From positions 3,231,501 through 3,295,500 of the forward strand of contig NZ_CP112881.1 in NCBI RefSeq assembly GCF_026409565.1: a stretch of 64,000 bases of DNA, written 5' to 3'. Shown here in pieces: positions 1 through 64,000 of this stretch. How positions within the stretch are numbered: the stretch's first letter is position 1; each line of letters starts with the position of its first letter. A program made the translations under genes and the position numbers. The stretch comes from Sneathiella aquimaris. Lineage in GTDB: Bacteria > Pseudomonadota > Alphaproteobacteria > Sneathiellales > Sneathiellaceae. The notes under the pieces were generated by a model, which saw nothing but the letters and a program-made list of their open reading frames with translations, made no database searches and had not been told where the DNA came from.

Positions 1-266
1 CGGCGGGCGTGTTCAATATTGTCACGGGCCGAAAATCTGATCTGGTTAAACCCTTGGCCTCCCATGATGATGTGAAATCCCTCTGGTATGTTGGATCCGC
101 TGAAGGATGTGCTCTTGTCGAGAAATCTTCATGTGGCAACATGAAGCGGACATGGACCAATCATGGCCTCAAGCGGGACTGGTTTGTTCCGGAACAGGCC
201 GAGGGTGAAGAGTTTTTGCAGCATGCAACTCAGATTAAAAATATCTGGATCCCGTACGGAGAATAA
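1..266 (+). CDS. Aldehyde dehydrogenase family protein, C-terminal fragment
   Basis: The gene is cut by the left window edge. The frame is open from base 3 and only the last ~88 residues are present. The visible AGVFNIVTG stretch matches the conserved (P)PGVFNVVTG segment of NAD(P)-dependent aldehyde dehydrogenases, and the end (KNIWIPYGE) is typical of the ALDH copy found in bacterial deo clusters. It ends 5 bases before deoA on the same strand. Inferred role: oxidation of an aldehyde made during deoxyribose breakdown, for example acetaldehyde from deoxyribose-phosphate aldolase, which would lie upstream. The catalytic core is outside the window, so activity cannot be judged. Confidence 0.75.
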
Positions 267-271
267 TCATC

Positions 272-1609
272 ATGACCGCTGATTTTTTTCCGCAAGAGAT
301 TATCCGCAAGAAAAGAGATGGGGCAGCCCTTAGCAAGGCTGAAATCGATTTCATGGTCCGCGGCATCACAGACAATTCTGTAACAGAAGGACAGATTTCA
401 GCATTTGCGATGGCCGTCTATTTTCAGGATATGACGATGCAGGAACGGATTTGGCTGACAAAGGCAATGGTCCATTCCGGGGACGTGATGAGCTGGACAG
501 ATGCCGATCTGGGCCGTCCTGTTGTAGACAAGCATTCGACCGGTGGCGTTGGCGATAAAGTAAGCCTGATGCTGGCCGCCATTGTTGCCGCCTGCGGCGG
601 TGCGGTCCCAATGATCTCGGGCCGGGGATTGGGGCATACAGGCGGTACACTGGATAAACTGGACAGTATTGAAGGATACAACACAGCCCCGGACCCAAAA
701 CTCCTGACCAAAGTAGTAAAAAATATCGGATGCGCGATCATTGGGCAGACTGCGGACCTTGCCCCTGCAGACAAGCGCTTCTATGCCATTCGGGATGTTA
801 CCGCGACCGTTGAGAGCATTTCGTTGATCACGGCTTCCATCCTTTCAAAAAAACTGGCGGCGGGACTGGATGCCCTTATCATGGATGTGAAATTCGGTTC
901 CGGCGCCTTTAAACAAAAGATTGAAGATGCCGAAGAGCTTGCGCGCAGTATTGTAACTGTATCCAATGGTGCAGGGGTTCCAACAACGGCTCTCTTGACC
1001 GATATGAACGAAGTCCTTGGAACGACAGCTGGAAACGCCGTTGAAGTGCGCGAAACCATAGATTACCTGATGGGGCGAAAAGTCGATGAGCGGCTCAATA
1101 CGGTTGTTGTTGCGCTCTGTTCGGAGATGCTGGTGCTGGCGGGTATCGCGGATGAGACCACAGCACCCCTTGCTGTAAAAGGAGCCCTGTCCAGCGGAAC
1201 CGCCGCAGAAAAATTTGCCCAAATGGTGGCTGCCCTTGGGGGCCCAACAGATTTAATGACCAATCCCGACAAACATCTTCCGCTCGCGCCAATCCGTCGA
1301 GATGTTATCGCCCCCAAGCGGGGTTTTATCAAAACGCTCGATACCCGAGAAATGGGTGTTTCTGTTATGGATCTCGGCGGCGGACGTCATGCCGCAAGTG
1401 ATCCTATTGATTATGGCGTTGGATTGGTCAACATTAAGGGAATTGGCGCAAAGGTTGGACCGCGCAATCCTGTCGCTACGATTATTGCCCGCACGGAAGA
1501 TCAGGCTGATCGTGCTGAAAATCGGATTTTGGCTGCCCTAACCATCGCTGGCGAGGCTCCGACCAAAACGCCTATTGTCCTGAAACGTGTTACAGGAGAA
1601 CATTCATGA
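272..1609 (+). CDS. deoA: Thymidine phosphorylase
   Basis: A 445-residue protein of normal length for the family. It cleaves thymidine (and deoxyuridine) with phosphate to the free base and 2-deoxyribose-1-phosphate in the cytoplasm. The glycosyltransferase family 3 signature [20 protein letters not shown] lies around residues 109-128, and [10 protein letters not shown], the phosphate-binding loop, precedes it. The ATG has a GGAGA ribosome-binding site in the end of the preceding gene. Its stop codon overlaps the deoB start by 4 bases (ATGA), so it is translationally coupled in an ALDH-deoA-deoB-add operon for nucleoside breakdown. Confidence 0.95.
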
Positions 1610-2814
1610 GCCGGGCCTTGTTACTTGTCTTGGATAGTTTTGGGTTAGGCGCTGCACGTGATGCTGCCGATTTTGGGGATACCGGGGCCGATACCTTTGG
1701 CCATATTCTGGATGCCTCCCTCACAGGAAAAGCCGATAACGAAAACCGCTCAGGCCCTTTACGCCTCCCCAACCTCGAAGCATTGGGGCTATACAAAGCC
1801 CATAGCCTGCACACCGGAAAAGGCCCGATACGCCAGAGCAGCTATACCGGTCTTTACGGCTATGCACAAGAAATGAGTAAGGGGAAGGACACGCCATCTG
1901 GCCATTGGGAAATGACGGGGGTCCCCGTCATGTTTGACTGGGGTTACTTCCCCAAAGAAATCCCCTGTTTCCCTGAAACACTAACCAGTGCACTAATCAA
2001 GAAATGTCAATTACCGGGCATTCTTGGTAATTGTCATGCCTCAGGCACTGATATTATCGCGCGCCTCGGGGACGAGCATGTCGAAAGCGGAAAGCCGATT
2101 TTTTACACATCCGCCGACAGTGTCCTGCAAATTGCTGCCCATGAAGAAAGTTTCGGCTTGCAACGCTTATATGACCTATGCGCCGAAGCACGCACACTCG
2201 TCGATGATCTGGAGATCGGGCGTGTCATTGCCAGGCCGTTTGTCGGATCTACAGGGGCCTATACCCGAACGAGTAACCGAAAAGACCTTGCCGTCCCCCC
2301 CCCAGAACCTACGTTGCTGGACGCCCTGAGCACAGAAGGCAATCCAGTTATCTCCATCGGTAAAATTGGCGACATATTTGCCCATCAGGGAACCGGAACT
2401 GAAATCAAGGCAAATGGAAATATGGCTCTGTTTGATGCCACACTTACGGCGTTGAACGAAGCAGAAGACGGCAGCTTTATTTTTACGAACTTTGTGGATT
2501 TTGACCAATCCTATGGCCACCGGCGAGATATCGCGGGTTATGCCCATGCGCTGGAAGAGTTTGATCAGCGCCTGCCTGAGCTTTTTAGTGTTATGGAAGA
2601 CGATGATCTTGTTTTAATGACGGCCGATCATGGATGCGATCCCACTTGGCCGGGCTCGGATCATACCCGTGAGGTCGTGCCTGTTCTTGGCTATGGCAAA
2701 AACATTCCAGGGCAGTTCATTGGGGAAAGAGACACCTTTGCCGATATCGGCCAGACGATCGCCACGCATCTGGGGATTAAACCACTGAACAAGGGATCAT
2801 CCTTTTTGTCATGA
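1606..2814 (+). CDS. deoB: Phosphopentomutase
   Basis: A 402-residue alkaline-phosphatase-superfamily enzyme that interconverts (deoxy)ribose-1-phosphate and (deoxy)ribose-5-phosphate, using the product of deoA. The N-terminal metal-binding motif [14 protein letters not shown] and the C-terminal [18 protein letters not shown] metal-ligand motif are both intact. The start ATG overlaps the deoA stop and is preceded by a clear AGGAG site. The gene overlaps add by 4 bases. Confidence 0.95.
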
Positions 2815-3782
2815 AAACAGTAAAAAAAGCAGAACTGCACGTTCATCTGGAAGGGACTGCCACCCCTGCCCTTGTAAAAAAACTTGCGGCCAACAATGGG
2901 GCTGAACTGGATCCGTCGACTTTCAAGTCTGACGGAGAATTTTCCTGGTCGGATTTTTGGGATTTTCTACGCTGTTATGACAAAGCCGCTGCCGCCATTC
3001 AAAGCAAGGACGACTACCGCGCCGTTACGTATGATTATCTCAAACGTTGCGCGCTGGAAAATACAATATACGTGGAAACCTTTTCCTCTCCTGACCATGC
3101 GGCCAATGCTGGCATCAGTTACACAGATCATTTAGAGGGCATTGCCGCAGGCATTGACGATGCCCGGCGTGATTTTGGCATAGAAGGACGGATTATTGTC
3201 ACGTGCGTCCGTCATCTGGGTCCCGAAAAGGCTAACTCTGTAGCCCAAAAATTTGTAGAACACCCTCATCCCTATGTGGTTGGTTTCGGCATGGGGGGTG
3301 ATGAAGCGCAGTACCACCCAAAAGACTTTGCTCCTGCTTTTTACAAGGCGCATGATGCCGGTTACAAGACGACAAATCATGCGGGTGAATTCGGAGATTG
3401 CCAAAGCATCAAGGACACCCTCACCCATCTTCCCGTCAGTCGGATTGGCCACGGTGTGCGCGCTATCGAAGATCCACATCTGGTCGCTGAGCTCGCCGAA
3501 AGACAAATCCCTTTGGAACTCTGCCCCGGAAGTAATATCGCAACCGGCCTTTATGATGGATACGAACAGCATCCTTTTGATCAGCTAAAACAAGCGGGCT
3601 GTATCGTCACACTGAACTCCGACGACCCCCCTTTCTTTGCCACATCCATCGGCAAAGAATATGAAAGGATCGCCGCGGTGAACAGGTATGATGAGAAGAT
3701 CATGCGGCAGATCACCATTAACAGCCTGAAATCGGCCTTTTGTGATGACGCCCTGAAAGAAAAACTGATTGCGACAGTTTAG
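2811..3782 (+). CDS. add: Adenosine deaminase
   Basis: A 323-residue amidohydrolase-fold enzyme converting adenosine or deoxyadenosine to (deoxy)inosine and ammonia. The zinc and substrate motifs are present: HxH at residues 10/12 (ELHVHLEG), NHAGEFG with the zinc His and catalytic Glu, RIGHGV, and NSDDPPFF with the zinc-binding Asp. It is the last gene of the deo operon and overlaps deoB by 4 bases. It faces the Skp-like gene tail to tail only 2 bases away. A second, different deaminase of this superfamily lies at 46729-47739; this one resembles true adenosine deaminase more closely. Confidence 0.9.
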   Translation: MKTVKKAELHVHLEGTATPALVKKLAANNGAELDPSTFKSDGEFSWSDFWDFLRCYDKAAAAIQSKDDYRAVTYDYLKRCALENTIYVETFSSPDHAANAGISYTDHLEGIAAGIDDARRDFGIEGRIIVTCVRHLGPEKANSVAQKFVEHPHPYVVGFGMGGDEAQYHPKDFAPAFYKAHDAGYKTTNHAGEFGDCQSIKDTLTHLPVSRIGHGVRAIEDPHLVAELAERQIPLELCPGSNIATGLYDGYEQHPFDQLKQAGCIVTLNSDDPPFFATSIGKEYERIAAVNRYDEKIMRQITINSLKSAFCDDALKEKLIATV

Positions 3783-3784
3783 GT

Positions 3785-4369
3785 TTATTGGTTTTTATCG
3801 ACAGTAATTTCAACCTTTGTTTTGGACGCATTAAACCGTTTCAAAACTTCCTTGGTGATATCCATCCCGTCATTGAAGAATATGACATTGTTTCGATCGA
3901 AGCCAATATTCATGCCTTTTTCCGCGGCAACATTAGCCGCCAGCTTGACAATAACACCTCGAAGCTGGCCCCGCATGCGATTGAGGACATCATTCACTTT
4001 AGCATTGGAAATCTGCGCCTCACGCTGGAGACCCAACTGGTCTTTCTGAATTTCGCGAGCCTTGGCCTGGAAAACATCCGGTGCAAGAATTGTCTGCTGC
4101 CGCTTCAATTCATCGGCGCGGACTTTAAGTTGTTCTTTTTTTACATCAATTTCTTTTTGAACATCATCGACACGGGCTTTCATTTCTTTCTCAGCATTTT
4201 TCCAGGTCTCGGAGCTGTTCAAAATAAACGTGACGTCCACGATCGCTGCTTTTGCTTGTGGAATAGTCGTTTGTGCCAAAACATCTGAATTGATTAAGCC
4301 ACTGCCAAATACAGAAAAAGTAACAGCCAGACCAACAGCAGCTACACGGCTTTTGAAAAATTGAATCAC
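3785..4369 (-). CDS. OmpH/Skp-family periplasmic chaperone-like protein
   Basis: A 194-residue protein with a signal peptide (hydrophobic residues ~9-27, cleavage near VLAQ-TT). A KAAIVDVTFIL beta strand follows, then a long charged helical stretch (residues ~55-150) rich in Lys, Glu, Gln and Arg. This is the tentacle layout of OmpH/Skp chaperones, which carry unfolded outer-membrane proteins across the periplasm. The start is GTG with a GGAGC site 7 bases upstream. The usual bamA-skp-lpxD neighbours are absent, so this may be a second, specialised paralogue rather than the housekeeping Skp. Confidence 0.75.
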   Translation of the reverse strand: MIQFFKSRVAAVGLAVTFSVFGSGLINSDVLAQTTIPQAKAAIVDVTFILNSSETWKNAEKEMKARVDDVQKEIDVKKEQLKVRADELKRQQTILAPDVFQAKAREIQKDQLGLQREAQISNAKVNDVLNRMRGQLRGVIVKLAANVAAEKGMNIGFDRNNVIFFNDGMDITKEVLKRFNASKTKVEITVDKNQ

Positions 4370-4490
4370 TAATCAGCTCCGATATTTTGAAAACAGGGTG
4401 CCCAAGACACCGATATGTGCAGACCATAACAAAAGGCAGCAGGGAACTGCAACTATTGTTAAGGTATAAAAGCAGGCAAATCTGTCAAGA

Positions 4491-5051
4491 TTATGCGGAT
4501 CGCCACTCGCTTACATAATCCGCCAACGACAAGTCCGGCATCGGCGGGACCGTTTTGGCCGTTCCAAGATACAGAAATCCAACAATCATATCGTCGCCGA
4601 TTGCCCCCAATCGGCTGCGCACATATTCATCAAAACACGGAGAGCCCGACCGCCATATTCCAGCATATCCCATGGCATGCGCTGCAATCATTATGTTCTG
4701 GGCCGCTGCTCCTGCGGATATGATTTGCTCAACGGCGGGCACTTTGGGGTGCTCCTGTACTTTCGCAATGACTGCGATCACCAATGGCGCACGCAACGGT
4801 TTGTTGGCTTCTTTTTCAAGGGAAGCCTGTGTTGCTTCAGGGTTGTTTTTTTTCAGCGCCTCAACAAAAATCTGCCCAAGCTCATGCCGCATTTCATCTT
4901 TGAAATATATAAATCGCCAAGGACGAATACAACCATGATCCGGCGCCCTTACCGCCGCCTGAAAAAGTGTCTGCAATGCTGCATCGTCTGGGGCCGGCTC
5001 AACCAGCTTTGCCGCAGATTTTCGAGTAAGCAACGCATCAATAGCATTCAT
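4491..5051 (-). CDS. Nitroreductase family protein (YdjA-type)
   Basis: A 186-residue FMN-dependent nitroreductase-fold protein. Motifs are the TRKSAAKL FMN-phosphate loop at residues 6-17, PDHGCIRPWRF near 40, and SAGAAAQNIMIAAHAMGYAGIWRSG near 120. The PDHGxxxPWRF form is typical of the short YdjA/TdcN-like subgroup. The frame continues further upstream, but the ATG at 5051 begins the conserved domain and has a GGGA site. The natural substrate is not predictable. It is read toward the Skp-like gene with ~120 bases between them. Confidence 0.85.
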   Translation of the reverse strand: MNAIDALLTRKSAAKLVEPAPDDAALQTLFQAAVRAPDHGCIRPWRFIYFKDEMRHELGQIFVEALKKNNPEATQASLEKEANKPLRAPLVIAVIAKVQEHPKVPAVEQIISAGAAAQNIMIAAHAMGYAGIWRSGSPCFDEYVRSRLGAIGDDMIVGFLYLGTAKTVPPMPDLSLADYVSEWRSA

Positions 5052-5232
5052 CACAAAGATTTCCCTAGTCCTGTTAACGTTAAAGGAGCAAACTAAACCG
5101 GGTGATCCAAACGAGCAATAAAAACCCGGCATTCTTTTTGAGCACGCCCTGTACCTCCTGTTACAAATACCTAAAAAAGCATTTTCTTAACTGAAGACAA
5201 AGAGAAACAAAGTAACATCTTATTTATTCAGA

Positions 5233-5246
5233 TTGTTCCAGATCAA
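5233..5246 (+). promoter_or_regulatory. FNR/FixK-like binding site upstream of the Usp gene
   Basis: TTGTTCCAGATCAA matches the FNR/Anr/FixK consensus TTGAT-N4-ATCAA at 9 of 10 fixed positions. Its centre is 73 bases before the Usp start codon. If it acts at -41.5, transcription would begin near 5281, and a TAGTAC hexamer lies where the -10 should be. Universal stress proteins of this two-domain type are often induced by low oxygen, which fits. No regulator gene is nearby. Confidence 0.45.
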
Positions 5247-5312
5247 TTCGTGATCTAAAAATATAGGCTAGTACTAGGATAACAGCTAAATACTAACACG
5301 ACGAGGCATACC

Positions 5313-6137
5313 ATGTCCTTCAAAACCATCTTATTGCATTTGACCAATGATGAGAAACTGGAAGCGTCTATTTCCGTCGCCTTGAATCTGGCCGCCGAAA
5401 ATTCGGCTCATATCGTCGGTCTTTACACGATTGCACCTGTAACCCCTCCAACCTCGTTCATGGGATATATCCCACCAGAATTCATTGAACGCACACGAGG
5501 AATTGAAGCAGAAAACGCAAAACAGGCATGCGAACGACTAACGGCAAAAGCAACGGCCGCCGGAGTAGAGTTTTCCTGCGTTCAGGAAGAAGGCTATGCG
5601 CCTGATGTTATTCAGAAGCATGCGCTTACCGCCGACCTTGTCATCCTGGGCCAAATCGACCCAAGCAATGAAAAATCTGCACAATATCAAAACCTTGCAG
5701 ATGAACTTGTTGTTGGATGCCCCTGTCCGGTTCTGACCGTGCCATACGCTGGCAACTTTGAGAAATTTGGGTCTCATATTCTGGTCGGGTGGAACAACAC
5801 GCGTGAAGCATCGAAAGCTCTGCGCGGCGCACTTCCCTTCATTAAAAAGGCCACGAAGGTAACACTTCTGAATGTAAATCCAACATCGGATCAAAGTATT
5901 GGAAATGACGCTGCGAAAAAATTTCTGGAACGTCATGGTGCCACCGTTCAGGTGAAAATCGGACACTGGCCAGATGTAGGGGTTGGCAATGCGCTGCTGG
6001 ATGCTCTGGTCGACTATGAGGCAGACATGCTTGTAATGGGCGCATATGGCCATAGCCGATTAAGAGAAATGATCCTTGGAGGAGCGACCCAAGAGATTCT
6101 CGGACATATGACCGCACCGGTATTGTTCGCACACTAA
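5313..6137 (+). CDS. Universal stress protein, tandem UspA domains
   Basis: A 274-residue cytoplasmic protein with two UspA folds, residues ~1-145 and ~150-274. The second carries the ATP-binding signature G-x2-G-x9-G-A/T (GAYGHSRLREMILGGAT); the first is less conserved at that site (DLVILGQIDPSN). Such proteins bind ATP and protect cells during energy or oxygen limitation. The gene is monocistronic, with an FNR-like box upstream and a hairpin downstream. Confidence 0.9.
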   Translation: MSFKTILLHLTNDEKLEASISVALNLAAENSAHIVGLYTIAPVTPPTSFMGYIPPEFIERTRGIEAENAKQACERLTAKATAAGVEFSCVQEEGYAPDVIQKHALTADLVILGQIDPSNEKSAQYQNLADELVVGCPCPVLTVPYAGNFEKFGSHILVGWNNTREASKALRGALPFIKKATKVTLLNVNPTSDQSIGNDAAKKFLERHGATVQVKIGHWPDVGVGNALLDALVDYEADMLVMGAYGHSRLREMILGGATQEILGHMTAPVLFAH

Positions 6138-6138
6138 T

Positions 6139-6161
6139 CGAAGGCATTAGCCTTCGGCTTT
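6139..6161 (+). terminator. Hairpin terminator between convergent genes
   Basis: CGAAGGC and GCCTTCG form a 7-bp stem with a 4-base loop, followed by a short GCTTT run, immediately after the Usp stop codon. It is a plausible weak intrinsic terminator. Confidence 0.5.
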
Positions 6162-6195
6162 GAAAGGGGGCGTCCTGTTCTCTCCACTCCATCCA

Positions 6196-6777
6196 TCACG
6201 AAGACAGGATGTCCTCTTTTAAAATTTCACGCCATTGCCCGGGCTCCAGATTCTCTAGCGACAAATCTCCAATGGCAATGCGGATAAGCCGTAGCGTGGG
6301 AAAGCCCACCGCGGCTGTCATCCGGCGGACCTGCCGGTTTTTCCCCTCAGTCAGGGTAAGTTTCAACCACGTGGTCGGTATATTTTTTCTCTCCCGGATA
6401 GGTGGGTTCCGTTCCCCGATCAAGGGTTGCGGTTCCGGCCTTTCGACAAGACATTCTTTTGTTTTATAGCCTTTGATGACAGGCCCCTTCCGCAGCGCAT
6501 TCAAATCCTGATCCAGGGGATCTCCTTCAACCTGCACCAGATAAGTCCGTGGATGTGCAAATTTCGGGTCCAGCAGTTTGTTTATGAAGGGGCCGTCATC
6601 GCTTAAAATTAAAAGCCCTTCACTGTCCCGGTCCAGTCGCCCGGCGGCATAAACCCCTTTCGGTAGTCCAAATCCTTCCAGAGACGGGTGGCCTCCCTCG
6701 CTCGTGAACTGGCTTAAAACACCGAAAGGTTTATGAAAGGAAATGTAGGTATATTTAGATTTAGGAATGAAAGACAA
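6196..6777 (-). CDS. rluE: rRNA pseudouridine synthase, RsuA/RluE type
   Basis: A 193-residue pseudouridine synthase of the short RsuA/RluB/E/F family. It lacks an N-terminal S4 domain, as RluE does; RluE modifies 23S rRNA U2457. It carries the catalytic GRLDRDSEGLLIL motif near residue 46 and the LTEGKNRQVRRM motif near 140. The start appears to be TTG at 6777 with an AAGG site 6 bases upstream, because a stop codon lies just further upstream and no ATG precedes the conserved FHKPFGVL. The exact target uridine is inferred from family length only. Confidence 0.85.
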   Translation of the reverse strand: MSFIPKSKYTYISFHKPFGVLSQFTSEGGHPSLEGFGLPKGVYAAGRLDRDSEGLLILSDDGPFINKLLDPKFAHPRTYLVQVEGDPLDQDLNALRKGPVIKGYKTKECLVERPEPQPLIGERNPPIRERKNIPTTWLKLTLTEGKNRQVRRMTAAVGFPTLRLIRIAIGDLSLENLEPGQWREILKEDILSS

Positions 6778-7000
6778 TTTTGAACCTTATGGCTAATAGG
6801 ACACAATGGACAGATTTCTGCCTTAATTAAGGTGAGTTAGAAACAATTTTGTTAACATTCTCTCGATACTTTAATAAACAGAAGGCATTGGTTTTACCGC
6901 GTTTTCACAAATGAAACAGTATAAAAACCTGCCAGTATGTTTTGTAAAATGATCGTATCAATATTCTGAATTCGTTTGAACCGTGGAGCAATAAAACCAG

Positions 7001-8026
7001 ATGAACGAGATTTTAAATGCAAAAATCCTGTTTATCGGAAACAAGGATGGAGACGCACAGCAAATCGGCTGGCTATTGGCAAATATCTCCAAACCTTCCA
7101 TGGATCTGATGCATGTGCCTGATGCGCACGCTTTTATCAATCAGCAAAGCGCCGCAGGCGCCGATGTCATCCTGCTGGATCAAGACAGCACTGGCGATAC
7201 CGCTTTTGAAACCCTCAAAGACCTAAGAAGAAATATCCCGTCTGTTCCGGTTGTCATTTTAACAGATGATGAAGAAAACACCGGTCAGGAGGCTATTCGA
7301 AGTGGCGCTCAGGATTATGTTATCCGGAGCCAGTTAACCAGTAGCATCATGGCCCGCAGCCTGATTAGTGCGATTGTGCGGCATCAAGGTCAAAGCAACG
7401 CACCGGCGACAACGCCTCTGTTGGAATCAGCGACGGCTGTACTTAACAAGCTCCCTTTGGGTGTCATTCTGATGACCGAAAGCTCTCAGGTTCTTTTCTT
7501 CAATGATAAAGCAAAAAAATATCTGGAAAAAAAGGACGGCCTCATACTGGATTCAGAACAGAAATGCCGGGCAACCGTGGCCAGTGAAAACAAAAAGCTG
7601 GCGGAGCTTCTGACAAACACACTTTCACCGGAAACCAATGGAAAGGGGGAACTGGATTTCGCCCTGACAATCACCCGTGAAGAGAGTGATACACCGCTTA
7701 CCGTTATGCTCGCCCCAATCGGAACCGGAATAGCCGGCAAAGGAGCCGTTCTTTTTGTCTCAGACCCTGCAGAGCCTGTGGAGCTCTCTATCGATACAAT
7801 TTGCCGTCTTTACGCCTTAACACCCGCCGAGGGTAGGCTGGCTCTGGGTCTTACAAATGGCAGTAAACTGGATGATCTGGCTGAGGAATGGGGCGTTAGC
7901 ATGCATACTGTGCGTTCTCAATTACGGCAGATTTTCCGAAAGACCGACACCAGTCGCCAAAGTGAACTGGTTAAGCTCATTCTAACTGGCCCCGCCGCAC
8001 TTCAGGCATCCCCTGCAATTTTATAG
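7001..8026 (+). CDS. LuxR-type regulator with degenerate receiver and PAS-like domains
   Basis: A 341-residue putative transcription factor. Residues ~8-125 look like a response-regulator receiver (DVILLDQD strand with the phospho-acceptor-like Asp, VVILTDD, SGAQDYVIRSQL). The N-terminal acidic pair is missing (LFIGNKDGD), and the conserved Lys after the last strand is Arg (DYVIRS). Residues ~145-255 resemble a PAS fold (LPLGVILMTESSQVLFFNDKA). A LuxR/GerE helix-turn-helix follows from ~265 (LTPAEGRLALGL ... WGVSMHTVRSQLRQIFRKT). It faces the HD-GYP-like gene of the Lap-like module tail to tail, so a regulatory link is possible but not shown. No partner kinase lies beside it. Confidence 0.75.
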   Translation: MNEILNAKILFIGNKDGDAQQIGWLLANISKPSMDLMHVPDAHAFINQQSAAGADVILLDQDSTGDTAFETLKDLRRNIPSVPVVILTDDEENTGQEAIRSGAQDYVIRSQLTSSIMARSLISAIVRHQGQSNAPATTPLLESATAVLNKLPLGVILMTESSQVLFFNDKAKKYLEKKDGLILDSEQKCRATVASENKKLAELLTNTLSPETNGKGELDFALTITREESDTPLTVMLAPIGTGIAGKGAVLFVSDPAEPVELSIDTICRLYALTPAEGRLALGLTNGSKLDDLAEEWGVSMHTVRSQLRQIFRKTDTSRQSELVKLILTGPAALQASPAIL

Positions 8027-8059
8027 AAAATACCCGTAAGCGGGCGGCCCGGTATGGAT

Positions 8060-8258
8060 TAAATCCATATAAACCAGTTGGATAATCTAACCGAAGATTG
8101 CATCCCTCGCACTTATCAGCTGGCTATACCGCAGGGGGGGCAATACGGGCCGCCGCAACAGGGAAAACCGACGAGGTGCATCCGGGGCGTGGCCCACGGC
8201 AGCACTGGTGGCAATACTTGCACGGTTAGAAATGACCCGGCGACAAGCCCGGTCTTTT
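8060..8258 (+). ncRNA. Candidate structured RNA or long 3' UTR, unidentified
   Basis: The 230 bases between two convergent genes hold a GC-rich, pairing-rich stretch with no convincing reading frame. AACCG (near 8167) can pair with CGGTT (near 8223), GTGCA with TGCAC inside it, and GCGTGG with CCAC inside that. A terminator-like hairpin with a U run closes the region at 8234-8258. I compared it by eye with 6S, SRP, RNase P, tmRNA and the common riboswitches and found no match. It could be the 3' UTR of the LuxR-type gene or an independent small RNA. Confidence 0.35.
8234..8258 (+). terminator. Intrinsic terminator
   Basis: GACC-C-GGC and GCC-C-GGTC pair with one C-C mismatch around a GACAA loop, followed by TTTT. 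It ends transcripts from the LuxR-type gene and/or the RNA candidate, and overlaps the stop codon of the convergent HD-GYP-like gene. Confidence 0.55.
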
Positions 8259-10392
8259 AATCACCGGGCTGTTCGTCTGCTTCCGGATCTGGAAGGGTAT
8301 TCGAGAAATGCTGCCATTTTTCGCGGCCCCCGCCATTTTCAAGAAAATTAATGAGTGCACTAATGGGTTTGCGATCGTATTTCTTGTCCGCTTCTTCCAA
8401 AAGAATGCTGACCGCTTTATTGAAATCAAACGCATCTCGGTAGGCTCTCGGGCTAACCATACCGACAAAAGCGTTTGCAACGGCAACAATCCGCGCCGCT
8501 TCATTGATAGCGGTCTCCTTTAACCCACGAGGATGGCCGGTGCCGTCCCAATGCTCCTGCAATTGACGGAGGGTTTCCGCAATAGGCAGATCAAATTTTA
8601 CATTTTCAAGTAAATCCGCACTGGAAACGAGGCTTTCTCTAATGATACGCAGCTCCTCTTCCGTCAATCGTTCCGTCTTGGTCAGAATTTTGGACGGCAC
8701 CAAAATCTTACCCAGGTTCATCAAATTACCGGAAATATCGACGGTTCGGATGACCCGTTCTGACGCTTTTAACTCTTCGGCAATCGCAACGGCTACTTCC
8801 GCGACCCAGACCGACTGATGAGCGGAATACGGATCCCGCTTATCAACAAAGGCCACCAATGCAGACACAAGACTGCGCAATACATTTTCCCGGCGCTCCC
8901 GCTCGGTCACGACTTCAGTTATGTCCTGAAATACCGCGAGCATGTTTTGCACATCATTTTGATCTGTTCTGAGCGGAATAATGTCAGACTTAACAATGCG
9001 ATCCCCGTGCTGTGGATCCGGCAAATTCATAACCGCAGACTGAACCGCGTTATCCTGCCGGGCAAAATGAAGCATATCCAAAAGTTTTTTGGATGACTCA
9101 GGGTTCATAACGCTGGATAGTTTCCGGCCCAGAATTTCATCTTGAAGCAATTCTACATTATCTGCTGCCAACTTATTGGCAAATGCATATCGGTCACCCT
9201 GATCAAACACGGCTATTGCTGTTGGTTGCTGATCCGTAACGACTTTCAAAAATTCAGTACGCTCACGAAGTTCTTCGGCAACCTTTTTGTATTTCTCCGC
9301 AAGTTCCGCCGCTCTCAGCGACGTGCCGTGTCGCCAAACGGCCACAACGGTTCCGGTAATTCCCAGGATCAACAACAGAAAAACCCCCAGCATCGCGTTC
9401 CGCCGCTCCCGCGTCTCGGAAAGAGCTTCGATTGTCGTAACACTCCGCACCAGAAACCACGGTGCCCCCGAAATGGCCCGACCGGTCACAAGGACTTCAT
9501 CTCCCAGATAGTTTGACTTAATTGCGAACAGACCCGGGTTCCGCGCCGCAAAGGCCGCTGCCAGCTTATCATCAGAGCTTACTCTGCGTTTGAGTGCAGG
9601 CGTTCCGTCCGCCAGCGGGGAGATATATTCGGTCAACGCTCCTCGTTCGCGGACGAGAAGGGTTTCCGCTGTTTTCTGAACTTCACCTGGCTGAAGAAGA
9701 AGGGGAAACAGGGACTTTCGGACCGTTCTAAGTCCAACGACAAATCCAATAACCTTGTTTGTATCCCCTTCTGACTGAACGGCAAAGATCGGATAAACAA
9801 ACCCCATTGTCGGCTCGCCATCCAGCCCCTCATACAAATCTATTACAGCGGGTCTCCCTCGATCTGCCTCAGCGATGGCTGCACGGATTGCCGGATTCAT
9901 CGGTGGCATATTTCCGCTGGAAACCAGAAGTGTTCCAGTCCGATCCGTCAGCGCAATCCCTGCCCGTCCCGGACGTGCGACATTGGCATTAATCTGTGGC
10001 TCCTCTGGCTCCCAAAACCCACTTATAACCGCATGATTGTTTAACAGGTTTATCAGATATCCAGCTTCAGGTACCTCTGTAACCTTAAGACCGTTTTCTT
10101 CCGTATCAAGAACCAGTTGAGTAAGATAAACCTGCAGGGACGCGTTCTCAGAAAGACTACTGATCGCTGATTTTTGTTCGGCCAACCACCCTTCAACCGC
10201 TGCCACACGGCTATCGGCGACAATACCCAACCGGATCTCCCAGTTTTGGATATCCCGATCATGCTGTTTTCCAACAAAGCTGATTGTACCCCAAACGCCC
10301 AGCGCAACCACGAGAGCAAGACTTATTGCACCCAACCATACCATCCGATAGGTCCGTTTGTTTTCATAAGTCTCTTCTTGAATGTCTGACAT
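8257..10392 (-). CDS. Membrane sensor with PAS and catalytically degenerate HD-GYP domain
   Basis: A 711-residue protein. It has a short cytoplasmic head, TM helix ~17-40, a large periplasmic sensor (~41-345, Cache-like by layout), a second TM (~350-370), a linker helix, a PAS domain (~390-505) and an HD-GYP-like domain (~520-690). HD-GYP enzymes hydrolyse c-di-GMP with an HD metal centre. Here the HD pair (usual LLHDIGK) reads NLMNLGK, with Met558-Asn559. The following metal His is Ser (RESLVSS), and the HH before WDG is LQ (LQEHWDGTGHP). All these metal ligands are gone, so phosphodiesterase activity is not expected and a c-di-GMP-binding or protein-interaction role is more likely. The ATG at 10392 has a GGGA site; the frame extends 23 codons further to a TTG. 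It is divergent from the LapG-family gene, 164 bases away. Confidence 0.8.
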   Translation of the reverse strand: MSDIQEETYENKRTYRMVWLGAISLALVVALGVWGTISFVGKQHDRDIQNWEIRLGIVADSRVAAVEGWLAEQKSAISSLSENASLQVYLTQLVLDTEENGLKVTEVPEAGYLINLLNNHAVISGFWEPEEPQINANVARPGRAGIALTDRTGTLLVSSGNMPPMNPAIRAAIAEADRGRPAVIDLYEGLDGEPTMGFVYPIFAVQSEGDTNKVIGFVVGLRTVRKSLFPLLLQPGEVQKTAETLLVRERGALTEYISPLADGTPALKRRVSSDDKLAAAFAARNPGLFAIKSNYLGDEVLVTGRAISGAPWFLVRSVTTIEALSETRERRNAMLGVFLLLILGITGTVVAVWRHGTSLRAAELAEKYKKVAEELRERTEFLKVVTDQQPTAIAVFDQGDRYAFANKLAADNVELLQDEILGRKLSSVMNPESSKKLLDMLHFARQDNAVQSAVMNLPDPQHGDRIVKSDIIPLRTDQNDVQNMLAVFQDITEVVTERERRENVLRSLVSALVAFVDKRDPYSAHQSVWVAEVAVAIAEELKASERVIRTVDISGNLMNLGKILVPSKILTKTERLTEEELRIIRESLVSSADLLENVKFDLPIAETLRQLQEHWDGTGHPRGLKETAINEAARIVAVANAFVGMVSPRAYRDAFDFNKAVSILLEEADKKYDRKPISALINFLENGGGREKWQHFSNTLPDPEADEQPGD

Positions 10393-10433
10393 ACAATTAT
10401 CCCGCGATTTTTCACAAAATATGCCTGCAATGA

Positions 10434-10450
10434 GTTTACGAAACGTAAAC
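10434..10450. promoter_or_regulatory. Perfect inverted repeat, candidate operator
   Basis: GTTTACG-AAA-CGTAAAC has 7-bp perfect arms. It lies between the divergent HD-GYP-like and LapG-like genes, 42 bases before the HD-GYP start. Its core TTTAC-N5-GTAAA resembles the TTTAC-N4-GTAAA palindrome at 13354-13367 in front of the ABC transporter operon. Confidence 0.45.
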
Positions 10451-10500
10451 CATACTGACAAAATGGCGAGATAACGAAAAATTCATCACACCATCCCCGT

Positions 10501-10524
10501 TATCGTTAATAATTTTTAACGATA
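10501..10524. promoter_or_regulatory. Perfect inverted repeat upstream of LapG-like gene
   Basis: TATCGTTAA and TTAACGATA are 9-bp perfect arms with a 6-base AT spacer, 32 bases before the LapG-like start codon. The size and symmetry suit a dimeric regulator overlapping the promoter. No T run follows in the reading direction that would make it a typical terminator. Confidence 0.45.
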
Positions 10525-10556
10525 TCATTGCGTATATTAGGTGATAACAAAGCAAA

Positions 10557-11225
10557 ATGAATAGATTTATTAGTAGGCTCATGAACAGATATACTAAATT
10601 GCCGAGGCGATTGCTGATGACCTGCACATTTGCGTGCAGTTTGATGATGGTACCTCACATACCATCTGCTCAGGCTGTTGGTATTTTCGGTTTTAAAGAA
10701 TATGCTCATGATGATCTGAAACCGTTTCCTAAATGGAAAAATGTTTTGGAAACTTATAAAGATACCCCGGGCGACTGCGATAATGGTCAGCTAAACGCCT
10801 GCGCTTATGCCAAATGGGAAGAACTTGTCGAAGGATTAAAGGGCAAGCCGAAAAAGTATCAGTTAGAGCGGGTTAATACCTATATCAACCTCCACAGATA
10901 TATCCTGGATCCTATCAACTGGGGCGTAAAAGACTATTGGGAAATACCCAAAGAATTTTTTGCCCGTTTTGGCGACTGTGAAGACTATGCCATCGTCAAA
11001 TATTTCACGCTGCGTTCCTTGGGCTGGAAAGCCGAAGACATGAAGATCGTGGTGCTTCAGGATCTGAACCTTAGAATAGCCCATGCGGTGTTAGCGGTTC
11101 AATTCGACAAAAAAGAAGTCGTGCTCGATAATCAGATCGGACTGGTTATTGATGCAAAAAGAATAAGGCATTACCGACCCATCTATTCGGTAAATGAACA
11201 AGGCTGGTGGCGTTATAAACCTTAA
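10557..11225 (+). CDS. LapG-family periplasmic transglutaminase-like cysteine protease
   Basis: A 222-residue BTLCP-family (LapG-type) protein. In described Lap systems LapG is a calcium-dependent periplasmic protease that cuts the N-terminus of a surface adhesin and releases it from the outer membrane. A signal peptide ends near residue 40 (PSAQA-VG). The triad is complete: Cys141 in FGDCEDYA, His176 in IAHAVL and Asp191 in VVLDNQ. The start may be Met9 rather than Met1. It is convergent with the TolC-family gene across a strong bidirectional terminator and divergent from the degenerate HD-GYP sensor, not from a LapD-type receptor. It is the active partner of the pseudo-protease at 17160. 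Confidence 0.88.
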   Translation: MNRFISRLMNRYTKLPRRLLMTCTFACSLMMVPHIPSAQAVGIFGFKEYAHDDLKPFPKWKNVLETYKDTPGDCDNGQLNACAYAKWEELVEGLKGKPKKYQLERVNTYINLHRYILDPINWGVKDYWEIPKEFFARFGDCEDYAIVKYFTLRSLGWKAEDMKIVVLQDLNLRIAHAVLAVQFDKKEVVLDNQIGLVIDAKRIRHYRPIYSVNEQGWWRYKP

Positions 11226-11250
11226 GGTCTGAGGACAAGCGTTTTGAATA

Positions 11251-11289
11251 AAAAAGGCCGCGTCTGGATGTTTCAGACGCGGCCTTTTT
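11251..11289. terminator. Strong bidirectional terminator
   Basis: A perfect 16-bp stem (AAAAAGGCCGCGTCTG and its complement) with a 7-base loop. It has a T run on the + strand and an A run in front that serves the - strand. It separates the convergent LapG-like and TolC-family genes. Confidence 0.9.
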
Positions 11290-11307
11290 AATGATATTCC
11301 TAAAAGA

Positions 11308-12651
11308 TTAGCTGTCGCCGTTTGGCAATGCATCTTCAAGAAGTGTAACACCCAGTGTGCTGTTCAAACGACCCATGGACGCCAGCAACCGGTATTTGGC
11401 AAATAGAACCGCATATTCGACAGTTGCCAAAGATGTTCTTGAGTTGAACAGTTCGTTATCCGAATCGAGCATATCAAGAAGATCTCGCTGTCCGATCTGG
11501 AATTCCTGACGGTATGTTGCAGCAACCTGACCGTTTGCAACAACCTGATCACTCAGAGCAGCTGCCCGAGCCTGTGATCGTGCAAGAGCACTCCAGCCCT
11601 GGCGAATTTCTTCTTCAACAAGACGCTCGAAACGCATCTGACGCTGTTTTGATTCTGAGTTACGTTCAACGGCTTCCCGTTGACGACCCAGATCAATACC
11701 ACCGCGATACAGGTTGTACCGAAGACGAACCATTGCAGTGAAGTCTTCGTTATGCCCTTCAACACCATCAAGATTGTTGTCAGCGGACGCATCAAGTTCA
11801 AGATTTACAGTAGGGTAGAAATTCGCTTCTGCAGCGGTAATTTCGGCAGTCGACGTCCGAACATCTGCTTTCGCAAAACGAATGTCTGGATTACTTTCCA
11901 TTGCGATTGCAATGATATCTTCCAGATTTTCGGGAAGGGCACCATCGTTAAATGTTGGCAATTCCAGATTTACAGGAGCTTCACCAACCAGGCGGCGGTA
12001 TGCGATTTCAGACGTATCGAGCTGACGCAGAGTTTCGACAAGAACAGCTTCCGCAGCGGAGACCCGCGCTTCAGTTTGTTGCGTGTCACCAACGCCGCTT
12101 TGTCCAGCTTCAACGCGGTCCTGAATTTCGCGAAGTGTCCGTTTGTGGATTTCGAGATTTTCTGTTGCCAGATTAACAACCTCTAGGTTCCGCAAAACAT
12201 CGAGATATGCCTGTACAACATCCAAGCCAATCGCTTCAGAGCGTTCGCGAACCCGATAAGCCGCGCCATCGATCCGATGTCCCTGACGTTCAACTTCCGC
12301 AGCACGCGCGCCACCGTCAAACAATGTCTGGGAAATTGACAGGCTGCTTTCTGTGCGGCCAAGCCACTCTTGGTTAATGGACGTTGTATTTGTCCATTCC
12401 TGTCCACCGCCAATGGCGATATCAACAGTTGGATAATAAAGGCCTTCAGCCTGCTTCAGCTCTTGTCCGATCGCCCGGCGGTTTGCAGCCGCTTCAGCGA
12501 TTTCCGGATAATTGCTTACTGTGGATTGCACGGCTTCGGCAAGCGTACCCGCCATAGCTGACGTTGAAAATAGCGCGCTACCAAAAATGGCTGCGACGAC
12601 CGCTTTCGAAATCACAGTCCGAGTTGTGCTCGTGACTTCCATTGATTTCAT
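11308..12651 (-). CDS. TolC-family outer membrane protein of type I secretion (LapE-like)
   Basis: A 447-residue outer-membrane efflux/secretion channel. The signal peptide ends at STSAMA-GTLAEAV. Two outer-membrane-efflux repeats follow with long coiled helices. Characteristic pieces are AVQSTVSNYPEIAEA near the N-terminus, LSISQTLFDGGARAAEVERQ, the mid-protein VEAGQSGVGDTQQTEARVSAAEA, and FQIGQRDLLDMLDSDNELFNS near the end, as in AggA/LapE proteins. It would form the trimeric exit duct for the ABC transporter and adaptor encoded divergently at 13521-17160. The ATG at 12651 follows a GGGAGAGGGG site; Met4 is also possible. Confidence 0.9.
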   Translation of the reverse strand: MKSMEVTSTTRTVISKAVVAAIFGSALFSTSAMAGTLAEAVQSTVSNYPEIAEAAANRRAIGQELKQAEGLYYPTVDIAIGGGQEWTNTTSINQEWLGRTESSLSISQTLFDGGARAAEVERQGHRIDGAAYRVRERSEAIGLDVVQAYLDVLRNLEVVNLATENLEIHKRTLREIQDRVEAGQSGVGDTQQTEARVSAAEAVLVETLRQLDTSEIAYRRLVGEAPVNLELPTFNDGALPENLEDIIAIAMESNPDIRFAKADVRTSTAEITAAEANFYPTVNLELDASADNNLDGVEGHNEDFTAMVRLRYNLYRGGIDLGRQREAVERNSESKQRQMRFERLVEEEIRQGWSALARSQARAAALSDQVVANGQVAATYRQEFQIGQRDLLDMLDSDNELFNSRTSLATVEYAVLFAKYRLLASMGRLNSTLGVTLLEDALPNGDS

Positions 12652-13306
12652 ACCCCTCTCCCAAATCTTGTTCAAATTCGTCAAACTCTAAATCGAGTAC
12701 CCCTACTACCAATAGTTGGCTGGGATACCCGTTTGTTCCAGTACTGTCAAACATGGAGATGAGCAGACTGGGTTTAAATTTGTCCTAATGTACTCAAAGC
12801 GCTTGCATACAAACAACTGCATTATGGCAGTATCCATAAATAATCCTCGAAAATTCGCCGTTTGTGTCTTATTTGCAACGAATATTTCGCTTCAGTAATG
12901 ATATATCCACACAAACCATGACGCGTGACAGAATCAATTCCACACAACATGGCATTCAGCGTCCTCGCTAACACGCTCCTGTCATTGCAAGAATCACGAT
13001 ATATCTTGCTCTTCTCCAACCTGTCACCTTCGAACGATGCTCTTTAAGAATCTTTTTGCTGTTTGGCATTGTTGCAGAGAGTCTTCACTGAACGCACTCT
13101 CAAATTTTATGGTTAACGGATATGTCTTATTTTATTGCGTCTTGTCCCAAAGTAACACCAACATGCAGGAAAATAAGGGTTTAATGGTGATGGGGAGGTC
13201 TCGATTTATTCGATTTTAATGGAAAAGAAGCGGGATTAAAGCGGGCATTAACAGCTTTTTCATCAAATAGCCGTTCAATGTCACGACATTAGGTAAAATT
13301 TTAGGC

Positions 13307-13339
13307 GTTGTTTTTCGACCATTTGACCGAAAAAGCAAC
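13307..13339. repeat. Inverted repeat in the secretion-operon upstream region
   Basis: GTTG-TTTTTCG and CGAAAAA-G-CAAC form an 11-bp stem with one bulged G and a 10-base loop, about 180 bases before the ABC transporter start. It could be an operator or a leader hairpin. Confidence 0.4.
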
Positions 13340-13353
13340 ATGGGGGATACCGC

Positions 13354-13367
13354 TTTACCGGGGTAAA
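13354..13367. promoter_or_regulatory. Palindrome TTTACC-GG-GGTAAA, candidate operator
   Basis: A perfect 14-base palindrome 153 bases upstream of the ABC transporter start. It shares the TTTAC...GTAAA core with the repeat at 10434-10450 but with a spacer one base shorter. A common regulator for both halves of the module is possible. Confidence 0.35.
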
Positions 13368-13520
13368 TCGGGAAGAAAACACATCTTTCGATACACGGTC
13401 AGGGCGTATTACTAGGATTTGCGAAAAGGGACAGGGGAAAAGGTATTTGATTCTTGATAATGGCTTTCAGCACATGTCACATCGATCAAATATCTGTTTC
13501 AACTTTGGAAACAGAAAACT

Positions 13521-15788
13521 ATGACAGATAACAGTTCGACATCCGGTTTTGCCGCAGGCACTAAAGAGCAGACCGTAAACCAACAAGAACCCGCAGCGAC
13601 AGAAGCCGCCGCAGGTTTAGAAACAGAAGATTGGGATATACGGCTATCTGATATTTCCAGGGCTGATTTGGATCCTCTATTAGGGTGTCTGGTTGCCCTA
13701 ACCAAGATTTTTGAAGATCCTCGAACCCCGGATGCCTTGATATATGGTCTTCCACTAGAGGAAAACCGGCTGACGCCTCAGCTGTTCATGCGTGCCGCTG
13801 GCCGGGTAGGCATCAGTGCCAGAATGACCAATCGTAAACTCAACAAGATCCCGTCGGTCGTTCTACCGTCGGTTTTGTTGCTAAAGGATCGCAGGGCCTG
13901 CATCCTGCTAGAAACAAACGGCAAGTCAGCAACTGTGGTTTTCCCGGAATCGGGAGAAGGATCACAAACCATTTCAATGGATGATCTCGACGCCCAATAT
14001 GCCGGATACGCGATTTTCCTGAGGCCGAAATTCAAATTCCGCGTGGAGCGGGACGAAACGCTATATGCCCGCAAAGGGTCATGGTTCTGGGGAACCATGT
14101 GGCAATTCTGGCCAACCTATCTTCAAGTGATGATCGCAGCAATGCTGATCAACAGCTTTGCCATTGCAAGCCCGCTTTTTATCATGAACGTTTATGATCG
14201 CGTGGTCCCGAACAAAGCGGTAGAAACACTTTGGGTCCTTGCCTTTGGTGTGATTACCGTTATCGGCTTTGACCTCGTGTTGAAATCCCTCAGGTCCTAT
14301 TTTGTCGATAACGCGGGGAAAAGGGCGGACGTTCTGTTGTCCAGCCGCATTTTCGAACAGGTTCTCAACATTCAGGTTAAAGCCCGCCCCGCCTCTGCTG
14401 GTGCCTTTGCAAACCATTTGCGTGAATTTGAAACCTTGCGGGATTTTTTCGCGTCTGCAACCGTAACTGCGTTGGTGGATTTACCGTTCCTTGGGATTTT
14501 CCTGTTCATCATCTACCTGATCGGTGGCCCGATTGTGATCGTTCCAGCCATTGCCATACCAGCCGTTATTCTGATCGGGTTGTTTCTACAGTGGCCCATG
14601 CGCCGGGCTGTCGCCCAGAATACCGAAGAAAGCTCCCAGAAACATGGCGTAATCATCGAAACCATTTCAGCATTGGATACGGTCAAGAGCCTGGGTGTTG
14701 AGGGGCATATGCAAAAAGAATGGGAACGCTTCGTCGGACAAACGGCGGAAACAAGCGTCAATTCCCGCTTCTTTGCGGGGCTGGGGATAAACCTGTCGGC
14801 CGCGGCGATGCAGTTGGTGACCGTCGCTGTTGTTATTTACGGCGTCACTGAAATGACCAAACCTGACTCGACCATGACTGTTGGTGCATTGATTGCATCC
14901 ACCATTCTTACGGGCCGAACAATGGCACCGCTCGGACAGATTGCCGCTCTGCTAACCCGCCTCAACCAGGCGATTGTTGCGCTAAAAGGCCTGAACCAGA
15001 TCATGAACCTGCCGGTGGAACGCTCCTCTGAAAAAAGACAGTTGAGCAGGCCACATATTTCCGGTGATGTCGAGTTCAAGGATGTCACTTTCAAATACCC
15101 TGGAACAGACCTGCCTGCGCTGTCGGACGTCTCGTTCAAGATCAAGGCTGGCGAAAAAGTAGCGATCATCGGTCCCGTCGGGTCAGGCAAGACAACGATT
15201 TCCCGCTTACTGATTAATCTTTACGAACCGGATGAGGGCGCCGTTCTGGTGGATGGAACAGACATTCGTCAGATTGATCCTTCTGATATTCGCAAGTCCA
15301 TTGGAAGTGTCATGCAGGATGTCACACTTTTCCACGGAACCGTTCGCCATAACATAACAATGGGACACCCTCAGGCGGATGACGAGATGATCCTCAATGC
15401 AGCCAAACTTGCTGGTGTCCATGACTTTATCAGTCGCCATCCGCATGGATATGACCTCCATGTGGGGGAAAAAGGTGCGACCCTGTCCGGCGGACAAAGA
15501 CAATCGCTGGGCATCGCACGTGCCTTGCTTCCCAATCCACCCGTCTTGATGTTCGATGAACCGACCAGCTCCATGGACTTGAACTCTGAACGCCGCTTCA
15601 TCAATCGATTGAAAGAGTATGCAGAAGACAAAACCCTGATTCTGGTAACTCATCGCACGTCACTATTTTCACTTGTCGATCGGATCATCGTTCTGGGCAA
15701 TGGCAAGGTTGTTGCCGATGGCCCTCGCGATGAAGTGCTGAAGGTTGGGCAACGCCCAGGCCGTAAACCTGCACAAAAAGCTAGCTGA
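13521..15788 (+). CDS. Type I secretion ABC transporter, LapB-like
   Basis: A 755-residue inner-membrane ABC exporter. The N-terminus (~45-180) is a C39-like domain (LDPLLGCLVALTK ... IPSVVLPSVLLLK) that binds substrate but is not expected to cut it. The membrane domain (~195-480) contains the ARPASAGAFANHLREFETLRDFF segment typical of LapB-type exporters. The ATPase has Walker A GPVGSGKTT, signature LSGGQRQ, Walker B VLMFDEPT and H-loop VTHR. It would energise export of a large RTX-type adhesin through the TolC-family porin. It heads an operon with the adaptor, the pseudo-LapG and the second HD-GYP-like gene. No adhesin gene is in the window. Confidence 0.92.
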   Translation: MTDNSSTSGFAAGTKEQTVNQQEPAATEAAAGLETEDWDIRLSDISRADLDPLLGCLVALTKIFEDPRTPDALIYGLPLEENRLTPQLFMRAAGRVGISARMTNRKLNKIPSVVLPSVLLLKDRRACILLETNGKSATVVFPESGEGSQTISMDDLDAQYAGYAIFLRPKFKFRVERDETLYARKGSWFWGTMWQFWPTYLQVMIAAMLINSFAIASPLFIMNVYDRVVPNKAVETLWVLAFGVITVIGFDLVLKSLRSYFVDNAGKRADVLLSSRIFEQVLNIQVKARPASAGAFANHLREFETLRDFFASATVTALVDLPFLGIFLFIIYLIGGPIVIVPAIAIPAVILIGLFLQWPMRRAVAQNTEESSQKHGVIIETISALDTVKSLGVEGHMQKEWERFVGQTAETSVNSRFFAGLGINLSAAAMQLVTVAVVIYGVTEMTKPDSTMTVGALIASTILTGRTMAPLGQIAALLTRLNQAIVALKGLNQIMNLPVERSSEKRQLSRPHISGDVEFKDVTFKYPGTDLPALSDVSFKIKAGEKVAIIGPVGSGKTTISRLLINLYEPDEGAVLVDGTDIRQIDPSDIRKSIGSVMQDVTLFHGTVRHNITMGHPQADDEMILNAAKLAGVHDFISRHPHGYDLHVGEKGATLSGGQRQSLGIARALLPNPPVLMFDEPTSSMDLNSERRFINRLKEYAEDKTLILVTHRTSLFSLVDRIIVLGNGKVVADGPRDEVLKVGQRPGRKPAQKAS

Positions 15789-15831
15789 ACCGAAGACAAA
15801 CTGAGTGAATGAAAGACAAATAGGCAAAAAA

Positions 15832-17160
15832 ATGTCCGACAAAATTCAATGGAGTGATACCGATTTTACCTCAGATGTTGTGTCAGCGAAGATGCAGGGC
15901 CCAAACCCTAAATCCTTTCTGCTTCTGTTTGGTGTAATCGCGTTTTTTGTAGCCGCTTATATTTGGGCGGATAATGCAATTCTGGACGAAGTGACCCGCG
16001 GTGATGGAAAGGTTATTCCATCAAGTCAGGTACAGGTTATTCAAAATCTTGAAGGTGGTATCCTGAAAGAACTGTTGGTACGAGAAGGCGAAGTTGTCGA
16101 GAAAGGACAAATCCTCCTACGGATCGATGATACTGGATTTGCCGCTCGGTTCGGTGAAATCGAATCCAATTATATGAATCTGATGGGGCGGGTAACCCGT
16201 CTGCGGGCTGAAGCCAACGGCACAGCACTTGAGTTCCCTCCGGAACTGCTGGCTGAAGCACCCGAAATCTCCGTTCGTGAACAAAATCTTTTCAATGCTC
16301 GTCAGGCTGAATTGCAATCTCAGATTTCTATTCTGCGCCAGCAGGCCCAACAGCGGAAGCAGGAGATTGCTGAAATCAATGGGAGGCTTGCACAGCTTCG
16401 CTCCAGCATAGCATTGGTCAATGAAGAACTGGCCATTACCGAGCCGCTGGCGGTAAAAGGAATTGTGCCAAAGGTGCAGCTTTTGCAGTTGAAACGACAG
16501 GTCAATGATCTGAAGGGCCAGATTTCGGCCTCGACATTAGCGCTCCCCAGAGCAAAAGGGGCCGTAAAGGAAGCCAATCAAAGGATTGAAGAGAAAATTC
16601 TGAACTTCAGAAGTCTTGCTTCTCAAGAGTTGAGTGTGGCGCGCGGTGAGTTTGAAGGCGTTCGCCAAACCATTCTGGCAGCCAAAGATCGGGTTACACG
16701 TACAGATGTCCGCTCCCCCTTGAAAGGGGAGGTCAAAGAGCTCAAAATCCAGACCGTCGGCGGGGTTGTTCGCCCCGGTCAGGATATTGTCGAGATTGTG
16801 CCTATTGAAGATAACCTGCTTGTGGAAGCCCGCATCAGACCTTCTGATATTGCGTTCCTACGCCCTGGTCAGAAAGCGACTGTCAAAATCACCGCCTATG
16901 ACTTTTCGATTTATGGAGGACTGCCCGCTGAACTTGAACGGATTAGTCCAGATACCATTGTTGACGAAAAATCAGGAGAGACCTTCTATAAAATCATCGT
17001 CCGCACTAAAGAAAATTCTTTGAAACGCGGCGAAGAAATATACCCTATCAAACCGGGTATGGTCGCAACCGTGGATACCCTGACAGGTCACAAATCAGTC
17101 TTGGATTACATTTTGAAACCAATTCTGAAAACCAAAAATACCGCGCTGAGAGAACGCTGA
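15832..17160 (+). CDS. HlyD-family type I secretion adaptor, LapC-like
   Basis: A 442-residue membrane-fusion protein linking the ABC transporter to the outer-membrane channel. It has one N-terminal TM helix (~22-42), a split lipoyl domain (VIQNLEGGILKELLVREGEVV and later VRSPLKGEVKELKIQTVGGVV), a long coiled coil (~90-280) and a beta-barrel domain. The ATG at 15832 is chosen because the conserved part starts just after it; a GTG 27 bases upstream is possible. Its stop overlaps the next start by one base (TGATG), showing translational coupling to the pseudo-LapG. Confidence 0.92.
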   Translation: MSDKIQWSDTDFTSDVVSAKMQGPNPKSFLLLFGVIAFFVAAYIWADNAILDEVTRGDGKVIPSSQVQVIQNLEGGILKELLVREGEVVEKGQILLRIDDTGFAARFGEIESNYMNLMGRVTRLRAEANGTALEFPPELLAEAPEISVREQNLFNARQAELQSQISILRQQAQQRKQEIAEINGRLAQLRSSIALVNEELAITEPLAVKGIVPKVQLLQLKRQVNDLKGQISASTLALPRAKGAVKEANQRIEEKILNFRSLASQELSVARGEFEGVRQTILAAKDRVTRTDVRSPLKGEVKELKIQTVGGVVRPGQDIVEIVPIEDNLLVEARIRPSDIAFLRPGQKATVKITAYDFSIYGGLPAELERISPDTIVDEKSGETFYKIIVRTKENSLKRGEEIYPIKPGMVATVDTLTGHKSVLDYILKPILKTKNTALRER

Positions 17161-17861
17161 TGATCAGGAAATCATTCATCTCAACGCTTGCTGTCGCTGG
17201 TCTGATATCGATCGCGACAGGCAATGCCCGCGCTATTACGGACACAGATCTTGGCTTATTCGGAACGATTGAGATCGCCTCCGATGACCTGACATCGTTG
17301 CCGCAGTGGAAGAGGGTCATTTCCAGCTTTAAGGAGTTGGATAAACAGGCCGCCTTATGCGACCGGGACATCCAGAAATGTAAATCGCAACAAATGACCC
17401 TATGGCGCGCAAAGATTCAGGAATTAGAGCTGGAAACAGCCAACGCCAAGGTCCGACAAGTAAACAGCTTCATCAACAAATGGCGTATGACCACGGATGA
17501 AGAAACCTACAAACGTTCGGATCACTGGGCGGAACCGCTGGAATTTATTGTCAATGGCGGCGATTCCGAAGACTTTGCGATCATGAAATATATCAGTTTA
17601 AAGGAACTGGGCATCCCTGCATCAAGTATGAGAATTGTTGTGACCAATGATGTTCTTCGGGGGAAGACACACACCATACTCAGCGTTGATACAGGAAGTG
17701 AACGCTATGTTCTGGATTCTCAAAATAATACGATCTTGAGAGAGGATCTTGTGCGCTATTACGTTCCTTTTTACTCGTTAAATGAAACAAAAAGATGGGC
17801 CCACGTTCCTAAGCAGGCTGCCGATCTGAAAAAGGCAGCAGGGGTTGAAAAAAATGACTGA
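17160..17861 (+). CDS. LapG-family pseudo-protease (catalytic Cys replaced by Ser)
   Basis: A 233-residue secreted BTLCP-family protein with signal peptide cleavage near NARA-ITD. The fold motifs align with the active homologue at 10557. The catalytic Cys is Ser136 (GGDSEDFAIMKY, codon TCC at 17565-17567), while His171 (KTHTILSV) and Asp186 (YVLDSQ) are kept. Cys-to-Ser changes normally abolish activity in this clan, so it is probably inactive and may bind the adhesin or compete for the regulator. It starts inside the adaptor stop codon and overlaps the next sensor gene, placing it firmly in the secretion operon. A serine-type protease is a less likely alternative. Confidence 0.85.
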   Translation: MIRKSFISTLAVAGLISIATGNARAITDTDLGLFGTIEIASDDLTSLPQWKRVISSFKELDKQAALCDRDIQKCKSQQMTLWRAKIQELELETANAKVRQVNSFINKWRMTTDEETYKRSDHWAEPLEFIVNGGDSEDFAIMKYISLKELGIPASSMRIVVTNDVLRGKTHTILSVDTGSERYVLDSQNNTILREDLVRYYVPFYSLNETKRWAHVPKQAADLKKAAGVEKND

Positions 17862-19923
17862 AACAATGGCCAGGTTAGAACTTAACAAATTCATGTCGGA
17901 TGATGTACCGGATGAAAAACTGCCGTCTACATCCAGACCCCTGAAAATCGGGGCCTTAATAGCGATTGTTCTGCTGATCATTTGCTACTTTGCATCCGAC
18001 TTCTTTATTAATAAGCAAAAAGCACAGATCCTGCAGGAATTGAAAACCCGCCAGGAAATCACCGTTGTCAGCAAAGCCGAAATTGTTCGAACCTGGATTG
18101 GCCAGACGGGTCAACGGGCCAATCAAATTGTGAACAATCCGTTGTTTCGTCTTTTTGCGGCTGAAATCAATCAAGCAAAAACAGACGACTTACCCCGGGC
18201 ACTGGCGGAGCAACTGCCCTATATGCAAAATGCGATTACCAGCTTCACACAGGAAAGCGATGTTCTTTCAGCCTATCTTGTGGGGGCGAATGGTCGGGCC
18301 TATCTCGCCTCCAGCGGGGCTTCGGGTTTGAGTGATCAACAACGTGAGCTTGCGATCGCGCAATATGCTTCCAAATCAATTACAACCTCCCCTTTACGGG
18401 TCGTTGGAGAGACCCTTGTTTATGACTTTCTGATCCCTGTCCTTCCGGCGCAATCTGCTGACTCAGCAGAAAATGCAAAAGTCGCAGGTGTTCTTGTTAT
18501 GACCGTACCAGCGTCTGGTCAGATCGCGGAAATTCTTAAGCCATCGCGTATTTCAACATCTGGCGAGAGGACCCGTTTTTATCAGATTTCGAATGATAAC
18601 TACTTTGAGATCACTCCAACGTCACCTCCTTTTCTTGCAGAGCAGGCCTCGGAATTAACAAACCAGAAACCTCGCTCTTTCTCTGCCAAACAGCTTGAAG
18701 GTGAGCCTGATAGCGTTTATGGAATTGGTACAATCGTTCAAGGAACAAACTGGTATATTCTACAAGGCGAGACAGAGCGATCCGCCTTCGCCCCGCTAGA
18801 GACCTATGCGCTGGTCATCTACGGTATTGCTGCCAGTATTTTTGTTGTGGCCATGAGTGTTTTGGTTGGAATCTGGTTAAGCCTTCGCAGTTCAAATGCT
18901 AAAGCAATGGCCGACCAGTACCGGGATTTTGCCCATCAGATCAACGCGCAACGCCGCTTGTTAGGCAGTATCAACAACACAATTGATGACCTGATTTCTT
19001 TGACGGATGCGTCTGGGCGGTATGTTTATGCCAATCCGGCGCTCGCCCGTTTTGTTAATTTTCCAGTGCAATCCATTGCCGGCAAATCAGATCGGGACCT
19101 TTTTGGGGATGTTATTGCCCGGAAACTGACCGACCTAAACCAGCAAGTCATGGATACCAAGGAAACAGCCAGTCGAATTGTTGAAATGGAAATCCAAGGG
19201 GAAACACGTATCCTTCGCATTGAAAAAAGCCGCCTTATGGATGATGACGGCCAATTTATGGGTATCGTTTCCGTTGCTGGTGACATTACAGATTTCATCA
19301 TGCATCAGCGCCAGAAAGAAGAACTCGGTCGCAAGACAATCTCGATTTTGGTTCACATTATGGAAGAAAACGATCCGTATTTGGCCGGGCATTCAAGCCG
19401 CATGAGCGAATTGTCTAATGCCGTAGCTGAAATCATGGAACTTCCCGAGGCAACAAAAGAAGCCATTCGCACAGGCGCCAATCTTTCACAGATCGGCAAG
19501 ATTTCCATCCCGTCGGAGATCCGAACCAAGGAAGGTCGTCTAACCGAGCAGGAAATGGAGATTATGCGGGGCCATGTTGGCAAAGCAAAATCTGTCCTGT
19601 CTGACATGGAAATCGACCAATCGGTAGTTACTGCTGTTACCCATATGTATGAGCGACTGGATGGAAGCGGTTATCCAGCGCAGCTGAGCGGTGCCGAAAT
19701 TGATATGTCCGGTCGAATTCTTGGCATTACAGATATTCTCGTGGCCCGCCTCTCACCCCGGTCTTATCGTGAAGCGATTAGCACTGAAGAAGCAATGGAA
19801 GTCTTTAGAAGCAATCCGGAGAAGTATGATCAGGACGTGGTCGTTGCACTGGACCAGTTCCTGACGACACCGGAAGGCGAGGCTTTCAAAGAGAATGTGA
19901 AAGAGGCCGCTATTCTAGAATAA
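17854..19923 (+). CDS. Membrane sensor with PAS and partly degenerate HD-GYP domain
   Basis: A 689-residue paralogue of the sensor at 8257. It has TM ~30-50, a periplasmic sensor (~51-320), a second TM (~325-345), a PAS domain (~365-475) and an HD-GYP-like domain (~490-660). The HD pair is Ser545-Gln546 (GANLSQIGKI). The next metal His is kept (MRGHVGK), the HH motif is HM (VTHMYERLDGSGYP), and the GYP motif itself is intact. Without the HD centre, hydrolysis of c-di-GMP is doubtful, but binding is possible. The ATG at 17854 has an AGGGG site, and the gene overlaps the pseudo-LapG stop by 8 bases. It is the last gene of the operon before a strong terminator. Confidence 0.82.
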   Translation: MTETMARLELNKFMSDDVPDEKLPSTSRPLKIGALIAIVLLIICYFASDFFINKQKAQILQELKTRQEITVVSKAEIVRTWIGQTGQRANQIVNNPLFRLFAAEINQAKTDDLPRALAEQLPYMQNAITSFTQESDVLSAYLVGANGRAYLASSGASGLSDQQRELAIAQYASKSITTSPLRVVGETLVYDFLIPVLPAQSADSAENAKVAGVLVMTVPASGQIAEILKPSRISTSGERTRFYQISNDNYFEITPTSPPFLAEQASELTNQKPRSFSAKQLEGEPDSVYGIGTIVQGTNWYILQGETERSAFAPLETYALVIYGIAASIFVVAMSVLVGIWLSLRSSNAKAMADQYRDFAHQINAQRRLLGSINNTIDDLISLTDASGRYVYANPALARFVNFPVQSIAGKSDRDLFGDVIARKLTDLNQQVMDTKETASRIVEMEIQGETRILRIEKSRLMDDDGQFMGIVSVAGDITDFIMHQRQKEELGRKTISILVHIMEENDPYLAGHSSRMSELSNAVAEIMELPEATKEAIRTGANLSQIGKISIPSEIRTKEGRLTEQEMEIMRGHVGKAKSVLSDMEIDQSVVTAVTHMYERLDGSGYPAQLSGAEIDMSGRILGITDILVARLSPRSYREAISTEEAMEVFRSNPEKYDQDVVVALDQFLTTPEGEAFKENVKEAAILE

Positions 19924-19953
19924 TCGGCGAACAGAATAGTCCAAACACTAAAG

Positions 19954-19982
19954 AAAGAGGGTCAGAAATGATCCTCTTTTTT
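19954..19982 (+). terminator. Intrinsic terminator of the secretion operon
   Basis: A 10-bp stem (AAAGAGGGTC with GATCCTCTTT, one G-U pair), a 6-base loop and a T run, right after the HD-GYP-like gene and overlapping the end of the convergent small gene. Confidence 0.85.
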
Positions 19983-20301
19983 AGGACTCGTCGGAAGGGA
20001 ATGTTTCTTTCAATACCGCATCATCCACTGCGGATACTACACTATCCATACCACTGGTTAGGTTGTCAGCGTTCAACGCTGTATTGGGCACAGTGAGAAC
20101 GCCGTTCTTTTCGCCCGGCACTGTTTCAAACTGGATCTCGTCCAAATGATCAGATGCTGCAATATTCAGGGCGTCAAATAACGCATCAAGATCGACAGGC
20201 TCTTCTTCCACAACGGCCGTAACTGCCTCTTCAGCCACTGATGGGATTGCATCAGCAGAGACTTTACCCAGCTCGTTTTTTGTTTCATCAGAGTTCGTCA
20301 T
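19981..20301 (-). CDS. Small acidic protein of unknown function
   Basis: A ~106-residue, strongly acidic protein rich in Asp, Glu, Val and Ala, without Cys, Trp, signal peptide or membrane segment. A DLDALFDALNIA stretch near residues 50-61 may form an amphipathic helix. I do not recognise the family. The ATG at 20301 is preferred because an AGGTG site lies 6-7 bases upstream; ATG and GTG codons occur slightly further up. It is convergent with the secretion operon and follows the protease gene on the same strand after a 214-base AT-rich gap likely to hold its own promoter. Confidence 0.55.
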   Translation of the reverse strand: MTNSDETKNELGKVSADAIPSVAEEAVTAVVEEEPVDLDALFDALNIAASDHLDEIQFETVPGEKNGVLTVPNTALNADNLTSGMDSVVSAVDDAVLKETFPSDES

Positions 20302-20524
20302 ACTCATCACCTATGCCGTCAGATACAAAACCAATGTTTCAACGGCTTCATTGCTATCACTAGAAAGGGCGCAAATTAAGCGTCAACCTATTAGTGCAAT
20401 CTATAGAAAGTAAGGTCTGCAAACATCCCTCATATGAGGTATCTTCTTACAAATATGGTTATTTTTTAATAAAATTTTCGATATTTTTTAATAAAACCGC
20501 CATCAATTCGAATGAAATGGGCAA

Positions 20525-21343
20525 TTAATCGTTTGAATTAAGGGTGTTAGAAAATTGGAAACTGGGGACTGCGATCCCCAATGCGGGCTGGTTTTTAGCC
20601 CGTATCGTTGCGGAATGAATACCTATTAAAGTATAGGTGTTTTCGGTTTTTATGAACAAGGGCGACCCTGAATCCCCATTGGTCGCATCGCAATCATGCA
20701 AAAATATCGGGGCTTTTTCCCCGTTCAATGTTCCGTACTGAACAATATCGCACCCCCGATGAACTGTCAGAACATGCGCAAAATCCCGACTGTAGCCAGC
20801 TTGAATGATATCGCCGGGCGAGCGGTTCTCTTTTATATACCTGCCCCCTTTTGATGAAGACACGGACACAAAGCCAAACTGATCTCCAAGGTCTTTATCA
20901 ATCGTCAACACGGCCCAGTCATTCTGACGCTTCAGCGGATATTGATTGAGGTCCGGGAGTTTCTTAAACGCAGTTTTGTAAGAAAGGCCCTTTGCGGCGG
21001 CTACATATTTTCCTTTTTCATAGCCAAGAACGAAATGGAAATATTTTGCCTGCGACCAGCGTCGGGTTTTCTTATTCCAAAAACAATGCGCCGCGGTTAA
21101 AACCTTATTCCTTGCAATCAGGATTCCCGTACAAAACGAGCCATCTTTATTGATCCGGCCAATCGTATTCCAGGGAAATTGCTGAATATCAACCCGTTCG
21201 CGATCGTCATTGCCTTTGATACCCTGCAACTTCAAAGGGGCTGCGCCGGCAACAACGGGCCCAAGGCACAGCATAATACTGACCAGCCCGAACAGACGGG
21301 ATAGACGGGGCAAACAGCAAAAGACCCTAGATTTTGGGAACAT
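20525..21343 (-). CDS. Secreted trypsin-like (S1 family) serine protease
   Basis: A 272-residue protease with an N-terminal signal sequence (~13-35, ending VVAGAA). The chymotrypsin-fold triad is complete: His in VLTAAHCFW, Asp in RQNDWAVL, Ser in ATNGDSGSPLF. A Cys pair near the His (FCTG...AHCF) and another near the Ser may form disulfides. The reading frame opens at TTG 21358, directly after the stop of the lipoprotein gene; the ATG at 21343 is used here. It probably acts in the periplasm or outside the cell. Its target is unknown. Confidence 0.82.
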   Translation of the reverse strand: MFPKSRVFCCLPRLSRLFGLVSIMLCLGPVVAGAAPLKLQGIKGNDDRERVDIQQFPWNTIGRINKDGSFCTGILIARNKVLTAAHCFWNKKTRRWSQAKYFHFVLGYEKGKYVAAAKGLSYKTAFKKLPDLNQYPLKRQNDWAVLTIDKDLGDQFGFVSVSSSKGGRYIKENRSPGDIIQAGYSRDFAHVLTVHRGCDIVQYGTLNGEKAPIFLHDCDATNGDSGSPLFIKTENTYTLIGIHSATIRAKNQPALGIAVPSFQFSNTLNSND

Positions 21344-21358
21344 AAACGGCCATCCCAA

Positions 21359-21616
21359 TTAAGAACAAATCATCCGCATGGCCAAAGAGCCTGCGACTGT
21401 GTAACAAACGTCGCCTTCTGATGTCTTGTAACGCCAGTGCCGTAAAGCACCGTCCTCGGCAATTTCATCGGGCTCTCCGGCCGCTTCCAGAATACCTTCA
21501 GGCGACGTCGTGCCGGCAATTTTCTCCAGAAGTTCCGCCTGCGATCGATCATTGCAGGCAGACAAACCGGCTGCTAAAAAACTTAGGAACACCAGATGAG
21601 ATAAATATTGTTTCAT
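21359..21616 (-). CDS. Small lipoprotein
   Basis: An 85-residue protein with a lipoprotein signal (hydrophobic stretch then AAGLSAC, Cys21 as lipidation site) and a short mature domain, GEPDEIAEDGALRHWRYKTSEGDVCY. The mature part resembles the SmpA/OmlA-like half-repeat ('G.P....DG...W.Y') seen in many small lipoproteins. It is immediately upstream of, and likely co-transcribed with, the trypsin-like protease. It could be a membrane-bound partner or inhibitor; this is only inferred from the pairing. Confidence 0.65.
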   Translation of the reverse strand: MKQYLSHLVFLSFLAAGLSACNDRSQAELLEKIAGTTSPEGILEAAGEPDEIAEDGALRHWRYKTSEGDVCYTVAGSLAMRMICS

Positions 21617-21732
21617 CTATTGAGCTGACCTTCCAATTAAAGGGGTTGGAATAAACGGCAGTCTATTCAGACAGCCCTAGTCTAGCGAAAGAAAGTTGCA
21701 AGGACATTAACTGCCCCGCAAAGGAAATAAAT

Positions 21733-22296
21733 ATGAAACGACAGCAGGAAATCCTGGATTTTTGGTTTTTACCGCCAACCCATCCCGATTACGGAAAACC
21801 GCGAGAAGAATGGTTCTCTAAAAATGAGGAATTTGACGCACTGGTTCGAGATAATTTTCTTGAAGATTTTTCCAAAGCGATCGAGGGGCATTACCTGGAT
21901 TGGACGGATACCGACATGGGATGCCTGGCACTAATCCTTTTGCTGGATCAGTTTTCCCGCAATATGTTTCGTGATGACCCAAAAGCGTTCAGTGCCGATG
22001 CAAAAGCAAGAGAAATTGCACGGCACATGATTGACCGGGGCTATTTTGACGGCTTGTCCACGCTGCATAAAAAGTTTGCCGCCCTGCCGTTCGAGCACAG
22101 CGAAAGTCTTCAGGATCAAGAATATTCCATGACGTTATTTAAGACATTTGGCGGAGAAGTCGACATAGACTACGCTCAACGACACTACGACATAATAAAA
22201 AAATTTGGTCGTTTTCCCCATCGAAACGCTGTATTGAACAGACAATCCACAGATGAAGAACGCGCATTTCTGAAAATGCCGGGCTCTTCCTTTTAA
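21733..22296 (+). CDS. DUF924 family protein
   Basis: A 187-residue soluble, all-helical protein of the DUF924 family. The family motifs LLLDQFSRNMFRDDPKAFS (~75-93) and FGRFPHRNAVLNR (~157-169) are clear. The biochemical role of the family is unknown. The start has an AAAGGAAA site. It is followed 37 bases later by the SDR gene on the same strand, perhaps as an operon. Confidence 0.88.
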   Translation: MKRQQEILDFWFLPPTHPDYGKPREEWFSKNEEFDALVRDNFLEDFSKAIEGHYLDWTDTDMGCLALILLLDQFSRNMFRDDPKAFSADAKAREIARHMIDRGYFDGLSTLHKKFAALPFEHSESLQDQEYSMTLFKTFGGEVDIDYAQRHYDIIKKFGRFPHRNAVLNRQSTDEERAFLKMPGSSF

Positions 22297-22333
22297 ATCT
22301 ATTGGGCGCGTAAAACAAAAACAGGAAATATCC

Positions 22334-23104
22334 ATGAGCAACCTGAACGGAAAAGTTATTATTATTACTGGCGCCAGCCGGGGTATCGGTGCGGCCGCCG
22401 CAGTGGAATGTGCACGTCAGGGCGCAAAACTATCCATCAGCTCCAGAAACGCTGCTGACTGTGCAAATGTGCTTGAACAGATTGATGGAGTTGGTGGTGA
22501 GGCATTTGCAGCGAGCTGTGACGTTTCAGATTTCAACGCCGTCGAGCAATTGGTGAAAGAAACCATTGAACGGTTTGGCAAAATTGATGCAATCGTGAAT
22601 AATGCGGGAATTGTAGACCCTGTTGGATTGATCGAAAATACAGACCCACAGGAATGGGCACGCAATATTTCCGTAAACCTTGTTGGTGTTTATAACGGCA
22701 TCCGCAGTACCTTGCCGTATTTCTACAAGCAGGGCTCAGGAACAATTATCAATATCAGCTCTGGGGCTGCACATAACCCGCTTGAAGGTTGGAGCGCCTA
22801 TTGCAGTGGCAAGGCGGGCGTCTACATGATGACCCGAGCAACGGCCCATGAAGCCGGTGAAAAAGGGGTAAAAGTCTTTGGTTTTGCCCCAGGTGTTGTT
22901 GATACCGACATGCAGGGTATCATTCGGGCCTCAGGTATTAACCGGGTAAGCCAGCTTCCACGGGAAAATCTGTCCCCATCCCACGAACCCGCTGCGGCAA
23001 TTGCCTGGTTATGCGGCGAGCAGTCGGATGATCTTGCGGGTCAGGAACTGGATGTTCGCAACGAAGACCTGCGCAAACGCGTTGGCCTTCCTGCGATCGC
23101 TTAA
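22334..23104 (+). CDS. SDR family oxidoreductase
   Basis: A 256-residue classical short-chain dehydrogenase. It carries the cofactor motif GASRGIGAA (~13-21), NNAG near 90, and the catalytic Ser-Tyr-Lys set (NISSGA; AYCSGK). The residue pattern after the second strand (SSRN) suggests NADP preference. The substrate cannot be told. The stop is 5 bases from the end of the convergent gene. Confidence 0.9.
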   Translation: MSNLNGKVIIITGASRGIGAAAAVECARQGAKLSISSRNAADCANVLEQIDGVGGEAFAASCDVSDFNAVEQLVKETIERFGKIDAIVNNAGIVDPVGLIENTDPQEWARNISVNLVGVYNGIRSTLPYFYKQGSGTIINISSGAAHNPLEGWSAYCSGKAGVYMMTRATAHEAGEKGVKVFGFAPGVVDTDMQGIIRASGINRVSQLPRENLSPSHEPAAAIAWLCGEQSDDLAGQELDVRNEDLRKRVGLPAIA

Positions 23105-23109
23105 CCTGT

Positions 23110-23850
23110 TTAATTCAGGGTTCCCCAAAAGTCGTTTAACTCTTCTATTGAGATAGCATAGATTTCGGGAACCCTGATTTTATAATGCTCGCACTGGCAT
23201 TTCAGAAATTCCAGTTCATTCAGATACTCTTCCTCTTTTTTAAACCGGATACTGATTTCCTCACGGCTCATGAGCTGTAAGGATCGGACACTCATCAAGA
23301 CACGCCGCCGGTTTGCCTGTGCTGACTGATCCATCGATCGCGTCAACAAGCCGACAAATAGTTTGGACATGGAAAATAAAAGGTGCGACGGATATACAAG
23401 AACGCTGCTTCTAATGAATTTCCGCTGCTGTCGTTGTGAAAAAGGACCAATCACGTCCATTTTCGAGTTCAAATAAAGCCGGACCGCCTCTCTTCGACAA
23501 CAGATGAGCGATCGTGGCATCATTATTGCCAGTTGAACAAAAGCAGGCAGATAAACACAAAGCTGCTCCAGCCTCAAAATTTTTGCCATAAATCGAAATT
23601 CAGCAAGCCAGAAACGTTTGTCGATGGACGGAAGGGCTGCCAGTTGCTCTTCAACCATCTCAATGAGATAATCCCGCTCAGATTGTTCCTGCTCCAGTAA
23701 ATCGCGACGAAGATCGTTTGTCACCTTGTTTTCGATCAGGACCGGTCGTGCCCACGGAGAGAGAAACCCATTAACATTTTTCCACTCGATATCGTGCCGT
23801 GGCAACAATAGGGACGTAATTTTTTGAGAAGATACAGTATTTGAAGACAC
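23110..23850 (-). CDS. Hypothetical protein
   Basis: A 246-residue protein of no family I recognise. It is rich in Arg, Leu and Glu and predicted largely helical. A moderately hydrophobic part lies around residues 95-120 (LCVYLPAFVQLAIMMP), and there is a charged helix near 205-225 (RFKKEEEYLNELEF). No signal peptide is evident. It starts at GTG with a CGGGG site. It lies 68 bases downstream of the MlaF-like ATPase on the same strand, so the two may be co-transcribed and functionally linked. Confidence 0.6.
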   Translation of the reverse strand: MSSNTVSSQKITSLLLPRHDIEWKNVNGFLSPWARPVLIENKVTNDLRRDLLEQEQSERDYLIEMVEEQLAALPSIDKRFWLAEFRFMAKILRLEQLCVYLPAFVQLAIMMPRSLICCRREAVRLYLNSKMDVIGPFSQRQQRKFIRSSVLVYPSHLLFSMSKLFVGLLTRSMDQSAQANRRRVLMSVRSLQLMSREEISIRFKKEEEYLNELEFLKCQCEHYKIRVPEIYAISIEELNDFWGTLN

Positions 23851-23918
23851 ACGAAACCCCGATAGATTTAATCTCTGATCGGATAAACGTTCGGTGCGGG
23901 CCTAACGTGAGAAAAGCG

Positions 23919-24704
23919 TTAGAAGGAGAGAGACGCCACGGCCATTTTAATCGGCCCATCTTTCTTCTTATTCCAAAATTGCTCCACATACGCATTCCCG
24001 GTATCGGTGATTGTATCCCCCGGGCCAGACCATACACAGCGTCCTTCGTGCAGCATCGCAATATCATCTGACACTTTTGCCGCCGTGACCAGATTACTGG
24101 TGACAACAATGGCCGTACTACCCAGTTTACGGACATTTTCAATGATCAGGTCGTTGATCACATTACTCATGATCGGGTCCAGACCCGCGGTCGGCTCATC
24201 CAGAAACAAAATCGGTGGTTCTCCCGCCAGCGCACGGGCAATCCCAACCCGTTTTTGCATTCCACCGGACAATTCAGAGGGGAAAAGATCCACAACATCC
24301 GCTGACAGGCCGACGGCTCTCAGCTTTTCAACCGCTATTTCGCGGACATGCTCCCGACTGTTTCCTTTTTCCTGCAACAGACGAAAACCAATATTTTCCC
24401 AGACCGGCAGACCATCGAATAAGCCTGACCGCTGAAACAGAATGCCAAACTGATGTAAAAAATCGTCTCGCTCTGCACTATTGATGGACGGAGCTTTCGA
24501 TCCTGCGATTTCGATTAATCCCGCATCAGGCTTAATCAAGCCAAGTATTGTTTTCAGCGTAAGCGTTTTTCCACTGCCTGATGGCCCGATCAGCGTCAGG
24601 ATTTTTCCGGTTTCGACAGAAAGGGATACATCTGCCAGAGCCTGCACTTTGCCAAACCGCTTCTGTAATCCTTCGACCCGTATTTTCATCTGTTTTTGAG
24701 GCAT
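23919..24704 (-). CDS. Orphan MlaF-like ABC transporter ATPase lacking H-loop His
   Basis: A 261-residue ATPase of the MlaF/Mkl type (phospholipid/organic solvent transport). It carries Walker A GPSGSGKT, the MlaF-type Q-loop segment FQRSGLFDGLPVWENIGF, signature LSGGMQKR and Walker B ILFLDEPT. The H-loop, normally VTHD in this family, reads VTSN (Ser203-Asn204), removing the His that contacts the ATP gamma-phosphate. No MlaE permease or MlaD binding protein is adjacent; the only likely operon partner is the unknown gene downstream. It may work with a permease encoded elsewhere, or may have changed function. Confidence 0.82.
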   Translation of the reverse strand: MPQKQMKIRVEGLQKRFGKVQALADVSLSVETGKILTLIGPSGSGKTLTLKTILGLIKPDAGLIEIAGSKAPSINSAERDDFLHQFGILFQRSGLFDGLPVWENIGFRLLQEKGNSREHVREIAVEKLRAVGLSADVVDLFPSELSGGMQKRVGIARALAGEPPILFLDEPTAGLDPIMSNVINDLIIENVRKLGSTAIVVTSNLVTAAKVSDDIAMLHEGRCVWSGPGDTITDTGNAYVEQFWNKKKDGPIKMAVASLSF

Positions 24705-24854
24705 GTATTTCTCTCTTTAAACGCTGAGTTTGCAGGCTACAGGATCGCCTTATGGAAGAAAACACGATAAATGCACAACCAAACTGTTTTTTGATCTTCC
24801 TGTTTTATTGGAATGCATATTGGCGAAGGAGAAAATGCAGTGTAAAAGAATTTT

Positions 24855-25643
24855 ATGGACAAAATAATGAGCAAAATCCCCCCTTTTGAACCAGGCAGTG
24901 TCTGGTTGGTCGGGGCAGGACCGGGCGACCCTGGACTATTAACCCTCTACGCCATTGAAGGACTACGGCAAGCCGATGTCCTCGTTTACGATGCCCTTGT
25001 CAGCAAAGAAATCCTCTCGCTGACAGGTGAAGATTGTATTTTGGAATATGCGGGCAAACGGGGCGGAAAACCCTCGGCGAAACAAAATGATATCACAGAG
25101 CGCCTTGTCGCCCTTGCAAAAGAGGGCAAACGCGTGCTGCGCCTGAAGGGGGGCGATCCGTATATTTTCGGGCGGGGCGGTGAAGAAGCGCTGACGCTGG
25201 AAGCCAATAACATCCCCTTTCGTGTTATTCCTGCCGTCTCATCTGGCGTTGGCGGCCTTGCTTATGCAGGCATACCGCTTACGCATCGAAATACAAATTC
25301 CGCAGCGACTTTTTTAACCGGTCATGATGTGAACGGTGAAGTCCCAAGTGTCAATTGGGAGCATATTGCCAAAGGTTCTCCCGTCATTGTCGTTTATATG
25401 GGGATGAAACATATCCGCATCATTACCGAAAAACTGATCGGATTTGGACGGGACAAAGACGAGCCTGTTGCCATTATTGCGAATGCGACCCTTGCCAACC
25501 AGCAAGTCCTGAAAACAACACTTCAGAACGCTGGGGATGATGTGGAAAAAAGCGGCATTCAGCCCCCGGCCCTGATTGTTGTTGGACATGTGGTCGATCT
25601 GTCAGACCGGCTCGGCTGGTTTGCCAAAGTGGCGCAACCCTAA
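24855..25643 (+). CDS. cobA: Uroporphyrinogen-III C-methyltransferase (SUMT)
   Basis: A 262-residue SAM-dependent enzyme making precorrin-2 on the way to sirohaem or cobalamin. It has the N-terminal VWLVGAGPGDPGLLTLYA motif, DALVS, the glycine-rich LKGGDPYIFGRGGEEA loop and the later PAVSSG and VVYMGM motifs. It is stand-alone, without the CysG oxidase/chelatase half. The first ATG has a poor ribosome-binding site, and Met5 (24867) is an alternative. It is convergent with hrpB, 9 bases apart. Confidence 0.92.
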   Translation: MDKIMSKIPPFEPGSVWLVGAGPGDPGLLTLYAIEGLRQADVLVYDALVSKEILSLTGEDCILEYAGKRGGKPSAKQNDITERLVALAKEGKRVLRLKGGDPYIFGRGGEEALTLEANNIPFRVIPAVSSGVGGLAYAGIPLTHRNTNSAATFLTGHDVNGEVPSVNWEHIAKGSPVIVVYMGMKHIRIITEKLIGFGRDKDEPVAIIANATLANQQVLKTTLQNAGDDVEKSGIQPPALIVVGHVVDLSDRLGWFAKVAQP

Positions 25644-25652
25644 CGCAAAGGT

Positions 25653-28157
25653 TTATTTTTTGCGGGGTTTGGCCTTTGCTGTCGGCTCTGCCTGCAAGGG
25701 GTCATCCGGCCAATAGTGTTTTGGATACTGCCCCTTCAGGTCTTTTTTGACGGCCGTGTAACTGGTTCTCCAAAAACCGGCCAGATCTTGTGTTATCTGT
25801 GCGGGCCGTCTGGCAGGACTGAGCAAATGGATCGTTAGTGGAACACGCCCCCCGCCGACAGGCTTAACGTCCGCCTGCCCGAACATTTCCTGCAAACGAA
25901 CGGCGAGAACCGGCGTTTCCGGGTTGGCGTAATCCAGCCGAATACGGGACCCTGTGGGAACTTCGATATGAGACGGCGCAAATTCATCCAACGCCTGCTG
26001 TGCGGACCAATCCAGTCTGGACTTCAAGATATCAGCCAAATTCAACTGTCCTAAATCCGCAAGCCTGCTTTTCCCTGTCAGATAAGGGGCGAGCCAAATA
26101 TCCAGGTCTTCCAGCAAGGCCTGTTCCGAAAGGTTTGGCCAAATATCAGGATCCTCTGCATGATATCTTGCAAAGGTGACCCGTTCGATAAACGATCGAC
26201 TGGCCGCATCCCATGGCAGGTCGCGCATTTTACGCTCTCGGATAACCGCGAGAAAGGTGCGCTCAACCGCTTCTGGATCCGGGGATCCGGCGCGCTCAGA
26301 AGATAAAACCAACGCCCCCAGCTTGCTCTCCCGCATTCCCAAAACCCTGTCTTTTAACGGATCCCAATAAATTCTCTCGGTATCGTGAATTGACCCTGAA
26401 AAATGCGCAATGATTTCAGAATATTGAATGGGCGCTGCCAAATATACCCGCGCGTCCCGGCCTTTTCCGTCCAGATCAGCCACGACAAGATACGGCTCCC
26501 TTTGCAATCTGTCACCCGCGGGAAGATGAACACCCCGTCCGCCAGATAAATGATAATGAGCATCACTTTCATTGCGAAGACTACCAATCCGATCAGGATA
26601 GGCAAACGCAAGGACAAGCCCGGCTTCAGAAACAGAACTGGCCGCCTTTCCAACCTTAAACCGTCGGCGCAGATCATCTGCGTTTCGTTTTACCGCTTGA
26701 ATATTGGGGATATTCTGGCTCCCCGTACGGGACCGATTTAAAATTTCAAGTCTGGCGCGGATATCAGTATTTGGATTGTCTCGCCCGGTTTTTAAAATAT
26801 CCCGTTCTGACAAAATTGCCGCAAGATCGCATGCAACTGCCTGTTTTCCGACCGTCTGAGCCTTTATCAGCATATGGGCCAATCTGGGATGAAGAGGCAA
26901 ACTTACCATTTTTTCGCCAATCGGCGTAATGCGCCCCTGATCATCCAATGCGTCAAGAGAGCCCAGCAAATCTTTCGCCTGCGCCATCAGTGCAGGCGGA
27001 GGTACTGTCATCCAATTCAGGTTTTCAGGTGTCGTCTCACCCCATTTGGCCAGCTCCAGCGCCAAAGCAGATAAATCAGCAACCGCGATTTCTGGTTCGG
27101 AATGCGGCGATAGTCCCCGATCTTCTGCTTTAGTCCAAAACCGATAACACAAACCCGGGGCTTGCCGCCCTGCCCGCCCGCGCCGCTGATCGGCAGATGC
27201 CCGCGAAATACGCTTTGTTTCCAGCCGGGTCATGCCACTGCCCGGATGGAACCGCGGCATGCGGGCCAGCCCCGCATCGACAACAATATGAACACCCTCG
27301 ATCGTCAGACTGGTTTCCGCAATATCTGTTGCGAAAACGATTTTTCGACGCCCATCCGGGTCCGGAAACAGAGCTTTATCCTGATCTTTTTGAGACAGCG
27401 TTCCATAGAGCGGATATAGGGCAATCTTGTCCTTTCGTGCATAGTCCTGCAACAAGGCCATTGTCCTGTTAATTTCGCCTGCACCCGGCAGAAAAACCAG
27501 TATATCCCCTTGTTCAGCTGCACAGATTTCTTCAATTTTCCGAGCGAGAGCAGGTTCCAGACGTGTCTTGGGCGCCCTCTCCAGAAAGCGCGTTTCCACA
27601 GGATAGGACCGCCCTTCGCTTTTGATAACCGGCGCATTCGACATTAAATGGGAGACCTGATCGGTATCAAGGGTTGCCGACATGATAACCAGCTTCAAAT
27701 CTTCCCGTAGGACCTCCTGACATTGCAACGCCAATGCCAAACCCAGGTCCGTTTGTAAATTCCTCTCATGAAATTCGTCAAAAATAAGGACCCCCGTATC
27801 TGACATTTCCGGGTCTTGTTGAAGTTTTCGGGTCAGGATCCCTTCCGTAACCACTTCAATACGGGTCCGCTCACTTACTTTTGTATCCAACCGGATCCGA
27901 TACCCAACTGTTTCCCCAACCGGCTCACCCAAAAGGTCCGCCATCCGCCTCGCAGCAGCCCGTGCGGCCAGTCTGCGGGGTTCAAGCATTACTATTTTTT
28001 TGTCCGTCAACCCCAATAACCAAAGCGGCACAGTTGTCGTCTTTCCTGCCCCCGGCGGGGCCTGCAATACGGCACTTTTCCCGTTTTTTAGCGCATCGAG
28101 AAGGGAGGGAAGAACCTGTTCAACGGGCAATCCGATTTCTGGAATTTTATACGTCAT
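25653..28157 (-). CDS. hrpB: ATP-dependent helicase HrpB
   Basis: An 834-residue DEAH-type helicase. Motifs are APPGAGKTT (I), DEFHERNLQ (II), MSATLD (III), FATDIAETSLTIEG and QRRGRAGR (VI), followed by the helicase-associated and HrpB C-terminal domains. Length and domain order match HrpB. Its cellular role is poorly known (RNA helicase). It lies 17 bases downstream of the MMPL-type transporter on the same strand and may share its transcript. Confidence 0.95.
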   Translation of the reverse strand: MTYKIPEIGLPVEQVLPSLLDALKNGKSAVLQAPPGAGKTTTVPLWLLGLTDKKIVMLEPRRLAARAAARRMADLLGEPVGETVGYRIRLDTKVSERTRIEVVTEGILTRKLQQDPEMSDTGVLIFDEFHERNLQTDLGLALALQCQEVLREDLKLVIMSATLDTDQVSHLMSNAPVIKSEGRSYPVETRFLERAPKTRLEPALARKIEEICAAEQGDILVFLPGAGEINRTMALLQDYARKDKIALYPLYGTLSQKDQDKALFPDPDGRRKIVFATDIAETSLTIEGVHIVVDAGLARMPRFHPGSGMTRLETKRISRASADQRRGRAGRQAPGLCYRFWTKAEDRGLSPHSEPEIAVADLSALALELAKWGETTPENLNWMTVPPPALMAQAKDLLGSLDALDDQGRITPIGEKMVSLPLHPRLAHMLIKAQTVGKQAVACDLAAILSERDILKTGRDNPNTDIRARLEILNRSRTGSQNIPNIQAVKRNADDLRRRFKVGKAASSVSEAGLVLAFAYPDRIGSLRNESDAHYHLSGGRGVHLPAGDRLQREPYLVVADLDGKGRDARVYLAAPIQYSEIIAHFSGSIHDTERIYWDPLKDRVLGMRESKLGALVLSSERAGSPDPEAVERTFLAVIRERKMRDLPWDAASRSFIERVTFARYHAEDPDIWPNLSEQALLEDLDIWLAPYLTGKSRLADLGQLNLADILKSRLDWSAQQALDEFAPSHIEVPTGSRIRLDYANPETPVLAVRLQEMFGQADVKPVGGGRVPLTIHLLSPARRPAQITQDLAGFWRTSYTAVKKDLKGQYPKHYWPDDPLQAEPTAKAKPRKK

Positions 28158-28174
28158 ACTCTTTCTATATCAGG

Positions 28175-30283
28175 TCACTGCCGGACAAAAAACCGGGCAA
28201 ACAGCGGAAACGCTGCCAAAGCAACAAAAACAGCCAATAATGAGCCGCACACGACCATCAGGCCAAACCGGACAGTCGGGGGGAAATCCGAGAAGGAAAA
28301 AATAAGAAACCCGATTGAGATAACCATGGCTGACGTAATAATTCCGGGGCCCTGCTCCTCGATCGCTTTCAACCAGACCGTCTGTTTTTCCATATCCGCC
28401 CCTTTTCGTTTAACCGCCATCGCCAAATGGATCAGTGCGTCAACAGCCAACCCGATCGTAACACTTATTGCGGGGGCAGAAATAATATCAACAGGGATAG
28501 AGAACTGACCTATTCCTCCCAGTAGAATAAAGGGGATCATACTGGCCGCGCCTCCCATGACAAGCGCCATTGGGATCTGCCTTGTTACGATCCAGCTGAC
28601 CCCCACGAACAGCAAAAGCAACCCCAAGACACCACTAATCAAGCTCTGGCCAACCAGATCTGCCAGTTTCGCTTGCAGGAAGTAGACGCCGCCTGTCAGG
28701 TCTAACCGAAAGCCCGATTGTTCGACAATCGATCGGATATCATTAATCACTGTCAGTCGAGGGCTCTCGCGACCCTGCTCCTTCATTCGAATAAGAAACA
28801 GCGCCTGCTCACGATCGTTGGTCAGGAAATTTTCAACAACACTTTGGTTCATATCCAGGGAAAGCAGTGTCACGATTTCCCGCCAGGGCAACAAGAACGC
28901 AAAAGGATGGTTGTTTGCCTCTGCCAACAATGCGGGAAGGGACAAGACTGTTCCTACTTGAGAGTGTTCCGCTAGTTTCTTGTGAAGGGTCCATAACTTT
29001 TTATAAGCCTCCTCATTATCCAACGAGTTCGCAGACTTTAACGAAACAACGAGAAGCAGAGGACTACTTCCTCCATTTTCATCAATGCGCCTCAACCCCG
29101 TTTCAATATTTGTGTCTTTTTTGAAATAGGACAAAAGGCTGGGGTCTGTATTGAGTGTCCAAAGCCCAAAAAAGGAAAATCCCATGGTAAACAATAAAAC
29201 CAAGGCGCTAACCGCCTGAAACGCTGCCAAGCGACGCTCGGAAAGTTGGACATCTTGCTTGGCTTGTTTAATACGCGCAAACACCAGAAATGATGGAAAA
29301 ATAAAATAACAACAGGCGAGTGCTGAGAGAACAGCGACAATTCCCCCCGCACCCAGTTGCCGTAACGGTTCCGCAGACACGAACAGCAATGTCAGAAAGC
29401 CCAACAATGTGGTCAGCGCACACCAGCAGGAGGGCTTGAATGTCTTACCCACGGCCTGACGCACGCGCCATTTTGCCGTTTGCTTTTTGTCTTCTCGCAA
29501 CCAGTTGTTCGTAAGATAGATAATTTGGGACTGGACCAGAACATAAACAATGATCGACAGATTTGCTGTCAGAATACCAATCGGTTGCCCAAGCACCTGA
29601 AGGACAATCAACGTCATGAAAATAGCACACAGCCCACTTATGCAAGAGCCAAGCGCAATCATTGCAGACCGGTAAAAGAAACCCATCAGCGTTATAAAAA
29701 CAACAAGCGCAAGGCTGCTGAAAATCTTGACATCCCGCACCAGACTTTGCCGGATTTGTTCAGCGATATAAGGCATACCGGATAGCCCGATCCGTGTAAG
29801 GTCCGGACTCTGCGCCGCCGCCTGACTGATCTCGTCAATTTTTCGCACCAGTAGCGACTGCCCGTCTTTTTCTACAAAAACAAGGATCAGGCTGGCCGTT
29901 TCATCCCGGTTGATTAACAAAGGACGCCAGAACGGGCTTTTCCGGGCATCCTCTGCAGTAGCTGGTCCATTCGACAGGCTAATCAGGCGGTTGGTTCCCG
30001 GCAGCATAGCCAGTTTGTCAGACAGGGACTTTATCTGACGGTAATAGGGGGCCGAATAAATGTTATGACCACCGACACTTAGTAAAAGAAATGACTCCGA
30101 CGGGAACAGTTCTCTTATTTTCTGGGCTTGCTGGGCGGCCGGGTCTTTGCTGCCAAAGAAAAAATCTTCGGTTATTTTGGGCTTAAGATCGACCCATACA
30201 GAAAAAACGGTAAACAGCAGCAGGGCAGCAAGAAAACTGCCCCCCAGATAAAATTTTGCTGATTTATCCCCGTCTGATATCAT
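28175..30283 (-). CDS. MMPL/RND-superfamily transporter
   Basis: A 702-residue protein with the two-half MMPL/HAE3 layout: TM1 (~13-31), a large periplasmic loop to ~180, five TM helices (~180-340), a second TM after ~365, a second loop, and five TM helices (~560-700). Asp and Gly residues in the SIVVDALIHL-like region of the last block fit proton-coupled RND transport. Such proteins move lipids, hopanoids or hydrophobic compounds. No periplasmic adaptor or outer-membrane gene is adjacent. Its start codon touches that of the divergent frame (CATATG at 30281-30286). Confidence 0.82.
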   Translation of the reverse strand: MISDGDKSAKFYLGGSFLAALLLFTVFSVWVDLKPKITEDFFFGSKDPAAQQAQKIRELFPSESFLLLSVGGHNIYSAPYYRQIKSLSDKLAMLPGTNRLISLSNGPATAEDARKSPFWRPLLINRDETASLILVFVEKDGQSLLVRKIDEISQAAAQSPDLTRIGLSGMPYIAEQIRQSLVRDVKIFSSLALVVFITLMGFFYRSAMIALGSCISGLCAIFMTLIVLQVLGQPIGILTANLSIIVYVLVQSQIIYLTNNWLREDKKQTAKWRVRQAVGKTFKPSCWCALTTLLGFLTLLFVSAEPLRQLGAGGIVAVLSALACCYFIFPSFLVFARIKQAKQDVQLSERRLAAFQAVSALVLLFTMGFSFFGLWTLNTDPSLLSYFKKDTNIETGLRRIDENGGSSPLLLVVSLKSANSLDNEEAYKKLWTLHKKLAEHSQVGTVLSLPALLAEANNHPFAFLLPWREIVTLLSLDMNQSVVENFLTNDREQALFLIRMKEQGRESPRLTVINDIRSIVEQSGFRLDLTGGVYFLQAKLADLVGQSLISGVLGLLLLFVGVSWIVTRQIPMALVMGGAASMIPFILLGGIGQFSIPVDIISAPAISVTIGLAVDALIHLAMAVKRKGADMEKQTVWLKAIEEQGPGIITSAMVISIGFLIFSFSDFPPTVRFGLMVVCGSLLAVFVALAAFPLFARFFVRQ

Positions 30284-30346
30284 ATGGGTTCGCCCGCCTT
30301 GCCTTTATTATTCTCACTTCTTTTAATTAATAGCGTTCTGATCAGA

Positions 30347-31129
30347 ATGACAATGTCCCTTTCAGAAAATCAGGTTACTAAAATCAGGCAGCTTGAAGAT
30401 CATTCCTTTAAAGCCGTCCCCGCTGAACAGGAAATCGATTTGGATGGCTGGCGCATCAGAATATCAGGCGGGCATACCAAACGAATAAATTCTGTCAATT
30501 TTCTGACGCCCGGTCAAAGGCCGACAGATGAAAAAATCAAAACAGTTGAAGCGTTGTTTCAGACTGCAAAAAAGGCCCCCTGTTTTCGAATGACGCCCTT
30601 GGCATCCCCTGAAAACCTGAAAGAAATTCTTCGAAAATCAGGATATTCTGAGATTGATCACACAGATGTTCGTCTGCTGGATCTTACGTCCTTTCAAGGA
30701 CAGGATGTTGTCGCCTCTCTTGAAACAAGCAACAGCTTAACATCAGACTGGATCACGGCCCATCTTGCAATAAAAGGGCTAGGTGACGATCTCAGGGAGC
30801 CCCTCACGGCGATGTATGAAAGGATCGATTTGCCGACCGCTTATGTCAGTTACCGTCTGAACAACAGGACTGTTTCTATCGGAATGGCCGTTTTTTCAGA
30901 GACCTGTGTCGGCCTGTTTGATTTCATGACAGATCAAAACCATCAACGTAACGGATTGGCCCGGGACATTGCGGTATCGCTACTAACGACCGCAAAGAAA
31001 CGGTCGGTCAAGACCGCTTATCTGCAGGTCGTAAAGGACAATATCGGTGCACAAAAGTTCTGGCAGTCTGTCGGCTTCAACGACATTCTGTATTCTTATT
31101 GTTACCAGATAAAATCGTCCACTGACTGA
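30347..31129 (+). CDS. GNAT family N-acetyltransferase
   Basis: A ~260-residue protein with a C-terminal GNAT domain (~150-258). The acetyl-CoA loop is QNHQRNGLARDIAV (Q/R-x-x-G-x-A), followed by YLQVVKDNIGAQKFWQSVGF. The N-terminal half (GWRIRISGGHTKRINSVNF) is the pattern of two-domain acetyltransferases. The frame opens at 30284, but the first 21 codons are hydrophobic and not conserved-looking, so ATG 30347 (or 30353) is preferred. That leaves ~60 bases for a divergent promoter. Its end overlaps the end of the convergent allA by 28 bases. Confidence 0.8.
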   Translation: MTMSLSENQVTKIRQLEDHSFKAVPAEQEIDLDGWRIRISGGHTKRINSVNFLTPGQRPTDEKIKTVEALFQTAKKAPCFRMTPLASPENLKEILRKSGYSEIDHTDVRLLDLTSFQGQDVVASLETSNSLTSDWITAHLAIKGLGDDLREPLTAMYERIDLPTAYVSYRLNNRTVSIGMAVFSETCVGLFDFMTDQNHQRNGLARDIAVSLLTTAKKRSVKTAYLQVVKDNIGAQKFWQSVGFNDILYSYCYQIKSSTD

Positions 31130-31614
31130 CCAAGCGTGATATCATCTTGTTCTTCAAAGAACCACTCGTCGCAATTTTCACCGTCACCCCCCCGATCAAC
31201 CACCAAAAAGTCACTTATGTCGTGGAGGGCCAGAACGGGATGATGCCAGGTTCCCGCGTGATAATTGACGCCTTGATCACCGTCTGCGTAAAAAGCCTGA
31301 AGATCGCCGGGATTGACGTTCTCCCCGGCCGGTGCGACAACCACAAGATACGGCCGACCGTTCATGGGAACGAAGGCCTGACTGCCCAGCGGATGCCGTT
31401 CGACCATCGTAATTTTTAGCGGGTAGGTAAGCGGCGTTGCCCTGAAAATATTAATCAGGGCCCGACCGCCGTTCAACAACTGCACTTTCGCCAGATCGTG
31501 ATAGCGTTCCGTAGATCCGTTGTTGATCAGGAAATGATCATTTTCACGCACACTGATGACATCCCCAAAAGGCGCGAAGGCTTCTTTTGTCAAAGGCCGG
31601 ATGTGAAGCGTCAT
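31102..31614 (-). CDS. allA: Ureidoglycolate lyase
   Basis: A 170-residue enzyme splitting ureidoglycolate into glyoxylate and urea, the last step of allantoin degradation. Family features are RPLTKEAFAPFGDV at the start, a VERHPLGSQAFVPM cupin strand, and YHAGTWHHPVLAL with the metal-associated His residues. ATG 31614 has an AGGGTG site; a GTG lies 9 bases earlier. It is the last gene of the regulator-puuE-uraD-alc-allA operon. Confidence 0.93.
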   Translation of the reverse strand: MTLHIRPLTKEAFAPFGDVISVRENDHFLINNGSTERYHDLAKVQLLNGGRALINIFRATPLTYPLKITMVERHPLGSQAFVPMNGRPYLVVVAPAGENVNPGDLQAFYADGDQGVNYHAGTWHHPVLALHDISDFLVVDRGGDGENCDEWFFEEQDDITLGQSVDDFIW

Positions 31615-31624
31615 AGTTGTCACC

Positions 31625-32629
31625 CTATTGCTCTATTTTTCCGAAAAGACGCAACCGGCTTATACCGCCATCGGGAATAATGTTAAGCCGCACATGTGTT
31701 ATCGGCCCAATATCCTGAACCTCATGTTCAAATTTATGAATAGCATCCATGGACAGTTTCTGTTCCGGTAGCAGGGTTTTCCAAAACATGCTTTGCGTAA
31801 TGATTGACTGTTCCGTGCCGCCCTTCATATAAGCTGCCTGAAGAGTGCAGGCCTCCGGAAAGTTTCCTTTAAAATGAGCCGTATCGACTTCGATGGCGCT
31901 CACCGTGCCGGGATGGCCCAGCGCAATGATTGCCCAGTCATTGCCCGGTTCACGCCGACGGCGTGTTTCCCAGCCGTCTCCCATATTCACCCCTCGGCCA
32001 GGCGCCAGAATATTCGTCGGTGAGCCATAATGTGAATTATTTGCAGCAATTCCCCGGCCACCATTAACCAGCGCCGCAAGATCAACAATTTCGTTCGGGT
32101 CGCGTGTTCCCCAATTGCAATTGATCTGCCCATAGACCCGAAGGCGCGCAACCCCACCATCAGGATAGATATTAAGCCGCAAATGGCTCCATGTTTGCTC
32201 GCTTTCCACAGCCACAAGATGGTGGCTATCCGCCCCAAGGGTCACGGACGGCACAATCTCCTGCCAAACCGTTTCCCCATCAGGGTCCCCCTCGCAATAA
32301 CAGCCATCGATAGAGGCCGCGGGTGGAAAGTTTCCGGTAAAATGACTTGTATCGATATTTACGCCATGAACAATGCCCGGCAAACCCAGTCGAATGATGC
32401 AATGATCATATCCTTCACCGCGCTTTCTCCGACTTTCCCAGCCATCCATCCATTTTCCATGATCATCATATTTATCATCAATAAATACCGGCTCGGCAGG
32501 ATCGATCAAACGCGCTTTATCCGCAAAAAAATCATCAGTCGCATATATGACCTCAGACCCTAAACGTGGCTGGGCAAGATCTGTATAACGACTGACAAAA
32601 CCAGCTTCTTCTGCAGTGAGTAACTTCAT
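31625..32629 (-). CDS. alc: Allantoicase
   Basis: A 334-residue enzyme hydrolysing allantoate to ureidoglycolate and urea. It contains the two homologous galactose-binding-like halves expected of allantoicase: [13 protein letters not shown]...[16 protein letters not shown] and [13 protein letters not shown]...[16 protein letters not shown]. Each half is followed by a [19 protein letters not shown]-type strand. It starts at ATG after a GGAG site and lies 10 bases before allA. Confidence 0.95.
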
Positions 32630-32662
32630 TCTATTTAACTCCGATAGCCCCTTGAAGGGTGC

Positions 32663-33175
32663 TTATAATTCCTGCAGGCGGAAGCCTGCGATTTTGTCTA
32701 TTTCCTGCAATGCTGCATTGAACTCTGTTTGCGGATCATTCTTCAATCGCTCTTCAAAGCCCGCCAGAATTTCATGCCGATTGCTGTTCTTAACGGCTTT
32801 GATAAAAGGGAAGCCGAATTTGCTTTTGTAAGCGTGGTTATACGCCTGAAATTGCTCAAACTCTTCCGCCGTACATTCGTTCAAGCCAGCGCTTTCCTGT
32901 TCAGATGTCGACGAATGTGTCAATTCCCCCTGAACGGCAGCTTTGCCCGCCAGATCAGGATGCGCCTTTATCAATGCGAGTTTCTCAGCATCCGTTGCCT
33001 CGGCAACAATCGTCGCCATCAGCGTTGCCAGCGCTTCAGCCTGATCGAAATCCGATGCCTTTATTTTCGGCCAGGCGCGCTCTGCAACCCACGGGGAATG
33101 TTCATATATCCCGCCGAAAGTATCAACGAACGTATCAACATCCATTTCACTGGGAACATTTTTTAACGCTGTCAT
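32663..33175 (-). CDS. uraD: 2-oxo-4-hydroxy-4-carboxy-5-ureidoimidazoline decarboxylase
   Basis: A 170-residue OHCU decarboxylase, the third enzyme of urate-to-allantoin conversion. It has the characteristic IKAHPDLAGKAA motif with the active-site His, the LTHSSTSEQESAGL segment, and YKSKFGFPFIKAV with the product-binding residues. It begins 3 bases after puuE with an AAGGAT site, so it is co-translated in the operon. Confidence 0.95.
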   Translation of the reverse strand: MTALKNVPSEMDVDTFVDTFGGIYEHSPWVAERAWPKIKASDFDQAEALATLMATIVAEATDAEKLALIKAHPDLAGKAAVQGELTHSSTSEQESAGLNECTAEEFEQFQAYNHAYKSKFGFPFIKAVKNSNRHEILAGFEERLKNDPQTEFNAALQEIDKIAGFRLQEL

Positions 33176-33178
33176 TTA

Positions 33179-34096
33179 TTATCCTTCAACGGGGTGATGT
33201 TCATGCCAGTGCCGGGCAATATCAATACGCCGGGCAAACCAGACATGCTCATGTGAACGCGCATATTCCAGAAAACGCTTCAAAGCTGCTATTCTGCCGG
33301 GTCGGCCAACCAGACGGCAATGCAATCCCACAGACATCATTTTAGGAGCCTCCGCCCCTTCTTCATAAAGGGTATCGAAACTGTCTTTGAGATATGTAAA
33401 ATACTGATCTCCGCTGTTAAAGCCCTGCAACGCCGCAAATCGCATGTCGTTAACATCCAGTGTATAGGGAACAATCAGCTGATTTTTATCGCCCACTGTC
33501 GCCCAATATGGCAGGTCATCATCATAGGCGTCAGCATCATATAGAAAACCGCCTTCTTCGGCGACAAGTCTGCGCGTATTTGGACTTGTCCGGCCGGTAT
33601 ACCAGCCCAGGGGTCGCTGACCTGTCAGGGAAGTAATGATCTCGATGGCTTTGTGCATATGCTCCCGTTCCACGTCTTCGGGTACATATTGGTAATTGAT
33701 CCAACGATATCCGTGACTACAAATTTCATGTCCGGCATCAACAAATGCTTTGGCCACAGCAGGGTTTCGCTCCAAGGCCATAGCGACCGCAAAAATCGTC
33801 AGGGGAATATCGAATTTTTTGAACAGCCGAAGCAGCCGCCAAACCCCTGCCCGGCTCCCATATTCATAGATGGATTCCATGCTGATGTGCCGTACATCCG
33901 GCAACATATCAGCCCCGATGATTTCTGATAGAAACGCTTCGGAGGCATCATCGCCGTGCAGGATGTTATTCTCCCCGCCTTCTTCGTAATTCAAAACAAA
34001 TTGTACGGCAATCCGCGCCTTGCCGGGCCATTCCGGATCTGGTGTTTCAGCGCCATAGCCGATCATATCTCTTGGATAATCTGTGTTGATTGTCAT
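33179..34096 (-). CDS. puuE: Allantoinase PuuE
   Basis: A ~305-residue metal-independent allantoinase of the polysaccharide-deacetylase (NodB) fold, converting allantoin to allantoate. Seen are the YPRDMIGYG start, RIAVQFVLNYEEGGEN, EICSHGYRWINYQ, RPLGWYTGRTSPNTRR and SVGLHCRLVGRPGR, all PuuE-specific. ATG 34096 follows an AGGA site; the frame runs 21 bases further up into the regulator gene. Confidence 0.95.
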   Translation of the reverse strand: MTINTDYPRDMIGYGAETPDPEWPGKARIAVQFVLNYEEGGENNILHGDDASEAFLSEIIGADMLPDVRHISMESIYEYGSRAGVWRLLRLFKKFDIPLTIFAVAMALERNPAVAKAFVDAGHEICSHGYRWINYQYVPEDVEREHMHKAIEIITSLTGQRPLGWYTGRTSPNTRRLVAEEGGFLYDADAYDDDLPYWATVGDKNQLIVPYTLDVNDMRFAALQGFNSGDQYFTYLKDSFDTLYEEGAEAPKMMSVGLHCRLVGRPGRIAALKRFLEYARSHEHVWFARRIDIARHWHEHHPVEG

Positions 34097-34113
34097 TCTA
34101 AGGTCCTGCCCTA

Positions 34114-34845
34114 TCAATCTGCTGCGCTGGAAAAAATTTTGTAGAGATCACTGACTGGATCGGCACCGTCCAGCTTCAATTGCTCTTCACAGGCCTGAAG
34201 GTGATCATGCATCAGCTTAACGGCTTTTTCCTCGTCCTGATCACGAATGGCGGCAATGATATCGCCATGCTCATCGCAAGAACAACTTTGATTGCCTACG
34301 CGGCCAGTTTGATATTGAACCAATATCAACGAGGTACGCGAGACAAGTTCCCGAAGGTAATCCTGCAAGGGCGTGTTCTTTGCGATTTCTGCCAGGGCGA
34401 GATGGAAATCACCGGAAAGAGCGACCCATTTACTATATTTACCCTGCTCAATACTGCCCGCCTCGTCAGCCAACATTTTTTCCAGACGCTTGATATCCGC
34501 TTCTGTTCTGTTTTTGACAACCTTACGAATAATACCCGCTTCAACAATTTTGCGAGCTTCCAGAACATCGCGCGCTTCATCAGGGGAGGGCTCTGACACA
34601 TATGCCCCACGATTTGGAAGGATCCGCACCACTTTTTCGTAAGCAAGACGTTGCAGGACTTTGCGGACGACAGTTCGGCTAACACCAAAAATCTCACCCA
34701 GAACATCTTCAGACAGCTTCGTGCCTGGCGACAATCTTTGTTCCAGTATCGCAGACAGCATCTGATCATAGATATGCTCATCCTGCTGATTTTTCTTTGC
34801 TGGTTTTTGCCGTGTTGTATCAACAGCGCGCAACATATCGCTCAT
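34114..34845 (-). CDS. GntR family (FCD subgroup) regulator of purine catabolism
   Basis: A 243-residue regulator with an N-terminal winged helix (residues ~22-90, LSEDVLGEIFGVSRTVVRKVLQRLA) and a C-terminal FCD ligand domain (~95-230). The FCD metal/ligand residues are in DFHLALAE and DEHGDIIAAI. It heads the puuE-uraD-alc-allA operon and is divergent from uraH, the urate permease and xdhABC. It probably senses a pathway intermediate and controls both strands from the palindrome at 34902-34911. The effector is unknown. Confidence 0.88.
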   Translation of the reverse strand: MSDMLRAVDTTRQKPAKKNQQDEHIYDQMLSAILEQRLSPGTKLSEDVLGEIFGVSRTVVRKVLQRLAYEKVVRILPNRGAYVSEPSPDEARDVLEARKIVEAGIIRKVVKNRTEADIKRLEKMLADEAGSIEQGKYSKWVALSGDFHLALAEIAKNTPLQDYLRELVSRTSLILVQYQTGRVGNQSCSCDEHGDIIAAIRDQDEEKAVKLMHDHLQACEEQLKLDGADPVSDLYKIFSSAAD

Positions 34846-35159
34846 TCGTCATCCCAACCAAGAAGGAAAATTCAATAGCCTCAAAACAATATGTTCAAAT
34901 ATTGTATACAAAGCAAGTGCATATTGATCCACACAAGAAGAAAAAAAGGGAGTAATCCGTACGAATTTTGATTATTTTTGCAGCAATTGCTCAAAATTTA
35001 GCGTCCAAGCAATTTCCATAAAAGTAACCTCAATACAAAAATGACGAAAAATGTAGACAATTTTTTACTTCTCGGGCATGGTTTTCTGATTGGGGATTTT
35101 TTTATAAACGTAAATATCGCGTAAATCAGGCAAACTGGTAAGCGGTTACAAGGCATCGT
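34846..35159. other. 314-base divergent regulatory region
   Basis: The gap separates the GntR-type regulator from uraH. It is AT-rich and contains the TTGTATACAA palindrome and a second short palindrome, AGCAATTGCT (near 34983). No reading frame of note was seen. It probably holds the divergent promoters of both purine operons. Confidence 0.6.
34902..34911. promoter_or_regulatory. Candidate GntR/FCD operator TTGTATACAA
   Basis: A perfect 10-base palindrome 57 bases upstream of the regulator start and ~250 bases before uraH. TTGTATACAA-type palindromes are typical of FCD-subgroup GntR regulators. Autoregulation plus control of the divergent uraH-permease-xdh genes is inferred. Confidence 0.6.
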
Positions 35160-35513
35160 ATGGGAAAGCTAACAACACATATCCTGGATACTGCAGCAGG
35201 CATTCCGGGCAAAAACATTCAGATTGATCTGTACATTCTGAAAGACGACAGTTGGGAGCTATTAAAAACTGTTACTTCTAATGAGGACGGTCGCTGTGAC
35301 GGCCCCCTTCTTGAAGGCGCAGACCTTGTATGTGGCCAGTATGAACTGGTTTTTCATGCGGGGCAGTATTTTGACGCCTGCGGCCAGGATCTGCCAGAAC
35401 CAAAATTCCTTGATGAAATTGTCATAAGGTTTGGGGTACCCGACGCAACCGAGCATTATCATGTTCCGTTACTTGTGTCCCCCTATAGCTATTCAACATA
35501 CCGGGGAAGCTAA
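35160..35513 (+). CDS. uraH: 5-hydroxyisourate hydrolase (transthyretin-like)
   Basis: A 117-residue enzyme hydrolysing 5-hydroxyisourate, the product of urate oxidation. Family marks are KLTTHILDTAAGIPGKN with the catalytic His, NEDGRCDGPLL, HYHVPLLVSPYSYSTY, and the C-terminal YRGS tetrapeptide that separates HIUase from transthyretin. No signal peptide is present, so it is cytoplasmic. It is the first gene of the + strand purine operon. Confidence 0.97.
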   Translation: MGKLTTHILDTAAGIPGKNIQIDLYILKDDSWELLKTVTSNEDGRCDGPLLEGADLVCGQYELVFHAGQYFDACGQDLPEPKFLDEIVIRFGVPDATEHYHVPLLVSPYSYSTYRGS

Positions 35514-35531
35514 CCTCGGAAAGCAACTGAC

Positions 35532-35558
35532 GAGAAAGCAAGGGAGAGATGCTTTCTC
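35532..35558 (+). repeat. Intercistronic hairpin uraH-permease
   Basis: GAGAAAGC and GCTTTCTC form an 8-bp stem with an 11-base loop between uraH and the permease. No T run follows, so it is more likely an mRNA processing or stability element than a terminator. Confidence 0.4.
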
Positions 35559-35585
35559 AGAAAAGCCTATAACAGGGGGCATATT

Positions 35586-36938
35586 ATGAGTGAAATTTCA
35601 CAATCGGGGAAAACCGGCAGCTTCAACAGTGAAGCCCTCCGCGATCCCAATTACACACCACCATTGGGGACCGCAATCCCCCTTGGCATCCAACATGTAC
35701 TGGCAATGTTTGCCGGTAACGTTACTGTTCCAATCATCATTGCCGGGGCAGCAGGCCTTGCCGGGGGCGACAAGGTTTTCCTGATTCAGGTTGCAATGCT
35801 GGTCGCCGGTCTTGCCACCCTTTTACAAACAGTTGGCGCAGGACCCATCGGTGCCCGCTTGCCGATTATGCAGGGAACCAGCTTTGCCTTTTTGCCTGTC
35901 ATGATACCGATTGCGGCATCTGTAAAAGGAACAGACGCCCTGGCCGTCATCTTCGGAGCAACGATCGTCGGCGGTATTTTCCACTTTTTCCTTGGCACCT
36001 TCATCGGTCGTTTTCGCGGTATCCTGCCGCCACTTGTAACAGGCCTTGTTGTCGCGACAATCGGCCTGTCCCTGCTCCCGATCGGCGTCGAATATGTGGG
36101 CGGCGGTAAATTTGCCAAGTTTGTCACCAAAGATTTTGGTGCCTGGTATCATCTCGTTCTCGGGTGCTCTGTGATTGTCATTATTCTAGGTGTGAAATTC
36201 ATGACCAAAGGAATGACGTCGGCATCAGCAATCCTGATTGGCCTTGTGGCCGGTTATCTGCTTGCGATCCCAATGGGTATGGTAAAATTCAGCGGCATTT
36301 CGGATGCAGCCTGGTTTGCCTTTCCCGAACCCCTCAAATTTGGACTGAAATTTGAAACTGCGGCCATTATCGGGATGTGCCTGATGGCCATCGTATCGGC
36401 TATTGAAACAGTGGGCGATATATCCGGGATCACAAAAGGCGGCGCTGGCCGGGAAGCAACCGATAAGGAAATCGCTGGCGGCACTATGGCTGACGGCCTT
36501 GGCACGGCGATTGGCGGTCTTTTCGGTTCCATGCCCAACACGTCCTACAGTCAGAATGTGGGTGTCGTATCTCTGACCGGTGTCATGAGCCGGCATGTTG
36601 TCACCATAGGTGCCATCTTCCTTCTGGTTGCAGCGTTTGTACCGAAAGTCGGCGCCATTGTATCCGCGATGCCATATGCCGTTCTGGGCGGTGGCGCCGT
36701 GGTCATGTTTGGGATGATTGCCGGTGCAGGCATCAATCTGCTCAGTGATGTAAAAATGAACCGCCGTAACATGGTTATCATTGCGGTTTCCCTAAGCGTT
36801 GGCCTAGGCTTGAAAGCCGAGCCTGATGTGGTTGGCATATTCCCGGACTGGGCAAAAATGATGCTGACTTCAGGCTTATTTCCTGTCGCATTCCTGTCTA
36901 TCTTGCTGAACTCGATTTTGCCGCAAGAAAAAGACTGA
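35586..36938 (+). CDS. Urate/xanthine permease, NCS2 family
   Basis: A 450-residue nucleobase:cation symporter-2 protein with ~14 membrane segments. Family motifs are GIQHVLAMFAGNVTVP near residue 32, QGTSFAFLPV near 97, a central SAIETVGDISGI segment with the substrate-binding Glu, and SMPNTSYSQNVGVVSLTGV. By context it imports urate or xanthine for XdhABC/PuuD. Uracil transport cannot be excluded by sequence alone. It has a strong GGGGG ribosome-binding site and a terminator hairpin downstream. Confidence 0.9.
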   Translation: MSEISQSGKTGSFNSEALRDPNYTPPLGTAIPLGIQHVLAMFAGNVTVPIIIAGAAGLAGGDKVFLIQVAMLVAGLATLLQTVGAGPIGARLPIMQGTSFAFLPVMIPIAASVKGTDALAVIFGATIVGGIFHFFLGTFIGRFRGILPPLVTGLVVATIGLSLLPIGVEYVGGGKFAKFVTKDFGAWYHLVLGCSVIVIILGVKFMTKGMTSASAILIGLVAGYLLAIPMGMVKFSGISDAAWFAFPEPLKFGLKFETAAIIGMCLMAIVSAIETVGDISGITKGGAGREATDKEIAGGTMADGLGTAIGGLFGSMPNTSYSQNVGVVSLTGVMSRHVVTIGAIFLLVAAFVPKVGAIVSAMPYAVLGGGAVVMFGMIAGAGINLLSDVKMNRRNMVIIAVSLSVGLGLKAEPDVVGIFPDWAKMMLTSGLFPVAFLSILLNSILPQEKD

Positions 36939-36954
36939 TGTGAGCTTAAACTCT

Positions 36955-36987
36955 GGCTGCACTGAAAGTTCAGTGCAGCCTCTCTTA
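36955..36987 (+). terminator. Intrinsic terminator after the permease
   Basis: GGCTGCACTGA pairs with TCAGTGCAGCC (11 bp, 4-base loop), followed by a T-rich stretch. It separates the permease from xdhA, so xdhABC probably has its own promoter or depends on read-through. Confidence 0.75.
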
Positions 36988-37047
36988 TTTTAGTTATATT
37001 TTACATGCTGCTAGCCCTATATATAAAAGTATTCTTCGGAGGAACCA

Positions 37048-38517
37048 ATGCGTCATAAAATCAGGTTCGTCCATAATGGACAGGTTAGAGAGTTGGAAGA
37101 TTGCGACCCAACACAATCAGTCTTGAATTTTTTACGATATGAAGATGCTCTCACAGGAACAAAAGAAGGCTGCGCAGAAGGCGACTGCGGCGCCTGCACT
37201 GTTGTCCTGGGAGACCTTCAAAAAGATGGATCCGTTCGCTATCAGGCCGTCAATGCGTGCATTCAGTTTATGCCGATGCTGGACGGCAAAGAACTTTTGA
37301 CGATTGAGGATTTGAAATCACCTGATGGTGATCTTCATCCCGTTCAAGACGCGATGGTAAAAAACAATGCAACTCAATGCGGTTTCTGCACCCCCGGATT
37401 TGTTATGTCGATCTTTGCGGAACGGCAAGGCCGGAACTCTAAGGATGCCGCGGACATCAATGATGTTCTGGCTGGCAACTTATGTCGCTGCACCGGGTAT
37501 GGTACGATCATTCAGGCCGCTAAAGACGCCGCGGACCATCCCGACACTACACCGCTTGATCCTATTGATAGACAATCAGCAGACCATCTTCGAAAGCTGA
37601 AGAATGATCCATCTCTTGGCTATCAATGGAATGATCGCCGGTATTTTGCGCCAAAAACCAAAAAAGAACTTACCGTATTGCTGGAGGATCATCCAAACGC
37701 TGTTCTTTTATCTGGCTCCACAGATGTTGGGCTATGGGTTACCAAACTGCATAAAGAATTAAAGACAATCATTTATCTGGGCCAAATTGAAGAACTGCAA
37801 CAGATAAAAATCACCGAAACGGATCTCACCATTGGCGCCGGCGTTACCTACTCTGAGGCATGGCCAGTTTTATCCGAACATTTTGAAGATCTCGGCGAAT
37901 TGGTGAGGCGCATAGCCTCCACGCAGATCCGCAATTCAGGCACCATTGGCGGTAACATTGCCAATGGCTCCCCAATTGGCGACATGCCGCCAGCCCTGAT
38001 CGCGTTAAACGCGACATTGACGCTGCAAAGCGCTGCGGGACGCCGGGATATTGCACTGGAAGATTTTTTTATTGAATATGGAAAGCAGGACCTTCGAGAA
38101 GGCGAATTCGTCGAAGAGGTCAGCATTCCGTTGTCGGCAAAAGAAAACCACTTCAGGAACTACAAAATATCAAAACGGTTTGATCAGGACATTTCCGCCG
38201 TTTGCGGCGCATTTTACCTGTCCCTGAAAGGCGACACCGTTGAGGATGTTCGTATTTGTTACGGCGGAATGGCGGGCACGCCTTTACGGGCATCTCTGGC
38301 AGAGGCGGAACTGCGCGGAAAAGTGTGGAGACAGGAAACCGTTCAGCAGGCTATGGCACTGATGACACAGGACTATCAGCCAATGTCAGATATGCGGGCA
38401 AGTAGTGAGTATCGGATGATGGCTGCACAAAACCTGCTACAGAAGTTCTTTGTCGAAACGACAGCCCCCGAGGTTCAGACAAGGCTTGTCGGCAAGGGAG
38501 GATTGAGCCATGCGTAA
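37048..38517 (+). CDS. xdhA: Xanthine dehydrogenase small subunit
   Basis: A 489-residue subunit carrying two [2Fe-2S] clusters and FAD. The first cluster ligands are in GCAEGDCGACTVV plus a following Cys (NACIQF). The second are in QCGFCTPGFVMS and NLCRCTGYG. The FAD domain starts near 190 (LLSGSTDVGLW, TIGGNIANGSPIGD). It passes electrons from the molybdenum subunit to NAD+. It has a strong CGGAGG site and overlaps xdhB by 8 bases. Confidence 0.96.
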   Translation: MRHKIRFVHNGQVRELEDCDPTQSVLNFLRYEDALTGTKEGCAEGDCGACTVVLGDLQKDGSVRYQAVNACIQFMPMLDGKELLTIEDLKSPDGDLHPVQDAMVKNNATQCGFCTPGFVMSIFAERQGRNSKDAADINDVLAGNLCRCTGYGTIIQAAKDAADHPDTTPLDPIDRQSADHLRKLKNDPSLGYQWNDRRYFAPKTKKELTVLLEDHPNAVLLSGSTDVGLWVTKLHKELKTIIYLGQIEELQQIKITETDLTIGAGVTYSEAWPVLSEHFEDLGELVRRIASTQIRNSGTIGGNIANGSPIGDMPPALIALNATLTLQSAAGRRDIALEDFFIEYGKQDLREGEFVEEVSIPLSAKENHFRNYKISKRFDQDISAVCGAFYLSLKGDTVEDVRICYGGMAGTPLRASLAEAELRGKVWRQETVQQAMALMTQDYQPMSDMRASSEYRMMAAQNLLQKFFVETTAPEVQTRLVGKGGLSHA

Positions 38518-40861
38518 TCCAACACCCAGCAAAACCGAAATTCGAGGCAAGGTTCACAAGCCTCTTATCCATGACAGTGCAATAAAGCAGGTTTCTGGTG
38601 AAGCCGACTATATCGACGACATTTCAGAGCCAAAAGACCTGCTGCATTTATATGTTGCCCAAAGCGAAAAAGCGCATGCGGATCTGGTCGAACTGGATGT
38701 AACAGATGTCAAAACAGCGGATGGCGTTGTCGCTGTTTTCACAGCAGCAGACGTGCCCGGTGTAAACGATGCGTCTCCTGTCCTTGGGGATGATCCGGTT
38801 TTTGCCGAAGATATCGTAGAATATGTCGGACAATCCCTGTTTGTGGTCGCCGCAGAGAGTATTGAACAGGCGCGACGCGCAGCAAAACGGGCGAAGGTGG
38901 TGTATAATGAAAAACCCGCGATTTTAACCGTTGATCAAGCAATGCAAGCAGGCTCTTTTGTTCTTCCGACCCGTCAGTTAAAACGCGGTGCACCAGAACT
39001 GAAACGGGAACAGGCCGACCGCCGACTGTCGGGCCGCCTAGAGATCGGCGGACAGGACCACTTTTACCTTGAGGGACATATCTCCCTTGCAACCCCTCGT
39101 GAAGATGGGGATGTTCATATTCATTGCTCAACACAGCACCCAACAGAAGTACAGCATAATGTCGCAAAATTTCTGAATGTTCCGGATCACTCCGTTACTG
39201 TCGAAATTCGACGAATGGGCGGTGGATTTGGCGGCAAGGAAACCCAGGGGGCATGGTTTGCAGCAATGGCGGCCCTGGTCGCCACTCGAACGGGACGCCC
39301 TGCCAAGCTTCGTCTTGATCGCGATGACGATATGATCATGACAGGTAAACGCCACGATTTTGTTGTGGATTATGATGTATCCTTTAACACGAATGGCGTT
39401 GTTCAGGCTGTCGAGTTTGTCTTTGCCTCTCGATGTGGGCGTTCGGCGGACCTTTCAGCTGCAATCAACGACCGAACAATTTTTCACGCGGATAATTGTT
39501 ACTATTTCGAGGACATTTCGATTATTTCCCATCGATGCAAAACCCACACTGTCTCCAATACAGCCTTTCGCGGCTTTGGCGGCCCGCAAGGAATGGTTGC
39601 CGTTGAACGCATGATGGATGCAATCGCGCATGATCTGGGCAAAGATCCACTTGAGGTTCGCAAGGCTAATCTTTATGGCAAAAACGAGAGAAACGTCACC
39701 CCTTACCACATGACGGTTGAAGACAATATTGCACCTGAAATTATTGCGGAACTTGCTGAAAAATCGAATTATTCGGCCCGACGGGAAGAAATTCGGGAAT
39801 TCAACAAAAATAGCCCCTATCTCAAAAAAGGCCTATCCCTGACACCTGTAAAATTTGGGATTTCCTTTACAACCACCTTTTTAAATCAGGCTGGCGCGCT
39901 TCTGCATGTTTATACGGACGGCAGTGTAATGCTCAATCATGGCGGGACGGAAATGGGACAGGGCCTGTTCGTCAAGGTTGCCCAAGTGGTCGCGGAAGAA
40001 CTGCAAATTGATATTGAGCGCGTCAAGATAACGGCAACGACAACGGATAAGGTCCCGAACACTTCTGCCACTGCGGCCTCTTCAGGCTCGGACATGAACG
40101 GAAAGGCGGCCCAAGCGGCCGCGCGGACAATCAAAGAAAGACTTATCGAATTCGCTGCGGAGCATTTTAAGGTGGCGCAAAGCGCTATTCAGTTTATGCC
40201 CAATCGGATTTTGATTGGCGATAAAAAGACCCTGACCTTCGCTGAACTTGTTCAATTGGCTTATCTAAACCGGGTCTCCCTGTCATCGACTGGATACTAT
40301 CGCACGCCAAAAATTCATTATGATGCTGAAAATTATTCCGGCCGTCCTTTTTACTATTTTGCCTATGGTGCCGCGGTCTCTGAAGCCGTTGTAGATATTC
40401 TAACTGGCGAAAACAAGATCACCCGGGTCGATATCATTCACGACACGGGTAAAAGCCTGAACCCGACGGTCGATCTAGGCCAGATTGAAGGGGCTTTTAT
40501 TCAAGGAATGGGGTGGCTTACGACAGAAGAGCTTTTCTTCGATGACAAGGGAAATCTGAAAACACACGCCCCGTCCACTTATAAGATTCCAGCCTGTAGT
40601 GATCGGCCTGATATATTCAACATGGCGTTATTCGAAAATGCCGAAAATGTTGAAGACAGTATTCACAAATCCAAAGCCGTGGGAGAGCCTCCGTTCATGC
40701 TGGCAATCTCTGCATTTAACGCGCTGACAGAGGCTGTTTCCAGTGTGTCAGATTACACGCTCTTTCCGGAATTGGATGCCCCTGCAACACCAGAGCGAAT
40801 ATTAAAATCCGTACGAAAAATGCAGACTGGCGTGACTACAGACAGATCGGCAGCCGAATGA
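38510..40861 (+). CDS. xdhB: Xanthine dehydrogenase large (molybdenum) subunit
   Basis: A 783-residue catalytic subunit oxidising hypoxanthine and xanthine to urate. The molybdopterin motifs RRMGGGFGGKETQ and NTAFRGFGGPQGM, the QG(L)F..VAQVVAEEL region and the catalytic Glu in KAVGEPPFMLA are intact. It overlaps xdhA and xdhC by 8 and 4 bases, respectively, giving a tight xdhABC operon. Confidence 0.97.
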   Translation: MRNPTPSKTEIRGKVHKPLIHDSAIKQVSGEADYIDDISEPKDLLHLYVAQSEKAHADLVELDVTDVKTADGVVAVFTAADVPGVNDASPVLGDDPVFAEDIVEYVGQSLFVVAAESIEQARRAAKRAKVVYNEKPAILTVDQAMQAGSFVLPTRQLKRGAPELKREQADRRLSGRLEIGGQDHFYLEGHISLATPREDGDVHIHCSTQHPTEVQHNVAKFLNVPDHSVTVEIRRMGGGFGGKETQGAWFAAMAALVATRTGRPAKLRLDRDDDMIMTGKRHDFVVDYDVSFNTNGVVQAVEFVFASRCGRSADLSAAINDRTIFHADNCYYFEDISIISHRCKTHTVSNTAFRGFGGPQGMVAVERMMDAIAHDLGKDPLEVRKANLYGKNERNVTPYHMTVEDNIAPEIIAELAEKSNYSARREEIREFNKNSPYLKKGLSLTPVKFGISFTTTFLNQAGALLHVYTDGSVMLNHGGTEMGQGLFVKVAQVVAEELQIDIERVKITATTTDKVPNTSATAASSGSDMNGKAAQAAARTIKERLIEFAAEHFKVAQSAIQFMPNRILIGDKKTLTFAELVQLAYLNRVSLSSTGYYRTPKIHYDAENYSGRPFYYFAYGAAVSEAVVDILTGENKITRVDIIHDTGKSLNPTVDLGQIEGAFIQGMGWLTTEELFFDDKGNLKTHAPSTYKIPACSDRPDIFNMALFENAENVEDSIHKSKAVGEPPFMLAISAFNALTEAVSSVSDYTLFPELDAPATPERILKSVRKMQTGVTTDRSAAE

Positions 40862-41910
40862 TGAACTGGTCCGAGATCCTCCGTCTTCACAAAAAGGCCG
40901 ATGAACACTCTGTCTTGCTGACGGTGGCCGCGACACAAGGATCAACACCCCGTGAAACAGGCGCGTCCATGCTTGTGACCAACGATAGTGTGCACGGCAC
41001 AATCGGAGGCGGAGAACTCGAATATCGAGCCATTGCAAAAGCAAAAGAAGTGCTTTGCTCTGAAAAACCGATGGCCCAACTCCTGGACATGCCGCTTGGA
41101 CCTGAACTGGCACAATGTTGCGGCGGAACCGTGCGTCTTCTGGTGAGCCCCCTGCAGCGATCAGATCAGATCTGGATGGAAGCCCTTTGCCAGAATATGG
41201 ATAATAAGGTTCTTGTAACCAACTGGGCGGATAGATCCCTGACACGCGATGTTGTTACCTATACGGCAGGCACACAAATGCCCCATGCCGCACTGATTGA
41301 ACAGTGTTTAACCGAACACCGCAGTAAAATTGTTACCGCCGACGATGAGGCCTTCACATTGATCGAACCCGCCTCCCCCTTTCGGTTTCATCTAACCCTT
41401 TTTGGGGCCGGACATGTAGGCAAAGCCATTGTAAACGCTTTGTCCCCCCTGCCCTGTAAAATCGACTGGGTTGATGAACGGGCGGAGATGTTTACAAGCA
41501 ACCTTCCAGCTAATGTCAAACCCATCGTCGTCAATGATCCAAGCACTGCCGTTTTGGATATGCCTAAAAACGGGCATTGCCTCATTCTCACCCATAGCCA
41601 CCAACAGGATCTTGAGATATGTGCCAAGGTCCTTAAACGAACAGATGCAGGATTTGTTGGTCTTATTGGATCGGATACGAAACGGGCTAAATTTGAACGG
41701 CGACTAAAATTGCGGGGCGTCGATGAAGCCTCCCTTTTGGCGCTGGTCTGCCCGATCGGAATTACTGACTTGCGTGGGAAAGCCCCTGCGGAAATTGCCA
41801 TCTCGGTTTGTGCCGAATTGCTGATCTATCAACAAAAAATGGAAGATAAAAATATGGGGACCTCGAACGAGAGAAAAACTTTGTTCGGATCAAAATCGAG
41901 AAAAGGTTAA
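40858..41910 (+). CDS. xdhC: XdhC molybdenum-cofactor chaperone
   Basis: A 350-residue protein that binds the molybdenum cofactor, promotes its sulfuration and inserts it into XdhB. The N-terminal XdhC/CoxI domain shows ATQGSTPRETGASMLV and AQCCGGTVRLL. A C-terminal Rossmann domain starts at LTLFGAGHVGKAIV. It is the last gene of xdhABC. A cysteine desulfurase that could donate the sulfur lies at 47736. Confidence 0.94.
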   Translation: MMNWSEILRLHKKADEHSVLLTVAATQGSTPRETGASMLVTNDSVHGTIGGGELEYRAIAKAKEVLCSEKPMAQLLDMPLGPELAQCCGGTVRLLVSPLQRSDQIWMEALCQNMDNKVLVTNWADRSLTRDVVTYTAGTQMPHAALIEQCLTEHRSKIVTADDEAFTLIEPASPFRFHLTLFGAGHVGKAIVNALSPLPCKIDWVDERAEMFTSNLPANVKPIVVNDPSTAVLDMPKNGHCLILTHSHQQDLEICAKVLKRTDAGFVGLIGSDTKRAKFERRLKLRGVDEASLLALVCPIGITDLRGKAPAEIAISVCAELLIYQQKMEDKNMGTSNERKTLFGSKSRKG

Positions 41911-41990
41911 AAACCCCGAATGAATATAGTAATGTCACGGTTCTGGCCGTTTTGAAATCAGGCCGGGCAAAGAGCAGGGAGAATTAGTAA

Positions 41991-43544
41991 ATGGAAATGG
42001 GAGAGGCTGCGACACCGCGCCTTGAGCTACGGGGAATTACCAAGGCTTATCCGGGTGTTCTGGCGAACGATAACATCGACCTGAAAATTCTTCCTGGCGA
42101 AATTCACGCGCTTCTGGGGGAGAACGGTGCCGGGAAAAGCACGCTGGTGAAAATCATTTATGGTGTTCTGCGGGCCGATAGCGGCAGCATGCACTGGAAC
42201 GGCCAACCCTTGGAAGTTGCAAACCCTCATGCCGCCCGTAAAACCGGTATTGGGATGATTTTCCAGCACTTCTCGTTATTCGAGGCAATGTCCGTTACCG
42301 AAAATATTGCACTCGGTATGCCCGGTCGGCAAAATATGGCAGAGCTGGCCAGACGCATTACCGAAATTTCTGAAAATTATGGCTTACCATTGCAACCTGA
42401 CCGTCAGGTTCACACCTTGTCTGTGGGGGAAAAGCAGCGAATTGAAATTGTAAGGTGCCTGCTGCAAAATCCAAAACTTCTGATCATGGATGAACCGACA
42501 TCGGTTTTAACACCGCAGGAAGCGGATAAAATGTTCGAGACCCTCCGCCGGCTTGCAGATGAAGGTGTCTCTATTCTCTATATCAGCCACAAACTGGACG
42601 AAATCAAAAATCTTTGTCACAAAGCGACAATTCTTCGTGGCGGTAAATATATTTCAGAGTGTGACCCGACAGTGGAGACCGCAAAATCCCTGGCGGAAAT
42701 GATGATCGGGACAAACCTGACGGCGCCAAAGCATCTGGACGACGAAGCCAAAGGCCCTGTGCGACTGAAAGTGCGGAATATGTCACTGGACAGCACGGAT
42801 CAGTTTGGCGTTGACCTGAACCTTGTAAATTTTGAAGTACGGCGGGGTGAAATTCTTGGAATTGCGGGAGTTGCTGGCAATGGTCAAGTGGAACTTCTCG
42901 AAGCGTTGAGCGGGGAAGCATTACTTGAAAATGCAAACGAAATCCTGCTTGAAGAGCAACCCATTGGAAAATTGGGACCAAACGAGCGCCGCAAACTCGG
43001 CATGGCGTTTGTTCCAGAAGATCGGCTGGGACATGGATCAGTCCCTGACATGAGTCTTGTCGATAATGCCTTCCTGAGTGCCTATGGCCAGAAAAAACTG
43101 TTGAAAAACGGTTTGATTGAAAGCCGGAAAACAACAAACTTCGCTGAAGAAATCGTCTCCAAATTTGATGTTCGGACAGCTGGCGTTTCACATACTGCCG
43201 GTAGTTTATCAGGGGGAAATCTTCAAAAATTCATTGTTGGCCGTGAAATGTTGCAAGATCCCGGCCTGATCATTATTGCCCATCCGACATGGGGCGTTGA
43301 TGCAGGCGCGGCGGCGTCTATCCATCAGGCTATGATTGATCTGGCTGAAAAAGGGGCGGCTGTTCTGGTGGTCAGTCAGGATCTGGATGAATTATTCGCC
43401 ATCAGCAATCGAATTGCGGTGATCGCTGAAGGTCGACTGTCAGTGAGCCGTGGCATTAATGAAATCACCATTGAAGAGATCGGCCTCTTGATGGGTGGAA
43501 CGCATGGCGCCGGATCAGGTAAGGAAACTGCTAGTGTTGCTTAA
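41991..43544 (+). CDS. Nucleoside ABC transporter, double ATPase
   Basis: A 517-residue protein of two fused ABC domains. The first is canonical (GENGAGKST, LSVGEKQRIEI, LLIMDEPTSVLTP, YISHKLDE). The second has the degenerate pattern usual for sugar/nucleoside uptake ATPases (GVAGNGQVELLEAL, LSGGNLQK, IIIAHPTWGVD). It pairs with the two permeases and the BMP-family binding protein downstream, the set known for purine nucleoside import. It has an AGGGAG site. Confidence 0.93.
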   Translation: MEMGEAATPRLELRGITKAYPGVLANDNIDLKILPGEIHALLGENGAGKSTLVKIIYGVLRADSGSMHWNGQPLEVANPHAARKTGIGMIFQHFSLFEAMSVTENIALGMPGRQNMAELARRITEISENYGLPLQPDRQVHTLSVGEKQRIEIVRCLLQNPKLLIMDEPTSVLTPQEADKMFETLRRLADEGVSILYISHKLDEIKNLCHKATILRGGKYISECDPTVETAKSLAEMMIGTNLTAPKHLDDEAKGPVRLKVRNMSLDSTDQFGVDLNLVNFEVRRGEILGIAGVAGNGQVELLEALSGEALLENANEILLEEQPIGKLGPNERRKLGMAFVPEDRLGHGSVPDMSLVDNAFLSAYGQKKLLKNGLIESRKTTNFAEEIVSKFDVRTAGVSHTAGSLSGGNLQKFIVGREMLQDPGLIIIAHPTWGVDAGAAASIHQAMIDLAEKGAAVLVVSQDLDELFAISNRIAVIAEGRLSVSRGINEITIEEIGLLMGGTHGAGSGKETASVA

Positions 43545-44610
43545 GATCGAAAAAAGGCCAGAACCCTCCCGTTCCATGATCTATGCAACACCGGTTCTCG
43601 CGTTGTTGCTAACGATTTTGACAGGGATTGCCTTGTTCACATTTTTGGGTGTTGATCCTCTGGAAGCGCTCAAAAACTTCTTTATCGTACCGATTAACAA
43701 CCCTTACGGTTTTACCGAACTTCTGGTCAAGGCAACACCCTTGGTGCTGTGTGCCATTGGGCTTTCAGTCGGTTTCAGGGCCAATGTCTGGAATATCGGG
43801 GCGGAGGGTCAACTGACAATGGGGGCGATTGTCGGCGGGGGTGTTTTTATCTACCTGCATGATGTTGATAGCGTCTTTCTGTTGCCGCTGATGATTGTCT
43901 TTGGTGTTATTGGCGGGGCTCTCTGGGCAGCAATACCAGCCTTTCTGAAAACCCGGTTTAATGCCAATGAAATTCTGACAAGCCTGATGCTGGTTTATGT
44001 CGCCATCCTTGTTCTCAGTTTATTGGTTCATGGGCCATGGCGCGACCCTGACGGCTTTAACTTCCCGGAATCCCGAACCTTTTCCGAGAGCGCGACCATG
44101 CCAATCCTTTGGGAAGGCACCAGGCTGCATTTTGGATCGATCATTGCCCTACTTGTGGTCTTTGGGACCTGGATCATGTTGTCCAAAACATTGATCGGTT
44201 TTCAGATTAAAGTAATCGGGGCCGCCCCGAAAGCGGGTAGCTATGCCGGTTTCAGCCAGAAAAAAATTGTCTGGTTCTGCCTATTATTCGGCGGGGCCAT
44301 GGCAGGACTTGCTGGCGTGGCAGAGGTATCTGGTCCAGTAGGCCAGCTTCTTCCGTCCATTTCGCCCGGCTATGGTTTCACCGCTATCATCGTCGCCTTT
44401 TTGGGTCGCCTGCATCCCATCGGTATTGTTTTCGCCGGTTTATTAATGGCTCTTACCTATCTGGGCGGCGAAACCGCTCAGATTAATCTGGGACTGCCGG
44501 TCGCGGTTACAGGTGTCTTTCAGGGTATGGTACTCTTTTATTTGCTGGCCTGTGATGTGCTGGTCAATTATCGCTTTCGCTTCGCACAGTTTGGAAAGGC
44601 CGCATCATGA
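43534..44610 (+). CDS. Nucleoside ABC transporter permease 1
   Basis: A ~358-residue membrane protein of the BPD_transp_2 type with about nine membrane helices and the GFRANVWNIGAEGQLTMGA motif typical of BMP-system permeases. The GTG at 43534 is preferred because AAGGAAA lies 7 bases before it and the family usually begins LLKIEKRPEPS; the frame itself opens earlier. This overlaps the ATPase gene by 11 bases. Confidence 0.9.
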   Translation: MLLKIEKRPEPSRSMIYATPVLALLLTILTGIALFTFLGVDPLEALKNFFIVPINNPYGFTELLVKATPLVLCAIGLSVGFRANVWNIGAEGQLTMGAIVGGGVFIYLHDVDSVFLLPLMIVFGVIGGALWAAIPAFLKTRFNANEILTSLMLVYVAILVLSLLVHGPWRDPDGFNFPESRTFSESATMPILWEGTRLHFGSIIALLVVFGTWIMLSKTLIGFQIKVIGAAPKAGSYAGFSQKKIVWFCLLFGGAMAGLAGVAEVSGPVGQLLPSISPGYGFTAIIVAFLGRLHPIGIVFAGLLMALTYLGGETAQINLGLPVAVTGVFQGMVLFYLLACDVLVNYRFRFAQFGKAAS

Positions 44611-45536
44611 ACGGGTTTGAATGGATTGTTCCGGTCATCCTGACCGTTATTACTGCCGCAACACCGCTTGTTTTTGCCGGTATTGGTGAATTGGTTACCG
44701 AAAAATCTGGCGTCCTTAATCTGGGTGTTGAAGGCATGATGGTGATCGGTGCTGTCGCCGGATTTGTAACCGCGACCCTTACAGGCAATTACTTACTGGC
44801 TATTCTCGCCGCGGCACTCGCCGGGTCTTTTATGGCTTTTCTTTTTGGCATCCTCACCCTTTCCCTGATGGCCAATCAAGTGGCAACAGGTTTGGCACTT
44901 ACCCTGTTTGGTGTAGGCCTGAGCGCGCTTATCGGTCAGGATTTTGTGGGTGTCCCCGTTGAAAAACTGCCCCAACTTAATATTGAAGGTCTGAGTGACC
45001 TGCCAATTATTGGGACTATTTTATTTGGTCAGGACATTCTGGTTTATTTCTCCTTCGTCATGGTTGGGGCGGTTAGCTGGTTTCTGTACAAGACCAAAGC
45101 GGGCCTGATCCTGCGGGCTGTCGGCGATTCTCATGATGCGGCTCATTCAATTGGCTATTCTGTCATTGGGATTCGTTATCTGGCTGTCATTTTCGGCGGA
45201 GCAATGTCCGGGATTGGCGGGGCTTATCTCTCTCTTGCCTATACACCAATGTGGGCTGAAAACATGACAGCGGGTCGCGGCTGGATTGCCCTTGCCCTTA
45301 TTGTGTTCGCCACCTGGAAGCCGGGTCTGGTTCTGGTTGGTGCCTATATGTTTGGCGGCATTACAATTTTGCAGCTGCACGCACAGGCAGCAGGACTTGA
45401 CTTACCTTCGCAAATATTATCCATGTTGCCTTATCTGGCGACGGTCATTGTCCTTGTCCTGATTTCCAAGGATGAATCACGTATTAGAAAACACGCTCCT
45501 GCTTGTATCGGAAAGATTTTCCATCCTGCAGCGTAA
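44607..45536 (+). CDS. Nucleoside ABC transporter permease 2
   Basis: A 309-residue permease with the GELVTEKSGVLNLGVEGMMVIGA motif and about eight membrane helices. It partners permease 1. The start overlaps the preceding stop by 4 bases (ATGA). Confidence 0.92.
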   Translation: MNGFEWIVPVILTVITAATPLVFAGIGELVTEKSGVLNLGVEGMMVIGAVAGFVTATLTGNYLLAILAAALAGSFMAFLFGILTLSLMANQVATGLALTLFGVGLSALIGQDFVGVPVEKLPQLNIEGLSDLPIIGTILFGQDILVYFSFVMVGAVSWFLYKTKAGLILRAVGDSHDAAHSIGYSVIGIRYLAVIFGGAMSGIGGAYLSLAYTPMWAENMTAGRGWIALALIVFATWKPGLVLVGAYMFGGITILQLHAQAAGLDLPSQILSMLPYLATVIVLVLISKDESRIRKHAPACIGKIFHPAA

Positions 45537-45569
45537 AAAGCAAAACAAGTTTTGACAGAGGAGAAGACT

Positions 45570-48899
<3,330 letters not shown>

Positions 48900-49343
48900 A
48901 TGATCCCTCCCATTGAAAATCCCCGACACGTGTCGCGCACTGCTCGTATGCCAAATGATGAAATCATCAAAATGGTGGATCGCTTTTATGAGAAAGTAAA
49001 AGTCGACGACATCCTTGGTCCTATATTCAATTCAGCAATTGGGGATCACTGGGACGAGCATATGCCTAAAATGTACCGGTTCTGGTCATCTGTCCTGAAC
49101 GGGAGTGGTCTTTATTCCGGTAACCCGATGAAGGTGCATATTTCACTGAAATCCAAAGTCGAACCGGAAAACTTTGATCGATGGCTTTCGTTATTTCATG
49201 AAACCCTGACGGACCTGTTCTGCGAAGACGACGTCGCCTTTATTTTTGGCAAGGCTGAAAATATTGCCCAAAGCCTATCCCTTGGCATGTTTTATAATCC
49301 AGCCAGCCCACATATGCTACAGACGCCGAAAAACTCAACCTAA
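48900..49343 (+). CDS. Group III truncated haemoglobin
   Basis: A 147-residue globin. Group III marks are the MVDRFYEKVKVDDILGPIFN segment, W/F-rich EHMPKMYRFWSSVLNG, and NPMKVHISLKSK with the proximal His. It probably binds O2 or NO in the cytoplasm. It begins on the base following the desulfurase stop, implying coupled translation. Its 3' end overlaps the convergent LysR-type gene by 9 bases. O2 supply or redox protection for urate oxidation is a possible role. Confidence 0.9.
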   Translation: MIPPIENPRHVSRTARMPNDEIIKMVDRFYEKVKVDDILGPIFNSAIGDHWDEHMPKMYRFWSSVLNGSGLYSGNPMKVHISLKSKVEPENFDRWLSLFHETLTDLFCEDDVAFIFGKAENIAQSLSLGMFYNPASPHMLQTPKNST

Positions 49344-50231
49344 GCCCGCAGATACTTTCTCGGCCAGATAATCAATCAACAATCGAACCTTCATAGGGGT
49401 CATTTTCCCATAAGGGTAAAGAGCTGAAATACTCACCGGAGATGGTGGAAATTTTTCCAAAACCGGGATCAGGCGGCCTGCCTTAAGATCGTCTTCGATT
49501 TCCCATCTGGATTTCAACACCAACCCGCGCCCTTCCAGCGCCCATTGGCGAAGAACATCGCCATTGTTACTATCCAGTTGGCCGCGAACCGGAATGGTTT
49601 GCATACCGGTATCGGTCTGCACGCGCCATTGAAACTGGGTTGAACCCGGAAAACGAAGGAGCAGACAATTATGCCGCAGCAAATCATCCGGCTTTTCAGG
49701 GCAACCGTTCACTTCCAAATAATCTGGAGAGGCACAGATAACCCGAGGGCTTTCTGCCAACTTCTTCATCACCAGAGACGAGTCTGATGGATCGGCAATA
49801 CGAATAGCCATATCCATACCTTCGCCCACAAGATCCACAAAGTGATCGGCCAAATGCAGTCGGATTTGTAAATCTGTATATGCCAACTGAAATTCCGAAA
49901 GAAGCGGCGCAAGGTAGCGGCGACCGAATACAACTGGCGCCGTGATCTTCATGCTTCCCGAAGGATTTTCCCGCCTGGAAGATAAACTGGCTTCGGCTTG
50001 CTCAACTTGCCCCAAAATATTCTTGCAATCCTGATAGTACCGTTTGGCTTCTTCAGTCGGCACAACCTGACGGGTTGTCCTATTCAGCAGTCTTACACCG
50101 ATCTGCCTTTCAAGCCGCGCCACGCGTGCGCTGATAACCGCAGTTGACACTCTGAGTTCCCGCCCGGCGCTCGAAAAACTACCCTGCTCCACAACCGCGA
50201 CAAATGCGGCCATATCCGTTAATGTTGCCAT
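49335..50231 (-). CDS. LysR family transcriptional regulator
   Basis: A 298-residue LysR protein. It has an N-terminal winged helix (AFVAVVEQGSFSSAGRELRVSTAVISARVARLERQIG, residues ~8-45) and a C-terminal effector domain (~90-290). It belongs to the CrgA-like branch (LNRTTRQVVPTEEAKRYYQ). It is divergent from puuD with a 15-base palindrome 8 bases before its own start, so it may control urate oxidase. The overall purine regulator candidate is the GntR-type gene. Confidence 0.9.
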   Translation of the reverse strand: MATLTDMAAFVAVVEQGSFSSAGRELRVSTAVISARVARLERQIGVRLLNRTTRQVVPTEEAKRYYQDCKNILGQVEQAEASLSSRRENPSGSMKITAPVVFGRRYLAPLLSEFQLAYTDLQIRLHLADHFVDLVGEGMDMAIRIADPSDSSLVMKKLAESPRVICASPDYLEVNGCPEKPDDLLRHNCLLLRFPGSTQFQWRVQTDTGMQTIPVRGQLDSNNGDVLRQWALEGRGLVLKSRWEIEDDLKAGRLIPVLEKFPPSPVSISALYPYGKMTPMKVRLLIDYLAEKVSAGLG

Positions 50232-50238
50232 TTTATTA

Positions 50239-50253
50239 TCAAAATTATTTTGA
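50239..50253. promoter_or_regulatory. Palindrome TCAAAAT-T-ATTTTGA, candidate LysR site
   Basis: A perfect 7+1+7 inverted repeat directly upstream of the LysR-type start codon and ~115 bases before puuD. The AT-rich T...A symmetry suits a LysR-type autoregulatory site. Confidence 0.45.
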
Positions 50254-50367
50254 AACTATATATTCTTTATTTAGACTTCCAATATAATAAAAAAATTCGC
50301 ACAATTGTCGATCAGTCATTTGCAGGATAAAAGTAATTGGGGACTGACAGGATGAGTGGAGAGACTA

Positions 50368-51570
50368 ATGGGCATTGATCTGATGGAGTGGCTTCTTCTG
50401 GGAGTAAGATGGATCCATATCATAACCGGGATCGCATGGATTGGTGCATCCTTTTATTTCATTTGGCTGGATATGAACCTGACGCCCCCCAAAGCTGGTG
50501 GACGAAAAGACAAGGATGGTGTCGGGGGTGAACTCTGGGCCATTCATGGGGGTGGTTTTTATGAAGTTCAAAAATACCGCGTTGCCCCGCCCGCATTACC
50601 AGACCATCTTCACTGGTTCAAATATGAGGCCTATTTCACTTGGTTAAGCGGCTTCGTACTGCTGACATTACTATATTACTTTGGTGCGGAGATTTACCTG
50701 ATCGACAAAAGTGTCGCGGATATTTCTACAGACACCGCCATTTTGATCGGCTTGGGATCACTGGTCGGCAGCTGGATAGTTTATGATTTCCTATGTAAAA
50801 CCCCGCTTATTCGGCATCAGGGCGTTTTTGGTCTTTGCCTGTTTTTGTTACTCACTGCCGCAGCCTGGGGGTTAAGCGAGGTGTTTAGTGGTCGGGGAGC
50901 CTTCATCCATGTAGGCGCCATTATCGGGACCATTATGGCGGCGAATGTCATGATGGTGATCATGCCCGGCCAGCGGGCCCTTGTTGGCGCCGCAGAACGC
51001 GGCGAAACACCTGATCCTGCGCCGGGCCTAAAAGCGAAACAGCGATCCTTGCATAACAACTACTTCACCCTGCCCGTGCTGTTTATCATGATCAGCAATC
51101 ACTACCCAATGACCTTTGGCCATGAGTTCAGCTGGCTGGTACTTGCCGCAATTGCCGCTGTTGGGGTCTTGGTCCGGCATTATTTCAATATGAAAAACCA
51201 GGGAAAATCGAAACAGGGAATGGTTCTGTTACCCATTGCCTTTGTTTTATTCTTTGCTATTGCCTGGGCTGCCACCCCAAAAACTGAGGACTTCTCAGGC
51301 GCTGATAAAGTCTCATTTACAACCGTCCAAAAAATCATACAGGATCGATGCGTCAGTTGTCATGCCGCCAAACCCACGAGTGAGGATTTTGACACTCCGC
51401 CAAAAGGAGTGGTGCTGGAAACCGCGGCACAAATACTTCGAGAGCACACGCGCATTCGCCAGCAGACTGTCGATACGGATGTTATGCCCTTGGGCAACAT
51501 TACGGAAATGACTGAGGCCGAACGGAAACTTGTTGGTCAGTGGGTCGCACAAGGCGCCAACGCAGACTAA
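50368..51570 (+). CDS. puuD: Membrane urate oxidase PuuD with cytochrome c domain
   Basis: A 400-residue protein. The N-terminal part (~1-300) has about eight membrane helices with conserved WIHIITGIAWIGASFYFIWLD and the HGGGFYEVQKY loop of PuuD. A C-terminal cytochrome c domain carries one haem site, Cys328-x2-Cys331-His332 (CVSCHAA), with a distal Met candidate in DVMPLGN. It oxidises urate to 5-hydroxyisourate and passes electrons to the respiratory chain rather than making H2O2. ATG 50368 follows GGAGAG; the frame opens at a GTG 12 bases earlier. Confidence 0.95.
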   Translation: MGIDLMEWLLLGVRWIHIITGIAWIGASFYFIWLDMNLTPPKAGGRKDKDGVGGELWAIHGGGFYEVQKYRVAPPALPDHLHWFKYEAYFTWLSGFVLLTLLYYFGAEIYLIDKSVADISTDTAILIGLGSLVGSWIVYDFLCKTPLIRHQGVFGLCLFLLLTAAAWGLSEVFSGRGAFIHVGAIIGTIMAANVMMVIMPGQRALVGAAERGETPDPAPGLKAKQRSLHNNYFTLPVLFIMISNHYPMTFGHEFSWLVLAAIAAVGVLVRHYFNMKNQGKSKQGMVLLPIAFVLFFAIAWAATPKTEDFSGADKVSFTTVQKIIQDRCVSCHAAKPTSEDFDTPPKGVVLETAAQILREHTRIRQQTVDTDVMPLGNITEMTEAERKLVGQWVAQGANAD

Positions 51571-51596
51571 TCAGTTCTTTACTCAATTACGGAATT

Positions 51597-51628
51597 GAAA
51601 GGGCCGCTTTGCAAAAAGCGGCCCTTTC
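51597..51628. terminator. Strong hairpin after puuD
   Basis: A perfect 14-bp stem (GAAAGGGCCGCTTT and its complement) closed by a GCAA tetraloop, between puuD and the glycosyltransferase. There is no T run, so termination may be incomplete. Confidence 0.65.
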
Positions 51629-51658
51629 AGTATAAAGACCACAGGCAGGAGGGTATTC

Positions 51659-52678
51659 ATGAAAGTCATGCAAGCGATTGGCGGCGCCGGGCACGGCGGA
51701 GCAGAAACATTTTTCGTCAATCTGGCGGGTGCTTTTCATCGCTCCGGATTTGATCAGCTTCTGACAATGCGGGCGAACGAAACCCGGAAAATACAATTGC
51801 TCGAACAGGGCCTAACGCCCATCGAACTCCGGTTTGGCGGAAAATTCGATTTCTTTACCCGGCGTAAGCTCCAACATATGGCAAATACGTATAAACCCGA
51901 TATGTTTATGAGCTGGATGTCGCGGGCTTCCGACCTGACCCCTGACGGGAATTTCCCAAAACTTGCCCGGCTTGGAGGCTATTACAAGCTTAAGTATTTT
52001 CAAAAAAGCAATCATCTGATTGGTAATACCGAAGCGCTCTGTGACTTTATCATTCAGCAAGGTTGGCCTGCACAGAGAACCCATTATATTCCCAATTTTC
52101 TAACCTGGAAATCCGTGCCGCCCATTGATCGGGCTTCCTTAAACACCCCGGAAGGCGCTACAGTGCTACTGTCCTTGGGACGCCTGCATCATAACAAGGC
52201 GATGGATACTGCGCTCAAAGTTCTCGCTGATCTGGACAATTGCTATTTGTGGATTGCCGGTGCCGGTGATTTATTGGCCGATCTTCAAAAACTGGCAGAC
52301 ACCCTTGATGTTACCGACAGAGTTCGTTTTCTTGGGTGGCGTACGGATAAGGAGGCCCTGTTTGCAGCGGCAGACATTTGTTTATATCCATCCCGCATCG
52401 AACCATTTGGAAATGTTACATTGGACGCTTGGGCATCCGGCACCCCCATTGTCGCAGCGGCCTCTGCCGGACCAGCGGCCTATATCACGCATGGCGTGAA
52501 CGGATTACTGGCAGACGTCGATAACGTAGGGGAACTGAGTGCGCATGTCAGATCTGTTGTTGAAGAATCCGGCTTATCGGAGACGCTCACGAAAAATGGT
52601 CTTGCAGAATATAATCAAAAATTCACGGAACAGGTCGCTGTTCAAAACTGGAAGTCCCTTTTTGAACAGGTAACCTGA
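51659..52678 (+). CDS. Glycosyltransferase family 4 (GT-B)
   Basis: A 339-residue GT-B enzyme using a nucleotide-sugar donor. The N-terminal glycine-rich start GGAGHGGAETFFVNLA and the C-terminal domain (LLSLGRLHHNKAMD, RVRFLGWRTDKEALFAAADICLYPSRIEPFGNVTLDAWASGTPIVA) with the donor-binding E-x7-E are clear. It is probably involved in lipopolysaccharide or surface glycan assembly. It is monocistronic with a strong AGGAGG site and has no surface-polysaccharide neighbours. Confidence 0.9.
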   Translation: MKVMQAIGGAGHGGAETFFVNLAGAFHRSGFDQLLTMRANETRKIQLLEQGLTPIELRFGGKFDFFTRRKLQHMANTYKPDMFMSWMSRASDLTPDGNFPKLARLGGYYKLKYFQKSNHLIGNTEALCDFIIQQGWPAQRTHYIPNFLTWKSVPPIDRASLNTPEGATVLLSLGRLHHNKAMDTALKVLADLDNCYLWIAGAGDLLADLQKLADTLDVTDRVRFLGWRTDKEALFAAADICLYPSRIEPFGNVTLDAWASGTPIVAAASAGPAAYITHGVNGLLADVDNVGELSAHVRSVVEESGLSETLTKNGLAEYNQKFTEQVAVQNWKSLFEQVT

Positions 52679-52696
52679 CCCGCAACAAGCCTGATC

Positions 52697-53473
52697 CTAG
52701 TGACGGAAATTACTTCCTTTATTGTCAAGAATACGCAGCAGACCATCCCATTCGAGGACATTCCGGCTACTCAGTGATTTGAATTGCTCCAGCGCTGTTT
52801 CACACACTTCAACCGGCGGAATAATAATTTCTGATCCACCACTCAAGGCTTGAATTTGAGCCTGACAGGCTTTTTCAAGATAGAAAATGCGTCGGAACGC
52901 TTCTGCAACTGTCGTACCGACTGTCAATAAACCATGGTTGCGCAGGATCATGGCAATATTATCTTCACCCAAGTCCCGAACCAGACGCTCCCGTTCGTCC
53001 AGATTAAGGGCAATCCCTTCGTATCCGTGATAAGCCAGTCTGTTATAGAACATGAGTGAATGCTGTGAAATTGGAAGTAAACCCTGCTTTTGCGCAGAAA
53101 CCGCCATGCCTGAAACTGTATGTGTATGCAAAACGCATTCAACATCATGCCGTGCGCCATGGACAGCACTGTGAATGGTATATCCCGCAGGGTTGATGAA
53201 AAAATCGGTTTCATCCAGGACGTTTCCGTCAATATCAACCTTCACAAGGCTGGAAGCTGTAATTTCATCGAAAAACAAGCCATAAGGATTGATCAAAAAC
53301 TGGTCATGAGACCCGGGAATACGGGCCGAGATATGTGTGAAAATCAAATCCGACATATCATAATGAGCGACCAACTGATAACAAGCGGCAAGATTGACAC
53401 GAGTTTCCCATTCTTCGTCTGACACCTTGCCTTTCAGGCTGGGCACCATCTGTTTAATTTTATCAACTCCCAT
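52697..53473 (-). CDS. Class II aldolase/adducin family protein
   Basis: A 258-residue zinc-dependent class II aldolase-fold protein. The ligands are visible in IFTHISARIPG, ECVLHTHTVSGMAVS (HxH) and LRNHGLLTVG. Members split or decarboxylate phosphorylated or plain hydroxy-acids; the substrate cannot be predicted. It is 29 bases downstream of the acyl-CoA dehydrogenase and probably shares an operon with it and the IclR regulator. Confidence 0.88.
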   Translation of the reverse strand: MGVDKIKQMVPSLKGKVSDEEWETRVNLAACYQLVAHYDMSDLIFTHISARIPGSHDQFLINPYGLFFDEITASSLVKVDIDGNVLDETDFFINPAGYTIHSAVHGARHDVECVLHTHTVSGMAVSAQKQGLLPISQHSLMFYNRLAYHGYEGIALNLDERERLVRDLGEDNIAMILRNHGLLTVGTTVAEAFRRIFYLEKACQAQIQALSGGSEIIIPPVEVCETALEQFKSLSSRNVLEWDGLLRILDNKGSNFRH

Positions 53474-53502
53474 TTTCAGCTCCTTTGTTCCATTATTTAT
53501 TA

Positions 53503-54657
53503 TTAGCCGTTTACTGATTTCAGCATATTTCTGCCAATAACCAGTTGTTGGATTTGTGTTGTGCCTTCATAGAGTCGCAGCAACCGAACATCGCGGTAAA
53601 ACCGCTCGACCTTATATTCCGACATATATCCGGCCCCGCCGTGGATCTGAACGGCCTTATCCGCGATACGTCCGGCGGCTTCCGTTGTGAACATTTTACA
53701 ACAGGCCGCAAGCATCGCAATATCCTCTCCGGCATCATAACGGCGGGCCGCATCAAGGGTCATTGATGTTCCAGCATACAGATCCGCCTGACTGTCAGCA
53801 AGCATGGCCTGTACCAATTGGAACTCTCCAATGGCTTGACCAAACTGTTTGCGATCCGCGGCATAAGTCAGGCCCTCATGCAGAATACGCTCGGAAATGC
53901 CGGTGGCGACCGAACTCAAATGAAGGCGCCCACGATCCAGCACTTTCATAGCAGTATAAAAACCCTGCCCTTCTACGCCACCAAGCAGGCAATCTTTAGG
54001 GACCCGCACATCTTCAAAAATGACATCGCTGGTCTTCGTGCCGCGCTGTCCCATTTTGTCGTCCGCCTTGGCAATTGTAATGCCCGGCGTAGCAGGGTCG
54101 ATTAGAAAAGCGGAAACACCGGAGGCACCTTTTCTGGAAATGTCCGTTCGTGCCATAACAGTAAGCATGCCCGCCCGCAAAGCATTGGTGATATAGCGCT
54201 TTGTTCCGTTTAGGACGTAGTCATCACCGTCTTTGATCGCGGTGGTCTTGAGCGATGCAGCGTCTGAGCCGGCCTCTGGTTCGGTCAGACAAAAGGAAGA
54301 ACTGATCTCTCCCGTTGCAAGCCGTGGCAAATATTGTTGCTTCTGTTCTTCCGTACCGGTCATGACAAGGCCCTGACTGCCAATTCCAACCGTTGTTCCA
54401 ATGACAGAGCGAAATGAAAGTGATGCCTGGCAAATCTCATGAATGATGCCGCATTCCTGCTCCATATTCAGGCCGATCCCACCATATTCTTCAGGAATGG
54501 AAAGACCAAACAGGCCAAGTTCCTTCATTTCCTCGATGATATCTTCAGGAACATCGTTTGTTTGTTCGACAATATCTTCGGCAGGAACAAGACGTTCTCG
54601 GACGAAGCGGCTCACCGCTTCTTTCATTTGTGAATAGGTTTCCTGATCTAATGCCAT
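53503..54657 (-). CDS. Acyl-CoA dehydrogenase
   Basis: A 384-residue FAD enzyme of the acyl-CoA dehydrogenase family. It has CLTEPEAGSDAASLKTTA (FAD/substrate loop), DRGRLHLSSVATG, QAMLADSQADLYAG, and the C-terminal VERFYRDVRLLRLYEGTTQIQ with the catalytic Glu. It oxidises an acyl-CoA at the alpha-beta bond. No CoA ligase or transferase is nearby, so the source of its thioester is unclear. It is second in the IclR-ACAD-aldolase run. Confidence 0.93.
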   Translation of the reverse strand: MALDQETYSQMKEAVSRFVRERLVPAEDIVEQTNDVPEDIIEEMKELGLFGLSIPEEYGGIGLNMEQECGIIHEICQASLSFRSVIGTTVGIGSQGLVMTGTEEQKQQYLPRLATGEISSSFCLTEPEAGSDAASLKTTAIKDGDDYVLNGTKRYITNALRAGMLTVMARTDISRKGASGVSAFLIDPATPGITIAKADDKMGQRGTKTSDVIFEDVRVPKDCLLGGVEGQGFYTAMKVLDRGRLHLSSVATGISERILHEGLTYAADRKQFGQAIGEFQLVQAMLADSQADLYAGTSMTLDAARRYDAGEDIAMLAACCKMFTTEAAGRIADKAVQIHGGAGYMSEYKVERFYRDVRLLRLYEGTTQIQQLVIGRNMLKSVNG

Positions 54658-54735
54658 TGCACCAAGTCCTTTTTTGTTTTTCTTGATTGAGTGTTAGTAG
54701 TTAGAGGGTCGTTTCTTTTAGAGTTACAGGCAAAG

Positions 54736-55542
54736 TCAGGACGGGCCACACATGACCTCGACGCCCCTTGCCAACGCAACCAGTTGTGGTCCAATTTCTT
54801 CGCGCAGCTTGTCTTCTGACACGAGATAAGCAGATCCACCGCAATTAAAAGACATCAGATCGCCATTACTGGAATCCCAAACCGGAACGCCGACCGCACT
54901 GGTCGCGCGCTGCCAGTCACCACTGGACAGACAAAATCCAAAGTCCTGAAAATCCCGCATTGCCTGTTCAAGGCCACTGTTGATTCGGCCCCAGTCGGCG
55001 CCCGCATCCCGTTTCACATGATCCAGCAAAAAGTTTCGTTCGTCTTCCTGCATGCGGCAAAGATAAGCGCGCCCCATTGAAGTTGTTGCAATCGGAATAT
55101 ACGAACCGACCTCCAAAACAAGGGTACTAGACACCGATCCTCTCGCGGCCTCAACGTATAGCATTGTCAGCTTTTCCCGAGCCCCGAGTGCTACACTATA
55201 TCCGGTTTGCTTAGCCATCTCACGCATTGCAGGACAGGCGAATAAGCGCAGTCTGCTATTCGCCAAAACGGTATATCCAAGGGAAAGAACAGCTGGTGAC
55301 GGCTCGTAACGCCCTATATCTTCTCGGTGAATCAGATATCCAAGCTGAACAAGTGTATTGGTCAATCGCGATACTGTTGACCGCGGCAAAGATGTCCTTT
55401 TTGCAAGATCATTATTGCCAACAGCGCCTTCACCAGGTCTGAAGGCCCGCAAGACTTCCAAGCCTCGCGCAAGGGACGTTACAAAATGCCGATCTTTTTC
55501 AACCGGATCGTCCACAATTTCTTCAAATTTTTTAATGGTCAT
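54736..55542 (-). CDS. IclR family transcriptional regulator
   Basis: A ~268-residue regulator with an N-terminal winged helix (~20-85, NDLAKRTSLPRSTVSRLTNTLVQLGYL) and a C-terminal GAF-like effector domain (TSMGRAYLC; VGVPVWDSSNG). The ATG at 55542 is preferred to an upstream TTG. It is divergent from the first TAXI-TRAP operon, and the palindromes at 55610-55626 and 59036-59050 have the 15-base two-arm form usual for IclR operators. It probably controls both transporters and the two catabolic genes. Confidence 0.9.
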   Translation of the reverse strand: MTIKKFEEIVDDPVEKDRHFVTSLARGLEVLRAFRPGEGAVGNNDLAKRTSLPRSTVSRLTNTLVQLGYLIHREDIGRYEPSPAVLSLGYTVLANSRLRLFACPAMREMAKQTGYSVALGAREKLTMLYVEAARGSVSSTLVLEVGSYIPIATTSMGRAYLCRMQEDERNFLLDHVKRDAGADWGRINSGLEQAMRDFQDFGFCLSSGDWQRATSAVGVPVWDSSNGDLMSFNCGGSAYLVSEDKLREEIGPQLVALARGVEVMCGPS

Positions 55543-55599
55543 CCTCGATCTCAGTTGAATATCAGACGGAATAAAATTAGATAAATACAATAAATTATT

Positions 55600-55626
55600 G
55601 CGGAATTAAATTCTGCTATGCAGAAT
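55600..55626. promoter_or_regulatory. IclR-type operator with three alternating half-sites
   Basis: GCGGAAT-TAA-ATTCTGC-TAT-GCAGAAT contains three half-sites in alternating orientation, each 3 bases apart. The right-hand pair is a perfect 7+3+7 palindrome (55610-55626). It lies between the IclR-type gene and the first TAXI-TRAP operon. The same 15-base core recurs at 59036-59050. Confidence 0.7.
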
Positions 55627-55689
55627 ACCCTTCTAATGGAATCACGAGAAGAAAAAAAGTTCCATTTTCATTGGGAGGAGAAGAAGCAT

Positions 55690-56835
55690 ATGAAAACAGG
55701 ATTAATTTCCGTAGCGTCAGCAATTGTATTCGGGCTTACAGGTTTAGCAACGGCAAGTGACGTAAAATTACCAGGTACACTTGCCTGGAGCGCTTACAAC
55801 ACTGGTACAACAGGCTATAACCAGTCTGTAGCAATTGGCAAGGCACTTAAAGACAAATACGGCGTAAACTTGCGCGTCGTACCGGGCAAAAACGATATTT
55901 CCCGCATGTCGCCCTTGCGCACGAACAAGGTTCAGTTTGTTGCTAACGGCGGCGGCACCTATTTTGCTTCTGAAGGCGTGTTTAACTTTGCATCAAAGGC
56001 ATGGGGACCCCAAAAAGTCAGACTGGTCATGTCTGCAACATCAGACGCGAATATTGGATTAGGCACAGCCGCGGACGCAAATATTCGCAAAATGTCTGAT
56101 CTGAAAGGCAAGCGCGTCGGTATTGTCCGCGGCTCGCCTGCCCTCACAATTGGTGCGCAAGCGGCTCTGGCATTTGCCGGCCTGACATTTGACGATGTCG
56201 AAGTGATCGAATTTGGTGGTTACGGTGCGATGTGGAAGGGCATGGTCAGCGGTCAGGTTGATGCTGCCATTGCGTCAACCGTTTCAGGACCGACAAAAAA
56301 ACTACAGGCGTCACCACGTGGCATCTATTGGCCAGATTGGCCGCATGACGACAAAGAAGGCTGGAAACGCCTGAATGAGGTCGCCCCTTATTTTGTTCCT
56401 CATGTCGCAACACTTGGCACCGGAATTTCAAAAGACAAACCCTATGAAGCTGGGTCCTACCCATACCCCATTCTGATCACACAGGACGATCAGGATCCTG
56501 AGCTGGTCTATTCCATGGCCAAAGCCATTCACACAGAATATGATAATTATAAAGATGCTCTTCCTGCGATGTCCGGTTGGAATCTTGACCGTCAGACGTT
56601 CAAGTGGGCTGTTCCTTATCATGAAGCAGCCGTTAAATACTGGAAAGAGATCGGCGCCTGGACGGCCGAAATGGACGCCCATAACAATGCCCTGATTGAC
56701 CGTCAGAATACTTTGGCTGATGCATGGGCAACAATGGCATCCAAAGACCTTTCTGAAGAAGACTTCAAAACCGAATGGATGAAAGTCCGCGCGGCCGCAC
56801 TGGAAGCAAAAGGCATGAATCCAGTATGGAAATAA
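55690..56835 (+). CDS. TAXI-type TRAP transporter substrate-binding protein 1
   Basis: A 381-residue periplasmic binding protein of the TAXI (TRAP-associated extracytoplasmic immunogenic) family. The signal peptide ends TATA-SD. Family features are TLAWSAYNTGTTGYNQSVAIGKAL, a VVPGKNDISRMSPLR segment and LKGKRVGIVRGSPAL. The ligand is unknown but probably a carboxylate, given the catabolic neighbours. ATG 55690 follows GGGAGGAG; the longer frame upstream runs through the operator. It overlaps the permease gene by 10 bases. Confidence 0.92.
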   Translation: MKTGLISVASAIVFGLTGLATASDVKLPGTLAWSAYNTGTTGYNQSVAIGKALKDKYGVNLRVVPGKNDISRMSPLRTNKVQFVANGGGTYFASEGVFNFASKAWGPQKVRLVMSATSDANIGLGTAADANIRKMSDLKGKRVGIVRGSPALTIGAQAALAFAGLTFDDVEVIEFGGYGAMWKGMVSGQVDAAIASTVSGPTKKLQASPRGIYWPDWPHDDKEGWKRLNEVAPYFVPHVATLGTGISKDKPYEAGSYPYPILITQDDQDPELVYSMAKAIHTEYDNYKDALPAMSGWNLDRQTFKWAVPYHEAAVKYWKEIGAWTAEMDAHNNALIDRQNTLADAWATMASKDLSEEDFKTEWMKVRAAALEAKGMNPVWK

Positions 56836-58829
56836 CCAAAGAGCTGGAAAACAACGTGGCGGAGCCTGAAATTCAGGCCCGCCACCGCACTCTGTCGTCT
56901 TTTTGGAATTTAGTACTGATTATTGCCACCCTCATCGTTGTGGCCCTTTCGGTGAACCAGCTCTTTAATTTCGGCTTTTTCATTAATCACATTTGGCTGG
57001 ACAACAAGTACCAATACGCCCTGTTTGGCCTGCTTGTCCCGTTAGTTTTCCTGATTTTCCCGATGCGCCAACAGTCCAGCACGACACAAGTGCCCTGGTA
57101 TGACGTCTTGTTCTTCGCCAGCATGCTTGCTGTTTTGATGTTCTTTTTCATCAATGCAGAAAGAATACTGGATAGTGGATGGGAAATGGGGGCACCAGAT
57201 TACGTTGTGGGCATGGGCCTGCTCCTGTGGGCTTTGGTGCTGGAAGCAACCCGACGGGCAGGCGGAACAGCACTTTTCGTCATTGTCTTCCTGATTTCTC
57301 TTTACCCGCTCTATGCTGAAGTAATGCCAGGGCCGATTTCAGGACTGTCCAGTACATTTGCAGATACCACCGCCTACCACACCCTCAGTGCAGAGAGTAT
57401 GCTCGGCATTCCAATGCAGGCCTTGGCCAACCTTGTCATCGGTTTTCTGATTTTTGGTGTTGCGCTTACACAAACCGGAGGGGGACGCTTCTTTATCAAC
57501 TTGGCGTTTGCATTACTTGGACATGTCAGAGGAGGACCTGCAAAAGTAGCCATTTTTTCTTCAGGGTTAATGGGTTCCATGAGCGGCAGTGTGGTTTCAA
57601 ATGTTATTACAACAGGTGTTCTGACAATCCCGGCCATGAGAAAAACCGGCTTTTCAAGAGCCTATGCGGGAGGCGTTGAAGCCTGTGCTTCCACAGGCGG
57701 TGTGCTTATGCCACCCATAATGGGTTCAACCGCCTTCATTATGGCCGTCTTTTTGGATGTGCCCTATATCACGATTGCGGTTGCCGCCATTATTCCTTCA
57801 ATCCTGTATTACCTCGCTCTGTTTATTCAGATCGACGCCTTTGCAGCGCGTAATGACATGCCGGGGATAAAGCGGGAAAATTTACCGTCGCTCAAACAGA
57901 CACTGCTCGAGGGGTGGCATTTTATCGCTGTATTCGTTCTGTTAATCGTCATGTTGATTTATCTGAAACAGGAAGTACTCGCTCCGTTTTACGCAACGGT
58001 CCTCCTGCTGGCGATCAATCAGATATTCCCGCATAGCCGGTGGAACGGAAAAGACTTTGTAAATTTCGTTCTGGCTACGGGCAAATTACTGGCTGAAATT
58101 GGGGGTATCCTTGTTGGCGTTGGCCTGATTGTGGGTGCACTTTCCATTACTGGGATGGCAGGAACATTGGTCAACGACCTGATTTTCCTTGCCGGTGGTA
58201 ACACACTTGTTCTTTTGGTAATGGGTGCGATTACAAGCTTTATTATGGGCATCGGCATGACAGTGACCGCCGCCTATATTTTCTTGGCTATCGTATTGGC
58301 CCCCGCACTGATCCAAGGTGGTCTGGAACCGATGTCAGTACATTTGTTCATTTTGTATTGGGGTATGGTTTCTTTCATAACACCGCCAGTTGCTCTGGGC
58401 GCCTTTGCTGCGGCATCGATTGCTGGCGCCAGTCCAATGAAAACAGGACTGGAAGCCATGCGGTTGGGATCGATTATCTATTTCGTTCCCTTCTTCTTCG
58501 TTCTGGATCCCGCCTTTATTTTGCAAGGCGAAATTGGACGGTCGATGTTACTGTTTGTGTCCGCTGTTGGGGGTGTCATCCTGGTTGCAAGCGCCCTGCA
58601 AGGATATTTGATCGGTATTGGCAACCTGCACAGACATCCTGTCTTCGGATGGCTGATCAGAGCCGCCGTCCTTTTCGGAGGCTTACTCCTTGCCACTCCA
58701 GGGGGGAGCGATCTGATCCCCTTTAGTGACCTGGAATTAGGCTTGGCAGCCCTCATGTTTACGGGCCCTGCCGTTGCTATGGCGTTTTATTTTGATCGCG
58801 GCCACACCAAAAAACAACATATTACCTAA
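56826..58829 (+). CDS. TAXI-TRAP fused permease 1 (DctQM-like)
   Basis: A 667-residue inner-membrane protein fusing the small (Q) and large (M) TRAP subunits, with ~17-18 membrane helices. Characteristic are GFSRAYAGGVEACASTGGVLMPPIMGS, GMTVTAAYIFLAIVLAPALIQGG and FITPPVALGAFAAASIAGASP. Sodium-driven uptake is known for the family. The start lies inside the end of the binding-protein gene. A strong terminator follows. Confidence 0.93.
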   Translation: MEITKELENNVAEPEIQARHRTLSSFWNLVLIIATLIVVALSVNQLFNFGFFINHIWLDNKYQYALFGLLVPLVFLIFPMRQQSSTTQVPWYDVLFFASMLAVLMFFFINAERILDSGWEMGAPDYVVGMGLLLWALVLEATRRAGGTALFVIVFLISLYPLYAEVMPGPISGLSSTFADTTAYHTLSAESMLGIPMQALANLVIGFLIFGVALTQTGGGRFFINLAFALLGHVRGGPAKVAIFSSGLMGSMSGSVVSNVITTGVLTIPAMRKTGFSRAYAGGVEACASTGGVLMPPIMGSTAFIMAVFLDVPYITIAVAAIIPSILYYLALFIQIDAFAARNDMPGIKRENLPSLKQTLLEGWHFIAVFVLLIVMLIYLKQEVLAPFYATVLLLAINQIFPHSRWNGKDFVNFVLATGKLLAEIGGILVGVGLIVGALSITGMAGTLVNDLIFLAGGNTLVLLVMGAITSFIMGIGMTVTAAYIFLAIVLAPALIQGGLEPMSVHLFILYWGMVSFITPPVALGAFAAASIAGASPMKTGLEAMRLGSIIYFVPFFFVLDPAFILQGEIGRSMLLFVSAVGGVILVASALQGYLIGIGNLHRHPVFGWLIRAAVLFGGLLLATPGGSDLIPFSDLELGLAALMFTGPAVAMAFYFDRGHTKKQHIT

Positions 58830-58841
58830 TGACCAAACGAG

Positions 58842-58891
58842 GAGCAGCAGATCTGATTTTGACAAAATAATCAGATCTGCTGCTCTTTTTT
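58842..58891 (+). terminator. Strong intrinsic terminator between the two TAXI-TRAP operons
   Basis: A perfect 17-bp stem (GAGCAGCAGATCTGATT and its complement) with a 10-base loop and a TTTTTT tail. It makes the two transporter operons separate transcription units. Confidence 0.95.
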
Positions 58892-59035
58892 CATTGGCAT
58901 AAATATTATATAAATCAAATACAAAGCACTTTTTTATTATCCTTCCCCCAAGACATACCCGCATTCAGTGTGTGCACTTCACCCGCATTGCGATTCTGCT
59001 GCAAGTCAAACAATTTTTGCTCTTGCAGAATGGTG

Positions 59036-59050
59036 TTCTGCTATGCAGAA
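59036..59050. promoter_or_regulatory. Second IclR-type operator, identical core
   Basis: TTCTGC-TAT-GCAGAA is identical to the core at 55611-55625. Additional half-sites ATTCTGC (58993-58999) and GCAGAAT (59025-59031) lie just upstream. It is 60 bases before the second TAXI gene. Confidence 0.7.
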
Positions 59051-59109
59051 TGCCCTCGCGTTGGAATGACAAAAACAAAACACTCCAATTCTTATATCGG
59101 GAGAAACAA

Positions 59110-60273
59110 ATGCGCATTTCTATAAAAAACTCACTGACTATTGGCTTCGCGGCTGCTGCTGGTTTGGCTGCTGTCAGTGCCACTTCAATTGCTTCTGCAG
59201 AAGGCTTGCCCAAATCACTGATCTGGACTGCTTACGGCACCACATCCAGTGGTTACGCTCAGGCAGTTGCCATCGGTAACGTTCTAAAAAATGAATTCGG
59301 AACGTCACTCCGTGTCTTGCCAGGCAAAAATGATATTTCTCGCATGACCCCCCTGAAAATCGGCAAAGCTGATTACTGCGCTTGCGGTATTGCCAGCTAC
59401 TTCGGTCAGGAAGGCGTAATGCAATTTGCGACTGATAAATGGGGCCCGCAGCCACTGCGTGCACTTTTAACATCAAAAGGATCTTTCGGTCTTGGTGTTG
59501 CGATCGCAAAAGATTCTGGTGTTGAAAAACTAAGCGACCTTAAAGGCAAGCGTATTGCCTGGGTCCGTGGCGCTGATGGCCTTAACATCGCGTCTACTGC
59601 ATTCCTTGCCTATGGTGGGCTAACTTGGGATGATGTAACTAAAGTTGAATTCCCTGGCTTCAAAGATTCAATTGATGGCGTGATCAACGGTCAGATTGAT
59701 GCGGCCTTCTCATCAACCGTGTCTCCACATGTGAAACGCCTTGCCGCAAGCCCTCGTGGCGTTACCTGGTCAACATTGCCAGCTGATGACACCGCAGCGT
59801 GGAAACGGATGAACGATATTGCGCCTTATTTCTCACCAGTGAAAGCAACAGTCGGCGCCGACATCAGCAAAGACAAGCCATGGGTTGGCGCGGGTTACCC
59901 TTATCCAATCTTGGTGACCAACGCCAGCCAGCCTGCCGATCAGGTCTATACACTGACGAAAGCCATGGTCGAAAAGCATGATGGCTATAAAGACAATGCC
60001 CCTGGTGCAAAAGGCTGGGCCATTGAAAACCAGAATTTTGAATGGATTATTCCTTACCACGAAGGTGCTGTTAAATACTTCAAAGAAATTGGTAAGTGGA
60101 CAGATGCCGCACAGAAGCATCAGGACCGTCTCATAAAACGTCAGGAAGTGCTGGCAACAGCCTATGCCGCGTATAAAGCGACCAATCCATCAGAAGACGC
60201 GTTTAAAGCAGGTTGGACGAAAGCCCGTGCGGAAGCACTGGCAGCAGCGAAGCTTGCCGTAAACTTTAACTAA
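59110..60273 (+). CDS. TAXI-type TRAP transporter substrate-binding protein 2
   Basis: A 387-residue paralogue of the protein at 55690. Its signal peptide ends SIASAEG. It shares VLPGKNDISRMTPLK, LKGKRIAWVRGAD and the SPRGVTWSTLPADDTAAWKRMNDIAPYF region, with clear sequence drift elsewhere. Residues that differ near the predicted ligand cleft (for example ADYCACGIASYFG here versus VQFVANGGGTYFA in copy 1) suggest a different ligand preference. ATG 59110 follows GGGAG. Confidence 0.92.
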   Translation: MRISIKNSLTIGFAAAAGLAAVSATSIASAEGLPKSLIWTAYGTTSSGYAQAVAIGNVLKNEFGTSLRVLPGKNDISRMTPLKIGKADYCACGIASYFGQEGVMQFATDKWGPQPLRALLTSKGSFGLGVAIAKDSGVEKLSDLKGKRIAWVRGADGLNIASTAFLAYGGLTWDDVTKVEFPGFKDSIDGVINGQIDAAFSSTVSPHVKRLAASPRGVTWSTLPADDTAAWKRMNDIAPYFSPVKATVGADISKDKPWVGAGYPYPILVTNASQPADQVYTLTKAMVEKHDGYKDNAPGAKGWAIENQNFEWIIPYHEGAVKYFKEIGKWTDAAQKHQDRLIKRQEVLATAYAAYKATNPSEDAFKAGWTKARAEALAAAKLAVNFN

Positions 60274-60293
60274 TATACTGATCGTTCAGTGTC

Positions 60294-62285
60294 ATGAAAG
60301 AGAATGAACATTCTCAAGAGGAAGCGGCGGCGGGATCTTCTCGCCGTCGTTCTCTCGCTGGCGGGTGGGAACTTCTTCCCTATATCTCTGCGATTACCGT
60401 CCTCATCCTGTCAATAAATCAGCTTTTTAACCTCGGCTTTTTTGTTGGCTTTACCTTCCTCTCAAACCAGTACGCCTACATCATTGCAGGTTTCCTCCTT
60501 CCGCTCATCTTCTTGATGTGGCCAGCCCATTCAAAAGCATCTCTTTCAAAAGTTCCTCTTTATGATGCCTTTCTGGCGGCAATCATGATGGGAATTTGCT
60601 TTTACTTTGCCTTCAGCAGTGAAAAAATTCTGGATGAAGGATGGGAATATGCGGCCCCGGATCACGCCATATATATGAGCTATCTGTTTTGGGCGCTGAT
60701 CTTTGAGTGCACTCGAAGAGCGGGCGGTCTGGCGATTTTTGCGATTGTCGTAGTCATTTCATTCTATCCGACATTCGCAGATATTATGCCGGGACCAATT
60801 TCAGGTGCCGCGGCAAGCCTGCCGGACACTGCGATTTTCCATACGATGAGTTCCGAGAGTGTCCTTGGAATACCGTTGCGTGCCTTTACCAATCTGGTCA
60901 TCGGTTTTCTGGTGTTTGGCGTCGCGCTGCAGCATACAGGCGGCGGTAAATTCTTCATCGATTTCGCATTTGCCCTTTTAGGTCATGTTCGCGGAGGACC
61001 AGCAAAGGTCGCAATTTTCTCGTCCGGTCTGATGGGCTCCATGAGCGGAAGTGTGATCACCAACGTCCTGACAACCGGTGTCCTGTCCATTCCGGCCATG
61101 CGCCGAGTGGGCTTTTCGCGGGCCTATGCGGGCGGCGTTGAAACTTGTGCTTCCACAGGCGGCGTTCTGATGCCACCCATTATGGGGGCAACCGCCTTCA
61201 TCATGGCAACCTTTCTGGAGATTCCATATATCGATATCGCCATTGCCGCGATTATTCCATCGGTCCTCTACTTTTTTGGCCTGTTCGTACAAATTGATGC
61301 CTATGCAGCAAAGAATGATCTGAAAGGATTGCCGAAAGAGGAATTGCCGTCTCTGGGCAAAACCCTGAAAGAAGGTTGGCATTTCATTGCGGTGTTTGTG
61401 ATCCTTGTTTGGCTTCTTGTCTTCCTGAAACAAGAGTCTGTTGCCCCATTCTATGCAACAGCACTGCTTATTCTGATCAATCAGATTTTCCCGTATTCCC
61501 GCTGGGGATGGCGCGAATTGAAGCAGTTTGTTTTTGGTGCAGCCAGCTTGTTCGCCGAACTGGCAGCCATTTTGTGTGGTGTTGGCCTAATCGTAGGCGC
61601 ACTCGCTGTAACGGGTATGTCCGGTACAATTGCGAATGATCTTATCTTTCTGGCTGGCGGAAATCCCCTGATCCTCCTTGTGATGGGTGCCCTTACCAGT
61701 TTTATTCTCGGCATCGGCATGACGGTGACGGCTGCGTATATTTTCTTGGCAATTTCGTTGGCTCCGGCCGTGATTTCTGCTGGTCTAGATCCGCTCGCTG
61801 TCCATCTGTTTATCCTGTATTGGGGAATGTTGAGCTTCATCACTCCTCCAGTTGCACTGGGGGCGTTTGCTGCGGCGACAGTGGCCGGCGCAAAACCGAT
61901 GGAGACCGGCGTTCAGGCAATGAAACTGGGAAGTATCATCTATTTCATCCCGTTCTTCTTTGTTCTGAACCCAGCCTTGATCCTTCAGGGTGAAACACTG
62001 GAGATAATCAAGGTTGTGTTTACCGCGCTCCTGGGTACGTGGATAATTGCAAGCGCTCTTCAAGGGTATCTTGCTTGGGTTGGCAAGCTCGATATTCATC
62101 CGCAAGGACGCTGGATTATTCGTGGCTTATTGCTGATCTCTGGTCTTGCTCTTGCGACACCCGGCGGCGGTTTAATGCCGGTCAGCAACAATGAACTGGT
62201 CTTCATTGCGGTAGCGCTTGCTGTACCAACCGTTCTCGTCGTATTGTTTGCAAATAGGAGAAATCAAACAATACGGAATGCCTGA
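60294..62285 (+). CDS. TAXI-TRAP fused permease 2 (DctQM-like)
   Basis: A 663-residue paralogue of the permease at 56826 with the same layout: about four helices in the Q-like part, then the M domain with GFSRAYAGGVETCASTGGVLMPPIMGA and FITPPVALGAFAAATVAGAKP. It starts 20 bases after the second binding-protein gene. The operon is a tandem duplication of 55690-58829. Confidence 0.93.
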   Translation: MKENEHSQEEAAAGSSRRRSLAGGWELLPYISAITVLILSINQLFNLGFFVGFTFLSNQYAYIIAGFLLPLIFLMWPAHSKASLSKVPLYDAFLAAIMMGICFYFAFSSEKILDEGWEYAAPDHAIYMSYLFWALIFECTRRAGGLAIFAIVVVISFYPTFADIMPGPISGAAASLPDTAIFHTMSSESVLGIPLRAFTNLVIGFLVFGVALQHTGGGKFFIDFAFALLGHVRGGPAKVAIFSSGLMGSMSGSVITNVLTTGVLSIPAMRRVGFSRAYAGGVETCASTGGVLMPPIMGATAFIMATFLEIPYIDIAIAAIIPSVLYFFGLFVQIDAYAAKNDLKGLPKEELPSLGKTLKEGWHFIAVFVILVWLLVFLKQESVAPFYATALLILINQIFPYSRWGWRELKQFVFGAASLFAELAAILCGVGLIVGALAVTGMSGTIANDLIFLAGGNPLILLVMGALTSFILGIGMTVTAAYIFLAISLAPAVISAGLDPLAVHLFILYWGMLSFITPPVALGAFAAATVAGAKPMETGVQAMKLGSIIYFIPFFFVLNPALILQGETLEIIKVVFTALLGTWIIASALQGYLAWVGKLDIHPQGRWIIRGLLLISGLALATPGGGLMPVSNNELVFIAVALAVPTVLVVLFANRRNQTIRNA

Positions 62286-62288
62286 TTT

Positions 62289-63014
62289 ATGAAACGTGGT
62301 TTAACTATTGCGATGGCCGCCGGCTTACTTATCTTTTGTGCGGCCATCGTCACCGTTTATGTCTCTATCGGTTCGATTATCATTGATACGATAGAAGAAG
62401 AAGGCACGGCCCTCACCCAAACGGAGGTCACGGTGCAAGACGCTGAATTTGCACCAACAACAGGCACCGCGACGTTGGTTCAGGTAAAAGTCGCCAATCC
62501 AGCGGGATATTTGGGAAAAAATGCCTTCTCAATTGACAGGATTGATCTCTGGATAGACCCAGAAACCCTGAACAGCGACATCCTTCACATTAAAAGCATG
62601 ATTCTCGTCGCTCCGGAAATCAACTATGAAATAGCAACCGAAACAGACAATCTTCGAACGCTAAAACAATATATTGATAATTCCGCACCGACAGGTGGCA
62701 CCAAGAAGAAATTGATCGTGGACAATTTCTACCTGAAGAACGGGGTTGTCGTCGTACAGGCCAACGACTTGATTGGCCAACGCAAGACAGCCAAATTAGA
62801 GGACATTCACCTGACAGGTATTGGACAGGCGGAAAATGGCCTGACACCTGCAGCCCTTGCAAGTCAAATATTGGTTCCTATTCTTCGTAACACCACCCTT
62901 GCCGCGCTCAGTACGGATCTCAACCTATCCGATCAGGCCCGAAATATTATGAACGGTGCCCTGGACGAAACCGAAAAAGCGTTTCAGGCAATCCGTCAGC
63001 TCCTCAACCAATAA
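62289..63014 (+). CDS. AsmA/DUF748-like membrane-anchored protein
   Basis: A 241-residue protein with one N-terminal TM helix (~5-28). An AsmA-like periplasmic segment follows, with the recognisable motif VQVKVANPAGYLGKNAFSIDRIDLWIDPETL near residues 66-96 and the INYE...LRTLKQYID part. The family is widespread and poorly understood; larger AsmA proteins act in lipid transport to the outer membrane. It lies 3 bases after the permease and may be co-transcribed by proximity, although its role in uptake is not evident. Confidence 0.75.
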   Translation: MKRGLTIAMAAGLLIFCAAIVTVYVSIGSIIIDTIEEEGTALTQTEVTVQDAEFAPTTGTATLVQVKVANPAGYLGKNAFSIDRIDLWIDPETLNSDILHIKSMILVAPEINYEIATETDNLRTLKQYIDNSAPTGGTKKKLIVDNFYLKNGVVVVQANDLIGQRKTAKLEDIHLTGIGQAENGLTPAALASQILVPILRNTTLAALSTDLNLSDQARNIMNGALDETEKAFQAIRQLLNQ

Positions 63015-63034
63015 GGAAAGACTAATTTAGTCTA

Positions 63035-63076
63035 TTGACAGACCTCTCCAACCGTTGTATTTAACAATCTAGTTAA
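63035..63076 (+). promoter_or_regulatory. Promoter and operator of the ArsR-type gene
   Basis: TTGACA at 63035-63040 is a perfect -35 box. A 17-base spacer leads to TATTTA at 63058-63063. The inverted repeat TTAAC-N6-GTTAA (63061-63076) overlaps the -10 region, as expected for an ArsR-type autorepressor. Confidence 0.55.
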
Positions 63077-63094
63077 TTAAAATGAATGTTAAAC

Positions 63095-63460
63095 ATGAAC
63101 ACAGATCCTCTATCGACAATTTTTGCAGCGCTTGCAGACCCCACCAGACGGGCCATTATTGACCAATTAACCCATGGCGAGAAAACGGCTGGCGAACTTG
63201 CAAAACCGTTTTCCATGTCTGCCCCCGCGATCTCTCGGCATCTGAAAGTCCTGGAAAATGCCAATCTTATTGACCGGACAGTTGATGCTCAATGGCGACG
63301 TTGCTCGCTTAATCCAAAAGGCCTCGAAGAAGTAAGTAACTGGGTTTCCCATTATCAAAAATTCTGGGCCGATCGATTTGCCGCGCTCGATGATTATTTG
63401 GAAGATCTGAAATCCCAAGGAGATAAAACCGATGAACGTGATGACAAGGGAAGAAAATAA
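63095..63460 (+). CDS. ArsR-type autorepressor (SdpR-like)
   Basis: A ~121-residue winged-helix repressor (FAALADPTRRAIIDQLTHGEKTAGELAKPFSMSAPAISRHLKVLE). It lacks the CxC metal site of metal-sensing ArsR proteins and fits the SdpR/YczF-like group that represses itself and an SRPBCC partner. ATG 63095 is preferred; another ATG is 9 bases upstream. It overlaps the SRPBCC gene by 29 bases. Confidence 0.88.
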   Translation: MNTDPLSTIFAALADPTRRAIIDQLTHGEKTAGELAKPFSMSAPAISRHLKVLENANLIDRTVDAQWRRCSLNPKGLEEVSNWVSHYQKFWADRFAALDDYLEDLKSQGDKTDERDDKGRK

Positions 63461-63899
63461 AACAAATATTCAACTGGAACTGGTCCGTGAATTTGACGCC
63501 TCCCCTGAGGAGGTTTTCAAGGCATGGACCGATCCGGTTGCCCTGAAGGCCTGGATGGCGCCAGAGGGAATGACGTGCCCAGATGCGGAAGCAAACGCCA
63601 TCGTCGAGGGTTCTTATAAATTTCCAATGGTCAGTAGCAACGGTGAAGTAGATACGGCCGTCGGACATTACACTTGTGTGGAAGCCCCCTGCAAACTGGC
63701 TTTTTCATGGAGCTGGCTTCAAGAGGATGGCTCTGTTGGTCATCCAATGCATGTTACGCTGGAATTTGAACGCTTGCCCGACAATCGCACACGCATGAAA
63801 ATGCTTCACATTAACCTCGCCGATCAAGAACTGAAAGAACGCCATACATCAGGTTGGGAAAGCTGCTTCAATTGCCTTGATTCGTATTTGACGTCCTAG
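63432..63899 (+). CDS. SRPBCC/AHSA1-domain protein
   Basis: A 155-residue START-like (Activator of Hsp90 homologue 1 C-terminal) domain protein: LVREFDASPEEVFKAWTDPVALKAWMAPEGM at the start, then a beta-rich ligand cavity and a GWESCFNCLDSYL C-terminal helix. It is typically encoded next to an ArsR-like repressor, as here. The bound ligand is unknown. Met4 (63441) is an alternative start. Confidence 0.88.
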   Translation: MNVMTREENKTNIQLELVREFDASPEEVFKAWTDPVALKAWMAPEGMTCPDAEANAIVEGSYKFPMVSSNGEVDTAVGHYTCVEAPCKLAFSWSWLQEDGSVGHPMHVTLEFERLPDNRTRMKMLHINLADQELKERHTSGWESCFNCLDSYLTS

Positions 63900-63923
63900 A
63901 TCGGGGGCAAAAAACGCCTTAAC

Positions 63924-63944
63924 AAAACAGTTGCCTGTTTTTTT
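63924..63944 (+). terminator. Intrinsic terminator after the ArsR-SRPBCC pair
   Basis: AAAACAG and CTGTTTT form a 7-bp stem with a TTGC loop and a T run, 25 bases after the SRPBCC stop codon. Confidence 0.65.
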
Positions 63945-64000
63945 CAGTTGCCGCCCCTCAATTCAGAGGGCATAACCGAAAAGACCAACAACTGTTCGTT

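Follow-up and report, generated by a model that had tools for sequence, protein, structure and literature searches.

The membrane protein D1, encoded at 8257-10392 (reverse strand) of the 64,000-nucleotide stretch of the Sneathiella aquimaris genome analysed here (the window; C1:3231501-3295500 of a one-contig, 3.94-Mb genome), is, judged by its sequence, a receptor whose former HD-GYP enzyme site has been taken apart by replacements that are fixed and inherited. We consider it probable that D1 serves as a c-di-GMP receptor of the DvhD type that restrains the adjoining LapG-type protease G1, and that the nearby pair D2 and G2 makes up a second branch, with G2 acting through binding. Our survey points to degenerate HD-GYP receptors as frequent partners of LapG-type proteases in Alphaproteobacteria, falling into two classes that are distinguished by a single residue pair and, in most cases, by the orientation of the genes.

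Organisation of the locus

The features of the locus, in window coordinates, are as follows.

7001-8026, forward strand: response regulator-like gene with a receiver domain and a weakly matched C-terminal LuxR-type HTH; a conserved neighbour of D1 in the genus
8257-10392, reverse strand: D1, degenerate HD-GYP receptor of 711 residues (open reading frame list, Pfam, phmmer, orthologue alignment)
8347-8889, reverse strand: D1 HD-GYP domain without any of the eight metal ligands (HD_5, E 7.4e-34)
8908-9249, reverse strand: D1 PAS domain, approximate limits (PAS_4, E 8.4e-11)
9472-10266, reverse strand: dCache-like region of D1 in the periplasm, approximate limits (dCache_1 in Pfam at E 0.013, under the cut-off)
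10557-11225, forward strand: G1, periplasmic cysteine protease of the LapG/DvhG type, transcribed divergently from D1 (PF06035, E 5.5e-18; 4fgo, E 7.6e-27)
11308-12684, reverse strand: TolC-type outer membrane channel, LapE-like (TIGR01844, 296 bits, over cut-off)
13521-15788, forward strand: type I secretion ABC transporter of the LssB/LapB type (TIGR03375, 954 bits, over cut-off)
15805-17160, forward strand: HlyD-type periplasmic adaptor, LapC-like (TIGR01843, 416 bits, over cut-off)
17160-17861, forward strand: G2, LapG homologue with Ser at the catalytic Cys position (GDSED), predicted to be inactive as a protease (PF06035, E 9.7e-18; 4fgo, E 3.3e-21)
17845-19923, forward strand: D2, second degenerate dCache-PAS-HD-GYP receptor, overlapping the end of G2 (HD_5, E 1.6e-36; 9rc0, E 3e-52; 9rc2, E 5.9e-16)

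G1 also matches NF045674 (E 4.5e-24, below the equivalog cut-off), and its C-H-D triad and DxE calcium motif are intact in 22 of 22 readable rows. The order response regulator, D1, G1, TolC-type channel, transporter, adaptor, G2, D2 is kept in 17/17 uninterrupted regions of the genus and its sister genus, these regions having been picked for carrying both receptors matched on one contig (the G2 of locus L045 was read separately); loci L058-L067, which largely duplicate genomes of the genus included elsewhere, were left out of all counts. Read together, these sequences are best explained as a putative double Dvh/Lap module in which one protease is active and the other dead; the response regulator-like gene may regulate the locus. 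The genome as a whole holds three HD-GYP genes, 14 GGDEF matches and 7 EAL matches, 5 of the EAL matches being over cut-off. The HD-GYP gene other than D1 and D2 (C1:211101-212009) encodes two tandem domains, the second of which keeps the metal motifs, and resembles by eye the 3'3'-cGAMP phosphodiesterase 5z7c.

D1 has two candidate starts, an ATG at 10392 giving 711 residues and a TTG at 10461 giving 734; the ATG, and with it the span 8257-10392 proposed from the sequence alone, is favoured because the N-termini of its orthologues are conserved as MSDxQxE. The protein has the order TM-dCache-TM-PAS-HD-GYP, with the TM segments judged by eye from the sequence. This membrane architecture matches that of DvhD-type receptors, with the D1 dCache itself below the Pfam cut-off; the dCache of DvhD is solved as 9rc2, the entry matched by the paralogue D2. 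An AlphaFold model of D1, built from a genus-only alignment, was too poor for superposition (pLDDT 37.5).

Loss of the metal site

Computed alignment of D1 to PmGH, an active enzyme of solved structure, leaves none of eight metal-ligand positions in place. PmGH E185, H189, H221, D222, H250, H276, H277 and D305, which we take to be the metal ligands, are replaced in D1 by Y522, Q526, M558, N559, S587, L611, Q612 and N640 (711-residue numbering), so that the E/H/H/D/H/H/H/D set of an active HD-GYP phosphodiesterase is missing throughout; on the same comparison DvhD keeps 2/8 positions and D2 3/8. The sequence-only reading had described the HD pair as Met-Asn, the following His as Ser and the HH pair as Leu-Gln on an otherwise retained scaffold, and every residue that it named is there: D1 reads LMNLGK, RESLVSS and RQLQEHWDGTGHP at the three sites, and KILVPSKIL and SPRAYR are present. 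That reading did not mention the GYP motif, which is GHP in D1 and whose Tyr is not conserved across the D1-type subfamily.

These replacements are fixed, and are neither drifting nor due to chance. Of the D1 orthologues readable in the genus and its neighbours, 22 in all, every one has Asn at the HD Asp position; the HD His position holds Met in 21 and Leu in one, Ser takes the place of the following His in 20, and Gln that of the second HH His in 20. The x-N pair is common to 27 proteins found across the class outside the genus (3 of them also among the 22), and in the receptor tree these class-wide proteins and the genus rows form one clade of 35 with 100/100 support. Conservation across the family, suggested earlier as a check, thus shows the replaced positions held constant, with no random variation, in both the orthologues and the class-wide clade. 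A fragmentary D1 (L043) was left out of the HMM and of the residue counts. Substitution rates point to strong constraint on D1 (median dN/dS about 0.035, 3 pairs; D2 0.052, 3 pairs), all such estimates here coming from pairs with dS below 2 alone and hence from few and related pairs.

The nucleotide pocket compared with DvhD

The closest solved match of D1 is DvhD of Desulfovibrio vulgaris (9rc0, E 3e-45; 9rbz, E 1.2e-39; phmmer), with 38% identity across the HD-GYP domain. According to PMC13090378 (2026), the HD-GYP domain of DvhD binds c-di-GMP at canonical and bridging sites without hydrolysing it, with a Kd of about 99 nM and with contacts mapped in the crystal structure, and DvhD is proposed to restrain the protease DvhG in the way that LapD restrains LapG. 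We followed these contacts, with DvhD numbering verified letter by letter, through 46 D1-type rows (the 22 orthologues and 27 class-wide proteins, with L055-L057, present in both sets, counted once). The 27 non-genus rows were chosen by Asn at position 560, so that its presence in 46/46 is partly a result of selection; the receptor tree gives the same D1-type grouping without that choice.

R650 and R653 are each kept in 46/46 rows, L577 in 45/46, P567 in 44/46 and M646 in 38/46, while K520 is Arg in 45/46, retaining a basic residue. Y652 is Tyr in 27 of the 46 rows, His in 8, Trp in 6 and Phe in 5. Two phosphate contacts, K582 and Y621 (the latter being the GYP Tyr), lack conservation among D1-type proteins, to which E668 has no stable alignment. 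D1 itself keeps R650, R653, L577, P567, M646 and Y652, has Arg for K520, and lacks K582 and Y621; R650 corresponds to its residue R649. Loss of all nucleotide contacts, named earlier as fatal to the idea of a c-di-GMP receptor, is therefore not what the alignment gives: R650, R653, L577 and P567 stand, K582 and Y621 do not, and by this comparison the pocket of D1 is reduced, not gone.

The proposal of a c-di-GMP-binding pseudo-phosphodiesterase parallel to LapD is largely right, and the kind is already known as DvhD; degenerate HD-GYP proteins as LapD analogues have not been new since April 2026 (PMC13090378). In its favour are a solved relative that is such a receptor and the adjoining LapG-type protease; against it stands the loss of K582 and Y621, on account of which we infer, and do not assert, that D1 binds c-di-GMP. 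Because the D1 gene lies divergently beside a LapG-type protease gene, the parallel with LapD would be functional and not merely structural.

Comparison with known systems

PMC13090378 (PDB 9rc0, 9rbz, 9rc2) gives DvhD the order TM-dCache-TM-PAS-HD-GYP without a metal site, which it shares with D1, and the DvhD/DvhG system shares with our locus an adjoining LapG-type protease, type I secretion genes and large adhesins with an AAG site. D1 nevertheless differs from DvhD in carrying M/L-N in place of SQ, in having lost all metal ligands together with the GYP Tyr, in a gene divergent from that of the protease, and in belonging to a separate clade. D2, in which HD is replaced by SQ as in DvhD, is the nearer counterpart. 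The locus as a whole is also unlike DvhD/DvhG in having two receptor-protease pairs, one of them with a dead protease.

With LapD/LapG of Pseudomonas the locus would share inside-out control of a periplasmic transglutaminase-fold protease and adhesin release. LapD, however, combines HAMP, GGDEF and EAL domains with a periplasmic LapD/MoxY domain, and D1 has none of these by Pfam; a search of the genome with LapD_MoxY_N gave no match, but neither did its control, and the search is hence uninformative. PA2572, the YN-GYP protein of P. aeruginosa, reportedly has a degenerate HD-GYP domain that lacks the HD motif, as D1 does; unlike D1, it is a soluble receiver-HD-GYP protein and is not known to be tied to a LapG-type protease.

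Receptor-protease pairing across the class

We surveyed 289 alphaproteobacterial genomes, 80 of which gave a BTLCP match. Of the 126 BTLCP places listed, 83 were fetched in 80 regions, 3 were included from the start and 8 came from the genus itself; those left out comprise 25 scoring roughly 120 bits or higher, regarded as a different type, and 7 weak matches. Among 83 loci around LapG-type proteases (80 fetched for this survey, 3 included from the start), an HD-GYP gene lies alongside in 35, and the HD motif is absent from 34 of these 35 genes. The other 48 loci show no HD-GYP gene over the span retrieved, in several cases because the contig ends.

Class 1 receptors (x-N, D1-like) occur at 27 loci, 24 divergent from the protease gene, 2 convergent and 1 co-directional; at the 7 loci with class 2 receptors (S/A then Q/G/S, as in D2 and DvhD) the protease gene is in every case directly upstream on the same strand. 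Two loci are exceptions to this two-class picture. One (L115) is class 1 by sequence yet co-directional, and the other (L157, genome G190) encodes a 208-residue HD-GYP domain with an intact HD motif, overlapping the preceding LapG-like gene. In the protease tree the class 2 partners (15 rows, 99/95) stand apart from most class 1 partners, with weak joins elsewhere. The receptor and protease trees divide into largely matching halves, several rows of the latter having long branches and weak joins. Among openly licensed papers we found no earlier description of the class 1 subfamily or of the pairing of active and dead proteases, and the word Alphaproteobacteria is absent from the main text of PMC13090378.

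A LapG homologue that has lost its cysteine

G2, the partner of D2, carries GDSED instead of GDCED. At the Cys position, 21 of the 22 aligned copies have Ser and the copy from the sister genus has Pro; two further genus copies are also Ser, which is therefore found in 23/23 readable genus copies. The His is kept in 21/22 aligned copies, and the calcium motif keeps its D in 15/22 and its E in 14/22, other genus copies reading GGSRD and similar. Median dN/dS is 0.095 for G2 against 0.085 for G1 (5 pairs, with the same restriction on dS), and G2 is under purifying selection and is not a decaying gene. Its AlphaFold model, again from a genus-only alignment, was too poor (pLDDT 42.2). Most likely G2 acts by binding and not by cutting, and would shield the adhesin site, occupy the receptor or stay with the secretion machine.

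Outside the family, the proteases of class 2 pairs have Cys in 6/7 cases and Asp in one (genome G202, locus L128). There, a LapG homologue reading GDDED lies beside a class 2 receptor, and the same genome has a pair with intact Cys (L131); G202 may have reached the same state independently. Receptor-paired dead LapG copies were seen, in two lineages, solely where another Cys-bearing LapG homologue is present. In two small genomes (L151, L153) a LapG-like protein carries GDSED together with Arg in place of the His, and no HD-GYP neighbour was found for either. A regulatory protease with a dead paralogue maintained beside its own receptor raises the question of what LapG can do without cutting.

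Proposed mechanism and alternatives

In the mechanism that we favour, D1 would be an inner-membrane receptor whose HD-GYP domain is unable to hold catalytic metals and therefore unable to hydrolyse c-di-GMP. It would bind the nucleotide through the retained parts of the pocket and the dimer-bridging site, and binding would shift the conformation of stalk, transmembrane and dCache regions such that G1 is restrained, a step taken by analogy from DvhD. As c-di-GMP falls, G1 would cut two large RTX adhesins at VAPAAG, releasing them from the surface. D2, encoded in the type I secretion operon, would be coupled to G2, whose catalytic cysteine is lost and whose gene is kept by selection. Points against this mechanism are the unconserved K582 and Y621, the His at Y652 in 8 of the 46 rows, the adhesin homologues of half of the genus, in which AAG is missing at the expected place, and the 48 loci at which no HD-GYP gene was seen. 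A more tentative extension, which we would sooner doubt than adopt, is a two-tier switch in which both receptor classes read c-di-GMP, one restraining the active LapG and the other handling a dead LapG that shields the adhesin cleavage site or competes for the receptor, with release set by the balance.

The most serious alternative, itself rather unlikely, is that D1 no longer binds a cyclic dinucleotide and controls G1 either as a scaffold that needs no ligand or by sensing a ligand through its dCache domain in the periplasm or through PAS. The missing GYP Tyr and K582 and the variable Y652 of D1-type proteins would fit this, as would the usual role of dCache and PAS domains as sensors and the conservation of the D1 dCache (40 positions at least 90% conserved, vs 42 in the HD-GYP domain); the invariant pocket residues R650 and R653, the nearly invariant L577, P567 and basic residue at 520, and the low dN/dS of D1 argue against it. 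That D1 might instead be an active phosphodiesterase with an unusual metal site draws on the clear HD-GYP family match and is barely credible with 0/8 ligand positions kept, the more so as DvhD, with more ligands left, is inactive (PMC13090378). Scarcely better is the idea that the degeneration reflects neutral drift in a superfluous gene copy: the D1 reading frame is interrupted in some draft genomes (L043, L065), possibly through assembly errors, but identical replacements across the class, strong constraint and conserved gene order speak against it. G2, for its part, could be alive as a Ser-His-Asp serine protease acting on the same or another substrate, given that the window copy retains Ser, His, Asp and the DxE motif. 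We hold this improbable, with the calcium motif lost in other genus copies, His lost in one and Pro in the sister genus, and with the C317A and calcium-site mutants of DvhG inactive (PMC13090378).

Candidate adhesin substrates

Two tandem RTX proteins of 2775 residues (C1:3300161-3308485) and 1651 residues (C1:3308754-3313706) are encoded from about 5 kb beyond the window. Their N-termini are near-identical, each with a BapA_N-like prefix (below the Pfam cut-off) followed near residue 100 by FNPDLVAPAAGG, which contains the site VAPAAG. This fits the LapG consensus, given in PMC13090378 as [T/A/P]AAG with a DP motif before it, the preceding motif here being NP or DP. Among six long RTX open reading frames in the genome, just these two have a LapG-type site in the first 450 residues. 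AAG stands at the expected place in 17/32 matching rows from the genus; the more distant homologues, where read, carry PEAG, PQAG or PASG instead, and in a few of these rows AAG follows some 80 residues further on, so that half of the genus has this site altered or displaced. A FecR/LapA-retention-like RTX protein at C1:520k was set aside as a substrate because its retention match is below cut-off, AAG is absent from its first 450 residues and it has its own secretion genes. Elsewhere, L075:4513-10566 encodes an RTX protein of 2017 residues with a retention_LapA-like, presumably also FecR-like, N-terminus, encoded downstream of presumed HlyD, CHASE2-cyclase-like and TolC genes.

Follow-up and report, generated by a model that had tools for sequence, protein, structure and literature searches.

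Lap-type adhesin release is a standard model of c-di-GMP attachment control and has been treated as a matter of one protease and one receptor. In the present study, we analysed a 64,000-nucleotide stretch of the genome of the marine bacterium Sneathiella aquimaris (hereafter the window). It shares with the LapD/LapG system of Pseudomonas fluorescens the LapG fold and family, a type I secretion system, adhesins with retention modules and the inside-out logic of c-di-GMP signalling, but HD-GYP receptors appear to stand in place of LapD and one LapG copy lacks the nucleophile. The operon logic is the same as that of DvhG/DvhD in Desulfovibrio vulgaris, for which the published account (PMC13090378, Nat Commun 2026) describes a LapB/C-type exporter, a BTLCP protease, PAAG adhesins and a receptor of the same family, namely dCache-PAS-HD-GYP with SQ in place of HD. 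According to the same text, DvhD, the c-di-GMP receptor of this Lap-like system, has SQ as its HD motif and binds c-di-GMP without hydrolysis, and DvhG activity is eliminated by C317A or when the Ca2+ residues are lost; experimental confirmation of the published DvhD-DvhG model is still to come (PMC13090378). DvhG is an active Cys protease, whereas its syntenic counterpart here carries Ser, and the activity is predicted to reside in a second pair of protease and receptor. The DvhG/DvhD paper, in the parts consulted, mentions neither inactive homologues nor paralogous pairs (PMC13090378).

Two further comparisons concern the substitution itself. HvyA of Caulobacter crescentus is, like the proteins studied here, an alphaproteobacterial periplasmic BTLCP encoded in a trans-envelope export locus; it differs in needing its Cys and in controlling capsule rather than adhesins, and its C192S variant was made and exported but was non-functional (PMC4241560). 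A natural Cys-to-Ser replacement has also been kept in a papain-like fold in Plasmodium, where SERA proteins of the SERA5 type are reported to carry an active-site Ser (PMC2878606, PMC3265493), although organism and pathway are unrelated and the likeness is an analogy only. A search of openly licensed papers found no inactive LapG homologues, and no clade-fixed nucleophile-free LapG with its own receptor beside an active pair.

Two LapG modules in one locus

The receptor, protease, exporter and adhesin parts of the locus are all of known kinds. The exporter operon begins with a type I secretion ABC transporter of the LssB/LapB type (13521-15788, + strand; TIGR03375, 954 bits), followed by an HlyD/LapC-type membrane fusion protein (15805-17160, +; TIGR01843, 416 bits). 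The third gene (17160-17861, +; 233 aa, ATG start) encodes a Ser-type LapG/DvhG homologue, a putative C93 pseudoprotease that we refer to as Ser-LapG, and the fourth encodes a DvhD-like dCache-PAS-HD-GYP receptor, HDGYP_S (17855-19923, +), assigned from Pfam and structure matches. The called open reading frame of the receptor begins with TTG at 17845, and ATG at 17855 was taken as the likely start. The HlyD stop and the Ser-LapG start overlap as TGATG, and the Ser-LapG stop is in turn overlapped by the receptor's likely ATG. A TolC/LapE-type outer membrane protein is encoded at 11308-12684 on the - strand (TIGR01844). The gene order LssB-HlyD-C93-HDGYP was kept within the genus and recurred in the sister genus and in other families. 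No Rfam match to an RNA element upstream of the operon was found in the window. Past the receptor gene, an acidic 109-aa open reading frame (19981-20310, -) matched no Pfam family, and weakly similar frames occupied this position in about 10 relatives. Farther along, at 55618-62285, a pair of genes for a solute-binding protein and a fused TRAP-type permease is followed by a similar pair, in what looks like a tandem duplication.

The translation of Ser-LapG includes NGGDSEDFAIMKY and reads GDSEDFA where LapG has GDCEDYA. The codon read from the sequence at 17565-17567 (+) is TCC, for Ser136, which replaces the catalytic Cys. The alignment of the triad Ser136-His171-Asp186 was unambiguous and only the Cys was replaced, so the protein has the His and Asp of an active cysteine protease but lacks its nucleophile. 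D135 and E137, the Ca2+-binding Asp/Glu flanking the nucleophile site, were present in the window's copy. The N-terminal signal peptide MIRKSFISTLAVAGLISIATGNARA, read by eye as a hydrophobic leader ending in ARA, predicts a periplasmic location. Pfam PF06035 (Peptidase_C93) matched with 64.9 bits against a cut-off of 27, and NCBIfam CystProtLapG (NF045674) scored 74.1 bits, below an equivalog cut-off of 320 that the active paralogue, at 84.9 bits, also missed. Among LapG crystal structures, 4fgo was matched by sequence with an E-value of 3e-21. The AlphaFold model had a pLDDT of 90, and a fold search with this model returned LapG first (4fgq, 3.7e-13; then 4fgp and 4fgo), the nearest solved structures being LapG of Legionella. 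In the model, helix 136-149 begins at Ser136. Together, these matches identify Ser-LapG as a LapG/DvhG protein (BTLCP, Pfam C93) by descent and fold.

The genome, which is one contig of 3.94 Mb, contains exactly two C93 genes. The other is an active-type LapG paralogue at 10557-11225 (+), with GDCEDYA and a complete C/H/D set. Divergent from it lies HDGYP_C, a second DvhD-like receptor (8257-10461, -); each LapG copy thus adjoins its own receptor gene of the same kind, and this separate C93/HDGYP pair was conserved equally with the exporter-operon synteny. The DvhD crystal structure 9rc0 was matched by HDGYP_S (3e-52) and HDGYP_C (3e-45), and the DvhD dCache structure 9rc2 by HDGYP_S (6e-16). 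The HD motif is SQ in 23/23 genus copies of HDGYP_S, the same SQ as in DvhD, and the equivalents of the c-di-GMP-contacting P567, L577, Y621, R650, Y652 and R653 were kept in all 23, with differences from DvhD at the K520, K582, M646 and E668 equivalents. In HDGYP_C the HD motif is MN, and the main Arg/Tyr/Pro contacts to c-di-GMP were kept. On the sequence evidence, HDGYP_S has the make-up of a Dvh-type receptor (dCache, PAS and an HD-GYP domain without the metal-binding HD), and both receptors are of the dead-HD type predicted to bind c-di-GMP. A search for LapD_MoxY_N gave no match in this genome, nor did it in the control genomes. The locus can be assigned, from its predicted parts, to the recently described DvhG/DvhD version of the Lap system, laid out as two modules each with its own receptor. 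The first-pass annotation of this DNA had described the serine motif with retained His, Asp and signal peptide, and had placed the gene in one operon with the exporter. Both statements agreed with our results, and the operon was found to run on into HDGYP_S; the single sensor that it had assumed was replaced by two, one per LapG. A response-regulator-like gene with a C-terminal LuxR-type HTH, recognized by eye (7001-8026, +), adjoins HDGYP_C in every complete family locus and may be a regulator of the cluster.

Conservation of the serine and shifted constraint

In a sample of 25 Sneathiella genomes, 24 orthologues of Ser-LapG were recovered, and the nucleophile position of this exporter-operon copy was Ser in 24/24. 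Where the site was covered, Asp was present in all of them and His in all but one, which had Gln. The active paralogue had Cys in every genus genome, and C93 genes were present in 26/26 genomes of the family search. All four TCN forms occurred at the Ser codon (TCA 10, TCC 7, TCT 5, TCG 2), indicating that the amino acid was held while the third base turned over. A sequencing error or a recent mutation was ruled out by the Ser in all 24 orthologues.

The sister genus had Pro at the nucleophile position (GDPLDLA). In more distant alphaproteobacteria the operon copy usually had Cys, that is, an active-type protease outside this family; the exceptions were an Asp in genome G174 and, at locus L042, a Gly together with loss of His and Asp. 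The tree resolved two old clades, A with the exporter-operon copies and B with the copies divergent to their own HD-GYP gene, and the Ser proteins formed one clade within A. A single origin of all non-Cys copies was not rejected (AU p 0.079), and the Cys losses would number between one and three. Four lineages had a dead A copy, and each of them retained a Cys copy as well, which belonged to B in three lineages and was a further A copy in G174; Cys was kept in several genomes whose sole match was an A copy. These results fit a course, over few events, in which the A copy may have been freed from cutting once another copy cut. In G174, the dead Asp-LapG lies beside an HD-GYP receptor (L078, 4986-7885), and no exporter homologue was found within the 15 kb examined; a second C93 copy elsewhere in the genome (L088) is of the Cys type with a full exporter, and no other Asp copy turned up when the order to which G174 belongs was searched. 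Separately, in an alphaproteobacterial MAG, two distinct C93 genes of the Cys type directly follow one another (L045, 6776-8675).

The substitution rates were compared with those of the active paralogue. By the Nei-Gojobori method, under which many pairs were saturated at synonymous sites, the pairwise dN/dS of the closer pairs was about 0.07-0.15 for Ser-LapG and 0.03-0.12 for the active copy. The mean pN/pS was 0.408 vs 0.268 and the mean amino-acid distance 0.431 vs 0.312, and amino-acid change was about 1.4-1.6 times faster in Ser-LapG. These results indicated that Ser-LapG is under purifying selection, and an ordinary pseudogene was ruled out by the dN/dS values and the intact frames.

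The distribution of the constraint was examined in the same 17 genomes for both copies. The active copy had an invariant block of 16 residues around the Cys. In Ser-LapG, the Ca2+-site Asp/Glu was lost in 6/17 genomes, Y110, Y122 and Q188 were relaxed, and the longest invariant run was SQQMTLWR (76-83), outside the active site; in comparison with the paralogue, no other stretch was as strongly constrained. A run of this length had a p of 0.027 with sites placed at random, a calculation that ignores helix structure and clustering. The eroded Ca2+ site and the run elsewhere indicated that the constraint had shifted off the active site. Y201, P203, Y205, S206 and N208 of Ser-LapG were also invariant in the genus clade; in P. 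fluorescens LapG, the aligned stretch forms part of the side that faces the receptor (PMC4359373).

Taken together, the clade-wide serine, the absence of Cys from the 24 recovered orthologues and a dN/dS far below 1, though with faster change than in the active copy, answered the checks that the first-pass annotation had proposed. Its proposal of selection for binding without cutting was supported in one part, the fold having been kept under purifying selection without the nucleophile.

Probable pairing with the receptor and candidate adhesins

We compared the evolutionary rates of the two modules. The mean amino-acid distance of the dCache domain was 0.538 in HDGYP_S vs 0.262 in HDGYP_C, and the HD-GYP domain was also faster in the Ser module (0.379 vs 0.256); the PAS domain was not (0.329 vs 0.411). 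HlyD and LssB evolved slowly, while Ser-LapG was fast. Co-variation was measured in 15 genomes with partial correlations corrected for exporter and response-regulator distances only. The strongest link of Ser-LapG was with the dCache of its own receptor (partial r 0.68, p 0.0005), followed by its cognate HD-GYP domain (r 0.57) and the HDGYP_C dCache (r 0.41), and the active LapG did not co-vary with it (r 0.01). The adjacency of the genes, the matched rates and the partial r of 0.68 point indirectly to the own HD-GYP/dCache receptor as the likely partner of Ser-LapG. Since co-variation was also seen with the HDGYP_C dCache and the cognate HD-GYP domain, this pairing would not be exclusive.

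The likely substrates, as judged from their sequences, are two tandem RTX adhesins of 2800 and 1657 aa at genome positions of about 3.300-3.314 Mb (L140), a pair that begins about 5 kb beyond the window end. Their N-terminal retention modules are 88% identical and end in NPDLVAPAAG, sites that fit the published [T/A/P]AAG substrate rule. Another candidate, matching the LapA retention model (L118), was weak and had no cleavage site between module and repeats, and the tandem pair was preferred. In nine genomes of the genus (G003, G006, G007, G008, G011, G012, G019, G022 and G023; loci L154-L162 and L185), PQAG, PEAG or PASG replaces PAAG in the best-matching retention-module protein, and the active LapG of this subclade was unchanged at its active site. 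In 7/9 of these genomes Ser-LapG also lacks the Ca2+-site residues, which counts as a single observation, the genomes being one clade. It would fit a dead LapG in which the groove persists only as long as the canonical site persists in the adhesin.

Possible roles of the nucleophile-free copy

We consider it probable that Ser-LapG is a regulatory pseudoprotease that forms a pair with its own c-di-GMP receptor and acts by binding. Catalysis was inferred to be lost from the missing Cys and from published mutants, namely the non-functional HvyA C192S and the inactive DvhG C317A and Ca2+-site variants; receptor binding, adhesin binding and the sign of the effect are also inferred. In the proposed mechanism, Ser-LapG would be exported to the periplasm with a LapG-like fold and would not cut. 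Together with HDGYP_S directly downstream, it would form a signalling pair in which c-di-GMP decides whether the receptor holds or releases the pseudoprotease, in line with the model proposed for DvhD and DvhG. The free pseudoprotease would occupy sites, most likely the retention module and the region around the cleavage site of the large adhesins that run through the adjacent exporter, and this would tune or delay their release by the sole active LapG, which would answer to HDGYP_C. Ser-LapG could possibly act by adhesin shielding, by receptor competition or by both. The Ca2+ site and nearby positions eroded in the subclade disfavour a strictly kept adhesin-binding groove, and a residual Ser-based activity would also fit the nearly complete retention of Ser, His and Asp.

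Several other explanations were weighed against this binding role. The dead LapG could instead be a decoy that fills a LapG site shared by the receptors, including HDGYP_C, and so frees the active LapG, in which case adhesin release would be promoted and the adhesin would not be protected. The two receptors are both DvhD-like, the co-variation with the HDGYP_C dCache was above zero, and the five invariant residues from Y201 to N208 fall in the stretch aligned with the receptor-facing side of LapG (PMC4359373). However, dead and active LapG did not co-vary, the strongest link was with the own receptor, and the unequal dCache rates fit separate rather than shared partners; we regard the decoy, and likewise the promoted release, as unlikely. 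The place of Ser-LapG in the exporter operon is constant and its gene overlaps HlyD, as expected of a protein that scaffolds or chaperones the export of adhesins independently of c-di-GMP. Against such a structural factor, Ser-LapG overlaps the receptor gene too, co-varies with it and is fast while HlyD and LssB are slow, and the dead Asp copy of G174 lies beside a receptor with no exporter homologue within 15 kb, so that we give this explanation little weight.

It is also quite improbable that the Ser-His-Asp set forms a competent serine-nucleophile hydrolase acting on the same or another substrate. The fixed Ser with its third-base turnover, the Asp in all orthologues and the His in all but one where covered would agree with it, and the active-site Ser reported for Plasmodium SERA is a precedent (PMC2878606, PMC3265493). 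On the other side, Cys-to-Ser abolished the function of HvyA although the protein was made and exported (PMC4241560), the subclade has lost the Ca2+-binding Asp/Glu that DvhG needs, one member has Gln for His, and in related dead copies the nucleophile position is taken by Pro, Asp or Gly. In the model, the Ser at the start of helix 136-149 could be structural alone. A decaying relic, drifting after a second active LapG took over, would account for the faster evolution, the eroded Ca2+ site in the subclade and the other Cys copy in all four dead lineages. This explanation was largely refuted by the low dN/dS and the conservation, including frames open in all genomes, a long invariant motif peculiar to this copy, a Ser fixed with synonymous turnover and an operon kept across the genus, and we consider it very improbable.

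With the pseudoprotease paired to its own receptor as the preferred explanation, a tentative extension is that the same adhesins are under two parallel c-di-GMP circuits, one working through a LapG that cuts and the other through a LapG that shields without cutting. If this is true, adhesin release would depend on how protease and pseudoprotease are balanced, a form of push-pull control; no description of such control in any Lap-type system was found in the literature searched. A genus-fixed nucleophile-free LapG with its own receptor makes the non-proteolytic control of adhesin anchoring directly testable, and Ser-LapG would be a natural variant limited to binding, with which complexes of the protease with adhesin or with receptor could be trapped.
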